From NCBI GenBank assembly GCA_036873755.1, contig JAVTVY010019544.1, forward strand, positions 1 to 64,000: 64,000 nucleotides of DNA, in the 5' to 3' direction. This document shows positions 1 through 64,000 of this stretch, piece by piece. Numbering within the stretch: position 1 is the stretch's first letter; each line of letters begins with the position of its first letter. Source of the DNA: Hanleya hanleyi. Its lineage: Eukaryota > Mollusca > Polyplacophora > Lepidopleurida > Hanleyidae. Both the position numbers and the translations under genes were made by a program. The notes beneath the pieces are model-generated. The model saw only the letters and a program-made list of their open reading frames with translations. It did no database searches and had not been told where the DNA came from.

Positions 1-379
1 CATGCCTTTATCCACTGCACCACCGATTTGCTGGCCGAACCTCTGTTCAGAATTTCTAGCCTTTACTATTCCTTTAGTTTCATATATAGGTCAACCGGAC
101 TCTGAGGTATGCCGGACTCTGAGGACTTCCATAGCTGTGGAAGCGCCCATAGTCCGCCAGATGCCATGGTCCGGGCCCTATATATATGAGAAGGGACATT
201 CCTGTCTAGATTTCAGTGGCCCGGACACCAACGATATCAGGACCATGGTTTCTGCTGATAGGGGGACAATTGTTTCCGAGGGAGGACTTTTGTATCTGGA
301 TCTGGGTGCCCTTCGGGCACCCAGATCCAGATACCATGGTCCCCGGACCCTCATATCTGGCGGACCACCATTGCTTCCA
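1..379. other. non-coding stretch with one perfect hairpin
   Basis: No gene recognised. Short open frames on both strands show no family resemblance. The only clear structure is the hairpin at 293-333, listed separately. Confidence 0.5.
293..333. repeat. perfect 19-bp stem hairpin, 3-nt loop
   Basis: TATCTGGATCTGGGTGCCC at 293-311 is followed by the loop TTC and its exact reverse complement at 315-333. No T-run follows, and the surroundings are repeats, so a MITE remnant or structured RNA is as likely as any regulatory role. Confidence 0.75.
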
Positions 380-489
380 CACCGGCATAAGCGGTATTAG
401 ATACAAATCTAGAGAGCTATGATGGAAATGCTCCGACAACTCGTATACTGGTAATTGGTGAGCTGTTTCGCTGTGACAACTCGTACATT
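380..489 (+). repeat. 110-bp direct repeat, copy 1
   Basis: The block starting CACCGGCATAAGCGG is repeated almost exactly at 882-991; I see one mismatch (CTCC against CTCT). The same core words (TAAGCGG.ATTAGA.ACA) occur in the retroelement 3' ends at 5,431-6,017 and 38,701-39,374 and near 15,420, so it is probably a fragment of that retroelement. Confidence 0.75.
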
Positions 490-881
490 GGAGATTGGTG
501 AGCTGTATCGTCGTCAGATGTAAATGACGGCATTTAACACAAAGACTAGTCTGTAAGGCCCGATGTCGACCCAGCATCAACTTCCCACAAGTGCCAACAT
601 ATATCAAAGACCGAAAGGTCTGTACAGGGGGCGGGCCTCGGGGACGAAACGTCCACCAGCAGAATCTCGCCATATACAGGAAAAAATTACAACACATATA
701 AGGAAAGTGGGAAGAGGTGCCGGCATACTGACTGCGTCACATGACAGAATAGTCTTCTGGTTAACCTATTCTAAAGCACATACCAAGAATCTAACGATTC
801 GTGATTTGTGTTGTATCTCAGGTACGCTTTTATTGTACCTGTTCATGTGGCAACTTGGATGATATGACCACACGGCCCTAG
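490..881. other. spacer between the direct repeats; diverged retroelement 3' end
   Basis: No gene seen. From about 790 to 881 the sequence resembles the retroelement 3' end at 5,690-5,810 (GTATCTCAG, TGTTCAT.TG, CACACGGCCCTAGC). Two short GAAA-loop hairpins are visible (609-620 and 642-654). Confidence 0.4.
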
Positions 882-991
882 CACCGGCATAAGCGGTATT
901 AGATACAAATCTAGAGAGCTATGATGGAAATGCTCTGACAACTCGTATACTGGTAATTGGTGAGCTGTTTCGCTGTGACAACTCGTACATT
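882..991 (+). repeat. 110-bp direct repeat, copy 2
   Basis: Partner of 380-489. It lies directly after sequence that resembles the 3' part of the retroelement family, so this longer copy is the better representative. Confidence 0.75.
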
Positions 992-1390
992 CTCTCTACA
1001 TTGGTGATCGAGTCTCATCCACATTTACCCCTGTATGAGGCACCACCTGGAGCAAACGTGACAATTGGTTTTCGGACCCTAAACTTAAAATATCTCAATC
1101 CATTCTTTCCAAATTAGTTATGTGGGTATTTTGCCGCAAGATGTCGTTTAGCATTGCGCTCCGTCCACATTTGCTACTAACATATAAAGTGGTGCGACCC
1201 ATAGTTCATCTATAGGATCTCGGATGCATCAAAGATGGTGTCTGTACCTGGGCCTGGTTCTAACTTGTAATACTATTCATGCTAGACGTGCAAATACTCA
1301 TTTGTATGTATTGACAGATCCATCACATCAGACGATTCCTGGATGCAGGGATGTCGTCAAAAGTGAGTACTTTGTTTGTCGAGTCCCGAG

Positions 1391-4300
1391 AGTAGTATAT
1401 AAGACACTGATTTCATCCCATTATTGGGTAGACGGAGACGAGGAGGGAAAAAATGACATAAATTTTTACCTTTGACCTTTTTCATTCTTGACTTTGGAAC
1501 CGGGGCTTGGCCTTAAACCTTGGGTGAAAGATGGAGTGTATCCAGAGAAGACCTCTTATCGTAACTTCATCTGTCATCAGTGGTAGAGAAAGGGTTTAAA
1601 TGAGGGGGATGTCTATGAAACGATTTCGTTGTGGAGAATCATACGAAGTTCTGACCATTGTGTGGCTTTTATGTCATTGTGCATATGCGCACTGGGGAAA
1701 TAGTAGAGAAAACGCAGATATGGTCCAGTGCACAATCGGGACACGGCTCCTAAATACATCCCTAGGATGAAACACATATGCGGGTGTATGTCCTATTGTT
1801 GTGTACAATGCCCTGGCTGTCTTGGGTCCATTGACGTAAGCATGCGCACCCGAGGGGTAGTAGAGGAAGGCCATGTGCGGATGCGCATGCTAGTATTCAA
1901 CATTTATGGTGCATGTCTTAATTGGTGTTCCACTGAAAACCGCTGTGTAGAGTAAGACTGTGGTGGTTGATTGGAACACGCTCATGCGTATTCCCGGAAA
2001 TGCAGAGAAAGGGCATTCTCTAATACACGCATGCGCATGCTTCGAGTTGTATGACCTTGTGTTTAAACAATCCTCGGATGAAAAGTAGCCGGGTGACCGT
2101 TGATATTTGGGGTAAATGGGATATCGCTGTGTACAATTTCCTGACCGTCGTACATCCAGTGATATGAACTAGAATCGTTGTGCATCCTTAATGCCTTAAC
2201 ACGAGAGCGACGCCCATTTATGCATCTTCACTTACCTGGTGGTTTAGCCTAAATTTTTCACCATCAGAGTTTAGGGTAGACCGGGTTTATGGCTGTAACA
2301 CGCAGAAGTTATGTCATTGTAGGGTTCAACCTGTGCCATCAGGCAAATGCACATACCTGCCTACCGGTGATGGCGTCGCTTCCGGTGATAACCTCACTTC
2401 TGCGAAAGTTCAAGGGTTAAACTCACGTATAATATCATCCCCTTCAAAACCGCGTTGGTACCGTACATACGCACAGCCATACAAACCTTACTTGCATATA
2501 GCTCTGAAGGACATATTCACACGTGACTGAGTCACACATAGTTGTATAATACATACTACCACTTTACTCATTCATGAAATTACTGACCGTTTAGATGCAT
2601 AGCCCAGCTGATCCCAAAACCCATCAACGTAACAGTCATATGTGTCCGTCCGTACCCACACAGTTGCAGGCATTATCTTCACAAATAGCTGTAGAGACTT
2701 TACTGATATTCCTACGAAGTAGGCCACAGATTGCAAATTGTCCCGTAATGAGTGAGTGAGTCAGTCCATCCGAATCCTTTCGTCGGCAAAATAAGGAGAA
2801 CCGTTGACATTAGAACCTTGATTTTTGGCATGAAGGTGCATTAGGGGACTGTTACCAACAAGTTCTGAGCTGACCTACTTTTGATGAAAATTTCTGGTGA
2901 TTTTTGATTCTGACATGTAACTGTACAATAAACCACACATAGATGACGGCAGTACCATACTCCCACAGATGTAGGCTTACACACATTCAGCATACTTAGC
3001 TGTACAGTCCTTACTCACTCATAAAATGTCAATGCAGTGTCATGAAGTGATGACGAAGTGTAATAATTTAACAGCGCAGTTCATAGATAGCGTCATTGCA
3101 ATGCGCCGATAGACATGGTACTACACTGACCGTTAATTTGGAGATAAATACAGCACCAATGCAATCTTATAGAACGTCAGTCGAGAGTTGTTCAGCTTCA
3201 TTACGGTATTATAGAGGATCATTGTGGCACGCATGCAAAATTCGTCTGGTGGCGTTGAGCACCCTAGAACCACTCGGCCATCCTGACCCAGCTTACTGTC
3301 GTGATCACAAAGATGCATATAGCGTACATATGTACAACAGTGTGCAGAAGAGATCATGGACGCGCCAGTCCACTGCATCATGAAGAGGCCGATTGTTGAA
3401 AATGGAATTTTCACAAAATGGGGTCATGGTTTAGATAGGTTATTACTGAAGCGGTTGCGACCGTATTGAAGCGGTTATACTAGACGTAGGTCGCCAGCAA
3501 GAGGAGAGTTCTGGCCGTTTTATCAGACACTCTTTGAAAATATTCACGCGTATAACATGCTCAAAGTCATTCTCTCGTCTGTAATCCACGACACCACCAC
3601 CCAGGGGAGCTGTACGACCTGTATCCAGTTGTTTAATCGCCAGGACGCTTTACAACGCTAAGAATGTGCACGTCATCAGGGATCCACGCACCAATGTCAG
3701 GAATGCGGTGACATATTCAAATACGAAATTGCATCCGTGTGAGGATTGTGGTCGATTTATTTAAACTCCCGAGTCAATTGCACCTCCATCAATGTTTCTC
3801 CCATTGGTGACATTCTATGCCACAGGGACGTTTGCAAGATGAGGACCCTGTGAAAATAAATCCCAGAATCGAGGCAGACGAATCACCCATACAACACAGA
3901 AGCCGATCCCCCGACCACCCCTCGGTCAGAGATATATCCACCACCTTCCTATACCTATTTCTATTACGATGAGATCTTGCGCGATGTAATAGAGAAAGTC
4001 GAGAGCCACTTGCCTTTCGTTGATCAACCTGCGGACGTACTCATCGCTTGGGCGTGGACATGGCCTCGCTGTGTGAGATGTACCACATTCCACGATCCGA
4101 CGATGATTCCATCTTAGCGCCCTCTGCTAAACCTCTACAATTTCCTCTTTGTCCACTCTACTCCGAAGACATTAATAATAGATTAATAATAGATTGATAG
4201 ATTACATGCATCCTTCCATGTCTATTTTATGTAAAAACAACACTTCAAATGCCTTTTCTATATTAATCTTCGACCATGCACAAGAATACCAAGAATCAAC

Positions 4301-5300
4301 GTCACCAGCGTATAATTCTACCCAACGAGAGCTTCACTGGGACATCAAATACGCCAGGTTTGGCTCACACCTACCCAGCAGACCTCACTAACCACTTAGT
4401 ATGTCCGTTGATGGGGTTACAGATCAACGGCGCCACCGTGGTCTTATTCTGCCAAAGGAGAGCTTAACTATGACACCAATCACTCCACATTTGTTGCTCG
4501 CATGGCTCACAGATCATTAAAAAATCAATAGACTGCTCTTCCTTTACTACTCCCTGACTGCGCATTCGTATATTGCAGATCATCGTCAACAAACCATTCA
4601 TTCTCTACACAACGTTTGAAGCCTCATATTCGAACAATGTAGCCTCTAGCTTACATCTCCATAAGAACTCCCACCTCAAATGACCTTTCTATACTACTCC
4701 CTGGCCGCACGTGCTTGTATCACTGTACAACAACCTCAGTCTTATTCTATACAACGAGAATGTCCGCCTGACACATTTGAACCAAATATGACGCAGATCT
4801 CGACAAAAATAGTTCATGCACATTAGAAAATGCCTCTTCTCTTCTACTCCTCGTGTGGGTATGCGCACATCACTGGACGACGGTCAGAACTTTGTACACA
4901 GTTCTCACCAAGTTGTCGCTGGTCACTCCCATGGGATAGTGTTTCGTTATAGTTTATGTAAGTTGGCGTCAAGTCCCAAGTGCGCAACCGAACCTCATCA
5001 AGACAACAATCACGACACATTTGAAACATGTTTGGCCCACACCTCCCCACAAATTTCCATGGGCATCTGAAAATACCCCTTTCGACTACTTCTTGTTTGA
5101 GCATGCTCACATTACTCAAATTATGACGACTTGGACTTTGTACACAACGATATACCGTTGGCCCAAACATGCCGCTAGTCACCCACTTGGGCTATTTTTT
5201 CAGCGTAGGTGTGTAAGGAATCGTCCAGTCTCGAGTGCGCATCTGACTGTATTTTCATCTTCCCTACTACATTCCGAGTTGTCATGCGCGTAATCATGAC
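1391..5300. mobile_element. P0: degenerate member of the giant palindromic element family
   Basis: The left end, AGTAGTATATAAGACACTGA at 1,391, matches the exact terminus of the P3 element (47,441). From 1,660 to 2,080 there are forward modules with GCATGCGCA words followed by TAGTAGAGAAA or TAGTAGAGGAA. From 4,540 to 5,300 the same modules occur in reverse orientation (CTTT.TACTACTCC followed by GCGCAT words). The phrase TTGTGTACAA occurs forward near 1,800 and 2,125 and reversed near 4,900 and 5,140. This is what an old, decayed inverted repeat centred near 3.3 kb would leave. The right terminus was not found and no cargo gene is recognisable in 2,100-4,500. The open frames here lack any family resemblance. 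Confidence 0.5.
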
Positions 5301-5430
5301 AAAGTCACACAGCGGCTCGGATGATTTATGATTCTACACAAAGAAATCGTTCCATAGTATCTGCATTGTATCCAGTATGGCCAACATATACCGGCCCCAA
5401 TGCCTAACCAGTGTGGACACATGTAAATAC

Positions 5431-6017
5431 ACAAGCGTCTAGTCCGTCATTCATAATTCAGCCGTCGTCCATTAAAGAATATCCGCGTCCATAATCCAAA
5501 GACCTATTCCATATCCATATAACAGTATTGGCACCAAATTCAAAAAGACAATCATAATATACATAAACATAGGCTAGTTTCCTTCAAGAGAGAAGCGGTC
5601 AACAGTTTTCAATGATGCCGAGAAGACATCATGATGTTCCAAATATATAAAATCCGTATCGCTGATCAGTATTCTTAATCCATAATAATCGTTCTAAAGT
5701 CGTTATCTAGAGAATGATGTATCTCAGCCACGCTTTGATTGTGACTGTTCATATGAGCACCATGGGGATCTTGAAGTACATGGGTTCATACGGCCCCTAG
5801 CCTTGGGTTAAGCGGAATTAGAAACAAGTTAGGAAACGTAACGCCATATATCTTGTACGCTACGTTCGTATTTTGCTATCAGCGTACGATATGTATCGCC
5901 AAATTTGAGAAACTTTGAGTGGAGGCGCTTGGAGGAATAGCCCTATTTTATAAGTTTCTGCAACAATGTTTTGTGACGTTGATTGAAATCGTCACAATGA
6001 ACACAGGATCTAGCGAC
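5431..6017 (-). mobile_element. retroelement 3' end (RT C-terminus plus 3' UTR), copy 1
   Basis: Reverse complement of the element at 38,701-39,374, which encodes a reverse-transcriptase C-terminal region. The 3' tip is ACAAGCGTCTAGTCCGTCAT on the + strand. The coding part (about 5,880-6,017) is too decayed for an open frame but still aligns to the better copy, for example ATAGCCCT.TTTTATAAGTTTCT and TTTTGTGACGTTGATT. The 5' part is truncated. Confidence 0.65.
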
Positions 6018-6892
6018 AGGATCTATGTCGGTTTTGGAAAAATGCAGTATTTGCCAACTCATTCAGATTCACAATACAGATTTGAAAAGATTGTATAGTG
6101 TGTATATATGGCTGCTCAAACATACTTTGACGAAACATTATACGAACCTTTTTTCAACTTTGTCACTTATGGTGCTTCAAATCTGAATTTCAAAAACTGA
6201 CATTTCTATATAATATTTTGAATAAGAAATATGACGGCTTTATAATGTTCAGTTAGCATAGTTTGATGTGAAGCAAAACATATTGGCATATAACAGGACA
6301 TTTGCATAATATGAAAATATCCAGAGATAATAAAACTTTTACGGAGTTGAATATTTCAAATATATCTTTCAGCTGAGTACCATAAATGCTCTGCAAGCGG
6401 TTGTTTTAATATTTGAATTTCTCAAATTGGCATCTTGTGATCCAAAAATAAGCTAAGTTGAAATCATAGGTTACATGCCCAGGTCCAGCGTCAAAGTTCA
6501 ATGGTCGAAGTTCAACTCAATTTTACGCTACCCAATCCCCACCTCCCCACGAAAGGGAGGAGATGATCTTAAAACAGTAGACTTTTGGGGGGAATGTGAC
6601 CACGACTCGGTGCCAAATAATTATACCCCTTCTGCTAGTGCTGGAAAGTTGGAATTACATTGTACCCACAGCGTATGTTTTTATTGAGTCAGACAATGCG
6701 AATATAACGCGAAAGGCTATCATCATGACGTAATTTTCTCAGTATTTTGGTGATATCAGCTTGATTTTATGTTCGCGTCTACCTTATAGGTTCACATGGA
6801 ATATTTGATGATAGGAGAATCATAGGTCTCCTTTACCATTGTGTAACGGAAGGCACTTGTACCGGTGCGTTTACTAGCATACAGCTAGTGGA
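6018..6892. other. no recognisable feature
   Basis: AT-rich sequence. No conserved reading frame, RNA gene or repeat was recognised. Confidence 0.4.
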
Positions 6893-6895
6893 AAT

Positions 6896-6938
6896 TTCTC
6901 TTTAGTTCAGTCGGTAGAGCGCTGATGTGGCAAGTAAG
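6896..6938 (+). other. 5' half of a split tRNA-like sequence (A box)
   Basis: TAGTTCAGTCGG at 6,903-6,914 fits a tRNA A box and is followed by TAGAGCGC, as in a D arm. The sequence stops at AGTAAG (6,933-6,938), where the fold-back element begins, and resumes after a second AGTAAG at 9,478. The acceptor halves do not pair, so this is a tRNA-derived SINE or tRNA pseudogene rather than a working tRNA. Confidence 0.6.
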
Positions 6939-7269
6939 TATGGAAGCCGGATGCGGCCATTCGTCGCTTCGTCAAATCGACTTTCTAAAAGTCGAAGTCG
7001 TAGTCAAAGTCGAAGTCGATTCGGCGATTCGACGATGCGATTCGACGATTCGACGATGCGAAGTGACGAAGTCGACTTCGTCACTTCGCATCGTCGAATC
7101 GCCGAATCGACTTCGACTTTCGCTACTTCGACTTTCACTACCACTTCGACTTTCGCTACGACTTCGACTTTCACTACGACTTCGACTTTCACTACGACTT
7201 CGACTTTCGCTACGACTTCGACTTTCACTACGACTTCGACTTTTGAAGACAGAGTTGAGAGCATGATCG

Positions 7270-8694
7270 GAAATAAACTTATTTCCGCTTCACAAGAAAG
7301 TTGGCCCCTATTTAAGGGTTGTGAACAGTTTTTCTTGCATAACAGAGCAAGACTGTTATTTTGTCATACACATAGTGTTTGTTTTATAGGTTTTTTATGT
7401 CATAGTGTTTGTTCTATGGGTTTTCATGTCATAGCGTTGGTTTTATAGATATTTATGTCCTAGTGTCTGTTTTACATGTCATAGTGTTTTATGTTTTTAT
7501 GTAAGAGTGTATGTTGTCCTACCTGTTTTTATGTCATAATAGAGGTGTCCGTGACTTTTGTATAGGTCTTATGTGTGTAATGTGTATTTTATGTTTTAAT
7601 GTCACCGTATTTTACATGTCCCATATTTTAATTATGATAATTTCTATATGTATCATATATGGAAATAAAACAAAAAGTATAAAGTTGAATATTTAGGGGA
7701 TTCTATAGGCCTTTCATTGGTTTTATTTGTTTTTTGTTTTGTTTTTTTTGTGCTGCCATACGGCGAATCGGTGACATTTCGTTGATTTCGGTGCAGGTTC
7801 AATTGCAACTGTTCTCATATACGGGCGTACTTACAAAAGTACTACCCGAAAAGGAGCTCGTAATTTGGGAACCATCAAAGTTATATACCGTATCTTTAGA
7901 GGCTAACGATATCAGAGAGTGTAAGTGTTGGAGGGGGTGGTTAAGGCTCTAATTTGAAGAGAAGGAGCATAAAGTATCATGTCAAAGTTTTGGGTTCATC
8001 GCGGACGATAAGGGTGGATTATGACAATTGGCGAGAGAGATGAACCTCTGAGTAATTTAAAAGATACAACTCCGTTCAAACGCGAAACAAGGAGTGTCAC
8101 AGATGTGGCCAATTAAACCGTATGTCACCTGAACAAATATTTCCATAATGTGATTAACATTGAAATTGCGGTTGATCATTGTTGGCATAGTGATACTATC
8201 TGAACAATATCATATGATTGCACCTTTTACCTGCAGATAATTCCACAAGCGTAGTCGGGCTAGGTCCCATAAAAAAAAATGTCTTGTTTCCCATCACCGC
8301 CCGCCCCGATTTTTATTTATTTTTTTATTATTTTTTTCTCACCTGCCTTGTTGGTGTTCTTCAGGTATAAAAATGATCCTGAATTAGCTCTGGTTTGCAC
8401 CAGGGACTGTTGAGTCTCGCTCCAAATACTTGTATACCCAATCTAGCGGGTTTCGACGTATGCAGCCACGTATGCAGCCAGATCTCAGTTGTTTTCAGTA
8501 CTGATTTTTATGCAGTATTTTCGCAAATATTTTTAATAGAACCATCAAACTTTATATTTTCAGAAAGCCAACATTTCAATAAATCCGAGTACCTGTTGGT
8601 ATTTTTATGACAAAATTAGAATGAAATTGGAAGAGAAGTAGAAAATATCGACGGAGGAGACACTGAGAGCACAGATGGTTTCCAGCAAAGCGAA
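7270..8694. other. interior of the fold-back element, no gene
   Basis: From 7,360 to 7,620 there are loose tandem copies of a 30-40 bp phrase (CATAGTGTTTGTTTTATAGG variants). The rest is AT-rich with homopolymer runs near 8,270-8,335. No conserved reading frame was seen. Confidence 0.4.
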
Positions 8695-9240
8695 AAAATA
8701 TCCAGAAAACAAGGTCAAAATTATTCAATATTTTACTCGTCAAATGCACCCCACAAGCTTTATTTTACATATTTTTATGTTATTCCCGATCATGCGCCCA
8801 ACTGTATCTTCAAAAGTCGAAGTCGTAGTGAAAGTCGAAGTCGTAGTGAAAGTCGAAGTCGTAGCGAAAGTCGAAGTCGTAATGAAAGTCGAAGTCGTAG
8901 CGTAAGTCGAAGTCGTAGCGAAAGTCGAAGTCGTAGCGAAAGTCGAAGTCGTAGTGAAAGTCGAAGTCGTAGCGAAAGTCGAAGTCGTAGCGAAAGTCGA
9001 AAATATCCAGAAAACAAGGTCAAAATTATTCAATATTTTACTCGTCAAATGCACCCCACAAGCTTTATTTTACATATTTTTATGTTATTCCCGATCATGC
9101 GCCCAACTGTATCTTCAAAAGTCGAAGTCGTAGCGAAAGTCGAAGTCATAGCGAAAGTCGAAGTCGTAGCGAAAGTCGAAGTCGTAGCGAAAATCGAAGT
9201 CGTAGCGAAAGTCGAAGTCGTAGCGAAAGTCGAAGTCGAT
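8695..9240. repeat. tandem duplication of unique-plus-array segment
   Basis: AAATATCCAGAAAACAAGGT and the following 110 bases up to the 18-bp array occur at 8,695 and again at 9,001. The right side of the fold-back element therefore holds two array blocks separated by a duplicated unique spacer. The array copies differ mainly at GTAGCG/GTAGTG. Confidence 0.75.
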
Positions 9241-9477
9241 TCGGCGATTTCACGAATCGCCGAATCGACTTCGACTTTGACTACGACTTCGACTTTCACT
9301 TCGTGAAATCGCCAAATCGACTTCGACTTTCGCTACGACTTCGACTTTCGCTACGACTTCGACTTTCACTTCGTGAAATCGCCGAATCGACTTCGACTTT
9401 GACTACGACTTCGACTTTTAGAAAGTCGATTTGACGAAGCGACGAATGGCCGCATCCGGCTTCCATAAGTAAGAGAA

Positions 9478-9505
9478 CCCCAGATCGAATCCCGATAGCG
9501 CCTAA
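9478..9505 (+). other. 3' half of the split tRNA-like sequence (B box)
   Basis: AGATCGAATCC at 9,492-9,502 fits the B box at 9 of 11 positions. Joining 6,938 to 9,484 restores an A-to-B spacing normal for a tRNA, which supports insertion of the fold-back element into one tRNA-like unit. Confidence 0.6.
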
Positions 9506-10160
9506 ATATCTTCATCCTTTACATTGGTGCCGCGACCACAAGAAATCTTCTTATCGCTGACCAATCAAATCTTCGGATACAATCATATGGTAGTAAAATT
9601 AGGGGTTCGAAACTCACCCGTCTGACGTCGATTGATGCTATCCAAATCCGTACGAACATCCAAATTCGTCAACACCTGACAGGTGCAAATGAAAAGATCA
9701 CCAAGAGTTAGTGTCACTCTGTGTCTGTCTCTTGTTCAGACTATTCACGCAACAACATGTATGAATCGGTATTAACAATGTGTTATTATCGGCACATGGT
9801 CATGACACTCGTTGAGTCAGTTTCATAGGTTGTTCGACAAGGCTCGCCACATATAAACTTTCTCCACTCTTGTCATAACTTTCACATTAAATAGCAACGC
9901 AAGTGAGATGCTCTATACTGTATCATATTCAGGCGAGCAGGGCGGGAGAACAGGTCAATAACTATATATGTCCTCATCATTCTGTGTTCTGTGCCATAAT
10001 ATTTCTGTACAAAATCTCAAGTCAGGGCCGTATTCTCATAACATGAAACTCAGACATATTATTTTTATCCTAACAACAGAACAAAACAGTACTAGAATTC
10101 AATTCACAATAAAATACCAATTGAACCAGGTATGTGTGTACCTTTTGCGCTACCAGTTTT
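9506..10160. other. non-coding; possible primer-binding-site-like motif
   Basis: TGGTGCCGCGACC at 9,525-9,537, just after TTTACA, resembles an LTR end plus tRNA primer-binding site. No second LTR or gag/pol sequence follows, so this is weak. Nothing else recognised. Confidence 0.3.
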
Positions 10161-10225
10161 TCTGTCTGTTACTTGGTGTTTTTCTGTCTGTTACTTGGTG
10201 TTTTTTCTGTCTGTTACTTGGTGTT
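10161..10225 (+). repeat. three tandem copies of a 20-bp target sequence
   Basis: TCTGTCTGTTACTTGGTGTT occurs at 10,161, 10,183 and 10,206, and once more at 12,038-12,057 on the far side of the next element. The outer pair brackets 10,226-12,037 like a long target-site duplication. Confidence 0.7.
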
Positions 10226-12037
10226 TTTATACGCCCGCCCAAAAGGCGGTCGTATTATGTGATGGCGGTTTCCGTCCGTCTGTCCGTCTGTCCGTTCTCG
10301 TGTCCGGTCTATATCTGGGACAGTTTCCTATCCACAGCTCCAATTTTTGGTGAGTGGATACCCTACGGGGAGACGATGTGTCGCGTACCAAAATGAAGGT
10401 CGAGGTCACAGGTCAAAGGTCACTGGCCTAAAAACAGGAAATCACTGAAGTGTTCGTGTCCGGTCTATATCTGTGAACGATTTCTGTCCACAGTTGCAAT
10501 TTTTTGTGAGTGGATACGCCAGGTGGAGACGATGTGTCGCGTACCAAAATTGAGGTCGAGGTCAGAGGTCAAAGGTCACTGTTGCCAAAAATCAGGAAAT
10601 CATTGATCGTTGACAGTTTTCTATCTACAGTTCTAATTTTTGGTGAGTGGATGCCCTAGGGGGGGAACGATGTGTTGCATATTAAATGTAGGTCAAGGTC
10701 AGAGGTCAAAGGCCCGTGTGATCGAAAAATCAGGAAATCGTTTAAAATTTCTAATTTTTTGTGAGTGGATTCAATAGGCGGAAATGAAGTGATGCATACC
10801 AAAAATTAGGTCAAGGTCAAAGGTCACCGACCCCAAAATTAGGAAATTATTAAAAATAACATTTCTTGTGTCAGTAGATACATTAGGGGACACAATGTGT
10901 CACATACCAAAATGTAGGTCAAGGTCAAAGGTCAAGGTCACTGTGACCCCAAAATCGTGAAATTGTTAAAAATCATGACTTTTTGTGTTCATTGAGAAAT
11001 TGAGGGGAGACGGTTTGTCATGTACCAAAATTTAGGCCAAGGTCAAAGGTCAGGGTCACTGTGACCCCAAAATCAGGAAATCATTAAAAATCATGATTTT
11101 TTGTGTGCATTGATAGATTGAGGGAAGACGATGTGTTGTGTACCAAAATTGAGGCCAAGGTCAAAGGTCAAGGTCACTATGACCCCAAAATCAAGAAATC
11201 ATCAAAAGTCACATTTTCATATGCCTCTCGAAGACGAGGTCGTGTAATGCGATGTTGCGTTCTGTCCATTGATCCATTAACATTTGTTGTCCATGCGATA
11301 GCTCTAGTTTCAAGGTATGGATTGGTACCAAACTTTGAGTATACCTTACTCGCATGGCAAAGTGGAGCCATACATATGAGATCAATTTGTCAAAGGTCTA
11401 GGTCGCAGTCCCCCAAAACTGAATCGAGCTTAGCTGACTAAATGTGTTGGAATATTGTTGGAATATTCGAAGTTCTTTCCCCTGCATTTATATGGTATTG
11501 TCCTGTGGAGTTGTCTCCCATGTTTGAAACGCTTCATTTAGTTAAACTGTTGTGAAATAAAAACCATACATTTACTAATTTAACGGGGAGAGGAGTCCTT
11601 TATGAACTTAACACCTGTTTATTAACTCAAGAACAAAGGTTTACTTCATCTCTTCTTCCTTCATGAAAGCTGAATGCGACGTTAAACCCTAATTCTCTCT
11701 CTCTCTCTCCTTCATGAAAAATTCTCTCGTCTGAAAGGAATCCATTTGCAGGAAAACTACTATTTTCTTGTGTTTGACTATTGTCGATTTCAGTGTGGGA
11801 TATGTGAGCTCTAAGCTCTTGCTTCAAGGTCAACTAGTTACCAAGAGTTAAGCTCATTTTAGTTTATCATTCAATATAAGATGTGATATATGTTACATTC
11901 TTATACAAAGCAAAAAATTGTAGACCTTTCTCTGGATTGCTAGATCAATTGGAATCAAGGCTATTAAACAACCTTGAAATTTGATCCAATGTAATTCCAG
12001 ATATACGGGCGTATATTGAAGCCCCTTGGGCTCTTGT
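10226..12037. mobile_element. interspersed element with AGGTCA-rich tandem array, inserted in an intron
   Basis: It begins ATACGCCCGCCC and near its end has ATACGGGCGTAT. Between 10,300 and 11,220 seven units of about 110-155 bp repeat the order GTGAGTGGATAC, GGGGAGACGATGTGT, GTACCAAAAT, AGGTCAAAGGTCA, CCCCAAAAT. The section from 11,230 is unique. The 20-bp flanking repeat suggests a long target duplication, as in target-primed retrotransposition, but no reverse transcriptase is present. It ends 38 bp before the STAND exon acceptor. Element class unknown. Confidence 0.6.
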
Positions 12038-12075
12038 TCTGTCTGTTACTTGGTGTTATGCTGGATTATTTGCAG

Positions 12076-14168
12076 GTGAAAGTGACATCTACCGTTCATT
12101 CTGTAAGCAAAAGACCGACAGCTCATTTGTGGAGACGACACAGTGTAAGCTGGCGAAAGAAATCATCAAGAAGGAAAATACTCTCATAATAATAGGTCAT
12201 TCGGGCTACGGAAAATCTTCATTTCTTAAGCATATATCAGCTTATCCTATGGGGGAATATCTCCCCATCCCCTGTAAAACTCCCACGGAAATAAAAACGT
12301 ACATCGACCGTATACATGGCACCAACAAACAACTGTTATTTGTGGTAGATGAACCTTTTGGGGCGTCACACATACAACAGAAGCTTGTATATTCCTGGAT
12401 CAACACGGTTAATTTAGAAATGTATCTTGGTATACACAAGTTTCTGTTTGCTACGAGATCTACTGTGTGGACCGACAGTGAGGTTCATCTTGCCACTAGT
12501 CCATTTTTCTGCAATAGAGTAGAATTCACCCCTGCCTGTTTAACAGATGGAGACAAAGTTGAAATGATCAGGAAATATTTGGGTATTTCGGGTAAACTAA
12601 CAGACAGAGAGATCGATACAATTGTAAGTATCAAGAACCCAGTAGCTTTCTGTCAATGTTGTAAACTGATGGGCGATGCTATAAAGGAAGATCAGTCAAG
12701 CGAAAATCTTGTTAAACTATTTGAAAAGCCATTTCGCTATCTCACGTCTGAGCTAGACAAAATAAAAGATAAAGAGACAGTCAAATACGCCACACTTTGT
12801 TTGGTCATGTTGTGTGGACATATCAAATGTAAAGAACTGACCGGTACGTTATCCAAGGTGTCATCTGATATCCGGGAGATAATTGAAGTTGTTTGGGAGG
12901 TGTGTGGCTGCACAGCTCTTCTGCAGGTAGCAGTCACAAATCTTCAGGACTGTGCAGAGAAATTATTGGGTACATTCCTCGAAAAAATACACACAACTAG
13001 AGAAGATTCTACTAAAACACAAGTGTACACATTCTCACACGATTCCATATACGAAGCCGTTATCATGCACTTCGGCAAGCGTCATTTCCGTTATTGTTTA
13101 CAATATTTACCTCCCGTCCTCCTTGTGAAGATTTCCCGTCCTCACTGCTATAAAAAGGTTGAATTCGAGTTTGTAGTTTGTGTACCTGATGAGGTAGAGA
13201 ACAACCAAGAATTGGCGAAAGTGTTCACGGATGAGGCCATTGTTGGAAACTGGGGCCGGCATGATGAATTTCTCAACCCATTTGTCCGAGAGGAAAACTT
13301 CCAACAAGTTTGGGTTAAGTATCTGAAGTCCTGTCCTGACAAACTGACCGCTTTCATCGAGACTAAATCATGGGATGGTACTTGTTTACGCCATCTATCT
13401 CTTCGTTCAGGTGCTCAAACTCTCTTCCGCTTTCTCAGTGATGATCTCGGTATTAATTGCACATGTCTGATCGACTCCAATGATTTCCTGTCTGTGACGG
13501 CATCACGTGACGACATAGACGAGTTCAGAAAGTTGATGACGTCACACAAACCAACCGACACACAAATACACCAGGCTTTCAACGCCGCCTGTAAACATGG
13601 AAGTATGAAAGTGTTGGAAATGTTCTTACAGGAAATAACAAAATATCGACTCGATGACGCAATAATAGCTACAGGAATGAAGGAAGCATGTTACAAAGGT
13701 AAAAGTGAAACAGTTGAGTATCTGTTAGATAGATATTACAGGCCGTGTAAGAAGGATAATTGTGGGTGTGGAGACGGGCTGAGGTGGGCTTCAATGGGAG
13801 GTCAAACTGAAATCCTCCTGCTTCTGTTGTCTCATGGGACTGATATAAACACCGCAGATAATAACGGAGCGACAGGTCTTCATTATTCTGCGAGACATGG
13901 ACTGATACCTACAGTGCAGAAACTTTTGGACCTCGGGGCTGACATAAACATCACTAATAATGAAGGGTGGTCAGGTCTTCATTATGCTGCGAGGTATGGA
14001 AAGACACAGACTGTACAGAAACTCCTGGATCATGGAGCGGACATAGACATCAAATCAAAGACAAACGAGACAGCTCTCGAGTTCGCTAAACAGAAAGGTC
14101 ACACGGAAATTGTGGATATTATCGCTAAACGTAGGTCCAATGGAAACACGTCGGCCCCAAGACAGTAA
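12076..14168 (+). CDS. STAND NTPase (nSTAND3-like) with C-terminal ankyrin repeats, last exon
   Basis: Large terminal exon opened by the acceptor TTATTTGCAG at 12,075 in phase 1; earlier exons are not recognised here. The first conserved block (SFVETTQCKLAKEII) leads to Walker A GHSGYGKS at 12,195-12,218. Walker B is LLFVVDE near 12,333-12,353, and a sensor-like ATRS lies near 12,450. A helical middle follows, then about four ankyrin repeats at about 13,761-14,145 (GLHYSARHG, GLHYAARYG, LLDHGADI). The stop is TAA at 14,166. STAND NTPases act as ATP- or GTP-driven signalling switches; ankyrin repeats bind partners. Invertebrate relatives often carry an N-terminal death-fold, TIR or HEPN-type effector, which would be encoded upstream. 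A role in immune-type sensing is inference. The frame is intact, with no ATG at its start, as expected of a downstream exon. Confidence 0.85.
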
Positions 14169-14235
14169 AACAATGTTCATGTATCTGTGATGTTTGTTTG
14201 TTGTGGTTTTCTGTATGTAATATAGCATGCAAATA

Positions 14236-14720
14236 TCAACCCCTAGGCTTTTTGGGACTTGTCCAGGTCCGGGGAGAGGCCATTTCGGCCCCCCTCTATA
14301 ATTATTTTTCTTACCCATTGAGTTAGGGGGCTAAAACTTACCTCACTATACTCTTGGGTCAATCTCTACTAGCAAATGTAAAACAATCCAAGATGGCCGC
14401 TTTGATGACGTCACAGTGACGTCATTTTCAAAAATTGCAATTTTTTGGTCGATTGTTTAGCCAGATTTATTTTATTTTTCAGTTACACAATTTCTCCGCA
14501 AAAACTGCGTGATAAATTAGTAAGTTTTTGCTTTTGAAGCAAAATGACGAAAACATCATTTTTCTGGTACCCCACTTGGCCGCCATCTTGAATTTACCCA
14601 TGATCCTCCACTCGGGGTTATGCAAATAGGCTCACAATGACCCCAATATGATAAAATATAAAGTCTCGGAGTGTCAGCTCTAGATTTTTTTGTCGTTCCG
14701 GAGATAGCGCTGAAAGCACA
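14236..14720 (+). mobile_element. MITE family M1 (piggyBac-like, TTAA), degraded copy
   Basis: Matches the complete copies at 28,884 and 62,330: CTTTTTGGGACTTGTCCAGG, AATTATTTTTCTTACCC, the paired TGACGTCA words near 14,403-14,428, GGCCGCCATCTTGAATTT, and GTCGTTCCGGAGATAGCG. The left TTAA has mutated and the 3' terminus is lost. It lies about 70 bp after the STAND stop codon and may fall in its 3' UTR. Confidence 0.75.
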
Positions 14721-15300
14721 AAACACATACAGAAGGTCAGAGATTAGAATGATCGGAATGGTGATAAACCAATTACAGTTATTTGGTCGTGCACGTCATA
14801 TATCGACATGTTCCTTGATAGTACAGAGAGAGAGAGATATATATATAACTATAAGTGGTCATCTGATTTTATCACACGGGTTTGATATAACCCAATATGG
14901 AACGGGATGGTAGGGATGACAGAAATAGGACGATAGTTAGGAATAAGGGCATTCAGGACTTATATTCCTGAATGTTTCAGAAATGTAGGCCACTGTTGGG
15001 TTTACTGTGTTTTCCTTCTGACAACCAGTGCTATTTCCGGACTATTCCGGAATTTCAATTAACTTAAGAAGTTTTTGCGAATGTAGTCTCTCCCGCATTT
15101 TCACTGAAATCGCCATTTCCATGCCCCATTCATGTGGTGAAGTATTTCCTTCACGCATTGGAAACATTATCGACCTGCTGGATTGTTGTTAAATTGGAGC
15201 GATATGGATTGTTGTTAAATTGGAGCGATATGCAAGAGATGGGAACATCTGACGATGAAAAAGCAACCATATGACTCTAAAGAAAGGCATCCCTCGGCAC
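14721..15300. other. no gene; 26-bp tandem duplication
   Basis: The unit at 15,179-15,204 (TGGATTGTTGTTAAATTGGA and onwards) is repeated exactly at 15,205-15,230. A GA/TA microsatellite lies near 14,825-14,850. Nothing else recognised. Confidence 0.5.
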
Positions 15301-15339
15301 CTAACATTCAGACCCGAGAATTCCGTGGATTCTCGAACG

Positions 15340-15490
15340 TAGCCTTTATAGTATCTTAGCCGCGAGTTTATTGCAGATGTTCATGTGGAGACTATGAAGT
15401 ATCCGCACGGCCCCCTAGCACCGCCTTAAGCAGAATTAGATACGCTAGCTCGGGAGCTCTGATGACAGATCAGCTCAATCAACTCATCTG
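15340..15490 (+). repeat. diverged fragment of the retroelement 3' end
   Basis: TGTTCATGTGGAGACTATGA, CGCACGGCCCCCTAGCACC and TTAAGCAGAATTAGATAC line up with 840-910 and 5,745-5,830. Too diverged to set limits. Confidence 0.5.
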
Positions 15491-15841
15491 ATGTTAATAG
15501 ATGGGCATCGTGGACGTCTGATGGGATAAACGTATCAAATTGGGTAAACCTGGTAAATGCAGGAATACCCAGAGAACTAACCTGTAAATGCCCGACGTCG
15601 TACAGCTTAAATTTCCCACCAAAAACAATGAACCTACATATATTTGTCGAGTGACAAACCCGTTGAAATTGAGGCTATTATCGAGGAAATCCTTGATTCC
15701 GAGTACTGGAGACTTGATAAACAAAAATGGTAAAAACTAATATTAGATATGCAAAATATCTTTGTCGTACGATGCATTGTCGCTAGAATTCTTAACCTTT
15801 AGAAAGTGAGACATTTTTCAGGTTTCACGTTTAATACGACA
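15491..15841. other. no recognisable feature
   Basis: Unique-looking AT-rich sequence without a convincing frame or repeat. Confidence 0.4.
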
Positions 15842-16180
15842 TAAAGACAAATTATCATATTGGGGTCATTTTCAGCTTATTTGCATACTCCTTGAAGCAG
15901 AAAATCGCGGGTAAATAAAAAATGGCGGCGGTGAGGGTGTGTTTTACTTTTTTTTACACATGAAAGTGTTCAAAATTAATTCATCTCACAAAAGATTTGT
16001 TAATATATTACGAACTTTTGCCGAGGGAAATAGCATGAATATAAAAATTCGGAAAATCCGATCGAAATCGACCAAACATTCACTTTTAGGGCAGGGCGCA
16101 GGGCGGCCATCTTGGAGATTGTTTACATTTACAGGGGGGGGGGGAGGGGAGAAGGTACACGTATAGTCTGGCCTAAATAC
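15842..16180 (-). mobile_element. MITE family M1, partial reverse copy
   Basis: ATTATCATATTGGGGTCATT, TTTGCATACTCC, GGCCATCTTGGA and a G-run occur in the order expected for the reverse complement of M1. Both termini are missing. Confidence 0.55.
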
Positions 16181-16612
16181 AGCAGTGAATTAAGTTGGTT
16201 ATTGCATAGGTAAAAGATCATTTTTAATCCCTCTCCTGGATTTCCATTCCTCGCTCAGAGTAGTAGAACATGTTCACTTTTAAAAGTGAGAATCTGCTTA
16301 AACATTCGGTAATAATTTGTGAGACTAAGATAAGACAACTCCTGAATTAAAAACAGGCAGTCACCATACTATTGGTAGAAATAGTGTGTAATTCGTGTAT
16401 GCACCTTGTATCATTGGGTTAGTATGGGAAAGAGTCCGTCTTCACGTTTAAAGCTCAGTAGACTGACTTCCCAAGGTCAAACGTTCTTTCATTTACCATA
16501 CAAAACAGAATTTATATAATTCTTGCGAAATAAGGAATAAAGATTGAGGGGGGAGAGGGGTCATCGTACTTGTTCTTAATTGGCAGCAGTTTATCAGATG
16601 AATGGGACCTTT
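16181..16612. other. no recognisable feature
   Basis: No gene or repeat recognised. Confidence 0.4.
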
Positions 16613-16890
16613 GAAGCCTTATTGTGGAGCGGGTAGGACTGGGGAAGCCTTATCCTCGAGCGGGTAGGACTGGGGAAGCCTTATCCAGGAGCGGGTAGGA
16701 CTGGCGAAGCCTTATCCGGGAGCGGGTAGGACTGGGGAAGCCTTACTTAGGAGCGGGTAGGACTGGGGAAGCCTTATCCAGGAGCGGGTATGGCAGGGGA
16801 AGCCTTATCCAGGAGCGGATAGGACTGGGGAAGCCTTATCCAGGAGCGGGTGGGACTGGGGAAGCCTTATACAGGAGCGGTAGGACTGGG
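16613..16890 (+). repeat. 31-bp minisatellite, 9 copies
   Basis: Units of the form AAGCCTTATCCAGGAGCGGG plus TAGGACTGGGG. Variation is mainly in the four bases after CCTTA. The last unit has lost one G. No spacers. Confidence 0.9.
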
Positions 16891-17001
16891 GAAATTAGGA
16901 AAATATTCTTGGGGATTTCCCAAGACTTTTGTAAGGCTGCATTTTTGCCGGAGTTGAGCTATGTAACAAAAGTTGTATAAATGACCATAACATCAGAAGT
17001 A

Positions 17002-17280
17002 TTACTGATCATAACAGAAAGTGCATCTACAAATATCACCATCCCATTTACTTATTAACATTTTGAACTCCTTCAGTGTGAGTGCTCTTTTAATATATAG
17101 ATCAAGTGAATTCCATATATAGAGTGGCTCCAGAGTACTTGAATACATTGAAAGTGGGCGGAAATGTATTTTGCTATGCGAGATACTCAAGGTTTCGTCT
17201 CTGACTAAAAACCAAATCTTGACGTTGTGGAGATGGAATTTCTCTGCTGAGCACCGAAAGATAACAATACAAATACACAA
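17002..17280 (-). pseudogene. LINE reverse transcriptase C-terminal fragment
   Basis: The frame ends with LYIWNSLDLYIKRALTL, then EFKMLISKWDG and a CRCTFC tail before the stop. This is the usual close of many animal non-LTR ORF2 proteins: IWNSL, a helix, then W-G and a Cys cluster. Only about 90 codons remain open. Sequence further upstream on the minus strand is frameshifted, so this is a dead 5'-truncated copy. Identification rests on motif order, not on a search. Confidence 0.55.
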
Positions 17281-18300
17281 CGTTTTGCAGATCCATCCGT
17301 CCTAACAACTCAATTCTCTCCCGTGCGACTTCTGTATGGAAACTATGAATTCGTGATCCTGCATCATTTTCTCTTGTTCTGGTCTTTCAGCATCCCGTCA
17401 TAGATCTGATAGCAGTCGAAATGCATCAAATTTAAAGAAAGGAAACCTAACATTGCTCCCAAAAACATTTGTACATTTTTCCGTAATTTGAGAAAAGCAA
17501 TTTGTTGATTGTTTCTGATTCTTTCGAGCTCTGTCTGTTAGTTTCTTCTACTAATACAATATGTCACTTATGCTTACTTTGCAATAATCAATCAGAGATA
17601 CGATGGTGCATGACTTTACCTTCGGTTTATGCCTATTTGTTCCTTAGCAAATGTACGAATACAAACTCCTAGCTGTATATTAGGTATATTAAAACAATAT
17701 GTCCTTAACGTATGTGCCCCAAATGTATGATTAGTGGTATCGGAATTGACTTAATTCAAGCGAATGCGAGTGGTTGACATCCATTATCCGTCACAGCAAA
17801 TTTTAATGTTGTGAGTAGTATACAAGTTGTTCGACATTACCGTAGTTTCCAAGGCACTGATGATATCAACCAATCAGGTGTTTTATTCAGCATCCAATAA
17901 GCACTCATTTAACTCCTTTCTTTGTTTTCTGGTATCAGTCAGTCAGCATCCCCTATCGAAAGCAGAATATGTTAATTTTCCACATTCTAGATTATGTGGA
18001 GCACCATCACAAGACACATAGACGAATATACTGTTAGCAATAAAACTGTCGTACATCAGTGCAATTGTTCAAACGATTATCTGTTCATTTTTCTCTTTTC
18101 ATTGATTATTGGTATCCCGTTTGATTATAACACATACATGACAGGGATATTGATGTTTTGGTAGGTTTCAACAGTTTAGGTAGTCCAACTCGGTTTCTAA
18201 CTCCCTCCTCCCTCAACCATCAACCCCGCTCTTAATTTTCTACGGTTTCTTTGTATTTTCTATGAACTTGTATCCTTTGTATTTTCTCCCATACTCTTTT
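17281..18300. other. no recognisable feature
   Basis: AT-rich, no convincing gene. The first part may be decayed LINE sequence continuing from 17,280. Confidence 0.4.
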
Positions 18301-18549
18301 TGTGCGCATTGATATATTTTCTGTAAACAATGTGAGCAATCAAATGTGATGCTTCAGTTTAAATGGATTATGAGGCAACATTTTTGACTGGTGACATATC
18401 CTTACCATTATACTGTGAATATCGACGGTTGTCTTTAGTGAAGTCAACACCTTGAAAGATTTGGGTAGTTTTTGTTCCAAATTTTTCTAGCTGTTCGGCA
18501 ATATCAATAGGAATCTAAGTCTCGATGTTCGGCAATTCTAATGATGCGT
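18301..18549 (-). pseudogene. duplicated pseudo-exon segment, copy 1 (interrupted by a MITE)
   Basis: Nearly the same as 22,738-22,986. On the minus strand both copies share a frame with LELPNIET and IPIDIAE, ending at a donor-like site (GTAAGG, complement at 18,400-18,405). This copy has an in-frame stop (TAG) after LPNIET but keeps the downstream frame (QIFQGVDF) that is shifted in the other copy. The parent protein is not recognised. The MITE at 18,550 cuts it off. Confidence 0.5.
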
Positions 18550-18745
18550 TTAACCCTACCTGGCCTGGTTTGAGCGGGGGGGATGGAGGCTACCGTTTTT
18601 TCTGCGCTCTCTCCAGAATGACAAAAAATGGAGAGCTGAAACTCCGCGACTTTATAGTTTTATCATATTGGAGTCATTATGAGCCTATTTGCATAACACC
18701 CCCCCACGAGCAGAGGATCATGAGAAAATTCAAGATGGCCCAACT
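18550..18745 (-). mobile_element. MITE family M1, truncated reverse copy with an empty-site partner
   Basis: TTAA at 18,550-18,553 is followed by CCCTACCTGGCCTGG, the terminal inverted repeat of M1. ATTTGCATAACACCCCCCC and AAATTCAAGATGGCC follow in reverse order. The uninterrupted duplicate at 22,983-22,986 reads GCGTTTAATGGG and represents the site without insertion. The far end is truncated near 18,745. Confidence 0.8.
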
Positions 18746-18990
18746 GCTAAATCTATTCACTTTTCCCCATGACAAACACTACCAGTATTCACAGTATAAA
18801 AAAATAGTTGCGGTCACCGAGCACTTTCTGTTATTATTTTGAAATAGATGGTTCAGCGCCTATCTCATGTAGGTCTACATGCCTTTTATTATTGTTCAAC
18901 TTTGTTGTTTTTGAAGTAACAGGATTAGCACCTCACTCGAGAAAATTCTTTGTGTTAATATTCAACTTTGCCTTGATTGGAGAGTAGTCA
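18746..18990 (+). repeat. dispersed repeat related to 25,736-26,130
   Basis: ACAAACACTACCAGTATTCA, TATTATTTTGAAATAGAT and TTGTTTTTGAAGTAAC occur in the same order at 25,765-25,910. Degenerate internal units start CTCACTC and end CTTTGTGTTAAT. Confidence 0.7.
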
Positions 18991-19692
18991 TAATTCGGCG
19001 CAATTTTTTTTGAAATAAAATTGTGAATTCTGAATTTTACGATTTGAGTTTGATGTTTTAATAATATGAATTTCGTTTACATTTGAACATGCGCGATGGA
19101 AAGTTAATTATATTTTGGATGTCAAGTTTATCGAGAAAATCCTGTAAAAGGTTCTTTTTGGCCTAGAAATTGATTTTGTTCCTTTTTGGAAACGATAACT
19201 TTTTTATCTATGGCGGACCACGTGGTCATCCGGTAAAAATATACATGGACAATTCTGTACTCTCCTAGTTTAGGGGGGTAGGGGGGCTAGCGGGAAAATA
19301 GGCGTACTAGCGAAATGCCGTCATCGTGACGTCATTATCATTGAAAAGAATAAACTAACATATTCGTGCCAGGTTGTAAATAACAACGAATTGATTTTTT
19401 TATCAATTTTTTTTATCAAAAAGCATATCTTGTACCGAAATGAAATTAACACGAGTGGAACATGATTATATAATAACGAAATTAATATCGGAATGAATTT
19501 GACACTGCAGTGAATAGTGATTCAACGGTGTGAAATGCTTCGAGTTTGATGAAGCATGACTAATTTGTCATGGCTAAAATTTAGACCTAGATCCAGATCC
19601 AACGATATCCAAAGATATATTTGGATTTTGTCTACCTACAAAAACCTACACCTGAACTGTATTTAAGTTCTTGAAATCGTTTCAAGCTGTGA
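18991..19692. other. no recognisable feature
   Basis: AT-rich, with a G-rich patch near 19,275 and one CRE-like TGACGTCA near 19,328. No gene seen. Confidence 0.4.
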
Positions 19693-20535
19693 CTATTGTA
19701 TCCGAAGGGCGATACTTGCGCCACTCTCTCTGATACCGAGCCCGATATACTAGCAGAGACAATGTCACACGAACTTGGAAAGCTTCATAATTGGTTCTCC
19801 TGTAACAAACTCTCTTTAAATGTGAAGAAAACTAAATACATGTTCTTCAAGCCAAACAGACATGCCAATACTACTACCCCCAAAATATCTATATTTGACT
19901 CCGAAATTGAATCCGTTGCCATCTTCAAATTCCTTGGTATCCATTTTAACGATAAACTAAACTGGCAAACTCATATAGATGAATTGACCTCCAAAATCTC
20001 GAGAAATATTGGTGTTATCAATAATGTACGACACTGCCTTAACAGGAAAACCTTGATCATACTATATTATTCCCTATTTTATTCCCATATATCTTATTGC
20101 AACATAGTATGGGGTAACACGTTCCCAACACACCTCAGGCCTCTTGTCATGCTCCAAAAAAGACTTATTCGCTTAATAACTTCCAGTAACAAATACGCCC
20201 ATACCAGTCCATTACTTGAGCAATTAAACATTCTTCCGTTTCATCAAATCAATGACTATCTGGTATTGTTATTTATCTACAAATATCTCCACACACCACT
20301 CTCCCTACCGACCATATTTATAAATTACTTTACAAAACTATCAGAAGTCCACTGCTACCCCACCCGCCAATCCGACCTTAATCTCTACAGAACACGCGTG
20401 GTTTCAAATCTATCATATTATTCTACGAAAGCGAAAGCACCGCGTATGTGGAACTCACTGCCCACTGACATAAAAGCCTCCGCATCATATTCACTTTTCA
20501 AATCCCGTTTAAAGAACTACCTTGTTAAATGCTAA
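19693..20535 (+). pseudogene. non-LTR retrotransposon reverse transcriptase, C-terminal 280 residues
   Basis: The frame starts just after where the catalytic YADD would lie (GDTCATLSDTEPD). It continues through the thumb region WFSCNKLSLNVKKTKYMFF, FKFLGIHFNDKLNW, then SYCNIVWG, and ends in the KAPRMWNSLP and FKSRLKNYL close typical of Jockey/CR1-group ORF2. The fingers/palm part and the endonuclease are absent: a stop lies directly upstream at 19,690. The copy is therefore 5'-truncated, as expected from abortive reverse transcription, but the remaining frame is fully open, which argues for a fairly recent insertion. It cannot be active by itself. Confidence 0.85.
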
Positions 20536-21110
20536 CTCCAAACTAACTATATATTGATAATGGTCATATTTATCTAAGTATTGGAGGGTGTATACACTAT
20601 AATACACAACGAAAGCTGCTAACAGCCCAACTTAAGCCTTTTTTAAAATTATTTTGCATGTTTATCTATTAGCTTACATTACCTGAAGCTGTACATACAC
20701 TATCTATAGAACCCATTTTTAATTTAGTGAAGAAATAAACCTTTTTTGTACATAACTGTATTGTTAATCATCTGCTCCATCGAGCTCCCAGAGTTGCCAA
20801 TGTGGCAGAACTTAAGTGCAGTACCGAGAGCTCGATCATCTATTCACCATATATATATATAGATTAAATGATCACAGTAAAAACTGCCTTTATATATATA
20901 TATACATATCGTAAGTAATTACAGCAGAAACTATATTCATGCTTGTATCTTTTCATACCCTGCAGTAGCCAGTCGTTTACTTACTTAAACTATTATCAGC
21001 TCGGGATAGAACACGCCCCTGGGGTTTTATTCCCGCCATTTATACAGCCGTACTCGATATTATGTTTGTATATACATTATTGAAATGGTGAATAAACAAT
21101 CAATCAATCA
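20536..21110 (+). mobile_element. 3' UTR and tail of the truncated LINE
   Basis: The segment after the stop codon runs to AATAAACAATCAATCAATCA at 21,091-21,110, a short-repeat tail of the kind that ends CR1/L2-like LINEs. TA microsatellites lie near 20,850-20,905. A target duplication could not be identified. Confidence 0.65.
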
Positions 21111-22356
21111 GAAATTATATTTTCTTTCAAAATATAGATATGATCATTTTGTTACCTGCTTCCTTTTTTTTGGTCATATGACGGCAGATTACAGCCTTAT
21201 TGTCGGCTATTCATTTGAGAACCTGAAGTGTTGAATGAACAACGCTATTATATTTTTTGCTCAAAACTGGACCAATTACGCCTACGCCCCATTGACCAGT
21301 CTTGGTTTCCGATTACAGACTGACTAATTCGTTGCACAGCATGCCGCTTGATGGCACTTAACCCGAGAGCGAGTATAAATTGACGCTTTTGCCCTGTTAA
21401 TTATAGCGTTCCGCTTGATCGGTAACTGACCCAGCGTTCATTTACTTGCCAAGTACACATCTTGTATGTGATTTACCGGTTTCTAAAGTAATGGGCAATT
21501 CGCTGTGTGTTAGACATCTGTCTTCCTTAGATAAATCTCAATGCTGCAATTTCAATCGATAGCATGTTGGGTCCAGTTAAATTGTACACAGCGCGGTCGA
21601 CGAGTGACAATCAAACCGGTGATAAGCAATTATGTCGAGGAGAAAAACGGGGCAATTATCAGAATACTGCAGGAATGGATCCGCTCTAAATAATTCGCCA
21701 TGTTAACCGGGTTTATCAATACTCAAAATAACAAATCTAACTTTAACAGCATACCAGAATCACACCGATTTGACAGACATTCGGTCCGGTATCGGCATTA
21801 ACCGAAAAATGCTCCAATCTTCCCTTATAAAAATGAAACGAGAAAATCTAGATTAACGTGTTTTGATGTTTATTCATAATCCCAATTTCAGGCATTTGGT
21901 CCGATCAAAATTGTAAAGTTCATACTTGATCCGATTAACATAGACAGTACAAACCGATCGTATTATAGCCATGGGAATTATCACCCGGGGAAGACCCTTT
22001 ACCGCCAAAGATAGCGTCCATCGAATAACTTATTCGGTTCGATAATCAATTTATAACAGAAATACCGCTAAATGTAACATTAAATTTCAACTCGCCGACT
22101 ACCGTACTCTGATGGAAGAGTTTAATCGATTGCGTACGAGAGTCATCTCAACACAAGAATATTTTACATCGTTTTATTTTCGTGACGTAATAGAGATACA
22201 CGTATCGAGCACAGCGGCCCGAACAAGAATATCAAAGCCAAGAGTGATGTCTGATGTAATATGGCGGTACCTAGAAATCCTCCTGCGTATATTCGGGGAT
22301 ACGATCAGGTGCACGCTGCACGAAAATAAATCCACGATGGCCTCAATTAATTTAAT
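21111..22356. other. no recognisable feature
   Basis: No convincing gene, RNA or repeat recognised. Confidence 0.4.
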
Positions 22357-22440
22357 CAAAGATGGCCGTCGCCTTGAAATCCAAGATGGCCGCCGTCTTG
22401 AAATTCAAGATGGCCGCCGCCTTGAAATCCAAAATGGCGC
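22357..22440 (+). repeat. 24-bp tandem repeat of AAGATGGCCGCC units
   Basis: Three full copies and part of a fourth of CAAGATGGCCGCCGCCTTGA plus AATC, with another AAGATGGCCGC at 22,492. Similar AAGATGGC words occur inside the M1 MITEs. They resemble YY1-type sites, but no function is shown. Confidence 0.7.
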
Positions 22441-22737
22441 AAACGGCCGACGCACCTTTCGTACAAGTTTTTTCTCATCGAAATATAAATTCAAGATGGC
22501 CGCAATTAAAGTCTTCAACAAGCACGTGTCAAGATTACCCAACATGGGATCGATTGGGGTCTCCAACTTACTCGTTAATAGTACAATCAACTCCCAAATG
22601 TATTATCTTTAAATATATTTAACCGCGATAGAATATCTGATCTTATAGGCAAGCCTAACAGTGTTTATATCAGAGTATCTGGATCGACGCTTCATTCGTG
22701 CACATGCTTTGTGTTAATGTCAAATTGTGTCTATATT

Positions 22738-23000
22738 TGTGCGCAATGATATATTTTCTGCAAACGATGTGAGCAATCAAATGTGATGTTTCAGTTTAAA
22801 TGGATTATGAGACATCATTTTTGACTGGTGACATATCCTTACCATTGTACTGTAAATATCGACGGTAGTCTTCAGTCGAAACACCTGAAAGATTTGGGTA
22901 GTTTTTGTTCTCAATTTTTCTAGATGTTCGGCAATGTCAATAGGAATCTCCGTCTCGATGTTCGGCAATTCTAATGGTGCGTTTAATGGGATCAATTTGC
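22738..23000 (-). pseudogene. duplicated pseudo-exon, copy 2 (uninterrupted)
   Basis: On the minus strand an acceptor-like TATGTTACAG precedes an open stretch at 23,000-22,843, followed by the donor-like GTAAGG. The frame reads KLIPLNAPLELPNIET then IPIDIAEHLEKLR, and is shifted after QIFQ compared with the copy at 18.4 kb. Together the two copies imply an original exon of about 158 bp. The family is not recognised. It holds the empty target site of the MITE at 18,550. Confidence 0.45.
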
Positions 23001-23049
23001 CTGTAACATATGAAAATTGCGAAAATAACGTACCAACTACAGCTAACAA

Positions 23050-25735
23050 TAGGCGCAGGGGTTATTCAAAGCACAGTGTATGTAACAGTTGAAAGAAACC
23101 ATATATTTTATTTGATCTATCAACAGAGACTTTGGAGGCGATTCTTTGTCAAAACTTTATTTTTATTTTTGGCAAAATTTGCACTCAAATTGCAATTTGT
23201 TGCTCTCAATTTCTCGATTAAGGAATAAAATATTACACATACATCAAATTTTCCCCCAAAATTCCACTTTTTATGTTCTCATGGCATGTTTCTAGACAAT
23301 AAATCGGTTTTGCTTTCATTGTTTTTCATTGACCGACATTGATATGAACAAGCAGCCGAAGGATGCTAAATTCCACGCCGACTTGGCTGTGGTAGTCTTG
23401 AAATGTTTTTTTGGTGAACAGTGGTTTTATGCAACAGTGTATATATTTAACAGAAAGCCGACTGAAAAATGTAGACCAAAATATCTAAACTTGGAATAAC
23501 TCAGAACCAGTGAAATTAAATGGTTGCACATGTTCAGTCAGAAATGCCAACCCAAGCCAGATAGTGTGACCATGCAAATCTTTCGTGATAAATGTGCATT
23601 TATATCCCCTCCTCCAAAATTTAATAAAAATGCCATGCAAATTTTCTTCTTTTTTTTTGTTCAGATCAATTCGAACACCTGGTGAAAAGACATATAAATA
23701 TTCTCTGTATTCAGAACGGTTCGAGCAACTGACCAACTCCTGGTGAGGAGCCATGCTCATTCTGTTCCGTATAATTCCAGTCTGACAACTGGAGAACATT
23801 CACATCTTGAAAAAGTCACATCCTGTTTGAACTCATTTGTTCAAATGCTAGTCGGTCTGTTTATGACTAAATTGAGAAACTTGTTTTTGTTACCCAGAAT
23901 GAAGTTTTAATATCAGTCTATTTATCAAGCTAGATTATTCTAGATCATGATTTAATCAAATTCAATTCCTGAGCTGTTAGATGTGTCGCTAATTTGCATT
24001 TGGCCATTGGTTGAGCCGGTTAGACAACATCATGGCCATCTTCGGTTACCCAAGTCTAACACTACACGTGTTGCCTTGGCTGAACGTAACACATTATCTG
24101 ATCAGAATACGGGTCTGGTGATGTCATAGCGCTATAAATATTCCTCCTTAAAATTCAAATTTGATTGGCTATTCGAAGCAAATTAACATCACACGGGCAG
24201 ACATCAAAGAAAATCCTAGCTGCACGGTGTTGGCAAGCTCCTATCTTGATTGGCTATATGACATCACGTGCGTTTCTCGTTTGAACAGTTTACTCTATTC
24301 AGTAAGTCAGGGAAAATGACGGAACGTTAGTGTAGTATTTAACTTGAAAATGTCACGATGCATCATAGCAGACTGTTATAGGAGAGTATATGTTTTAATT
24401 GCAAATTCTTTCCAAGTTTAAAGAAATTTGGCATCACTGTATATGAAAAATATAGATATCTACGTGTTCAGTAAATTTTATGCTTCCATACACTGGAAAT
24501 TCCCGACGTTTTAATTTTAATAAAACTTTTTCATCAGTGCGAACAATGTATATTCTCCCTTCCCATGCATTTTAAAGTGTGAGCCAAGCGAGAGCGGGAC
24601 GACGCCATGCTTTATCCGAACGCATGTTACGCGAAAACAGTTAGGCCTTGCTGACACATAATTATAAAACGAAATGTTGAAATTCCCTTAGTTCGCTTAG
24701 ATGACTCAGCTAAGTGGGTGTCCCTCTTTTTTGTATAAGTGGGTGAGTCATTGGGTGTGAGCTGGCAAATTTTCACAGCCATGATTTTGTGGCGTTATTT
24801 TTATCAAATAAACAATGTTTGTAATTATGATCACCGATGTTGACATTTTCAGATGATACCATCTTTGATATTTCGTATGCACTCAGTAAGTGATGCACTA
24901 TAAACCGTACTGCACAGTGTGAAAAAATGAACTTTATAGTTATGTAAATTGTTTATTTCGGCTAGGATCGATGACTGTACCATGACATTTTTTTGATAAA
25001 GGATAACCTGACCATCGGTTCATTCGAAAACGATATAACCTGGTCATATTATCAAAAGTCAACTTGTTCGACGATTGATATTATCATCATGCATCAAATG
25101 GCAAAATTTGCACAGACAGACATATGGAATAATCGTACATTTACAGTTGCGCCTCCTATACATCATTGTGAATATGATATGATATGCGATCTCAAGAGCG
25201 ATAATGCATCAAAGAACATATGAATACCGGACTGCGAATTAATTCGCCGAAACGTTTCGATAAAATTATGTATCGATGAAAATAATTCGGCATGGGAATA
25301 TAGTGGTGCCAACTTCCGGTAAATCTGGCTTGAGCAAAATCTCTAGCGACGTTGTATTGCAGGTTACACACATACCAAATTTCTGAGAAATCCGCCAAGT
25401 CGTTTTGATTTTATTTTTATTCTGTTCAATATCTATATACGCGGACACATGGATGCGCCACCCAGTGGCGGATGTGACTGGAACGTAATCGCAAGAGACA
25501 GCCTGTTGCAAGTTTCGCAAACGTCAAATTTTGACTAAATCCGCTGAGTCGACTCGATTTTATTGCCCTCTTTGGAAAATTGGCACGCATGGACAAACAC
25601 ATGGAACGAGTGTCATTTTAAAAGTCTCCTGGCCACGTTTTGACGGAAAACAATGAATGCCATTTTCCGTAGGGTATCACAAATTGTGGACCCCTTTGAG
25701 ATTGACGGGCATATAGAGAAAAATCTAAAAGGAAA
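23050..25735. other. mostly featureless; one possible orphan first exon
   Basis: No clear gene. A TATA-like TATAAATA lies at 24,133-24,140. A 23-codon frame at 24,350-24,421 begins MSRCIIADCYRR, a C-x4-C start like those of THAP-type first exons, with a possible donor GTATATG at 24,386. No second exon was found, so this is weak. Confidence 0.3.
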
Positions 25736-26130
25736 ACTGCCAAATCTATTCCCTGTTCCCCTCTGACAAACACTACCAGTATTCACAGTACCAACAATGC
25801 GGTTTGCCGTTATTATTTTGAAATAGATAATTCATCAACGCCTATCTCGTGCACATGCTTTGTATTAATCTTCAACTGTGTTGTTTTTGAAGTAACTGGG
25901 TTATAGCCTCACTCACGAAAATGCTTTGTGTTAATATTCAACTTTGCCTTCACTGGAGTAATTGATTTTATGGCTCACTCATGTACATGTCTTTTTGTTC
26001 AACTGTGTTTATATGGAAGTATCTGGAATAACGCCTCATTCGTGTACATGCTTTTATGTTAATGTCAAATTGTGTCTATAATGATGTACTGGGCATCCAT
26101 ACTGTGTAAATTGAACAGCGCCTCACTCAT
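25736..26130 (+). repeat. dispersed repeat with degenerate 70-80 bp units
   Basis: Same family as 18,746-18,990 and 22,680-22,737. Units run from CTCACTC through ACATGCTTT, TTAAT and TTCAACT; four or five are recognisable. Confidence 0.65.
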
Positions 26131-27159
26131 CACTTCATGAACATATTTTGCGTAGGACGACTCATACACTGGTTTGGTAACCTATATAACCCTATACTCG
26201 ACATCATATGGATGCCATGGCAAACTACATAGAGAATTGTGTACCAGTCAAAACTAAGGTAGTAAAACTATTTGTAGATTCAGATGTGGATATCACTGTT
26301 TAAATGTAGAAAAGGATAGATACAGTAGTATACCATTGGAAAAGAGAAAATGTGATGTATGTATATGAAAAAAAAACTATATAAGGATGTTAGGAAGGGT
26401 TATTTTAGGCTTTATTTCTGGTCTTGGCCAAGTATATTCAAATTGGTTAAATTACGAACTCAAGAACTAAAGCACAATTGCTGTCAATCGCAAATTGTAT
26501 TATCGAGGTTAGAAAGCGTCGCACTGTGGCACTCCAGAATATGTGTCATTACGATATGTAAATATTATTATCTTTGTTTTATTTTATTGTGTGGTGTAGA
26601 TAATTGTCCATCGACTCTTCTTTGCAATTGGAGAACTAGAGGAGCCGTGAAGGATCATTCCTTGAATAAAGTTCACGTACTATTTCTTATTAAGGTCTTT
26701 TTATATTATTGTCGTATTATCGCAATGTTGGTTTATATAGAGTGGTAAGTTTATGGATAAAGTCTCAACAGCCACCTAGACATTGTTACGCGCAAAGGAG
26801 AGTTGGCAATTTGTGACAACAGCAACATTTCGTATTTGCTGTTGCTGATCATACCGTGATAACTCTCTGACAACCGTTCCACATTTAATGAACCACCTCT
26901 AGCACAAATCTAAAGGGCCGCACGCCAACAACATGTCAGAGAAAGTATCAGGAGATGAGTTCACGTACATATGAGACAAGTACTGCCTAACACATGTAGT
27001 GAAAGTGACGATTTTCTTTTATCTTGGAAACTTTTTTCCCCTTCCCCTACTATCAGCGACCAGCGCCATTGAGAAGTGATATAGAATACAAACTCACTTA
27101 CATGATACACATGAAAGAGAGCTCATTAGTTCAGAGCCTCTCAAAACGATCTCAGATTG
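26131..27159. other. no recognisable feature
   Basis: A 129-codon open frame at 26,359 is rich in Tyr, Cys and Leu from AT-rich DNA and resembles no family known to me; it is not called as a gene. Confidence 0.35.
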
Positions 27160-27219
27160 AAACCAACCGGGGTGGGGGGGGGGGAGCGGAAAGTGCCCCC
27201 CCCGGCCAGGTAGGGTTAA
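27160..27219 (+). mobile_element. MITE family M1, 3' terminal fragment
   Basis: A G-run, then CCCCCCGGCCAGGTAGGG directly before TTAA at 27,216-27,219, which is the right terminus of M1. The rest of the element is missing. Confidence 0.6.
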
Positions 27220-27714
27220 ACATTAAGCGTCCATTAAACATAGTTGGCGTTTCTTTACAACCTATTGATACGACGTAGCCTACAATGACACATACGCTGT
27301 CAGTGTTTTTATAATGATATCAGAGCGGAATTATAAATGACAGGAATTACAAAGTATTGCCAGTCAAGCGGATTTTGATAATTTGAAAACGAAAGTTCGC
27401 TGAAAAACAGCATCGTTCCCATTTTCGCGTGATATTTCGAAGAGCAGAAAGCATCCTTTGAAACAGACCTATCTTAATTATGACTGTCATTCCCCGAGAA
27501 TAAATATCGCTAAATATTGTCCATAAAAAACACCTCACCTGTGGCCTGAAAATAAGCACACCGGCTGACAACCCTTTCAAATGACTACATAGCAGACGAA
27601 AGGTGTGGAATTTCTATGTTACTTTTACGCTGTGGTTCACACCATAACTTAGCAAAACTGTTGGCACGTACAGTCGTCAATGAGTTATGCAAGGTAGAAC
27701 GGTAGAACGAGGGG
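27220..27714. other. no recognisable feature
   Basis: No gene or repeat recognised. Confidence 0.4.
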
Positions 27715-28229
27715 GACACTCCAACCCCCAACCCCGCCCTCCCAAACCCTCCCTTGTTGGTTTTTTGCTCCAGAACGACGAAAAATTGAGAGCTGAAACT
27801 CTGTGATTTTTCAGATTATCATATTGGGGTCATTTTGACCTCTAGATCAGAGGATCATGGGTAAATTCAAAATGGCGGCCATTTGAGGTACCAAAAAAGT
27901 GATGTTTTCGTCATATTTCTTCAAAAATTTTGCTTTTCTGCTTGGAAAAGTGGGTGAAAACTATTTTATTTCAAATCATATTATTATTTACTAATTTACC
28001 ATGCAGTTTTTGGGAAGAAGAAAAAAATAAATAAAAAATTCGAAAATTCTGACCGAAAAATCGTCCAAAAATGCTCTTTTTAAAAATGACGTCACAGTGA
28101 CGTCATCATGGCGGCCATCTTGGATTTGTTTTTTACGTATTCTTGTAGAGCTTGGCCCAAAGACATAGTGTGGTAAGCTTCAGCCCTCTATGCGATACAC
28201 CCGAAATCGCCCAGGCCAGATAGGGTTGA
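27715..28229 (-). mobile_element. MITE family M1, nearly full reverse copy
   Basis: Reverse complement of the 28,884 copy, which lies only 655 bp away in the opposite orientation. The right terminus is CCCAGGCCAGATAGGG with TTGA in place of TTAA. The CRE pair TGACGTCACAGTGACGTCA lies near 28,086-28,104. The left terminus is decayed. Confidence 0.75.
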
Positions 28230-28883
28230 ACCATGCCCATAACTGCTCTCTACTACAACTTCGTGGTAAGATTGTGAGACATGACGGAAGCATAAGAAGA
28301 ATGCTCCAACAGTTGTATAATGCATAATCTAATTTGATGTTAGATATTCTCTGTGCTCAGTGTCTGTCGAACGACTGACACGCAATCAGTGTTTAGACAA
28401 GACATGAGATGTACAGAAAACGTGACAAGATAGACATGATTTCAAGAGACTTGATGAACAAAATGGTGCTGGCAATATTGCAGCTTTAGCGTATTTCTTT
28501 ATCAGTTGTGAATTTGTTGGGTTAAATGGGACGACGGACTCAAGTATGCAAGGGTAGGTGTCACTGCCATCCTACGTGATGTGAACAGTATCGGTAGATT
28601 GGGTCATATGAATAACTCGCTCAATTGCTCGTGCAATTGCTCAATACTTTTGTATTCTGTGTGGTTGCTTTAATCATTTTTGGAATGATTTTTCGCGCAA
28701 TTATCTCGAAAAACTTTCCCCAGAATGTATATTCTGTCGATAAGCCAACACCAAGTACCCCACAGCTCAGTGTATAATATATGTCGTGACGTCACCCAAA
28801 CAAGATTTTACCCACAGAGATTAACAGCTAATCAACAAAAGTATAACAAATGTATTGAGGCAATAGAGTGCATATGGCCACTC
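28230..28883. other. no recognisable feature
   Basis: No gene or repeat recognised. Confidence 0.4.
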
Positions 28884-29480
28884 TTAACACTATCTGGCCT
28901 GGGCTTTATGTGACCTGTCCAGGCCTGGAGTGGGGGGGGGGGGGGAGGCGAAATGCCCCCCCGAATTATTTTTCTTATCCCTTGAGCTAGGGGACTGAAA
29001 CTTACCACACTATACCATTGGGTCAAGCTCTACCAGAAAATGTAAAAAAAATCCAAGATAGCCGCTCTGATAACGTCACAGTGACGTCATTTTCAAAAAT
29101 GACATTTTTTGGTAGATTTTTCGGTCAGATTTTCCGAATTTTTTATTTATGCAATTTCTCCGCAAAAACTGCATGATAAATTAGTAAATATTAATGTGAT
29201 GTCAAATAAATTAGTTTTTGCCCACTTTTCATCGCGGAAAAGCAGAAATTTTGAAGAAATGTGACAAAAACATCACTTTTCTGGTACCCCACGTGGCCGC
29301 CATCTTGAATTTGCCCATGATCCTCTGCTCAGGGGGTTATGCAAATGGGCTCAAAATGGCCCCAATGTGATAAGCTATCAAGTCCCAGAGTTTCAGAACT
29401 CAATTTTTCGTCGTTCCGGAGATAACGCAGAAATTTTGGTAGGGGGGCCATAATGGCTCCCCCAGGCCAGGTACGGTTAA
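28884..29480 (+). mobile_element. MITE family M1, complete copy (597 bp)
   Basis: TTAA at 28,884-28,887 and 29,477-29,480. The ends are CACTATCTGGCCTGGG and CCCAGGCCAGGTACGG, which are inverted. TTAA duplications and CCCT-type ends are the signature of piggyBac-superfamily elements. There is no coding capacity, so it is a MITE. The interior carries a CRE-like pair (CGTCACAGTGACGTCA) and GGCCGCCATCTTGAATTT. Confidence 0.85.
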
Positions 29481-29489
29481 TGAATACTA

Positions 29490-29634
29490 TTAGTTATACG
29501 TCGCCCTTCCGGGGTAATACGGGATGAGATTTGGTTTCTCTCGCCATATTTTGCCGAGGCGCAGCCGAGGAAAAATATGGCGAGAGAAACCAAATCTCAT
29601 CCCGTATTACCCCGGAAGGGCGATGTATAACGAA
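29490..29634. repeat. 145-bp near-perfect hairpin
   Basis: The arms at 29,490-29,552 and 29,572-29,634 are reverse complements with about two mismatches, separated by a 19-nt GC-rich loop holding GCCGAGG twice. It starts 10 bp after the M1 MITE. It could be a palindromic MITE or a source of small RNA; the sequence alone does not decide. Confidence 0.85.
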
Positions 29635-30312
29635 TTTATCATATCTCATAGCATTAAGGATCACTTTGGACTTCAAGGCCGACATAATGGAACGGACTTC
29701 GATCGGACTTGCACTGGTTTCAGAACGATCCACAGCATGCACCGGAAAAAATGAACACAAAGACAAATGTATCATTTTTACAATCACCTTTAAAACGTAC
29801 TAAGGGAGGAGCAAAGATAACGATAACATATACTGTAATCCGTGAACAATGAACCCGGTTTCCGTGTGAAATACCGGTGGGCTTCGGTGATAAAGAATGA
29901 ACAATCTAACTTCAAATTCAGCTTCATCTCTTATGTTCTATTCTGAAAATCAGAAACGTATAAAATACTGGAACATTAAGCTTAATCTCAATTTCATATT
30001 TAATATTTAATAGCCATCGACGAGTATAATATCTAGATTATATACCTTTTGTTAATAAATACATCGAAAGACCCGTTCCGGATTCATATCTGTTGCATGG
30101 ATATGTAAGTTTCAAATACACGTGTGAACTGTTACATTTCCATTCTGTCTATAATTCAACACCGTGTCACTCGACAGTGTCACTTGTGTCATGTTTCCAT
30201 AACATCACACAGGAGAAGGACCAACATGAACTGACTTAAATTTACAGTTCGAGAGAAAAATCGGAAAAATCAAACTGTCCTGCACAATTTGGCAGAAGTA
30301 TAGGTATTTGCT
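29635..30312. other. no gene; region downstream of the recombinase
   Basis: AT-rich. No clear minus-strand AATAAA was found downstream of the recombinase stop; the nearest lies inside the last coding codons (near 30,340). Confidence 0.35.
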
Positions 30313-31728
30313 TCATTTTCGCACGATGATGTTGATTGCATTTATTGTGCAGTTATTGAACATTGGCGCTGAGGGATTTGCGGCGACCAGGATAGCTGTG
30401 GGACTGTCACACGATGTGGGCGGGACAGCGGTGCTGTCGAATTCACAAAACAGCTGCTTAAGATCAAAATTAAAGTCGTCGGCATGGCCTTCTGCTCGTA
30501 CATCCTGGGTGTGTAACACGGCCGACGTGGCATCATTTGACGTGGGTGTAGGGTACTGAGAAGATGATGTCACAGTTTCTGCAGGATGGGGTTTGACAAG
30601 AACATTTACTGGAAGTGTATGCGTACCGGTATTCGTCTTTCGGGTTGAACCCATCGTGTCAGGAAAGGCTACTGACGCAACCGTGTGGCCCATTTGCAGT
30701 TTCTCGCCATCACTTACTCGCTGGTAAACCGACAGCGACGAGACAGATCTGTGACCTGTGACAGCCATTATTTGAGATGCTGAATAGTTGTTTCTACCAA
30801 GGATGGTGATGCCGGTTGCTCGTTTACTGTGGTTAGTGTATGGTTCAGAAAGTTTCAGACGAGTGCCCAGGTTGGTCATGAAGGCTGCCAAGCGGTGTTT
30901 CCCAATAGATTTGTTATAATACCAAACTTTATCGTCGTCGAGGAAACTATCAACCGGGTACTGCCACAAGCGATCACATTTCGGATGGAGTTTGGAGATA
31001 TAACTTTCGAATGAAGCAACAGGACAGAACGGGGAACCTTCTTCTTCAGGCATGAATCCGGTAACACCCTCTTTTTGCTGGGCCCGGCGATTTTTTGTGA
31101 GTTCATCCTCCTTTTTTTTCACATACCTCTGCCCAGTTTTCGGGTCCCGCTTGATGATGAATGTGTTTTTTGTCATCTTTTCCATATTCTCCACTCCCCT
31201 TCTAAAGAAGAACAGACGTACATCGAACTGAACTTTATTTGCAAGCCCAGTTGGGGTTTTTGGGGACATGAGAACAGACTTGTAGAGTTTACAACGATCG
31301 GACTCGTTTATGGGCTCATAATGATCGGTGTCGCCTTTTCCAGATGCCTTCAACTCTGTAAGTGCGGTTTTGAAGCACTCGTTGGCTTCATTAAACTCCG
31401 AATTTCTAATCAAATCAAAAGTTTTCAAATACGGTGGAGCCTTCAGGTAACGAATCAGAGAATGTCGAAAGTTTTCGAGAGTGGATGTTTTGTACAATTC
31501 TCCGTCTTGTTTTCGGGCATCCAAATAAAAATGACTGAGTACCTCTGCTAACCTCTCGGCCGAGAATCCTTCGAATTCTTCACTCTGTCCCTTCTCTTTC
31601 AGGTAATACTTCAAAGTTCTGGCGGACGCTTTATTCGATTTTTTTGTGTTGCTGGGAATAATATTAGCCCGCTTTTCAACAACTTCATCGTCCGTGTGAG
31701 ACGCGAAACGTTTGCCTGATTCAGCCAT
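30313..31728 (-). CDS. Crypton-type tyrosine recombinase (ZMYM/QRICH1/KCTD1-like domain), 471 aa
   Basis: Single open frame. The start chosen is the ATG at 31,728 (context AAAATGGC); an earlier in-frame ATG at 31,830 would add 34 residues overlapping a TATA-like stretch (TATATATCG near 31,790). Residues about 37-125 form the helical core-binding part. The catalytic domain shows the full tyrosine-recombinase set: Arg in FFFRRGVEN (about 177), H-x-x-R in NHSKRATG (300-303), His in TGHRSVSS (326) and the nucleophile in SVYQRV (Tyr335). The CPVASFESYI segment is typical of animal Crypton-derived domains. The last 120 residues are low-complexity Ser/Thr/Pro. The enzyme would cut and rejoin DNA through a phosphotyrosine bond. 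With all residues present it may be an active Crypton or a young domesticated copy. No terminal repeats are expected of Cryptons, so limits cannot be set. Confidence 0.85.
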   Translation of the reverse strand: MAESGKRFASHTDDEVVEKRANIIPSNTKKSNKASARTLKYYLKEKGQSEEFEGFSAERLAEVLSHFYLDARKQDGELYKTSTLENFRHSLIRYLKAPPYLKTFDLIRNSEFNEANECFKTALTELKASGKGDTDHYEPINESDRCKLYKSVLMSPKTPTGLANKVQFDVRLFFFRRGVENMEKMTKNTFIIKRDPKTGQRYVKKKEDELTKNRRAQQKEGVTGFMPEEEGSPFCPVASFESYISKLHPKCDRLWQYPVDSFLDDDKVWYYNKSIGKHRLAAFMTNLGTRLKLSEPYTNHSKRATGITILGRNNYSASQIMAVTGHRSVSSLSVYQRVSDGEKLQMGHTVASVAFPDTMGSTRKTNTGTHTLPVNVLVKPHPAETVTSSSQYPTPTSNDATSAVLHTQDVRAEGHADDFNFDLKQLFCEFDSTAVPPTSCDSPTAILVAANPSAPMFNNCTINAINIIVRK

Positions 31729-32617
31729 TTTGTTTAGCAGACGATGGAATCTAGTGAACACCTGTTCGTTGCCCTTGGCGACGGGGTATACGATATATAT
31801 TCGGCCAGCAAGTTGACAATACAGCATCACACATGAGGTCTGTCAGCCAATCAAAAGTCTACATGCTTCTCTGAGATATGATAAAGAATCTTATGAATGA
31901 TGTCACCAAAGAATCATGTGGTAGAGAAATGGAATGGTTCACATCTGAACCCTCCTTAAAATTCATTCCCGTTTTGTCCAGGACGTTGAGTTTGAATTTT
32001 GTTTTATAATTTCTCAGTTTTAAATTTAATCAGGGCGAGGCCTACGGGAATGAAAAAACACTTTTCAGAATTTATACAATGTGAAGGACCACAAATTAAT
32101 CTTTCAGGTGAGCTGAGAAAACATAATCTTGCCGGAGCCAGCCAATAAAGAAATTTGCGCAATTAACATGTACGATTCAATGTTATTGGTCCTTTTGCTT
32201 TCTTGTTCTGGCTGGGTCTGAGGGATATGGTTCACCAGCTCTCAGTGAAGGTGGCAATTGGACAGTTCTGTCTTAAGTTGTCTGATTTCTATTCTAGGCT
32301 AAACGTGTCAGAACTGTCCGTCGTTCACAAGTCACTCAATCAGGATAGCTACTGAATTGCCTATATGTCAGTGAAAAGTTCCTCCCTTATGAGAATGAAA
32401 ATCATCTTATTAATAGTCATCTTGAGAAAATTATAGTCGCTTCAGACCACAAAATTCTTCCTCCACCTTAAACAGCTGTAGAAAATAGCTTTCACACAGA
32501 TCAGATAATGGCGTCGATACAAAGTATGGTCACCTCCAACCAAAATGTACAGTTTTTCATCAATTGAACATTTGCGCATTTACGCTACACAAAACATGTA
32601 AGTAAAAACGATGCACG
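31729..32617. other. upstream region of the recombinase, otherwise featureless
   Basis: On the minus strand a TATA-rich stretch (31,790-31,800) lies about 65 bp before the ATG and could be its promoter. Nothing else recognised. Confidence 0.4.
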
Positions 32618-32761
32618 CTTAGAACTAAAGTGTTGAAACTTACCCGTAAAGTGTTGAAATAACCCTTTAACTGTGTCCACAGGGAAAGAGCAGTCCCTGT
32701 GGACACACTAAAAGGATTATTTCAAAACTTTACGAGTAAGTTTCAACACTTTAATTTTAAG
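32618..32761. repeat. 144-bp imperfect hairpin
   Basis: The left arm (CTTAGAACTAAAGTGTTGAA onwards) pairs with the right arm ending TTTAATTTTAAG around an 8-nt loop at 32,686-32,693. The innermost 14 bp, including GTCCACAGGGA, are perfect. Probably a small palindromic MITE; a hairpin RNA is the alternative. Confidence 0.8.
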
Positions 32762-33942
32762 TGTGTGGTATTCAGAAAAATACCGCGAAATGCTGTTGGC
32801 TTGCAGTTTGAGATAAAATTCACCCAACTTTCCGACCATTCAAAATAATGCAATAAAGAGACAGCTATAATTGAACAATACCTGGTTTCCTTATTGTTAC
32901 ACATTGCAAAATCCACGAAGTGGTTGTCTCAATCACCAATGATACTGCCCTTGGAAGTGCCGTTTGGCAAATTGATGAGAAATGGAAAATGTCACCTGCT
33001 ACAAAATGTTATAGGACAGAACATTTAGGGAGGGTAGAGAGTGTTTCTGTAGCAAACTGAAAAACCCAAATCTATCACTAATATTCTCCAGGAAAAATTC
33101 TAGATCGGTGGTGAAAAAATGGAGAGTCTAATTTAAGGGCGATAACTAGCAATCAACATTTTACGAACAAACCGTAATCCCGGTAACATTGGAAAGCGAT
33201 GCTGTCGATCCTCACATAAACTTAATTATGGCAACACTAGTTTTCATTTCTGTTTGTGATAGACAAGAATGAGCTCAGTTTTCTCGATAAAAGACAAACA
33301 CAATACCCAGAATTGTGATTTCAATTTGATTACCCCGCCGCTGGTGCCAACGCTATCATATGCATTTAATTAATCGAGTTTATGAACTTTCCACTCCATA
33401 CCTTTATGAGCACCCGAATGCTAAATGTTTGAAATTTAAATATTGTATGTATATATGAATAAAGTAGATTTTATAGGAATGATTCATAGATGTTAATTTA
33501 TAGTAGGTTCAAAAGGCAAGTACTCAATCGATTTATAAATAAATATTATGCTATACCTTTTCTCCTTATGCCTACACTGGTTATGGTTGGAGTTTGACTC
33601 TTACAAATATTTCCGATGCTGAATATATGGGTATACTTCCGGTTTTGTGACGTCAGTGTTACATTACTAGAATATTTAATTGTCTCAAGATACTGGAATA
33701 GGATACTTTATACGATATAACTAATTTGTGCATTCGCGTTGTCTTCAAAACTAAAATCAGTTACCTCCCCTTATACTCGTCGTCCTAATAGCATCCGTGT
33801 AAACACACGGTTACGTAGTTTATGACTGCATTGTTATGGCGGTTGGAGTGAAATGACTGTACTAAAACATTTAGTCCAGCTTCCTATAGTCTACAGGTTT
33901 TAGCATTGATAGGGTCTTTAATATGATGGTATGGGATACAAT
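32762..33942. other. no recognisable feature
   Basis: No gene or repeat recognised. Confidence 0.4.
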
Positions 33943-34350
33943 ACAAGCGTCTAGTCCGTCATTCAATATTCAGCCGTCGTTCATTAAAGAATTTCCGTAA
34001 TGTCCAAGAATGTCCATAATATAAAGGCCTATTTCGTATAACAGCATTTACACCAAATGTACCCCAAAAAAATCATAGTATACATGAAAATATGCTAATT
34101 TCTTGCAAAAGGGAAGCGGTCAACAGTTTTCAAATGATGCCGGCAAAACAACATTTGAACCAAATTTACCAAAAAAAAAACCCCAAACAATCATAGTAAA
34201 CATGGACTTATGCTAATTTCTTGCAAGAGAGAAGTGGTCAACAGTTTTCGAATGATGCCGACAAAACATCATAATGTTCCAAAATATCGAATTCCTATCG
34301 CAGATAAGCATTCTCATCCATATGATTTCCGTTGTAAAGTCATTGTCACA
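33943..34350 (-). mobile_element. retroelement 3' UTR, copy 2, with internal duplication
   Basis: Starts ACAAGCGTCTAGTCCGTCAT like 5,431. About 105 bp from ACCAAATGTACC to GATGCCGGCAAAAC is duplicated in tandem (about 34,052-34,270). The coding part seen at 38.7 kb is absent. Confidence 0.65.
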
Positions 34351-35639
34351 CTGGCGACAAAGGTAACACCTGGCTCTATGGGAGAATAAAAGGCTACCTG
34401 AGTCGACCGCACGCGGACAAAGATCAGCTGTCTGGCTGGATGGAGTCAGGTGTCCTCTACAAATTTCGGGGTCATTCAAAATCATTGGATCGAGACAATT
34501 ACTGCAGCACGTTATGCTATGTGTGGACGCACATGAAAAGCTTTAATACTGATTAGCATTTCGCAAATTGTTAAAATTTCAGCGTATAATATACATATCC
34601 GACTCTATCACAGAATAAATGGCGACGCCTTTCGAGCACGAATACAGGAATAGCTTCCTGACAGAACAAAGAGGATAGGTGTTTAATCATTTATTGCATG
34701 TGGGCGGAGCGAGATTTTATGCAGAATATAAGCTCTTACAAAGACCGGTGTTAAAACTGAATGAAATGGATACTTGGAACAGCGCAAAAAGCATGTATAT
34801 TGATTTCGACAAGCGATGCTAATTATTGACGAGGTTAAAAGATCGCGAGGACAAAGGGATAATTGGGATCGAAACGACAAAGGAACTAAAGGGTGTTAAA
34901 AAGTCAAGAGAATTTGAGTTCACCAGAACAAAGGGCCAAAGAATATCAAAAGTTCTCGAGGCCGTATGACATCGCTGATCCCTGGTCCATCTGCTCTTGC
35001 TCATGTGAATTGGGAGCTGCATTTCTACATTACTATTAGTGACAGGATGTATCCCTATGGTTGTAGCAGCAATATTCGATCAAATATTTGGCTGCGGAAC
35101 ACCGACTGGCTTAGTCCTCTCACCTCCTCTGTTTATTTTCGGTTGATTTCATTACAAGAGGATTTGAGGCATGATGTTATCGTAAACTATAATTGTCACC
35201 AACAACCGTATTTGATACACACAAAGCGGTGGAAGCTAATACAGTCTCACACAAACGCTATTCTGTCCGTTAGTACCGGTAACTTAAGTTTTAAACGTAT
35301 CCTGCCGATCCAGAGTTGTATTAATTCAATATTTATATTCGCTTTATATCGAACCTATCAAAGTGGTGTGTGGAATGACGAAATAGCCCATTTTAGAAGC
35401 AAAGATCTTTCATAAACTACGAAGGGAGTAGGACACCCAATGAAAGCCCTTTTATAAGCCATGAGTGGTGTATGACATTAAGCGGATGTTATGAGCCTTG
35501 TAGATACTTCATATTCCACGCTCGCTTGTCAAATTCCCTGATGATATGAAAATTTACATAGTAGCGCCATCTATACACTCTGGACGCAAGGAAGACAACT
35601 CCGACGGGGAAATAACTCTGTTGGCGACTGGACCAATTA
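34351..35639. other. no recognisable feature
   Basis: A 149-codon frame at 34,966 has no recognisable domain and is not called. No repeats noted. Confidence 0.35.
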
Positions 35640-36879
35640 GGTAGGGGTATTGGGGTGGTCATTTTATTTTCTTGTGGCTTTTACCATGGTGTGTGGCATC
35701 TTGTTTTCTCTGTTTCACCCTGTACAAGACGATGGTTGGGGTCTTGTCATGGTGTAACTTTTGTTGAAAAGTTATGATGACGCATGCGTAGTAAAAAGGC
35801 AGATTTGGGGCGGGCGTTTTGGGGTCCAGGTGGATTGTCCATGGTTCGAATGGGCCGTGGGAGGTGTCAGTGTGTAGCGCATGTGGCTGAGGGTCCGACT
35901 GGACAGGTGTGGCGTGGTAGGAATGCTATGGTGCGCATGCGGAGTCGAGTAGTAGCGAAAGTGGGCATTTTGGAGGAGCGCAAAAGAGAGCGAGGGGTTA
36001 TATCGCATACAAATACAGCGTGTATGGTCTCATATTGAAGCTCTTGCGGTATAGAACACCACTTGCTGGATATCCATGTCATCAGTGACGCCATTGGTGA
36101 CGTCATCAGTAGGAGTAGTAGCGAAAGCTAGAATTTTGGGGTTGCGTGGGGGTGTGTTTGAATGATTGAGGGACCATTCTTGGTCCGAATGGGTCTTGCA
36201 GGTGTCATGAAGGAGCGTCAGAAGGATGGGTGGGGTGTGGAAGCAGTCCTATGGCCTAGACAGGGAATGCGTCGGCAGGGAATTGCGTAGACAGAGAATT
36301 ATGGGAAAAGAACATGGGAATGGAAGTTTTAACCTCGAGATGGAGGTGTCATAGTGAAGCACTCGTGGAGGAGCTTCCGACTGGATGAATGGGTTATGGA
36401 AGTAGGGGTTATGGCGCGCATGCGCAGTGGTAAAATTGCATGGGAAGGGACGTTTTGGGGCCGTGGGGGGCCAGTATTGGTCCGATTGGGCCGTTGGAGG
36501 TGCCAATATGTATCATTCGTGGCGGAGCCTCCGACTGGATGAGCATGTAGTGGGAATACCGCCCATCTGAGCATGCGCAGTAGGAAACGAGTATGGGTAT
36601 GTTTTGGTGTCGAGATGGTTCAATATTGGTCCACATGGGTCGTCGAAGGTATACTACTGAACACTCGTGGACTAGCAAGACTGGAAGTGATATGCGCTTG
36701 CGCACACGGGGAGTAGTAGAGAAAGGAGAGATTCGGAAGTGCAAAGGAGCGCGTTTGAGGAGAGGTGGCCATGTTCGCTCTCGCTACCTGGTATAATTAC
36801 CCCAGAGTATGTGTGCAGGAGCAGGAAGAGGAGGAGGAGGAGAAGAAAGAAGAAAAAGAGGAGGAGGAGGAATGCAGTT

Positions 36880-36940
36880 GAGTAAGTGAGTGAGTGAGTG
36901 AGTGAGTGTGTGAGTGAGTAATATAAGGTCGTTTGCAAAC
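36880..36940 (+). repeat. GTGA microsatellite followed by conserved ATATAAGGTCGTTT
   Basis: (GTGA)n preceded by a purine-rich GAGGAG tract. The same order, GTGA repeat then ATATAAGGTCGTTT, recurs at 42,970-43,035 and, inverted, at 45,577-45,690 in P2. Because the phrase after the microsatellite is conserved, it may be a TATA-type promoter. Confidence 0.6.
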
Positions 36941-37113
36941 CATTAGCTTCAGTCTGTAATCACGCTCTGACCGGGTAGCATGTACATGAACGTTCTGTCA
37001 AAAAACCTTCTCTCGCCGCGACAGTATGCTCGGACATATTCAATGTAAACACAGCCATTTGTCTCAAAAGAAACATTTGTCTGAACGCAACAATAAGATC
37101 AAAAGCGTCCCGC

Positions 37114-37121
37114 TATAAATA
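37114..37121 (+). promoter_or_regulatory. strong TATA box (TATAAATA)
   Basis: CCCGCTATAAATAGCTCGC, with the first ATG 32 bp after the box. It is the best core promoter match in P1. Confidence 0.55.
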
Positions 37122-37152
37122 GCTCGCACGACACCACTTTTCTTATTCCACG

Positions 37153-37272
37153 ATGAGCACTACAGAGTCTACCTTGCTTGATGTAAACTTTGAACCCAAC
37201 AACGAGAATATTCGAGCCGACGTTCAAGTTGATGCTATTATTGACCCTGCAATTATTGTTGACCCTGCATGA
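37153..37272 (+). CDS. 39-residue acidic peptide ORF behind a TATA box
   Basis: ATG at 37,153 in the context CACGATGAG; stop TGA at 37,270-37,272. The peptide begins MSTTESTLLDVNFEP and ends in two PAIIVDP-like phrases (IIDPAIIVDPA). It is acidic, with no signal peptide or membrane segment. It lies in P1 only, left of block B and zinc-finger gene A, and was not seen in P2 or P3. It could be a real micropeptide, the first exon of a longer gene, or the start of a decayed cargo gene. No family recognised. Confidence 0.4.
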   Translation: MSTTESTLLDVNFEPNNENIRADVQVDAIIDPAIIVDPA

Positions 37273-37384
37273 GGCATTTCAAACCTTTATGGAGACACAT
37301 CTGGAGTCGGGAAATTATCTTCTTCAACCTCCAACATAATGATGTCCGTCCATGGATGATCAAAAATGCATACGGCGTTGGGAT

Positions 37385-37560
37385 AGGCCGTTAAGGTGTT
37401 GAGACGGGCGTTAAAGCGTAAAGACGGGCTTTGACGGGCGTCACTGCATTTCCACGAATTAGTGTCAATTCCATGGAATGTCTAGAAAAATCAGAGCTTC
37501 TGAGCTATTTCATCAGGGCGTTGAGGGGTTGAGTTGGACGTTGGCGGGCGTTACTGTCTA
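37385..37560 (+). repeat. block B, copy in P1
   Basis: GACGGGCGTCACTGCATTTC, GAATTAGTGTCAATTCCATG, AGAGCTTCTGAGCT, CAGGGCGTTGAGG and GGCGTTGGCGGGCGTTAC in order. The same order recurs in P2 and P3 beside each gene cassette. Confidence 0.75.
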
Positions 37561-37610
37561 TTAAAGCAAGCGTATCCCAAAACGTGCACAATTGACATTC
37601 AACTGTCAAC

Positions 37611-38105
37611 ATAGCTTATACATACTCTGAGTGCGAACGCACGTTCACCAGACATTACGATATGATGTAATATCAGAAGAATATACGTGAGATTAAAGAC
37701 ACCTGCTGAGGCGGGTGCTGACACAGAGACTGCTGAGGGTCCACCGACAGATACTAAAACAGAGACTGAGAGTCTGTATACTGATACGGAGAGCTTGAAC
37801 GCAGATAGTCAGCCTACATCCCAGGGAGTGATAAAGAACCTATCTTCTGCATGGGATCGTTTTGTGCATGAAACTATTAATATTCACACTGCGGCGATCG
37901 AAGACGCCGGAAAGGATAACTTACAACAGGCGTACTTCGAAATGCGCCCCTGCATCAGAATGCTCTCCAAGCACAGGTTCATCATGAAGACCAAGCGTCA
38001 TTTGGAAGAGGATATGGGAATATCAACCACCGAGGCCCTGCAAAATGCGACCAAAATGCGCAAAGAGCGCATGTCCAGGACATGTTGACGTTACAGTATT
38101 CTGGC
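37611..38105 (+). pseudogene. zinc-finger gene A, decayed copy in P1
   Basis: Aligns with the intact gene at 44,581. The start codon is ATA (37,611), the first zinc-binding Cys has become Tyr (AYTYSECERTF), and a TAA follows MM in the finger. A long open part remains from 37,687: the TDTE-rich acidic region, then DNLQQAYFEMRPCIR and IMKTKRHLEEDMG. About 20 residues are missing between MRPCIR and the KTKRH motif, and the C-terminus is frameshifted. 3' UTR features survive: GATTGGACAAG and GAATAAACTGTATGAA (polyadenylation signal near 38,263). Confidence 0.8.
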
Positions 38106-38329
38106 GACTTCTGTTTGGACAAGAGCAGCCGAGAATACATCTCACGGGCAAGGACGAATATGACAGATGCAACGCCAAATGGCGTTCTCTGATTGGACAA
38201 GCGCATACTTGAATTGTAAACAAATCCAACGCGGCTTGGGTATGTTGTGACGGAGGTGAGAATAAACTGTATGAACGCTTGTGAACAAGTTGATCTTCCT
38301 TTCTCTCATCTGTCTGTATCATTGCGTCA

Positions 38330-38450
38330 AGGCGTTATGCTAGGGCGTTAAGGCGCCAAGATACAACGTTAAGGCGTTAACATAGGCATTAAGGTGTCCA
38401 GATAGGCGTTAAGGCGTTAACATAGGGGTTAAAGCGTTACTGTAGAACTC
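38330..38450 (+). repeat. array of GGCGTTAAGGCGTTAAC words, downstream of gene A in P1
   Basis: GGCGTTAAGG variants repeat about eight times. This is the outer block B position of P1, but the CTGCATTTC and CAATTCCATG core is missing. Confidence 0.55.
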
Positions 38451-38679
38451 TCCATAAGGTGATAGGGCAAATATACAGGGTTTCTGCTTTCTCTACTACT
38501 AAGGGTCAAATGGACTTTTAATACGCCTTCTCTGCTACCACCCGAGTGCGCAGGCGCATATCGCTCCCGGTTTGACTCTAGTCCACGAGTGCTTGAGTAG
38601 TATACCTCCCACGGCCCATTCGGATCAATATTTAACCATCTCGACATCAACACGTCTACTTCCATACTGTTTTTTCTAC

Positions 38680-38691
38680 TGCGCATGCGCA
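38680..38691. promoter_or_regulatory. NRF1-like palindrome TGCGCATGCGCA
   Basis: Perfect 12-bp palindrome matching the NRF1 consensus. One of many at the same module position in P1, P2 and P3. Binding is not shown. Confidence 0.5.
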
Positions 38692-38700
38692 GATGGGCGG

Positions 38701-39374
38701 CAAAATGAAGCGGGCCTTCTGCCTCGTCGACTTGATGACAAAAGAGATGATTGCAATTTCGACATCGTAAACTATCCCTTTCTGGACTGTAATGTTCCAG
38801 TGGGACCTGCATATGGCGTTTGCATATCTCGCCTAGTAACATTTGCTAGATCCTGTGTTAAATGTGACGATTTTAATCAACGTCACAAAACATTGTTGAA
38901 GAAACTTATAAAACAGGGCTATACCATCAAGCGTCTCCATATCGCATGCTGATAGCAAAATATGAGCGTAGCGTGCAAGATCTATGGCGTTACGTTTCGT
39001 AACTTGTGTCTAATTCCGCTTAAACCGGGGCTAGAGGCCGTATGAACCCATGTACTTCAAAATCCTCATCGTGTTCATATGAACAGTCACAATCAAAGCG
39101 TGACTACATCAATCTCTAGATGGCGACTTTACAACGAATATTATGGATTAAGAATACTGATCAACCATACGGATTTTATATATGTGGAACATCATGATGT
39201 CTTGCCGGCATCATTGAAAACTGTTGACTGCTTCTCTCTTGCAGGAAACTAGCCTATGTTTATGTTTACTTTGATTGTCTTTTTTAATTTGGTGCTAATA
39301 GGTCTTTTGATGATGGACTCGGATATTCTTTAATGCACGTCGGCTGAATTATGAATGACGGACCAGACGCTTGT
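38701..39374 (+). mobile_element. retroelement 3' end, best copy, inserted in P1
   Basis: From about 38,712 to 38,952 the frame reads DDKRDDCNFDIVNYPFLD, then PAYGVCISRL, FARSCVKCDDFNQRH and KLIKQGY. This is a conserved C-terminal segment of a group of animal reverse transcriptases (YDKRDDF..., YGVYISQLIR, KLL.QGY). The frame ends in a TGA at 38,950-38,952. The 3' UTR follows to the tip at 39,374 (CCAGACGCTTGT). The 5' part is missing. It splits the right arm of P1, so it inserted after P1 formed. Exact retroelement clade not determined. Confidence 0.75.
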
Positions 39375-39490
39375 AATTGGACCTCGTATTGAGTAAACTT
39401 TGAGGTCACGTGACCTCCACGACGAGCCCGGATGCAGCACTCAATGCTAGGTCAAATCCACTTTCTATACTACTGGCGTATGTATAGCGG

Positions 39491-41319
39491 GTTGATCGGA
39501 GTCAGATTAACCGGTTGATAATCAACTTATTAACAGGTTAATCCGAGGCATGAACGCCTGAGCACATACAAATCCCGTGGCCAACAGGTTATTCAACAAA
39601 AAGGATAACTCCTGTTAGATAATAGAGCCAGTATATGTAAAGTGCAGAAATCATTCGTGTGCAGCTAATGTAAATCTAAATATTAAAGAATCAAAAACAG
39701 CTTCGCATGTGAAACCTCACATTTAAAGAAAAAAAAAATTGCTTACTTACCTAACAGGGTTCCATCTCATAAATTTTATGCTAAATCGAACAAACTGCGT
39801 CTATATGGGAACTACATGTGTAACGTGTGCAACTCATAAAAATGTTAATATTGTTGCTGGAGGGGAAAATTTGTCATATACATTACATAAATTGTCATTC
39901 GCCCAAGGTGATGGGAGTAAATACTGTAAGTGCGTCGTATTTGTCATCTTCATACACAGGTCGACTTTTCCGGTCACAGTTTGAATTAGCCTTGATAATA
40001 TCATCCCAGATATTCTGTTAGGAAAAAAACATTTAAGCAGAGACCAAGCCTGAATCCAAGCCTGAACCGGTCCGGAAAAGCACAAACCAGTTTGTGTGGG
40101 TAAGTAGGATTTAACTTCGTTTTCAACATTTTTTTCGGCCGTATCACGACGGTGCCTACATGTGCCAGAACACGAGAGTGTCCACAGTTCCTATTATCCA
40201 GGTTGAGTTAATGAATACATAAGCAGTATATATATGCGTCATAGAATAAATTTTATCGGTTTTCCCACTTATTTTTTGCATTACAGTCAGGGATGGATGG
40301 CTCCAGAACACAATATAAGAAAACGTAAATTAAGACGGTGTCTATTTGCTCCAGCCATAACGTGAAGGCGCTGAGTTTGTGATCACGAAAACTATTCTTC
40401 AGTACACAATTGTACAGTTTTGCGGCAAAGCATCAGGCGATATTCGTCGCTTCACTTCGATTCAACATTAGATCGCTAAAGGTAGGTAGTCAAACAGATT
40501 GTCATCTTTGTTCGTGTATCTTACGTTTACAGAAAACAATGGATGGTTGGCAATATTGTTCCATATAAACTGTCTTGGAAATATGGATTTCGTGTTTGGT
40601 TAATGGGTGTTCTTCTTGGTACAAATTATCTAGAAAAATTTATTTTGAGTTGGTATTTTGAGTTGGTAAAAATAATACATCGAAGCTTTACTAAGATCCA
40701 TATATGATAATCACTGGAAAATAAAAAGCTATCACCTTTTTCAAAAACTGACGTAACTATGGCAGTTTTAAGATCAGAAGGAAACGCAACTTCTGCTTTG
40801 GAAATATTAAGCCGATCACACAAGGGTTACGCAAGGTCATTTCCTGTAAGTTTCATGATTTCAGCCTGTAAACGCTCAGACACAACAGATTTCTTTGGTT
40901 TCATATTGTCTTTTGTTTTTACCTATACTTCATGTGATCAATTATAAATCGAAATCATCGTTTACTATTATCTAAATCGTGGAACGTTTGTGTGATCACG
41001 TATATCCGAGGGAGGATGCCAAAGTTTTCTATTCATTCCAGAACATCTACTTGATTTACTTTGCTAATCTGTAATTAGTCTGTTAATCACGAAGTGATTT
41101 CAGTAAGGATATCATTATGTACATATATCAAAGTTTCGTTGATCGAGATTAAACCAGATCTGTTCCTCACGAGATGTTTATCAGTGTTACTCGGCAGTAG
41201 TAGGGGAAGCGTATTTAAAGCCACATTGGTCTCACTGCGGAAATGCACAGGTCTGTGTGCGCAGGTCACGTGGTTTGGTGGGGTGGTATGCACAAGTGTG
41301 TGACGTCACCTTCGCGGTT
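39491..41319. other. no recognisable feature
   Basis: AT-rich sequence between P1 and P2. No gene, RNA or repeat recognised. Confidence 0.4.
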
Positions 41320-41924
41320 TCGTATTCCTTCGCAGTGATGCGGTCTGGCGGTGATGCGGTCGCGGGAACAAGCTTCCGCGGACAAAAAGTAGACATGAGG
41401 CTTCAAATACGCGGGCCGTTGCTTTTCGCCTGATTCACCTATAATGTCACATTCGGGTAAAAAGGTCAAAGGTCACATCCAGGTCAAAAGGTCAAAGGTC
41501 ACTTCCGGTCAAGTGACGGACCAGCAGTAAGGCTAAGATCACAGTGACTCTCCAATGTGAATCTCCCGAAACCTGGTCCCCGACAATATTGCCATCTATT
41601 TGCCCATGTTAAATGGCCAGTGCGGAACCCTCAGTGTCCCCATACAGGTTTCCCCAGAACCGTATTGGCACGAAAAAAATACATGAAACCATGGGAAGGA
41701 AGACGTGTAGTAATAAACATAATCTATAGGTGTTGTACCATATTATTATGACCAGAATATCTCCGCAAAAAAAAAAAAAAAAATGGGGGCCCCGCTTCCT
41801 GTGGGGTTCCCCTTTCGACATCACGGCATCGATCGTTCTGCCCTCTAGAAGCCAGGACAACTCTGACTGGGCGAACCCTCTGTGGCGCAAAATTCCGGGT
41901 GATCTCCCCTCATTCGCACATTTG
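41320..41924 (+). repeat. outer left fragment of P2, then unrelated sequence
   Basis: GTGATGCGGTCTGGCGGTGA and AAGCTTCCGCGGACAAAAAG at 41,335-41,395 match P3 at 47,600-47,665, so the P2 element once reached at least here. AGGTCAAAGGTCAC words follow near 41,465-41,500, like those in the P3 core. From 41,520 no homology is seen; an A17 run lies at 41,766. Confidence 0.6.
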
Positions 41925-42387
41925 CATCTATACGGGAAATACCTTTATGGGGTATAGGGTGGTCATTTTTTGTGGATTTTACTATGGGTTGTGGGGTCTT
42001 GTTTTCTTTGTCTCACCACGTAAAACACGATGGGAAGGGTCTCTGAGCTAAGCGGTGAAATTTTTCGAAAAGTTCACGGAGGTCTGCATAGGCCCATATG
42101 TCTACTGGTTCAGTGGATAGGTCATTACTTGGCAATTCACACATGTTCATTGCGGTATGGTTTGTGGGATCTTGTTTTTCACGTCTCGCCACATAGAGCA
42201 CGATGGGTCGGGTCCCGGAGGTAAGCGATGATTTTTTTTGAAAAAGTCACTGTGCGCATGCGTTGTGGGTAAATAGCGCTGGGTGGACATTTTGGGGGCG
42301 AGAGGTGCCCCTAGTGGACCGATTGGGTCGAGTGAGGTGTCAAAGTCAAGCGCCCCTCCAGGGCGATCAAGTCATAGGCGAAGGTAA

Positions 42388-42915
42388 AATTAGGATTTGT
42401 CCCGAAGATATAAAAAGCGGAACACGGACTTTACCCCTAGAATAGGGGAAAACTCGTATCAACCCGGTCTAGAAGGGCTAATATCGGTCCCCCGCTTATC
42501 GGGGCCTGCCGACAGAGGTAGGGTGGGGGAGTGGGTGTAAGTAAATTGAGGATCTGTCCCGAAAATATAATAAGCGGAACACGGACTTTATCCGTACGAT
42601 AGGAGAAACTCCCTATCAACCATGTCCAAAAGGGCTAATATCGGTCTCCGCCTTATCAGGGCCTGCTGATAGAGGTAGGGTGGGATGACGGATGCATGTA
42701 AAATTAGGATTTGTCCCGAAAATATAAAAAGCGGAACATGGACTTTACTCCTACAATAGGGGAAAACTCCTATTAACAAGGTCTAGAGGGTCTAATGTCG
42801 GTCCCCGGTTTATCGGGGCCTGTCGACAGAGCCAGGGTAGGGGAGTGGTTGTATGTAAAGTTAGGATTTGTCGCGAAAATATAAAAAAGCGGAACATGGA
42901 CTTTACATCTAAACC
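42388..42915 (+). repeat. tandem 156-bp units, each with a TATA-like box (left arm of P2)
   Basis: TATAAAAAGCGGAACACGGA or close variants start at 42,409, 42,565, 42,723 and 42,880, so the period is 156-158 bp. Each unit ends with GGGGCCTGCCGACAGAG.TAGGG. The boxes point towards the centre of P2. P3 has a single degenerate unit near 47,905-47,945. Confidence 0.75.
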
Positions 42916-43129
42916 ATGGAGAATCATGGCTATTTTGGGTCCAAAATGGTCCAAATGAACTCCCAGATTGAGCGAGTGAGTGCGTGAGTGAGCGAGTGAC
43001 TGAGTGAGTGAGTGGTCATATAAGGTCGTTTAGGAGTAGTACCCAAAGTGGACATTTTGGGGTTGTGAAGAAAGGTGTTTGGGGTAGGAATGGACCATAC
43101 TTGGTGCGAATGCGTCGTGTGAATTGGCA

Positions 43130-43292
43130 TCTTGTAGCAACGCCCGCCAACGCCAAGCTCAACGCTTCAACGCCCTGGTGAATTAGCACAAAAGCTCTGA
43201 TTTTCATGGAATTGTCACTAATTCATTGGAAATGCAGTGACGCCTGTCAACGCCCGTCGTTACGCCTAACGCCCAGCATAACGCCTTGACGC
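43130..43292 (-). repeat. block B, outer left copy in P2
   Basis: Reverse orientation relative to the P1 copy: CAACGCCCTGGTGAATTAGC, TTCATGGAATTGTCACTAAT, AAATGCAGTGACGCC, then ACGCC words. Confidence 0.75.
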
Positions 43293-43555
43293 CATGATAT
43301 AGACCGGAGAGAGAACAGCAACAACAACAAGGATGACAGATGAGAGAACAACAACAACAAGTTTTCATATAGTTTATTCTCCCCAAAGTTACATCATACC
43401 CACGCTGGGGGAGCCGCGTTGGATATGTTTACAATTCAAGAAGACTCCTGTCCGAACAGAGGCCGCCATTTGGCGCTGCATCTGTCATATTCTCGGCTGC
43501 ACTTGTCCAATCAGAAGCCGTCTTTTGAGAAAGTTCCATCTTTGCTCGGTGTGAC

Positions 43556-44122
43556 CTAAGCATCGTCGGACAGTTCAGGATACTGTTCGGGCAGCATGTC
43601 CCGAAAGCATTGTTTGCGCATCCTGATCGCATTTTGCAGGGACTCGGTGGGTGGTAGCCCCATATCCTCTTCCAAGTGACGCTTGGTCTTCATGATGGAC
43701 CTGTGCGCGGGGTTGCGCTTTCATTTCAAGCGGTAGTAATGTATACTGTTCATAGATCGCCATGGCTGTTTTCTTGATGCAGGGGCGCATTTGGGTGTAT
43801 GCCTGTTGTAAGTTATCCTGTCTGGCGTCCACGATCGCTGCAGCGTGATTATCGATAGCTGCTCTCACAATACGATCCTAAAAGGTAGGTTCTTTCTCAC
43901 TTTCCTCGGACGTAGGCTGACTATCTGGGGTCATGCTCTCCTTATCACTAGATAGACTCTCAGCAATCTCTGTTTCGGTTTATCAGTGGATGAACTCTCA
44001 TCGGTCTCTGCTTCGGCTTCTTGTGCCTCGGAGTCTTCAATCCCATGTATATTTTTCTCGTGTCGCATCATATTGTAACATCTGGTGAACGTACGTTCGC
44101 ACATGGAGCAAGTATAAGCTAT
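43556..44122 (-). pseudogene. zinc-finger gene A, dead copy in left arm of P2
   Basis: Mirror of 44,581-45,180. The start codon is ATA (44,120-44,122) in an otherwise conserved GTCAACATAGC context. The finger CSMCERTF and MMRHEKNIHG is intact. The acidic region is frameshifted after SSTD, and the C-terminal part, open from about 43,868 (DNLQQAYTQMRPCIKK), shifts again after LEMKAQPR. The final codons (MLPEQYPELSDDA, stop) are still readable near 43,556. A good TATA box (TATAAAAG, 44,168-44,175) remains, so it may still be transcribed. Confidence 0.8.
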
Positions 44123-44167
44123 GTTGACGGTTGAACGTTGACTGTGCCTGTTTTGGGAATACACTTG

Positions 44168-44175
44168 CTTTTATA
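44168..44175 (-). promoter_or_regulatory. TATA box of the left gene A copy
   Basis: TCTATAAAAGCAAGTGTAT lies 46 bp before the former start. The same phrase appears in P1 (TCTATTAAAGCAAGCGTAT at 37,556) and with changes in the right copy (CTATAATGTACAGG..GCAAGTGTAT). Confidence 0.6.
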
Positions 44176-44179
44176 GACA

Positions 44180-44375
44180 GTAACGCCCGTCAACGCTTAG
44201 CTCAACGCTTCAAAGCCCTGGTGAACTAGGTCAGCAGCTCTGATTTTCATGGAATTGCGACCAATACATCAAAATGCAGTGAAGCCCGTCAGCGCTCGTC
44301 GTTACGCTTTAACGCCCGTCTCAACGCCTTAACGCCCTATCTTTACGCCTTAACGCCCGTCTCAGCGCCTTAACG
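44180..44375 (-). repeat. block B, central copy of P2
   Basis: Single, unmirrored copy between the two gene A promoters. It is followed by repeats of CGCCTTAACGCCCGTCT. Its presence at the centre makes P2 asymmetrical there. Confidence 0.7.
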
Positions 44376-44427
44376 AGCGATAAAGAGGATTTGGCGGACG
44401 ATTGTCTTTTGACCCCTGCGGACACCC

Positions 44428-44463
44428 ATACCTGCTGCACCCGCACCCTGGTGTACCCTATGC
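44428..44463. repeat. remnant of the P3-type core in the centre of P2
   Basis: TGCTGCACCCGCACCCTGGT followed by GTACC is shared with P3 at 50,758-50,783, where it is part of the mirrored core. P2 keeps one side only. Confidence 0.65.
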
Positions 44464-44472
44464 CCTACGGGC

Positions 44473-44480
44473 TATAATGT
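44473..44480 (+). promoter_or_regulatory. TATA-like box of intact gene A
   Basis: GGGCTATAATGTACAGG lies about 100 bp before the ATG. Compared with the left copy, the 5' leader has gained about 45 bp. Confidence 0.4.
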
Positions 44481-44580
44481 ACAGGTATTGCAAGTGTATA
44501 CCCAGAACGCGCACAGTCGTTGTCAGTATGTCGGCACCTCTTCCCACTACCCTTATATGTGTTGTAATTCAGCCGTCAAC

Positions 44581-45180
44581 ATGGCTTATACTTGCTCTAA
44601 GTGCGAACGCACGTTCATCAGACGTTACAATATGATGCGTCACGAGGAAAATATACATGGGATTGAAGACTCTGAGGCACACGAAGATGATACAGAGACT
44701 GATGAGAGTCCATCGACTGATACCGAAACAAAGACTGCTGAGAGTCTATCGACTGATACCGAAAGAGAAATTGCTGAGAGTCTATCTAGTGATACGGAGA
44801 GCTCGACCTCAGATAGTCAGCCTACGTCCGAGGAAAATGAGAAAGAACCTACCTTCTGGAATCGTATTTTGAAAGCATCTATCAATACTCACGCTGCAGC
44901 GTTCGAGGAGGCCGGACAGGATAACTTACAACAGGCATACACCTATATGCGCCCCTGCATCAGGAAAACAGCCATGGCGATCTATGAAGAGTACACCTTA
45001 CTACGGCTTGAAATGAAAGGCGACCCCACGCACAGGTCCATCATGAAGACCAAGCGTCACTTGGAATATGATATGGGGCTACTACCCACCGAGGATCTGG
45101 CAAATGTGATCAAGATGCGCAAACAACTCTTTCAGGACATGCTGCCCGAACAATATCTTGAACTGCCCTACGATGCATAG
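44581..45180 (+). CDS. zinc-finger gene A: one-finger C2H2 protein with acidic linker, 199 aa
   Basis: The start is the ATG in GTCAACATGGCT (strong Kozak); the frame extends 31 codons upstream without homology to the other copies. Residues 5-26 form one C2H2 finger (CSKCERTF...MMRHEENIH, C-x2-C-x12-H-x4-H). Residues about 28-95 are an acidic, repetitive TDTE/AESLSTD region. The rest is a helical domain with DNLQQAYTYMRPCIRK, IMKTKRHLEYDMG and a C-terminal DMLPEQYLELPYDA. The family is not recognised. A single finger plus acidic stretch suggests DNA or protein binding, by inference only. It is the only undamaged copy among P1-P3. Its 3' UTR holds two copies of an ATTGGACAAGAGC segment. Confidence 0.75.
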   Translation: MAYTCSKCERTFIRRYNMMRHEENIHGIEDSEAHEDDTETDESPSTDTETKTAESLSTDTEREIAESLSSDTESSTSDSQPTSEENEKEPTFWNRILKASINTHAAAFEEAGQDNLQQAYTYMRPCIRKTAMAIYEEYTLLRLEMKGDPTHRSIMKTKRHLEYDMGLLPTEDLANVIKMRKQLFQDMLPEQYLELPYDA

Positions 45181-45317
45181 GTCACACCGAGCAAAGATGG
45201 AGCTTTCTCAAAGGACGGCTTCTGATTGGACAAGAGCAGTCGAGAATATGACGGATGCAGCGCCAAATGGCGGCCTCTGATCGGACAAGAGCCTTCTTGA
45301 ATTGCAAACATTCTGCG
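45181..45317 (+). other. 3' UTR of gene A with direct repeats
   Basis: GATTGGACAAGAGCAG and GATCGGACAAGAGCCT, each near GACGGATGC.GCGCCAAATGGCGG. The AATAAACTATATGAA signal kept by P1 and P3 at this place is missing here. Confidence 0.5.
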
Positions 45318-45480
45318 CATAGGCGTTATGCTAGGGCGTTAAGGCGTAACGACGGGCGTTGACGGGCGTCACTGCATTTCCAATGAATTAGTGACAATTC
45401 CATGAAAATCAAAGCTTTTGGGCTAATGCACCAAGGCGTTGAAGGGTTGAGCTTGGCGTTCGTGAGCGTTGCTACAAGAT
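45318..45480 (+). repeat. block B, outer right copy in P2
   Basis: GGCGTTATGCTAGGGCGTTA, GACGGGCGTCACTGCATTTC, TTAGTGACAATTCCATG, AAGGCGTTGAAGGGTTGAGC. Mirror partner of 43,130-43,292. Confidence 0.75.
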
Positions 45481-45737
45481 GCCACTTCACACGACGCATT
45501 CGGACCAAGGATGGCCCATTTTTACCCCAAACACCTTCCTTCACACTTCCAAAATGTCCACTTTGGCTACTACTCCTAAACGACCTTATATGACCACTCA
45601 CTCACTCATTCACTCACTCCCTCATTCACTCTCTCGCTCACTCACTCACTCACCCACTCACTCACTCACCCACTCACTCAGGGAGCTCATTTGAGCCATT
45701 TTGCCCCAAAATTGCCATGATTCTCCATGGTTTAGGT

Positions 45738-46256
45738 GTAAAGTCCGTGTTCCGCTTTTTTATATCTTCGAGACAAATCCTCAATTTACATAAACCGAAT
45801 TCCCTACCCTGCCTCTGTCGGCAGGCCCCGATTAGCCGGGCACCGATATTAGACCCTCTAGACCTGGTTGATTAGAGTTTTCCCCTATTGTAGGGGTAAA
45901 GCCCGTGTTCCGACTTTTATATTTTTGGGACAAATCCTAATTTTACATGCACGCTTTATCCCACTCTACCTCCCTCAGCAGGCCCCCATAAGCCGGAGAC
46001 CGATATTAGCCCTTTGGATATGGTTGATAGTTTTCCCCTATTGTAAGGTTAAAGTCCGTGTCCCGATTTTTACATTTTTGGGACAAATCCTCAATTTACA
46101 TACACCCACTCCCCCGCCCTACCTCTGTCGGCAGGCCCCGATAAGCTGGGGACCGATATTAGCCCTCTAGACCTGGTTAATAGGAGTTTCCCCCTATTTT
46201 GCGGGTAAAGTCCGTGTTCCGCTTTTTATGTTTTCGGGACAAATCCTAATTTTACA
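45738..46256 (-). repeat. tandem TATA-unit array (right arm of P2)
   Basis: Mirror of 42,388-42,915. Four units with CCGCTTTTTATATC-like boxes near 45,752, 45,910, 46,062 and 46,220, more diverged than on the left (for example TTTTTACATTTTTGGG). Confidence 0.7.
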
Positions 46257-46682
46257 TCCACCCATCCATGACTTGATCGCCCTGGAAGATCGCTTCACTT
46301 TGACACCTCACTCCATCCAATCGGTCCATTAGGGGTTCCTCTCGCCTCAAAAATGTTCATCCAATGCTATTTACCTACAACGCATGCGCACAGTGACTTT
46401 TTTCAAACTATTTCATCGCTTAACTTCGGGACCCCACCCATCGTGATCTACGTGGTGAGACGTGAAAACCAAGATCCCACAACCCAGGCCGCAATGAACA
46501 TGTGTGAATAATCAAGTAATGACCTATCAGCTGAGCCAGTAGGCCTATTATATGGGCCTATGCTCCGCGAACTTTTCGGAAAATTTCACCGCTTAGCTCC
46601 GAGATCCTTCCCATCGTGTTTTTCGTGGTGAGACAAAGTAAACAAGACCCCACAACCCATAGTAAAATTAAAAAAAACGGTC

Positions 46683-46907
46683 AAATTACCATGGTGTTTT
46701 CACGATCAAATTACCATGGTGTTTTGACGGCGAAATTACCATGGTGTTTTCAGGGTCAAATTACCATGGTGTTTTGACGGCGAAACTACCATGGTGTTTT
46801 GATGGCGAAATTACCATGGTGTTTTCACGGTCAAATTATCATGGTGTTTTGACGGCGAAATTACCATGGTGTTTTCACGGTCAAGTTACCATGATATTTT
46901 GACGATG
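46683..46907 (+). repeat. 25-bp minisatellite, 9 copies, two alternating forms
   Basis: AAATTACCATGGTGTTTT followed by either CACGGTC or GACGGCG, roughly alternating, so the true higher-order period is about 50 bp. It begins directly where the P2 right arm ends. Confidence 0.85.
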
Positions 46908-47434
46908 CTCCAGTTGACGCGACCAGAATGTGAAATGACCAGGGTGATTTGATGCTGGTGACGGGATACGAACCGGTGTATTTTTGACACGATCGGCCAG
47001 CCTCTCTCGTTACGGGACACTTTTTTCTACGCACGAAAACTGCAAATGACGAGGGTGAAATGAGAGATCAAAAAAGACGAGGGTAATTACAGAGTTCGTA
47101 TTAAATGTGACACGAAGGTGAAAATGGTAAAAACAAGACTATTCTGTTTTTGACATGATCGGCCAGCGAAGTTAAATACGAGATCATTTGTGTAGACATT
47201 TCGTGGAATATTGAATCTTTGGTCGCGTTAATCCATGATTGGTCCTTACGATCACGGGGCGTTGAACAAGAAGTTATATTGGCTGAAATCCAAAATACGT
47301 GATCAGGAAGTTACGTGACACTTGGTATGTACTTTTTGACATGAAACGCCATCCATAGGTTTTGAAGTGACACAGTGGGCCCATAACTATGCAAAAACTG
47401 TGCTACCAACGCTAATCGTGCTCGAGACCCAGCC
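46908..47434. other. spacer between P2 and P3
   Basis: TTTTTGACACGATCGGCCAG (46,981) recurs as TTTTTGACATGATCGGCCAG (47,150), so the minisatellite seems to grade into older longer repeats. No gene. Confidence 0.5.
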
Positions 47435-47440
47435 TCCCTC
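47435..47440 (+). repeat. target-site duplication of P3, left (TCCCTC)
   Basis: TCCCTC directly before AGTAGTATATAAAACACC; the same six bases follow the mirrored end at 54,685-54,690. Confidence 0.65.
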
Positions 47441-47904
47441 AGTAGTATATAAAACACCGATTCCCTTAGCATTTATGCAAATGAGATGACGTTACGTGAC
47501 TGACCTTTCCCACCTCCAACACAGAAGAGTTCCAATCTAGGGGGAGGTAACTCTGGGTCACTATAGTTCCGGCAAAGGGTCCCTGGGCATGTATTCTTCC
47601 GCGGTGGTGCGGTCTGGCGGTGATGCGGTCGCCGAAGAAAGCTTCCGCGGAGAAAAAGTAGTCCCTAGATTTGAAATACGCTGCATGGTCCGATTGGGTC
47701 GAGTGAGGTATCAAAGTGAAGCATTCGTGAAGGGGCATCGGATGGGCTGGGTGTGAGATTGAGATATCGGCATTCTGCGCATGCGCGGTGGCCGAAGGGT
47801 ATGAAAATAGACATTTTGGAGCTAGGGGAGCCCCTAATGGGCTGATGGGGTTGTATGAGGTATGAAAGTGAAGTATATTTCAAGCATGGGTGGGTGCATG
47901 TAAA

Positions 47905-48400
47905 ATTTTTCCTGAAAAAATACGGAGCACGGACTTTATCCTAAATTACGGGAAAATGCCTATATGGGGTATACTTCTATACATTTGCGGTATGGTTGTT
48001 TGGATTTGTTTTCTTAGTCTCGTCAAGACAAACATGATAGGAAGTGTCGCGGAGCGAATCGGTGAAATTTTTGAAAAAGGTCACCGAGACCCATATAGAC
48101 CCATATAGGCCCATACTAGGGGTATAGGACCAATGTTTGTCCCACTGGGAAGCCTACTTCTAGACATTTGCGGTATGGTTGTTTGGATTTGTTTTCTTAG
48201 TCTCGTCAAGACAAACATGATAGGTGTCGCGGAGCGAATCGGTGAAATATTTGAAAAAGTACCATACAGCCCATATAGACCCATATAGTCCCATACTAGG
48301 GGTATAGGACCAATGTTTGTCCCACTGGGAAACCTACTTCTAGACATTTGCGGTATGGTTGTTTGGATTTGTTTTCCGGCAAGAAACGGTGAAATTTTTG
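47905..48400 (+). repeat. single TATA-unit plus three tandem 180-bp units (left arm of P3)
   Basis: ACATTTGCGGTATGGTTGTT recurs near 47,983, 48,163 and 48,343, with GTCTCGTCAAGACAAACATG and GGAGCGAATCGGTGAAAT between. The first unit follows GAGCACGGACTTTATCC, the relic of a P2-type unit. Confidence 0.75.
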
Positions 48401-48593
48401 GAAAAAGTCACCGAGGCCTGGGTAGGCCCATAGGCCTATACTGCATGGCTATGTGGTATAGGTCCATACCGGGTGGACGTGTTGGGGTCTAGGTGAGCCA
48501 CTAATGGTCCAATGGTGTCGTATGAGGTATCAATGTGAAGCTCTCATGCAGGAGCACTTGACTACACTAATGGTTCGTACGTTATCAATAGTC

Positions 48594-48605
48594 TGCGCAT
48601 GCGCA
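48594..48605. promoter_or_regulatory. NRF1-like palindrome in P3 left arm
   Basis: TGCGCATGCGCA, followed by GTCTGGCCGTAGTATAGAAA and CATTTTGGGGG. Its mirror is at 53,294-53,305. Confidence 0.5.
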
Positions 48606-48767
48606 GTCTGGCCGTAGTATAGAAAGCAGGCATTTTGGGGGTATGTGGGTGTGTTTGGGGTAGAGATGGGCTATTCACGGTTCGAATGGGTCGTGGAAGG
48701 TGTCAAAGTGATGCTTGTGTGGGTTAGAGTCCGAATGGTGTGGTTTTAAAAGCAAGTCGTGTCAATC

Positions 48768-48779
48768 TGCGCATGCGCA
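48768..48779. promoter_or_regulatory. NRF1-like palindrome in P3 left arm, second module
   Basis: TGCGCATGCGCA followed by GTTGGTTGTAGTAAGTAAAG and CATTTTGGGG. Its mirror is at 53,121-53,132. The next module inward has paired GTGACGTCATTGGTGACGTC (about 48,930-48,950) in place of the NRF1 word. Confidence 0.5.
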
Positions 48780-49059
48780 GTTGGTTGTAGTAAGTAAAGT
48801 GGACATTTTGGGGCAGTGAAGGTATTTGGTGTAGAGAGGGACCATCCTTGGTCCGAATGCGTCGTGTGAGGTGTCATTTTGTAGCTCTTGGGGTGTAGAC
48901 TCCGATTTGAGGGATGTTCACGTCATCTGTGACGTCATTGGTGACGTCATCAATACGAGTAGTAGCCAAAGTGGACATTTTGGGGCAGTGAAAGGAAGGT
49001 ATTTGGTGTAGAGAGGGACCATCCTTGGTCCGAATGCGTCGTATGAGGTGTCATATTGT

Positions 49060-49228
49060 AGCAACGCCCGCCAACACCAAGCTTAACGCTTCAACGCCCT
49101 GGTGAAATAGCTCAGAAGTTCTGATTTTCTAGATATACCATGGAATTGACACCAATTCATCGAAATGCAGTGACGCCCGTCAACGCCCGTCGTTACGCCT
49201 TAACGCTCTAACATAACGCCTTGACGCA
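49060..49228 (-). repeat. block B, outer left copy in P3
   Basis: CAACGCCCTGGTGAAATAGC, CATGGAATTGACACCAATTC, AAATGCAGTGACGCCCG. Carries the ATTTTCTAGATATACCATGG variant also seen in P1. Mirror partner of 52,672-52,843. Confidence 0.75.
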
Positions 49229-49518
49229 ATGATATAGATTGGAGAGAGAACAACAACAACAACAACACGGATGACACATGAGAGAACAACAACAACAAGA
49301 AGTTTTTTCATATAGTTTATTTTCCCCAATGTTACATCATACCCACGCTGGGGGAGCCGCGTTGGGTAAGAAAAACTCAAGAAAACTCTTGTCCAATCAG
49401 AGCCCACCATTTGCATCTGTCATATTCGTTCCTGTCCGTTAGATGTATTCTTGTCCAATCAGAAGTCGCCATTTCAGAAAGTTCCATCTTCGGCCATGTT
49501 CGCTCTGAACCGTTTATT

Positions 49519-49578
49519 CTAATCATCGTCGGACAGGCCTGGATATTCTTCGGGCAGCAGGTCCTGAAACAGTTGTTT
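49519..49578 (-). pseudogene. last 20 codons of gene A left behind in P3, left copy
   Basis: Reads KQLFQDLLPEEYPGLSDDD and stop on the minus strand, matching the C-terminus of gene A. Sequence upstream jumps straight into block B. The gene A 3' UTR follows outward, with the AATAAACTATATGAA signal near 49,312-49,327 and an AAC microsatellite at 49,248. Confidence 0.8.
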
Positions 49579-49935
49579 GATAACGCCCGTCAACGCTTAC
49601 CTTAACGCTTCAACGCCCTGGTGAACTAGCTCAGAAGCTCTGATTTTCATGGAATTGTCACTAATTCATTGGAAATGCACTAACGCCCGTCGTTACGCCT
49701 TAACACCCGTCACAACGCCCGTCAACGCCCGTCGTTACTTCTTAACGCCCGTCTCAATGCCCGTCAACGCCCGTTGTGACGGCTTAACGCCCGTTTCAAC
49801 AACCGTCAACGCCCAGCTTACCGCTTCAACGCCCTGGTGAACTAGCTCAGAAGCTCTGATTTTCATGGAATTGCCACCAATCCATCGAAATGCAGTGACG
49901 GGCGCTGACGCCTTAACACACTTTCTTAACGCTTT
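49579..49935 (-). repeat. block B, two inner left copies in P3
   Basis: Two tandem block B units (GGTGAACTAGCTCAGAAGCT near 49,620 and 49,839) separated by ACGCCCGTCAACGCCCGTCG words. They join the gene A remnant to gene B. Confidence 0.75.
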
Positions 49936-50011
49936 AACGTCGTTATCGTTCAGTATAACCTAAACGTCTTCGGGCAATCCATGATACTGAAGCTCGAAGC
50001 TCTTACTTCGC

Positions 50012-50302
50012 TCATTCAACACTGAGATCAATCTCCATTGGCTCTTCAATCCGCGGCGAATCGACCTCCATGGGTTCTTCTATTCTCAGATGCATTCCGA
50101 TAGAAACTGAAATATCCGGTCTCGAGAGTGGCGAGCGTGATCCGTGTATGACATTTCGGTGACGACTCAATTGACTGGGATGCTTAAAGGCTATATCACA
50201 ATCCGCACATGTATGCTTGGGTACTTCGTGGCTTGCACTTGTGTGACAACGCAAACTGTCCAGGCGATGAAAGCGCTTCGAGCAAGTTGTGCAAGAGAAC
50301 AA
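50012..50302 (-). CDS. zinc-finger gene B: two-finger C2H2 protein, better copy (left arm of P3)
   Basis: Two C2H2 fingers: FSCTTCSKRF..LRCHTSASH and HTCADCDIAF..LSRHRNVIH, both C-x2-C-x12-H-x4-H. The tail repeats an acidic motif, EEPMEVDSPR and EEPMEIDLSVE, before the stop at 50,012-50,014. No in-frame ATG precedes finger 1. The frame is open back past a TATAAGAG box (50,351-50,358), so translation would need a spliced leader exon (an acceptor-like ATTTCCAG precedes finger 1) or a non-ATG start; the limit given is a TTG. It is not related to gene A beyond the finger fold. Function unknown; nucleic acid binding is likely from the fingers. Confidence 0.55.
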   Translation of the reverse strand: MFSCTTCSKRFHRLDSLRCHTSASHEVPKHTCADCDIAFKHPSQLSRHRNVIHGSRSPLSRPDISVSIGMHLRIEEPMEVDSPRIEEPMEIDLSVE

Positions 50303-50364
50303 ATCGGCTGTGGATCTGGAAATGATGAATGCCGTAAAACTTTCGGCTCTTATAGACCAACATA

Positions 50365-50470
50365 GGAGTACCCGGATGTTCTACAGTCAGGGATGTACAA
50401 GAACCCGGATGTACCCGGATGTAAAAGTCCAGGACGTAAAAGTGCCCGGATGTTCACGAATGTACTACCG
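50365..50470. repeat. ACCCGGATGT short tandem repeats upstream of gene B
   Basis: ACCCGGATGT and close variants repeat about five times with AAAAGTCC or AAAAGTGC. Mirrored at about 51,545-51,640. Confidence 0.65.
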
Positions 50471-50554
50471 TCGCGGACTTCTATCAGGCCCAGGACCAGA
50501 TCAAAGGATGGATACAGACTGAGGCTAATGGTGTACACCACCAACTCCACTGCC

Positions 50555-50655
50555 ACACACCACCACCAACGCCACCACCAACGCCACCACCGCCACCTCC
50601 GCCACCACCGGCCGTTGACGGGCGTCAACGCCCCGTGGTGGTGGTGGTGGTGGTA
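50555..50655. repeat. CCACCA/GGTGGT microsatellites around a block-B-like palindrome
   Basis: (CCACCR)n runs into CGTTGACGGGCGTCAACGCC, then (GTGGTG)n. The mirror at 51,335-51,440 has the same order with different repeat numbers. Long open frames here are repeat translations. Confidence 0.7.
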
Positions 50656-50659
50656 GCCC

Positions 50660-51320
50660 CCGTGTGGCAGAGCTCATGGATCGGAGCTCTCGGAACTCAA
50701 AGCTGGCGGAGCTCAGAGCTCGGAAATGACGTCATCGCAGGCATGCGCGTGTACCTGTGCTGCACCCGCACCCTGGTGTACCTAAGTGTGTATGTGTGTG
50801 CTTGCGAGTGTGTTTCTTGGATCGGAGCTCTTGGAGCTCAAAGCCTGTGGAGCTCAGAGCACGGAAGTGACATTTGCATATGACCTCTGTGAGGTCACTT
50901 ATGCTTCCGTTCACGTGACCGGAACTGACCTTTGACACCGGCGCGCAAAGGTTTTCACCGCGGTGGAAAACTTTACACCGCGCGCGCTGGGGTCAAAGGA
51001 CCGGAACTGACCTTTGACCCCGGCGCGCAAAGGTTTCACCGCGCGCGCTGGGGTCAAAGGTCAGTTCCGGTCACGTGAACGGAAGCGGAAGTGACCTCAC
51101 AGAGGTCATATGCAAATGTCACTTCCGAGCTCTGAGCTCCACAGGCTTTGAGCTCCGATCCAAGAAACACACTCGCAAGCACACACATACACACTTAGGT
51201 ACACCAGGGTGCGGGTGCAGCACAGGTACACGCGCATGCCTGCGATGACGTCATTTCCGAGCTCTGAGCTCCGCAAGCTTTGAGCTCCGAGAGCTCCGAT
51301 CCAAGAGCTCTGCCGCACGG
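50660..51320. repeat. symmetric core of P3
   Basis: Mirrored phrases: GATCGGAGCTC, ATGACGTCATCGCAGGCATG, TGCACCCGCACCCTGGTGTA, TGTGTGCTTGCGAGTGTGTT, GGAAGTGACATTTGCATATG. The innermost part (50,915-51,085) holds two tandem sub-palindromes of about 70 bp with CACGTGACCGGAACTGACC, GGCGCGCAAAGG, ACCGCGGT and GGGGTCAAAGG. It has CpG-rich words, an E-box (CACGTG) and nuclear-receptor half-sites. Nothing in it encodes a protein. Confidence 0.75.
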
Positions 51321-51649
51321 GGGCTATCACCACCACCACCACCATCGGGCGTTGACGCCCGTCAACGCCCAATGGTGGCGTTGGTGGCGGCGTTGGTGGC
51401 GTTGGTGGTGGCGTTGGTGGTGGCGTTGGTGTGTGAGGGTGGTGTTGGTGGAGTTGGTGGTGTACACCATTAGCCTCAGTCTGTATCCATCCTTTGATCT
51501 GGACCTGAGCCTGGGCCTGATAGAAGTCCGGGATGGTAGTACATTCGTGAACATCCGGGCACTTTTACATCCTGGACTTTTACATCCGGGTACATCCGGG
51601 TTCTTGTACATCCCTGACTGCAGAACATCCGGGTACTCCTATGTTGGTC

Positions 51650-51657
51650 TATAAGAG
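51650..51657 (+). promoter_or_regulatory. TATA box before the right gene B copy
   Basis: GGTCTATAAGAGCCGAC; mirrored before the left copy at 50,351-50,358. Confidence 0.45.
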
Positions 51658-51701
51658 CCGACAGTTTTACGGCATTCATCATTTCCAGATCCACAGCCGA
51701 T

Positions 51702-51983
51702 TTGTTCTCTTGCACAGCTTGCTCGAAGCGCTTTCATCGCCTGGACAGTCTGCGTTGTCAAACACGTGCAAGCCACGAAGTACCCATGCATACATGTGCG
51801 GATTGTGATATAGCCTTTAAGCATCCCAGTCGTCACGGAAATGTCATACACGGATCACGCTCGCTACTCTCGAGACCGGATATTTCAGTTTCTATCGGAA
51901 TGCATCTGAGAATAGAAGAACCCATGGAGGTCGATTCGCCGCGGATTGAAGAGCCGATGGAGATTGATCTCAGTGTTGAATGA
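51702..51983 (+). pseudogene. zinc-finger gene B, damaged copy (right arm of P3)
   Basis: Mirror of 50,012-50,302. In finger 1 the first zinc-binding His has become Gln (LRCQTRASH). In finger 2 a 9-bp deletion removes QLS (KHPSRHGNVIH), breaking the C-x12-H spacing. The frame stays open to the same stop (51,981-51,983) and the acidic tail is unchanged. Only one arm therefore carries a plausible protein. Confidence 0.7.
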
Positions 51984-52054
51984 GCGAAGTAAGAGCTTCG
52001 AGCTTCAGTATCATGGATTGCCCGAAGACGTTTAGGTTATACTGAACGATAACG

Positions 52055-52317
52055 ACGCTAGTTCACCAGGGCGTTGAAGCGTTAAGCTGGGTGTTGACGG
52101 TGGTTGAAACGGGCGTTAAGCCGTAACGACGGGCGTTGACGGGCATGGAGACGGGCGTTAAGGCGTAACAACGGGCGTTGACGGGCGTTGTGACGGGCGT
52201 TAAGGCGTAACGACGGTGCATTTCCAATGAATTAGTGACAATTCCATGAAAATCAGAGCTTCTGAGCTAGTTCACCAGGGCGTTGAAGCGTTAAGGTAAG
52301 CATTGACGGGCGTTATC
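52055..52317 (+). repeat. block B, inner right copies in P3
   Basis: Mirror of 49,579-49,935 but about 95 bp shorter: one of the two CTGCATTTC cores is lost. GTTGACGGGCGTTGTGACGG words are clear. Confidence 0.7.
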
Positions 52318-52377
52318 AAACAACTGTTGCAGGACATGCTGCCCGAAGAATATCCAGGCCTGTCCGACGATGATTAG
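52318..52377 (+). pseudogene. last 20 codons of gene A left behind in P3, right copy
   Basis: KQLLQDMLPEEYPGLSDDD then TAG. Followed by the gene A 3' UTR (GATTGGACAAGAATAC, GATTGGACAAGAGTTT, AATAAACTATATGAA near 52,577) and (TTG)n. Confidence 0.8.
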
Positions 52378-52671
52378 AATAAACGGTTTAGAGCGAACAT
52401 GGCCGAAGATGGAACTTTCTGAAATGGCGACTTCTGATTGGACAAGAATACATCTAACGGACAGGAACGAATATGACAGATGCAAATGGTGGGCTCTGAT
52501 TGGACAAGAGTTTTCTTGAGTTGTAAACATACCCAACGCGGCTCCCCCAGCGTGGGTATGATGCAACATTGGGGAAAATAAACTATATGAAAAAACTTCT
52601 TGTTGTTGTTGTTCTCTCATGTGTCATCCTCGTTGTTGTTGTTGTTGTTGTTCTCTCTCCGGTCTATATCA

Positions 52672-52843
52672 TGGCGTCAAGGCGTTATGTTAGAGCGTTA
52701 AGGCGTAACGACGGGCATTGACGGGCGTCACTGCATTTCGATGAATTGGTGTCAATTCCATGGAATATCTAGAAAATCACAACTTCTGAGCTACTTCACC
52801 AGGGCGTTGAAGCGTTAAGCTTGGCGTTGGCGGGCGTTGCTAC
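52672..52843 (+). repeat. block B, outer right copy in P3
   Basis: Mirror partner of 49,060-49,228, nearly identical, including AATATCTAGAAAATCACAAC. Confidence 0.75.
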
Positions 52844-53529
52844 AATATGACACTTCATACGACGCATTCGGACCAAGGATGGTCACTCTCTACACCAAAT
52901 ACCTTCCTTTCACTGCCCCAAAATGTCCACTTTGGCTACTACTCGTATTGATGACGTCACCAATGACGTCACAGATGACGTGAACATCCCTCAAATCGGG
53001 GTCTACACCCCAAGAGCTACAAAATGACACCTCACACGACGCATTCGGACCAGGGATGGTCCCTCTCTACACTAAATACCTTCCTGCCCCAAAATGTCCA
53101 CTTTACTTACTACAACCAACTGCGCATGCGCAGATTGACGCGACTTGCCTTTAAAACCACACCATTCTGACTAACCCACACAAGCTTCACTTTGACACGT
53201 TCCACGACCCATTCGATCCGTGAATAGCCCATCTCTACCCGAAACACACCCACATACCCCCCAAAATGCCTGCTTTCTATACTACGGCCAGACTGCGCAT
53301 GCGCAGACTATTGATAACGTACGAACCATTAGTGTAGTCAAGTGCTCCTGCATGAGAGCTTCACATTGATACCTCATACGACACCATTGGACCATTAGTG
53401 GCTCACCTAGACCCCAACACGTCCACCCGGTATGGACCTATATCCCATAGCCATGCAGTATAGGCCTATGGGCCTACCCAGGCCTCGGTGACTTTTTCCA
53501 AAAATTTCACCGATTCGTGCCGGGACACT

Positions 53530-54175
53530 TCCTATCATGTTTGTCTTGACGAGACTAAGAAAACAAATCCAAACAACCATACCGCAAATGTCTAGAAGTA
53601 GGTTTCCCAGTGGGACAAACATTGGTCCTATACCCCCAGTATGGGACTATATGGATCTATATGGGCTGTATGGTACTTTTTCAAAAATTTCACCGATTCG
53701 CTCCGCGACACTTCCTATCATGTTTGTCTTGACGAGACTAAGAAAACAAATCCAAACAACCATACCGCAAATGTCTAGAAGTAGGTTTCCCAGTGGGACA
53801 AACATTGGTCCTATACCCCTAGTATGGGACTATATGGGTCAATATGGGCTGTATGGTACTTTTTTCAAAAATTTCACCGATTCGCTCCGCGACACTTCCT
53901 ATCATGTTTGTCTTGACGAGACTAAGAAAACAAATCCAAACAACCATACCGCAAATGTCTAGAAGTAGGTTTCCCAGTGGGGCAAACATTGGTCCTATAC
54001 CCCTAGTATGGGACTACATGGGTCTCCCTGAACTTTTTCCTCAAATTTCAACGATTCGCTCCGCGACACTTCCTATCATGTTTGTCTTGACGAGACTAAG
54101 AAAACAAATCCAAACAACCATACGGCAAATGTATAGAAGTAGGTTTCCCCGTGGGACAAACATTGGTCCTATACC
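53530..54175 (-). repeat. four tandem 180-bp units (right arm of P3)
   Basis: CAACCATACCGCAAATGTCT-like words recur near 53,572, 53,756, 53,940 and 54,114. The left arm has three units, so the arms differ by one. The unit is near 183 bp, divisible by three, which keeps one frame open across units without any sign of selection. Confidence 0.75.
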
Positions 54176-54684
54176 CCCCCCCCATACCCGATATAGGCAT
54201 TTTCCCGTAATTTAGGATAAAGTCCGTGTTCCGTATTTTTTCAGGAAAAATTTTACATGCACCCACCCATACTTGAAATATACTTCACTTTGATACCTCA
54301 TACAACTCCATCAGCCCATTAGGGGCTCCCCTAGCTCCAAAACGTCTATTTTCATACCCTTCGGCCACCGCGCATGCGCAGAATGCCGATATCTCAATCT
54401 CACACCCAGCCCATCAGATGCCCCTTCACGAATGCTTCACTTTCATACCTCACTCGACCCAATCGGACCATGCAGCGTATTTCAAGTCTAGGGACTACTT
54501 TTTCACCGCCAGACCGCATCACCGCGGAAGAATACATGCCCATGGGCCCTTTGCCGGAACTATAGTGACCCAGAGTTACCTCCCCCTAGATTGGAACTCT
54601 TCTGTGTTGGAGGTGGGAAAGGTCAGTCACGTGACGTCATCTCATTTGCATAAATGCTAAGGAATCGGTGTTTTATATACTACT

Positions 54685-54690
54685 TCCCTC
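54685..54690 (+). repeat. target-site duplication of P3, right (TCCCTC)
   Basis: Directly follows the terminal TATATACTACT. See 47,435-47,440. Confidence 0.65.
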
Positions 54691-56587
54691 CCAGTAGTAT
54701 TACGGACGGCCTCTCGTATCCAGAACTACATTCGGGGTATTTTCTCACTCAATAACAGTTAATGTGTTGTTTACTCTTAGTTTCTGTAAACATTCCTTTA
54801 ATAAGGTAACTGTGCCATCCTTGTTCATTGAGCAACATTTTTTTTTTACTAACTTGTTGAATATTATTATTATTACATGGATACGCGGATAAGTATAGGC
54901 ATTTACTATGATAATACACCCCACACAGACTGTAAACATTCAAGATGGCGTTCACGATGTCCATCCATCGTTTCTGAACATATGTCATTTTTTTATCAAC
55001 TGGATTACAGAAATAAGAGTTGATTATTATGTCTTAATTTTATATTACTGTGTTTATGACACATGCACATATTCCTTCGGTTACAAAACAGATTATACAT
55101 GTACCACTTTTCAGAACAGTAAAGTCATGAACATATGATTGTTGTTGTTGATACGTGTTACAACTGGGTCAAACTATGCCAATCTACCGATGTTCACACA
55201 CAGATTAGAAACGAATCTAAGACATATGAATGATTACATAAATACTCCGATTTTTTTTTCTCGGCTCACACAGCATTTCTCCGAGTCTCCATAAATCTGA
55301 CAACCTCAGAGGACACATTTATGTCCAGTATCCTACCACTCACACACAAACAGGCAGCGGACTTCACCATACTGTTGACTGCCACGATCCCGAGCAGCTC
55401 GTGAAGCATCTTCACAAGTCCAGATCAATTCTAAATACTCGCAGAGGGTTTACCTGTACGTTTTGACTGATTCGAATGGCTTCTAAATTGGATCGATGCC
55501 TCTTATTATATAATCTCATATATTTCATCCCCCGCGATTGTTTTTAATTAGCAAGTCGATATTCCAAGCCTGCTGTTTTGTTTTGACAACCGATGTCGAT
55601 TTTAGTCGGACAATCAAAGCCGTTTGATCCGCGATGACAAACCTGCTACATATCATACCTCGCAGCGGATTGGCTTACTCAGCTGGATTACCGCGTTCAC
55701 TGATTGGTTTGATTTAGAGGAAACCCCATTGATTTAATTATATCCAGAACTGGTATGGGTAGCTAACCAAGCCTGTGTATCTATCCTAACAGATCGATCG
55801 ATACATTGGCTCGCGAAGATGCTCGTGGCGACGCCAGTAACGCTAGACTATAGTAAACACGGGGGATAATGTTCAATATACTAGTCTCATATCGATTCAA
55901 GGGACTAAACCAAACCATACCCACAAGTGGAAAAGTGGAGAGCGAGTCGGAGCAGTGAGGAGAAGAGGAATGAAAAGGAAGGGTAGAGTGAGGCATGGTT
56001 GACTACGGAGAGCGAGGCGGGAGTGAGTCAGTGAGACAGTGAGATAGGGAATGAGGTGAATGAGTGAGTGAATGTGAGTGGGATGAGTGAGTAAACGAAA
56101 GAGGCGGCGGTGCCGTCGGCTGCGTAATGGCGCCAGAGATGAAACTTTTCGGGAGATTTGGAGTGTACATGAGTTCTTCTTACTGGAAAATGGGGAATTG
56201 TTTATCGTACTATCGTTCCATCGCATCATATTACAATACCATCGTATTATTGCCTAAGATAACATAGAGAATACCACAGCAATACTTCCGTGGCTCTAGG
56301 CTATAGGTCATATAATATATTGACACAATTATCAGAGCATATTAGAGCAGAGCATTTATTACTAACACATGAACGTCCGCATTTCATAACTGTGCGTCTG
56401 TAGTGTGATTGTAGTAAACAAGGTGGAGAGTGTTTTATATTAAATTAAATTAAAATTTTAAATAAATTGAATTAATGAAGCCTGTGTTGGCCGCAGGCTT
56501 CGGGCCGCAGCCTTATGCTGTCAATAAGGACTTGCATTCTGCTAAAATTTTCCCCGTCTATGCCGTTTCTTTAATCCAACGATCACA
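54691..56587. other. no gene; GAGT-rich purine tract
   Basis: No gene recognised. From 55,930 to 56,110 one strand is rich in GAGTGAG words. It is similar in composition to, but not alignable with, the GTGA tracts of P1 and P2. Confidence 0.4.
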
Positions 56588-56986
56588 CACAGTCAAGAAA
56601 ATTGTGATGGCTATCACCAAACACGAGCGACGGCAGTGTCACCAATAAATGGCGATGAGTTAGGGCCATCACCAAATATCATCATTTATTGGCGGTGACC
56701 TCAGCGCCATTTTTGTTTGGTGATGATCTGAAATGGTGATGACCTGAAATCTACCCTCATTACTCGTCACCATTTATTGGCGATGACCAGACCCCATCGC
56801 CAAAAAATGGTGATGACCTGAAATCTACATCATTGCTCGTCGCCATTTATTGGTGATGACCAGACCCCATCACCAATAAATGGCTATGAAATGACCTCGT
56901 CACCGTTTGTCATCGCCAATAAATGGCAATGACAGTGCCTCGTCACCGATAATTGGTGATGTCCCATCACAATTTTTCTGACTGTG
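56588..56986. mobile_element. 399-bp MITE built of CACCATTTATTGGTGATGA palindromes
   Basis: Inverted ends: CACAGTCAAGAAAATTGTGA at 56,588 and TCACAATTTTTCTGACTGTG ending at 56,986. The interior is about ten copies of TCACCATTTATTGG or its complement, many in head-to-head pairs. CAGT-type ends would suit a Tc1/mariner MITE, but the flanking TA is not clear. Confidence 0.65.
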
Positions 56987-57334
56987 CATATGCATGTATT
57001 ATCACTCTCTATCAGATGATTTGAAAGGGCTATTACATCATCAATGCTCTTGAATTTATGTATCTTATAGCGCCAAGGTCCGTGTTTATGCCATTCAAGG
57101 TGCCCACACGGACATCTGCAAAAGCCATGGTTGAGATACCAATCACAGGAGTAATTTCTGGTTCTTGTGATGCATTCTGCAGTAACCATTGTATTTTGCG
57201 TTTAGCACCGTTTAACGCCGCCAAATTTACGCATTCTAAATAAACCTTAAATTCACAAGACGTACTTTTATTTGTTGCTTAAACAAAAGTTCGAGTTAAA
57301 CAAAAATAAAACTATATTCTCGAGATCAGGACGT
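56987..57334. other. no recognisable feature
   Basis: No convincing gene or repeat recognised. Confidence 0.4.
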
Positions 57335-57495
57335 TACTGCGTTATGACGAGCGTTAATGTGTTATAACGGGACTTATTACCTTATGTCGGGCTTTCCTGC
57401 GTTATGACGACGTTATTGGGTTATAACGGTCGTTACTGGGTTATAACGGTCGTTACTGAGTTATGACGGGTGTTACTGTGTTATGATGGACGTTA
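57335..57495 (+). repeat. about 20-bp degenerate tandem repeat (GGTTATAACGGTCGTTACTG)
   Basis: Seven or eight units with GTTATGACG/GTTATAACGG. The words resemble the CGTTA-rich block B of P1-P3 in composition only. Confidence 0.65.
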
Positions 57496-58602
57496 CTGAA
57501 GGCTGACCCCGACGAGTGATTGCGGGCCATTGTGTGGCTGCGAGATATCAGCATTTTCTCTGGATTGGAATAAAGACACCAGTCACTCTGCGGTGAAAGA
57601 AATTGTCATGTCTGATCAAACGGCAACCGGGAAAACCAAGAATTACCTCCAGTATCTTTAATACATGTGTTTTTAAATATGACAAAGCTTTTAGACCAAC
57701 GGTTTCGTCGTTCCGAAAAAGAGAGTGTCAGAGAGAGGCAAAATCCAGCCTTCTCCCATGCCTGGTGCATGTTCATGTGTAGGTTCAGAGTCGGGTCAGA
57801 CATTTCAATGCGGTTTTGTCCAAACTTGTATCGTAACAGAAAGCTTTGGTAGCGTATTCAGTTATCCTGATCATATAAACATGCTACTGTGTGTGTCATG
57901 CACGCACAATTCCATTCAATACAACATATGCAACACGAACACTGGATTGTGCTCAGTAGAGTAATGAGGGGGAGAGAATGTACTCCGAAAGCACATGTAA
58001 ACGACTTTTTTTGTCATGAAACCACTTCCATTTATACAATAATATCCATTTTCTTTTCCCAAATATAATTTTCAGCGTTATACATCTAAGCCATAACCAG
58101 AATATAATTGGTGTAAAATGATTTGGGTAGTGCTGAACCATTTAGAATAGGTGATAAATCAGTTTACTTCAATAAAATGTCTAACGTACTGCATTCACAT
58201 ATTTTAAAGAACCTTGGTCCGCCTCTACCACCTCCCCCCACCGCCCAACCCATGCACTCATCATCACCCTGTCACCCCTGAACAAACCAAGGGCCTCTTT
58301 CAAGATCAACTCCCTATAAGGGCAAGATGCCTTTTTATCTTTTCTCCTTTTTCGTTCAACCCAGTAAACTCGCAAGTTTCCCGACAGAGTACGGTACCAT
58401 GACCTCTCCACAAAAGGATGATCGTTTAATGGTGGCAGATAGGCTAACATATGTTATATTATGTAAATATATATATTCCATTTTTATGCAGATGTGAATG
58501 TTGCGTGTTGCAACTGAACACTTCACGAAATGTCTTTGTTGAGAGAACGGTGGATGAAATGTAAATAAGCCTAAATCATTCTGGAAAAATCCCTAATTAT
58601 CT
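57496..58602. other. no recognisable feature
   Basis: A few open frames under 90 codons, none with a recognisable domain. Confidence 0.4.
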
Positions 58603-59094
58603 TGGGAGAAAATCTAAATTAATCAGTACCGGTAGGTGAGATTTGGGAGAAAATATAAATTAATCAGTACCGGGAGGTGAGATTTGGGAGAAAATATAAA
58701 TTAATCAGTACCGGTAGGTGAGATTTGGGAGAAAATATATATTAATCAGTACCGGTAGGTGAGATTTGTGAGAAAATATAAATTAATCAGTACCGGTAGG
58801 TGAGATTTGTGAGAAAATATAAATTAATCAGTACCGGTAGGGGAGATTTGTGAGAAAATATAAATTAATCAGTACCGGTAGGTGAGATTTGTGAGAAAAT
58901 ATCAATTAATCAGTACCTGTAGGTGAGATTTGGGAGAAAATATAAATTAATCAGTACCGGTAGGTGAGATTTGGGAGAAAATATCAATTAATCAGTACCT
59001 GTAGGTGAGATTTGGGAGAAAATATAAATTAATCAGTACCGGTAGGTGAGATTTGGGAGAAAATATAAATTAATCAGTACCGGTAGGTGAGATT
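58603..59094 (+). repeat. 41-bp minisatellite, 12 copies
   Basis: Unit GGGAGAAAATATAAATTAAT plus CAGTACCGGTAGGTGAGATTT. Two copies with ATATCAATTAATCAGTACCTG (8th and 10th) mark a duplicated sub-block. Units are contiguous, without spacers. Confidence 0.9.
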
Positions 59095-59666
59095 TCAAGG
59101 TAGTATAATCTTTCTTGTTCTTTTTGTCATTCATTCTGTCAGTCATTGTGCTGTCCACCCAGCGTCTAGTTCAGATTTAAGTATAGGTTCAATTAATTCC
59201 CATGCGTAAGCTTATACCATAACATGTTAGAAATAGAAATATTAGCTCTAATGAGCTATTGATGGTCTTTTTTAACTCGAGTCCCAGTGTAGCAGAAACG
59301 GTGGTCCCTCAGATATAAGTTTTCGTTTCCTATGCTTTAATCCCAGCCAGGACACGGACATCTGAAAAGGGTCACTTGGATATCAGAGCCCACCCTAGGT
59401 AAAACACCGGACACTGGTCTCTGGGGACCACCGTTTCTATCATACCGGGTCTAAAGACTATTTCACACCCCTTTAGAGTATGCTTGATGCAATTCAAATC
59501 GCTCAACCTATAAATTATCTCTAGGCTACATATGTTTGGAAGGGCGATGATTCTGTGAGTGAGCGTGAACGTGATGTGAACGTCTTATTATTCGGGTTCA
59601 TGCCAAGCCGATAATGCTTTAATAATTGAACAGACTTTTTGAGAAAAAAATAATCTTTCTAATAAC
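59095..59666. other. non-coding with a small inverted-repeat element at 59,294-59,438
   Basis: AGAAACGGTGGTCCC at 59,294 and its exact complement at 59,424-59,438 bracket a 145-bp unit that looks like a very small MITE. Nothing else recognised. Confidence 0.5.
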
Positions 59667-60829
59667 TTAAAGGGAACGTAAACTCTGGTGAACCGTGCAT
59701 GGTCAGTTAAAGCTTTTTCCTCATAGAATCCAAATCGTGTATCAGATATGTTTTTACAATTTTTTCAAAGCAGTACTAAACGTTTTAACTTCGTTACACT
59801 GGAACAACATGGCGGCCTCCATGTTTGAAGAATCGTGACGTCAGCGGACACTAGTTCTTCTGCCTCTGGAGGTAAAAACGCGTCAATTGGCAGAGGTGCA
59901 GTATTCGAGACCGTAGCTGGTATCAGTACACAATTAATTCTGTTACTTGTTATGTATTAGCGTTAAAAATCGGCAAAAATCCAGAAAATTCACAATGCAT
60001 AAATCCACCTGGCATGTCAATATTTACCTTGTGCGACATTACCAGTGGAAGTCTTGACAGATGTTGACCATGGAAATTTCAAATTACCGCCACTGACAGC
60101 TGATTGGTGCTACAGAATGTCATTCGATTTGTAAACAGGGAGCCTTCTCACCCTTCACTGATCATGTCTTCATCCACCATGCTTTTTCAAAGTGGCCCAA
60201 ATCAACACCAGGAAGTACAGTTTGAAGACTCATCTGCAAGTTGAAATATCAAATGTATCAGAAATGCTGAAAAATCGCAGCTCATAAAATCCATAAAGAT
60301 CTGCTCTCAAATTTCTAAACAATGTAGATCGTGGGCACCGACCCGGAAGTGATTAATTGTGTACTGATGCCAGCTTACAAACATGAACGAGGACGATAGT
60401 GCGACGTGTCGGGATTACCTGGTACATTGTGAAGCCGAATGCAGAGCAGCCCGGCATCGTAAAATATCTGCTAGAATCAGGCCGTATTCTACATCAAAGC
60501 TAATCTATAACATTGCCTCTGTTAGTCGGGGAACGGAGGAGTGCATGAAAACGACCATATGCGACCATGTTATCTCGACGCAAATGTCCGATAACGTAGG
60601 AGATTATCGGCACAACTGAAGTCCACGCTTTCCCATTGGATAAAAATCCTGCCCAAAATAAACATGGCGGCGCCCCCAAGAAATTCCAAATCACGGTATG
60701 TTCTATGTTTGCGTCTGTCTCATTCATTGGAAAAAAAATGAGAAAAAATATTTGTCACGATTTTTTTAATCTATCGGGACTCTGTATAATTCCCGCGGTG
60801 TTTTACCGCAGAGTTTACGTTCCCTTTAA
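59667..60829. mobile_element. 1.16-kb TTAA-flanked non-autonomous DNA element
   Basis: TTAA at 59,667-59,670 and 60,826-60,829; inverted ends AGGGAACGTAAACTCTG and CAGAGTTTACGTTCCCT. Unrelated in sequence to M1. It contains a 78-codon frame at 60,383-60,619 (ATG in ACAAACATGAACG, beginning MNEDDSATCRDYLVHCE) of unknown family, and AACATGGCGGC words. Confidence 0.75.
60383..60619 (+). CDS. 78-residue ORF of unknown function inside the TTAA element
   Basis: Begins MNEDDSATCRDYLVHCEAE, has a basic patch AARHRKISARIRPY, and ends with RHN before TGA. No domain recognised. Purine at -3 of the ATG. It may be a fragment of a host exon captured by the element or a chance frame. Confidence 0.25.
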   Translation: MNEDDSATCRDYLVHCEAECRAARHRKISARIRPYSTSKLIYNIASVSRGTEECMKTTICDHVISTQMSDNVGDYRHN

Positions 60830-62329
60830 TTTACATGCCCAATATACCTTCAATTGATGTTGTGTCTTTTTTTTGTCCATGTCGTCACCGAATTTATTCA
60901 TTGCTTTTTTATTAGCACATAAAACAGTTCGTCTGTTTCACGCATCGATAAATTCAAAACGAGAAAATATTAAAAAGAAATCTGCGAGATATACGCTTGA
61001 ATGGTTTGAAGGTTTATAATGTTTAAAACATTCAAAAGTATCGGACTAATATACAACCCTGTGTGAAGTTTGAAGAGGAGAATGCGGCCAAAAATCTCGA
61101 AGGCGGCGAACAGAATTAACCTTTCACCATACCAGGAGTAACTGTTTATTACCGGTATACAGAACGTCGTGAGACACTGCCAGGTAACCAAAGGGAGGGG
61201 GATTAGGATTTTTTTATTGAATTTTTTAAAGCTAAAATTTAACATAAGGAATTACCAACATAATTCCACCTCAAGAACTGTTTAATTCTGTACTTAATTC
61301 TATATGTGAAAAATAAATTATATTTTGACCCTTTTACCGGGCACCCCAGTTCTCATAAAAAAAATCTATCAACCCTATGGCTTTGGCGATTTTGGGTGGA
61401 CCGCAGCTAGGGGGGGGGGGGGGCGAGTGATTCCTCCCCCTCCCCCGTATTGTTGTTGTTTTTTTTTTTTTTTTTCACCCCTGACGCTGAAATAGCTCTA
61501 CCAGAAAATGTAATGAGAGTACTGATAGTACTGATGTCCGGTTTCCGTTGATCAATAAACTTAAAATGTATGAATATCTAGATCTGACCTTTTCTGTGTT
61601 GCTATAACCTATAACTGGTTGTAAAATTGTAATCCAATTATGTAGAAATGCATAGATCTCTGGGAGCAGGAGTGTGGCCAATTTATTAAATGTCTGCCAA
61701 TACTCTGTCTATATGCACATCAAGAGAACCAGTCATTTGACAAGTATATATTCACATATTCGAAGGCCAAATTTCAAGATTTTAAATCTTGCATCTACAT
61801 TTTACCGGATACCAAGTAAGATCAAGATAATCAAGTCCAAGATTGTCATCTCCAAGATATTCATTCCGAGACATTCACTCTCAAGATTTCCCAGTTTAAC
61901 ACAAATGTGGAAAACAAAATCTCAATAGCTCAGAAATTATAAACCATAGCAGAAAATTTCGCAGAAAGATTCGTCAACATTATCTGATAAATTACAACAA
62001 CTGGTGTTGCTACAGTTCCCTGTCGAAAAGTTGATTATGTCACGCCTAGACTGTATTTTCATAGACTTGATATAATCGCCGGAGTACACACGTTATGATT
62101 TTATAATTTGTGATAGGTGTATGCATTAAAGAATCCTTAAGTTTAGTAGTCTGTTTGCTGTTCTCCAACTTATTTTATACTCGGAAAATATGGCGGTATC
62201 TGGATGAAATTTATACTTTGTTTCCAGATCTGACATCAAGAACTAGCTGGCTGTTTTCTCGCGGGCCGTATGGATGAGCAAACTGGGCGACTTTGAGAAT
62301 AGGGTAGTAATATTCACAGCTGAAGAAAT
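60830..62329. other. no gene; fragment of M1 near 61,395-61,520
   Basis: A G15 run, a T17 run and CTCTACCAGAAAATGTAA (61,496) fit a very decayed M1 5' part. The rest is AT-rich and unrecognised. Confidence 0.4.
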
Positions 62330-62944
62330 TTAACCCTATCTGGCCTGGGCTTTTTGGGATCTGTCCAGGCCTGGGGAGAGGCCATTTCGCACCCCCCCCC
62401 CCCTAATTATTTTTCTTACCCTTTACGCTAGGGGGCTGGAACTTACCACATTATACCAATGGGTCAGTCTCTACAAGAAAATGTGAAAAATTCCAACATG
62501 GCCACATTGATGACGTCATAGCGACGTCATTTTCCAAATGTTTTGGTCTATTTTTCGGTCAGATTTTGCAATTTTTTTCATTTATGCAATTTCTCCGCAA
62601 CAGCTGAGTGATAAATTAGCAAATATTAATGTGATGTGAAATAAAATAGTTTTTGCTCACTTTTCATCGCGAAAAAGCAGAAATTTTGAAGAAAAATGAG
62701 GAAAACATTATTTTTCTAGTACCGCACGTGGCCACCATCTTGAATTTTCTCATGATTCTCTACTCGGGGGGTTATGCAGATAGGATCCAAATGACCCCAA
62801 TAAGATAAACTGCAAAGTCACGGAGTGTCAGCATTCATTTTTTTTTCATTCCGGAGATAGCATTCCGGAGATAGAATGTTTGGTCGGGGTGGGGGGGGGG
62901 GGGGGCATTCCCCTCCCGCCCCCCAGAAGTCCTGGTAGGGTTAA
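62330..62944 (+). mobile_element. MITE family M1, complete copy (615 bp)
   Basis: TTAA at 62,330-62,333 then CCCTATCTGGCCTGGGC; CCTGGTAGGG then TTAA at 62,941-62,944. Interior order as in the 28,884 copy, with the CRE pair TGACGTCATAGCGACGTCA near 62,512-62,530. CATTCCGGAGATAG is duplicated near 62,849-62,875. Confidence 0.85.
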
Positions 62945-64000
62945 ATACCCACAATCATGATCCCATTTAAACTTGGCCTAAATATATTGGTAGGACAATA
63001 CTATCACGAAGAAGTATCGCGATCTCTACAGTTCAGAAAAGTACCAGTTATCGACTGTTTAAAATCATGATCGATGTCGAGACAAATGCAGAATTCATTG
63101 TGCACGACCGAATGACTAAGGCAGTATACAGGGGTCATGGATAGGTCACGCAAGAGTAGTGCACATGTCAAAATTGACAGACCGCTGGCACAGTACAAAA
63201 AATGCAGGACATCCCATCGCCAGGGAACATTTCGGCCTTTTTTGTTAGAATTGTTTTCCGCGAAATGTTGGTAGTAATAGTGTGTCACCGGGTACGGTAC
63301 GAGACAATAATCAGGCGACGAGTTTGAGTGATACCGTTTTATTCCTGCAAAATATATGACACAAACGTAAAAGGTGTCTGTGAGCAAGCGACTGGAGCCT
63401 ATTTATGGCTCCAAATTACAACAACCAATTGGTACAAATAAATCCTTACGTTTGCTAATTAATACGGATATATCAAGACGTTCGACAATTAGTACGAACA
63501 GATAATCACGTTCGGCAATTCATACAAGTAAATCATTTTAGTCAACAAACAGTAATTCATTTATCCAACGCGTAGTATATCAGCGACACAGATAATTCAA
63601 CAAATCATTTATCAAATCCATTAGATATGAATTATATGTCTGGAATAGCGTGGATAATATGGAAACATTACCATTACGACTAACCATACGTGAGATATAA
63701 GGAGATACCCACACAAAGTATATAAATCAACATACCTGCAAAATATATGACACAAACGTAAAAGGTGTCTGTGAGCAAGCGACTGGAGCAAACTCTCTTG
63801 CAGGTAGGCGACTTATATACACAAAATCCTATCAATGCAGCAGGGACCAATACAAGAAGAATTAGAATTCTAAAGCCTATGCAAAAATATTGTACGATGT
63901 CCAGGCTAAAGTCACCTGAAGTAGTTTAAAATATAAAAGAAATAAGACGTCCGAGCGGCGCGGTGCTTGGAATATAAAATAGATATCCAACACATCCCGA
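62945..64000. other. no gene; 55-bp direct repeat 391 bp apart
   Basis: CCTGCAAAATATATGACACA and the next 35 bases occur at 63,344-63,398 and 63,735-63,789. A 127-codon minus-strand frame at 63,004-63,387 overlaps the first copy and has no recognisable domain. The pair could mark a tandem duplication or an LTR-like remnant. Confidence 0.45.

What the first reader, a model, noticed from the sequence alone, without database searches (positions are those of the whole stretch)
47435..54690. A 7.2-kb palindromic element with exact ends and a 6-bp target duplication
Seen: AGTAGTATATAAAACACCGA starts at 47,441 and its complement ends at 54,684; TCCCTC lies immediately outside both ends; nearly all sequence in between is mirrored about 50,990. 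Known: fold-back transposons have long inverted repeats, but usually of satellite-like repeats, not of modules with a gene in each arm. Inference: P3 moved as a unit using a transposase supplied elsewhere. I know of no described family with this organisation.
Basis: partly seen in the sequence, partly recalled or inferred. Interest (0 to 1): 0.9.

Follow-up and report, generated by a model that had tools for sequence, protein, structure and literature searches.

The report
Palindromic satellite of virus-like transposon
A 7.2-kb stretch of what looks like animal DNA, which reads almost the same on both strands, is a mobile element with the ends of a Maverick (Polinton) virus-like transposon but without the Maverick enzymes we looked for, so it probably spreads with the machinery of complete Mavericks in the same genome.

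Summary
P3 (47,441-54,684) is a palindrome between exact TCCCTC repeats; its arms differ by 3.1% substitutions. Its ends, AGTAGT...ACTACT with a 6-bp duplication, are those reported for Mavericks/Polintons (PMC8097293). In the same 2.48-Gb assembly I read 19 more loci with P3-type ends. Of 11 copies with both ends, 7 have an exact 6-bp duplication and one has a single mismatch. P3, C18672, C47470 and C44904 are (nearly) full palindromes; others have 0.4-2.5-kb inverted arms around a core. C44904 and C47470 carry a zinc-finger packaging-type ATPase in each arm. C7946 carries remnants of a Maverick integrase, ATPase, capsid protein and protease. C11271, a 15.9-kb pair of the same ends, encloses an rve/chromo integrase and a polymerase-B frame. 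P3 is best read as a non-autonomous palindromic Maverick derivative, inserted by an integrase supplied in trans. The arms were probably made identical by snap-back copying during protein-primed replication; that step is inferred. I found no description of palindromic Mavericks in the searches made. Extra: the 18 bases just inside the ends differ by about 46% between copies, but match or nearly match at both ends of 9 of 10 elements.

The parts
47435..47440 (.). left copy of the 6-bp target duplication TCCCTC
54685..54690 (.). right copy of the 6-bp target duplication TCCCTC
47441..50994 (+). left arm of P3
   Evidence: axis
50995..54684 (-). right arm of P3, mirror of the left
   Evidence: axis
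47441..47452 (+). Maverick-type terminus AGTAGTATATAA; complement at 54673-54684
   Evidence: motif in PMC8097293
47453..47471 (+). variable end tag; matching tag at 54655-54672, one base shorter
54621..54654 (-). conserved 34-base subterminal motif (256 exact copies in the genome); the left copy at 47472-47505 has one mismatch
47972..48376 (+). 180-bp tandem repeats of the left arm; right-arm counterpart 53491-54177
50015..50380 (-). open frame with two C2H2 zinc fingers, left arm
   Evidence: zf-C2H2 E 4.2e-6
51618..51980 (+). mirror copy of that frame, right arm, fingers damaged
   Evidence: zf-C2H2 E 0.0095
50862..51120 (.). central inverted-repeat module, shared with the centres of other palindromes of the family
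41196..46677 (.). P2: older related palindrome, arms 14.6% apart, right outer part missing
44581..45177 (+). 199-aa C2H2 protein of P2; broken mirror copy at 43578-44170
35600..39474 (.). P1: decayed relative, limits uncertain

Best explanation
P3 is a non-autonomous, fully palindromic derivative of Maverick/Polinton elements. Shown: Maverick-type ends, a 6-bp target duplication, other insertions with the same ends, and same-ended elements that hold integrase, polymerase or capsid-type genes, while the seven P3 frames scanned hold only zinc fingers. Inferred: an integrase supplied in trans by a same-ended Maverick (C11271 type) joined a linear copy to the target and made the TCCCTC duplication. 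Also inferred, about 0.6 likely for this step: copying was protein-primed from the AGTAGT ends, a displaced strand folded at the central inverted repeat and copied itself, so that both arms were copies of one arm before insertion. After insertion the arms drift apart separately, and many copies lose sequence around the centre.
For: End motif and 6-bp duplication as in Mavericks. Duplications exact in 7 of 11 copies and 1 mismatch in one more; 0 of 110 swapped flank pairs within 1 mismatch. Subterminal 34-mer: 256 exact copies, 0 in the reversed control. C11271: rve 3e-10 and chromo 9e-7; DNA_pol_B_2 5.9e-5. C7946, same ends: chromodomain 1.1e-6 and a capsid frame whose homolog P0121 is modelled with a fold like Sputnik and mavirus capsids. 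Arms of C44904 and C47470 carry a packaging-type ATPase. Arm divergence of P3 shows no trend from end to axis. Left and right ends are nearest relatives in 7 of 9 elements in the tree of ends; the other two are one insertion on two contigs. End tags match or nearly match in 9 of 10.
Against: No helper action, linear copy or terminal protein was observed. In C7946 the ATPase (E 0.0076) and protease (E 0.049) matches are below cut-off and the capsid frame has no Pfam match. C4703, C44904 and C47470 lack a duplication. Trees of the inner gene block are too star-like to test arm pairing there. The end-pairing result holds for non-palindromic C7946 too, so it speaks for copying of ends, not of whole arms.
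Confidence: 0.8

Rival explanations
1. The palindrome arose in the chromosome, by insertion of two inverted copies or by recombination or repair, and not during the element's replication.
For: Related elements stand close together in the window (P1, P2, P3), and P2's axis differs from P3's, so palindromes or their centres changed more than once.
Against: One duplication flanks the whole P3 unit; divergence is similar from end to axis; several loci have palindromes with the same centre module and matching end tags.
Confidence: 0.12
2. P3 belongs to a Foldback/Galileo-like cut-and-paste family with long repetitive inverted arms.
For: Long arms with internal tandem repeats, as the listing abstract of PMC3573991 says of Galileo.
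Against: End motif, duplication length and same-ended integrase and polymerase elements are Maverick-like. Galileo's 7-bp duplication and P-type transposase are recalled, not looked up; no P-type transposase was searched for.
Confidence: 0.04
3. The mirror is an assembly join.
For: Long palindromes are hard to assemble, and some family members lie at contig ends (C47158, C32051, C37555).
Against: Arms differ by 3.1% substitutions and many gaps; the duplication is exact on both sides; C47470 and C42183, which share flank and tag, both hold mirrored inner arms.
Confidence: 0.04

Closest known systems
Maverick/Polinton elements
   Same: (AGT)2...(ACT)2 ends, 6-bp duplications, inverted terminal repeats of hundreds of bp (PMC8097293 section 7); same-ended elements in this genome hold integrase and polymerase frames
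   Different: P3 is 7.2 kb against 12.7-24.6 kb for the intact vertebrate elements of that paper; it is mirrored throughout, and no polymerase, integrase or capsid gene was found in the 7 frames scanned
Foldback and Galileo elements
   Same: long inverted arms with internal repeats (abstract start of PMC3573991)
   Different: Maverick ends and 6-bp duplication; genes in the arms
Panhandle or symmetric defective molecules of protein-primed replicons (adenovirus, linear plasmids)
   Same: works like: a displaced strand that folds back gives a molecule with two good ends. PMC1864894 (passages) mentions panhandle intermediates and long inverted repeats for a linear plasmid; the adenovirus case is recalled
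   Different: here the symmetric molecules are inserted in chromosomes at several loci with target duplications
Virophages and phage satellites
   Same: possible dependence on a helper's replication and packaging (inference; recalled comparison)
   Different: no helper relation has been shown here

Membership tests
Maverick/Polinton | (AGT)2 or similar end motif with inverted terminal repeats | tested here: met
Maverick/Polinton | 6-bp target duplication | tested here: met
   P3 exact; 7 of 11 copies exact
Maverick/Polinton | protein-primed DNA polymerase B encoded | tested here: not met
   none in the 7 P3 frames scanned; a same-ended element, C11271, has a sub-cut-off match
Maverick/Polinton | rve integrase encoded | tested here: not met
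   none in the 7 P3 frames scanned; C11271 has it
Maverick/Polinton | capsid protein, packaging ATPase and protease encoded | tested here: not met
   not in P3; ATPase in the arms of C44904 and C47470, remnants in C7946. P3 is filed as a derivative, not as a full Maverick
Maverick/Polinton | linear protein-capped replicating copy | not testable with these tools
   needs DNA of the animal
Foldback/Galileo | long inverted arms with internal repeats | tested here: met
Foldback/Galileo | 7-bp duplication (Galileo; recalled) | tested here: not met
   6 bp at P3 and at the other exact copies
Foldback/Galileo | P-type transposase in a same-ended element | not tested
   no search was made for one

The most novel reading that the evidence does not exclude
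Palindromic Mavericks are a satellite lineage in their own right: symmetric genomes with two origins, made identical arm to arm again at every round of protein-primed copying. Each arm carries a zinc-finger packaging ATPase, or a zinc-finger protein without the ATPase, that steers or blocks a helper's packaging, and the variable end tags must match the helper. This would be the Maverick counterpart of virophages and phage satellites.
Probability: 0.2. Interest if true: 0.9.

Novelty: new variant of a known kind. Interest (0 to 1): 0.72.

Why it matters
That Mavericks copy themselves by protein priming is inferred from their genes. Chromosomal palindromes whose ends match element by element would be a trace of that copying in animal DNA, and a clock for it. 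They would form a class of defective or satellite Mavericks, add a source of the long palindromes that disturb assemblies, and make help in trans a question that can be tested. The matched variable end tags point to a recognition or copying step at the ends.

Tried and rejected
The exact 18-mer of the terminus in viral contigs hit one contig with phage-like genes: taken as chance. The 199-aa protein of P2 had no homolog at E <= 0.01. Searches of viral contigs with the capsid, the ATPase and a capsid alignment gave no confirmed relative. Sequence searches of the capsid against solved structures gave nothing useful, so a predicted structure was compared instead. An empty site for P3 could not be sought: its right flank matches only itself over about the first 710 bases of the query, the other hits being a repeat further out. 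That P2's protein is the ATPase gene minus its ATPase domain is only weakly supported (tail, E 0.001); P3's protein shows no significant match to that ATPase (E 0.056). The idea that elements with unlike tags are recombinants was dropped: C4703 lacks a duplication, but its tags differ at 2 of 24 places, as in C6683, which has one. A first tag count (47%) was off because one tag was cut a base early; the recount gives 46% over 18 bases. The count of P3's exact tag in the genome did not complete. Paper searches: for Mavericks; for protein-primed palindromes.
Full report
What is there. P3 runs from AGTAGTATATAAAACACCGA at 47,441 to its complement ending at 54,684, with TCCCTC directly outside both ends. 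No stretch over 60 bp is unmirrored by the loose measure. The two halves align with 3,231 matches, 104 substitutions and 574 gapped columns; substitution divergence per 500 bp is 2.2-4.6% with no trend towards the axis, and the last 122 bp of the half had no substitution but as many gapped columns. P2 (41,196-46,677) is an older palindrome with arms 14.6% apart and no right outer part; P1 (about 35,600-39,474) is a decayed relative. Another end of this type starts at 1,391.

The ends name the superfamily. In vertebrate Mavericks the commonest end motif is AGT repeated twice, with ACT repeated twice at the other end; intact elements have 6-bp target duplications (PMC8097293: passages and section 7 seen). 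P3 has exactly that. A 6-bp duplication is also given as typical of rve integrases (PMC12220804, passages).

Other copies. The window is part of an unnamed 2.48-Gb assembly of 52,793 contigs. That it is an animal is inferred from the genes and from homologs named in corals, an anemone and a snail. A search with P3's first 600 bp scored 40 of 7,311 candidates and gave 82 matched pieces. I read 20 stretches from 19 loci; at least one P3-type end was found in each of the 19. P3 and ten of these copies had both ends within the stretch. The 6-bp duplication is exact in 7 of these 11 (P3, C30529, C52319, C7946, C14416, C6683, C16448), has one mismatch in C18672, and is absent in C4703, C44904 and C47470. 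C30529 and C14416 are one insertion on two contigs, so by insertion it is 6 of 10 exact. C47470's right end lacks about 61 bp and C44904's lacks its outermost bases, which may account for two of the three misses. Of 110 swapped flank pairs none came within 1 mismatch. A 34-base motif just inside the ends occurs 256 times exactly and 0 times reversed; only the first 100 places were listed, and among them nine contigs show facing pairs under 20 kb (C2952, C9984, C10716, C11178, C11271, C14389, C15454, C16321, C16448).

Palindromes and near-palindromes. By one search's measure, P3 and C18672 are mirrored throughout (C18672 in one alignment at 95.6%), C47470 99%, C44904 95%, C6683 80%, C16448 72%, C4703 71%, C52319 62%, C30529 and C14416 60%, C7946 31%. 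P3's centre is found at the centres of C18672, C32051, C42183, C47470 and C44904, not in P2. In C16448 a short inverted repeat of that module stands beside 121 bp of the far end of the zinc-finger gene in mirror orientation; I read this as a palindrome that lost one inner arm. Three pairs of contigs share flank and tag (C30529/C14416, C47470/C42183, C14567/C32051) and are read as two haplotypes of one insertion.

Genes. P3 has a two-finger C2H2 frame in each arm, the right one damaged. P2 has a 199-aa one-finger protein; its gene matches over most of its length in many of the copies searched, but P3 keeps only 56 bp of it in each arm. C44904 and C47470 carry in each arm a zinc-finger ATPase, broken in places. 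It has 472 homologs at E <= 0.01; 13 of 14 members of an alignment of 13 chosen homologs and the query match Pox_A32 and 5 of 14 Adeno_IVa2. C7946 has an integrase end with chromodomain (1.1e-6), an ATPase frame (Pox_A32 0.0076, below cut-off), a protease frame (Peptidase_C5 0.049, below cut-off) and a 273-aa capsid frame without a Pfam match. That frame has 185 homologs; a model of the homolog P0121 (mean pLDDT 83.5) matches capsid proteins of grouper iridovirus, Sputnik, PBCV-1 and mavirus, and of adomavirus and adintovirus among predicted viral structures. C11271, 15.9 kb from 34-mer to 34-mer, has near one end a 370-aa integrase frame (rve 3e-10, chromo 9e-7) and near the other a 500-aa frame with DNA_pol_B_2 at E 5.9e-5, 22.6 bits against a cut-off of 25.8. 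The genome has 164 DNA_pol_B_2 matches, with 84 of 1,723 candidates scored; none of the 30 loci cut out there held a P3-type end in its 1.5-kb flanks.

How it works. Shown: Maverick-type insertion, other insertions with the same ends, and same-ended elements that hold the needed enzymes. Inferred: P3 is copied and inserted in trans. For the palindrome, protein-primed strand displacement offers a route: a displaced strand folds at the central inverted repeat and copies itself, giving two identical halves and two good ends (adenovirus precedent recalled; panhandle intermediates of a linear plasmid are mentioned in PMC1864894, passages). This predicts arms identical at insertion. In a tree of 430-bp ends (20 rows), left and right ends are nearest relatives in 7 of 9 elements with both; the other two are C30529 and C14416, one insertion, whose rows mix. 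Support is 98/91 for P3, 100/99 C6683, 97/92 C18672, 97/96 C7946, 96/88 C16448, 93/93 C52319 and 88/84 C4703. C7946 is not a palindrome, so this shows copying of ends; copying of whole arms rests on the even divergence of P3's arms. In the zinc-finger tree P2's arms pair at 100/99 and C18672's at 88/85, the rest being open. The ATPase block is a star, but the left arms of C14567 and C32051 pair at 100/99, as expected if arms evolve apart after insertion; the right arm of C14567 was not read.

End tags. The 18 bases before the conserved subterminal motif differ at 46% of places between 16 copies, 15 of them with different tags; the next 60 bp differ at 1.5%. Within an element tags agree: of 10 copies with both, 5 are identical, 4 differ by one or two changes (P3 by one inserted base) and C44904 differs in the inner half. 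Why is unknown; a recognition sequence matched to a helper, or remodelling when copying starts, are candidates.

Novelty. Ends and enzymes belong to a known superfamily. A fully palindromic, gene-bearing Maverick derivative is not described in what I found (listings, with passages of PMC6431247, PMC2836005 and PMC8504770). The library lacks most subscription papers and Repbase, where non-autonomous Polintons may be listed.

Noticed in passing
47453-47471 and 54655-54672, and the same place in 15 other copies: Tag of about 18 bases that differs at 46% of places between copies but agrees at the two ends of an element, beside sequence that differs at 1.5%.
   Followed up: partly
1391-4698: Another Maverick-type end (AGTAGTATATAAGACACTGA) at 1,391; a possible right end at 4,698 has a flank two mismatches off, so the limits are not established.
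   Followed up: partly
L018 (G000 C14567): Three direct copies of the P3-type left end 2,856 bp apart, each after TCCCGT; a tandem triplication or an assembly fault.
   Followed up: no
L019 (C37555) and L020 (C47158): A right end followed by AACGTA on one contig and a left end preceded by AACGTA on another: perhaps one insertion split by the assembly.
   Followed up: no
11985-14168: Open frame of 727 aa with nSTAND3 NTPase and ankyrin repeats.
   Followed up: no
30313-31842: Open frame of 509 aa with DUF3504 (above cut-off) and a sub-cut-off phage-integrase match; looks Crypton-like (recalled).
   Followed up: no
6939-9467: Inverted and tandem arrays of an 18-bp unit encoding Ser/Arg-rich frames.
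   Followed up: no
58602-59095: 41-bp minisatellite, 12 copies, 96% matches.
   Followed up: no
46677-46904: 25-bp tandem repeat exactly where the mirrored part of P2's right arm stops.
   Followed up: no
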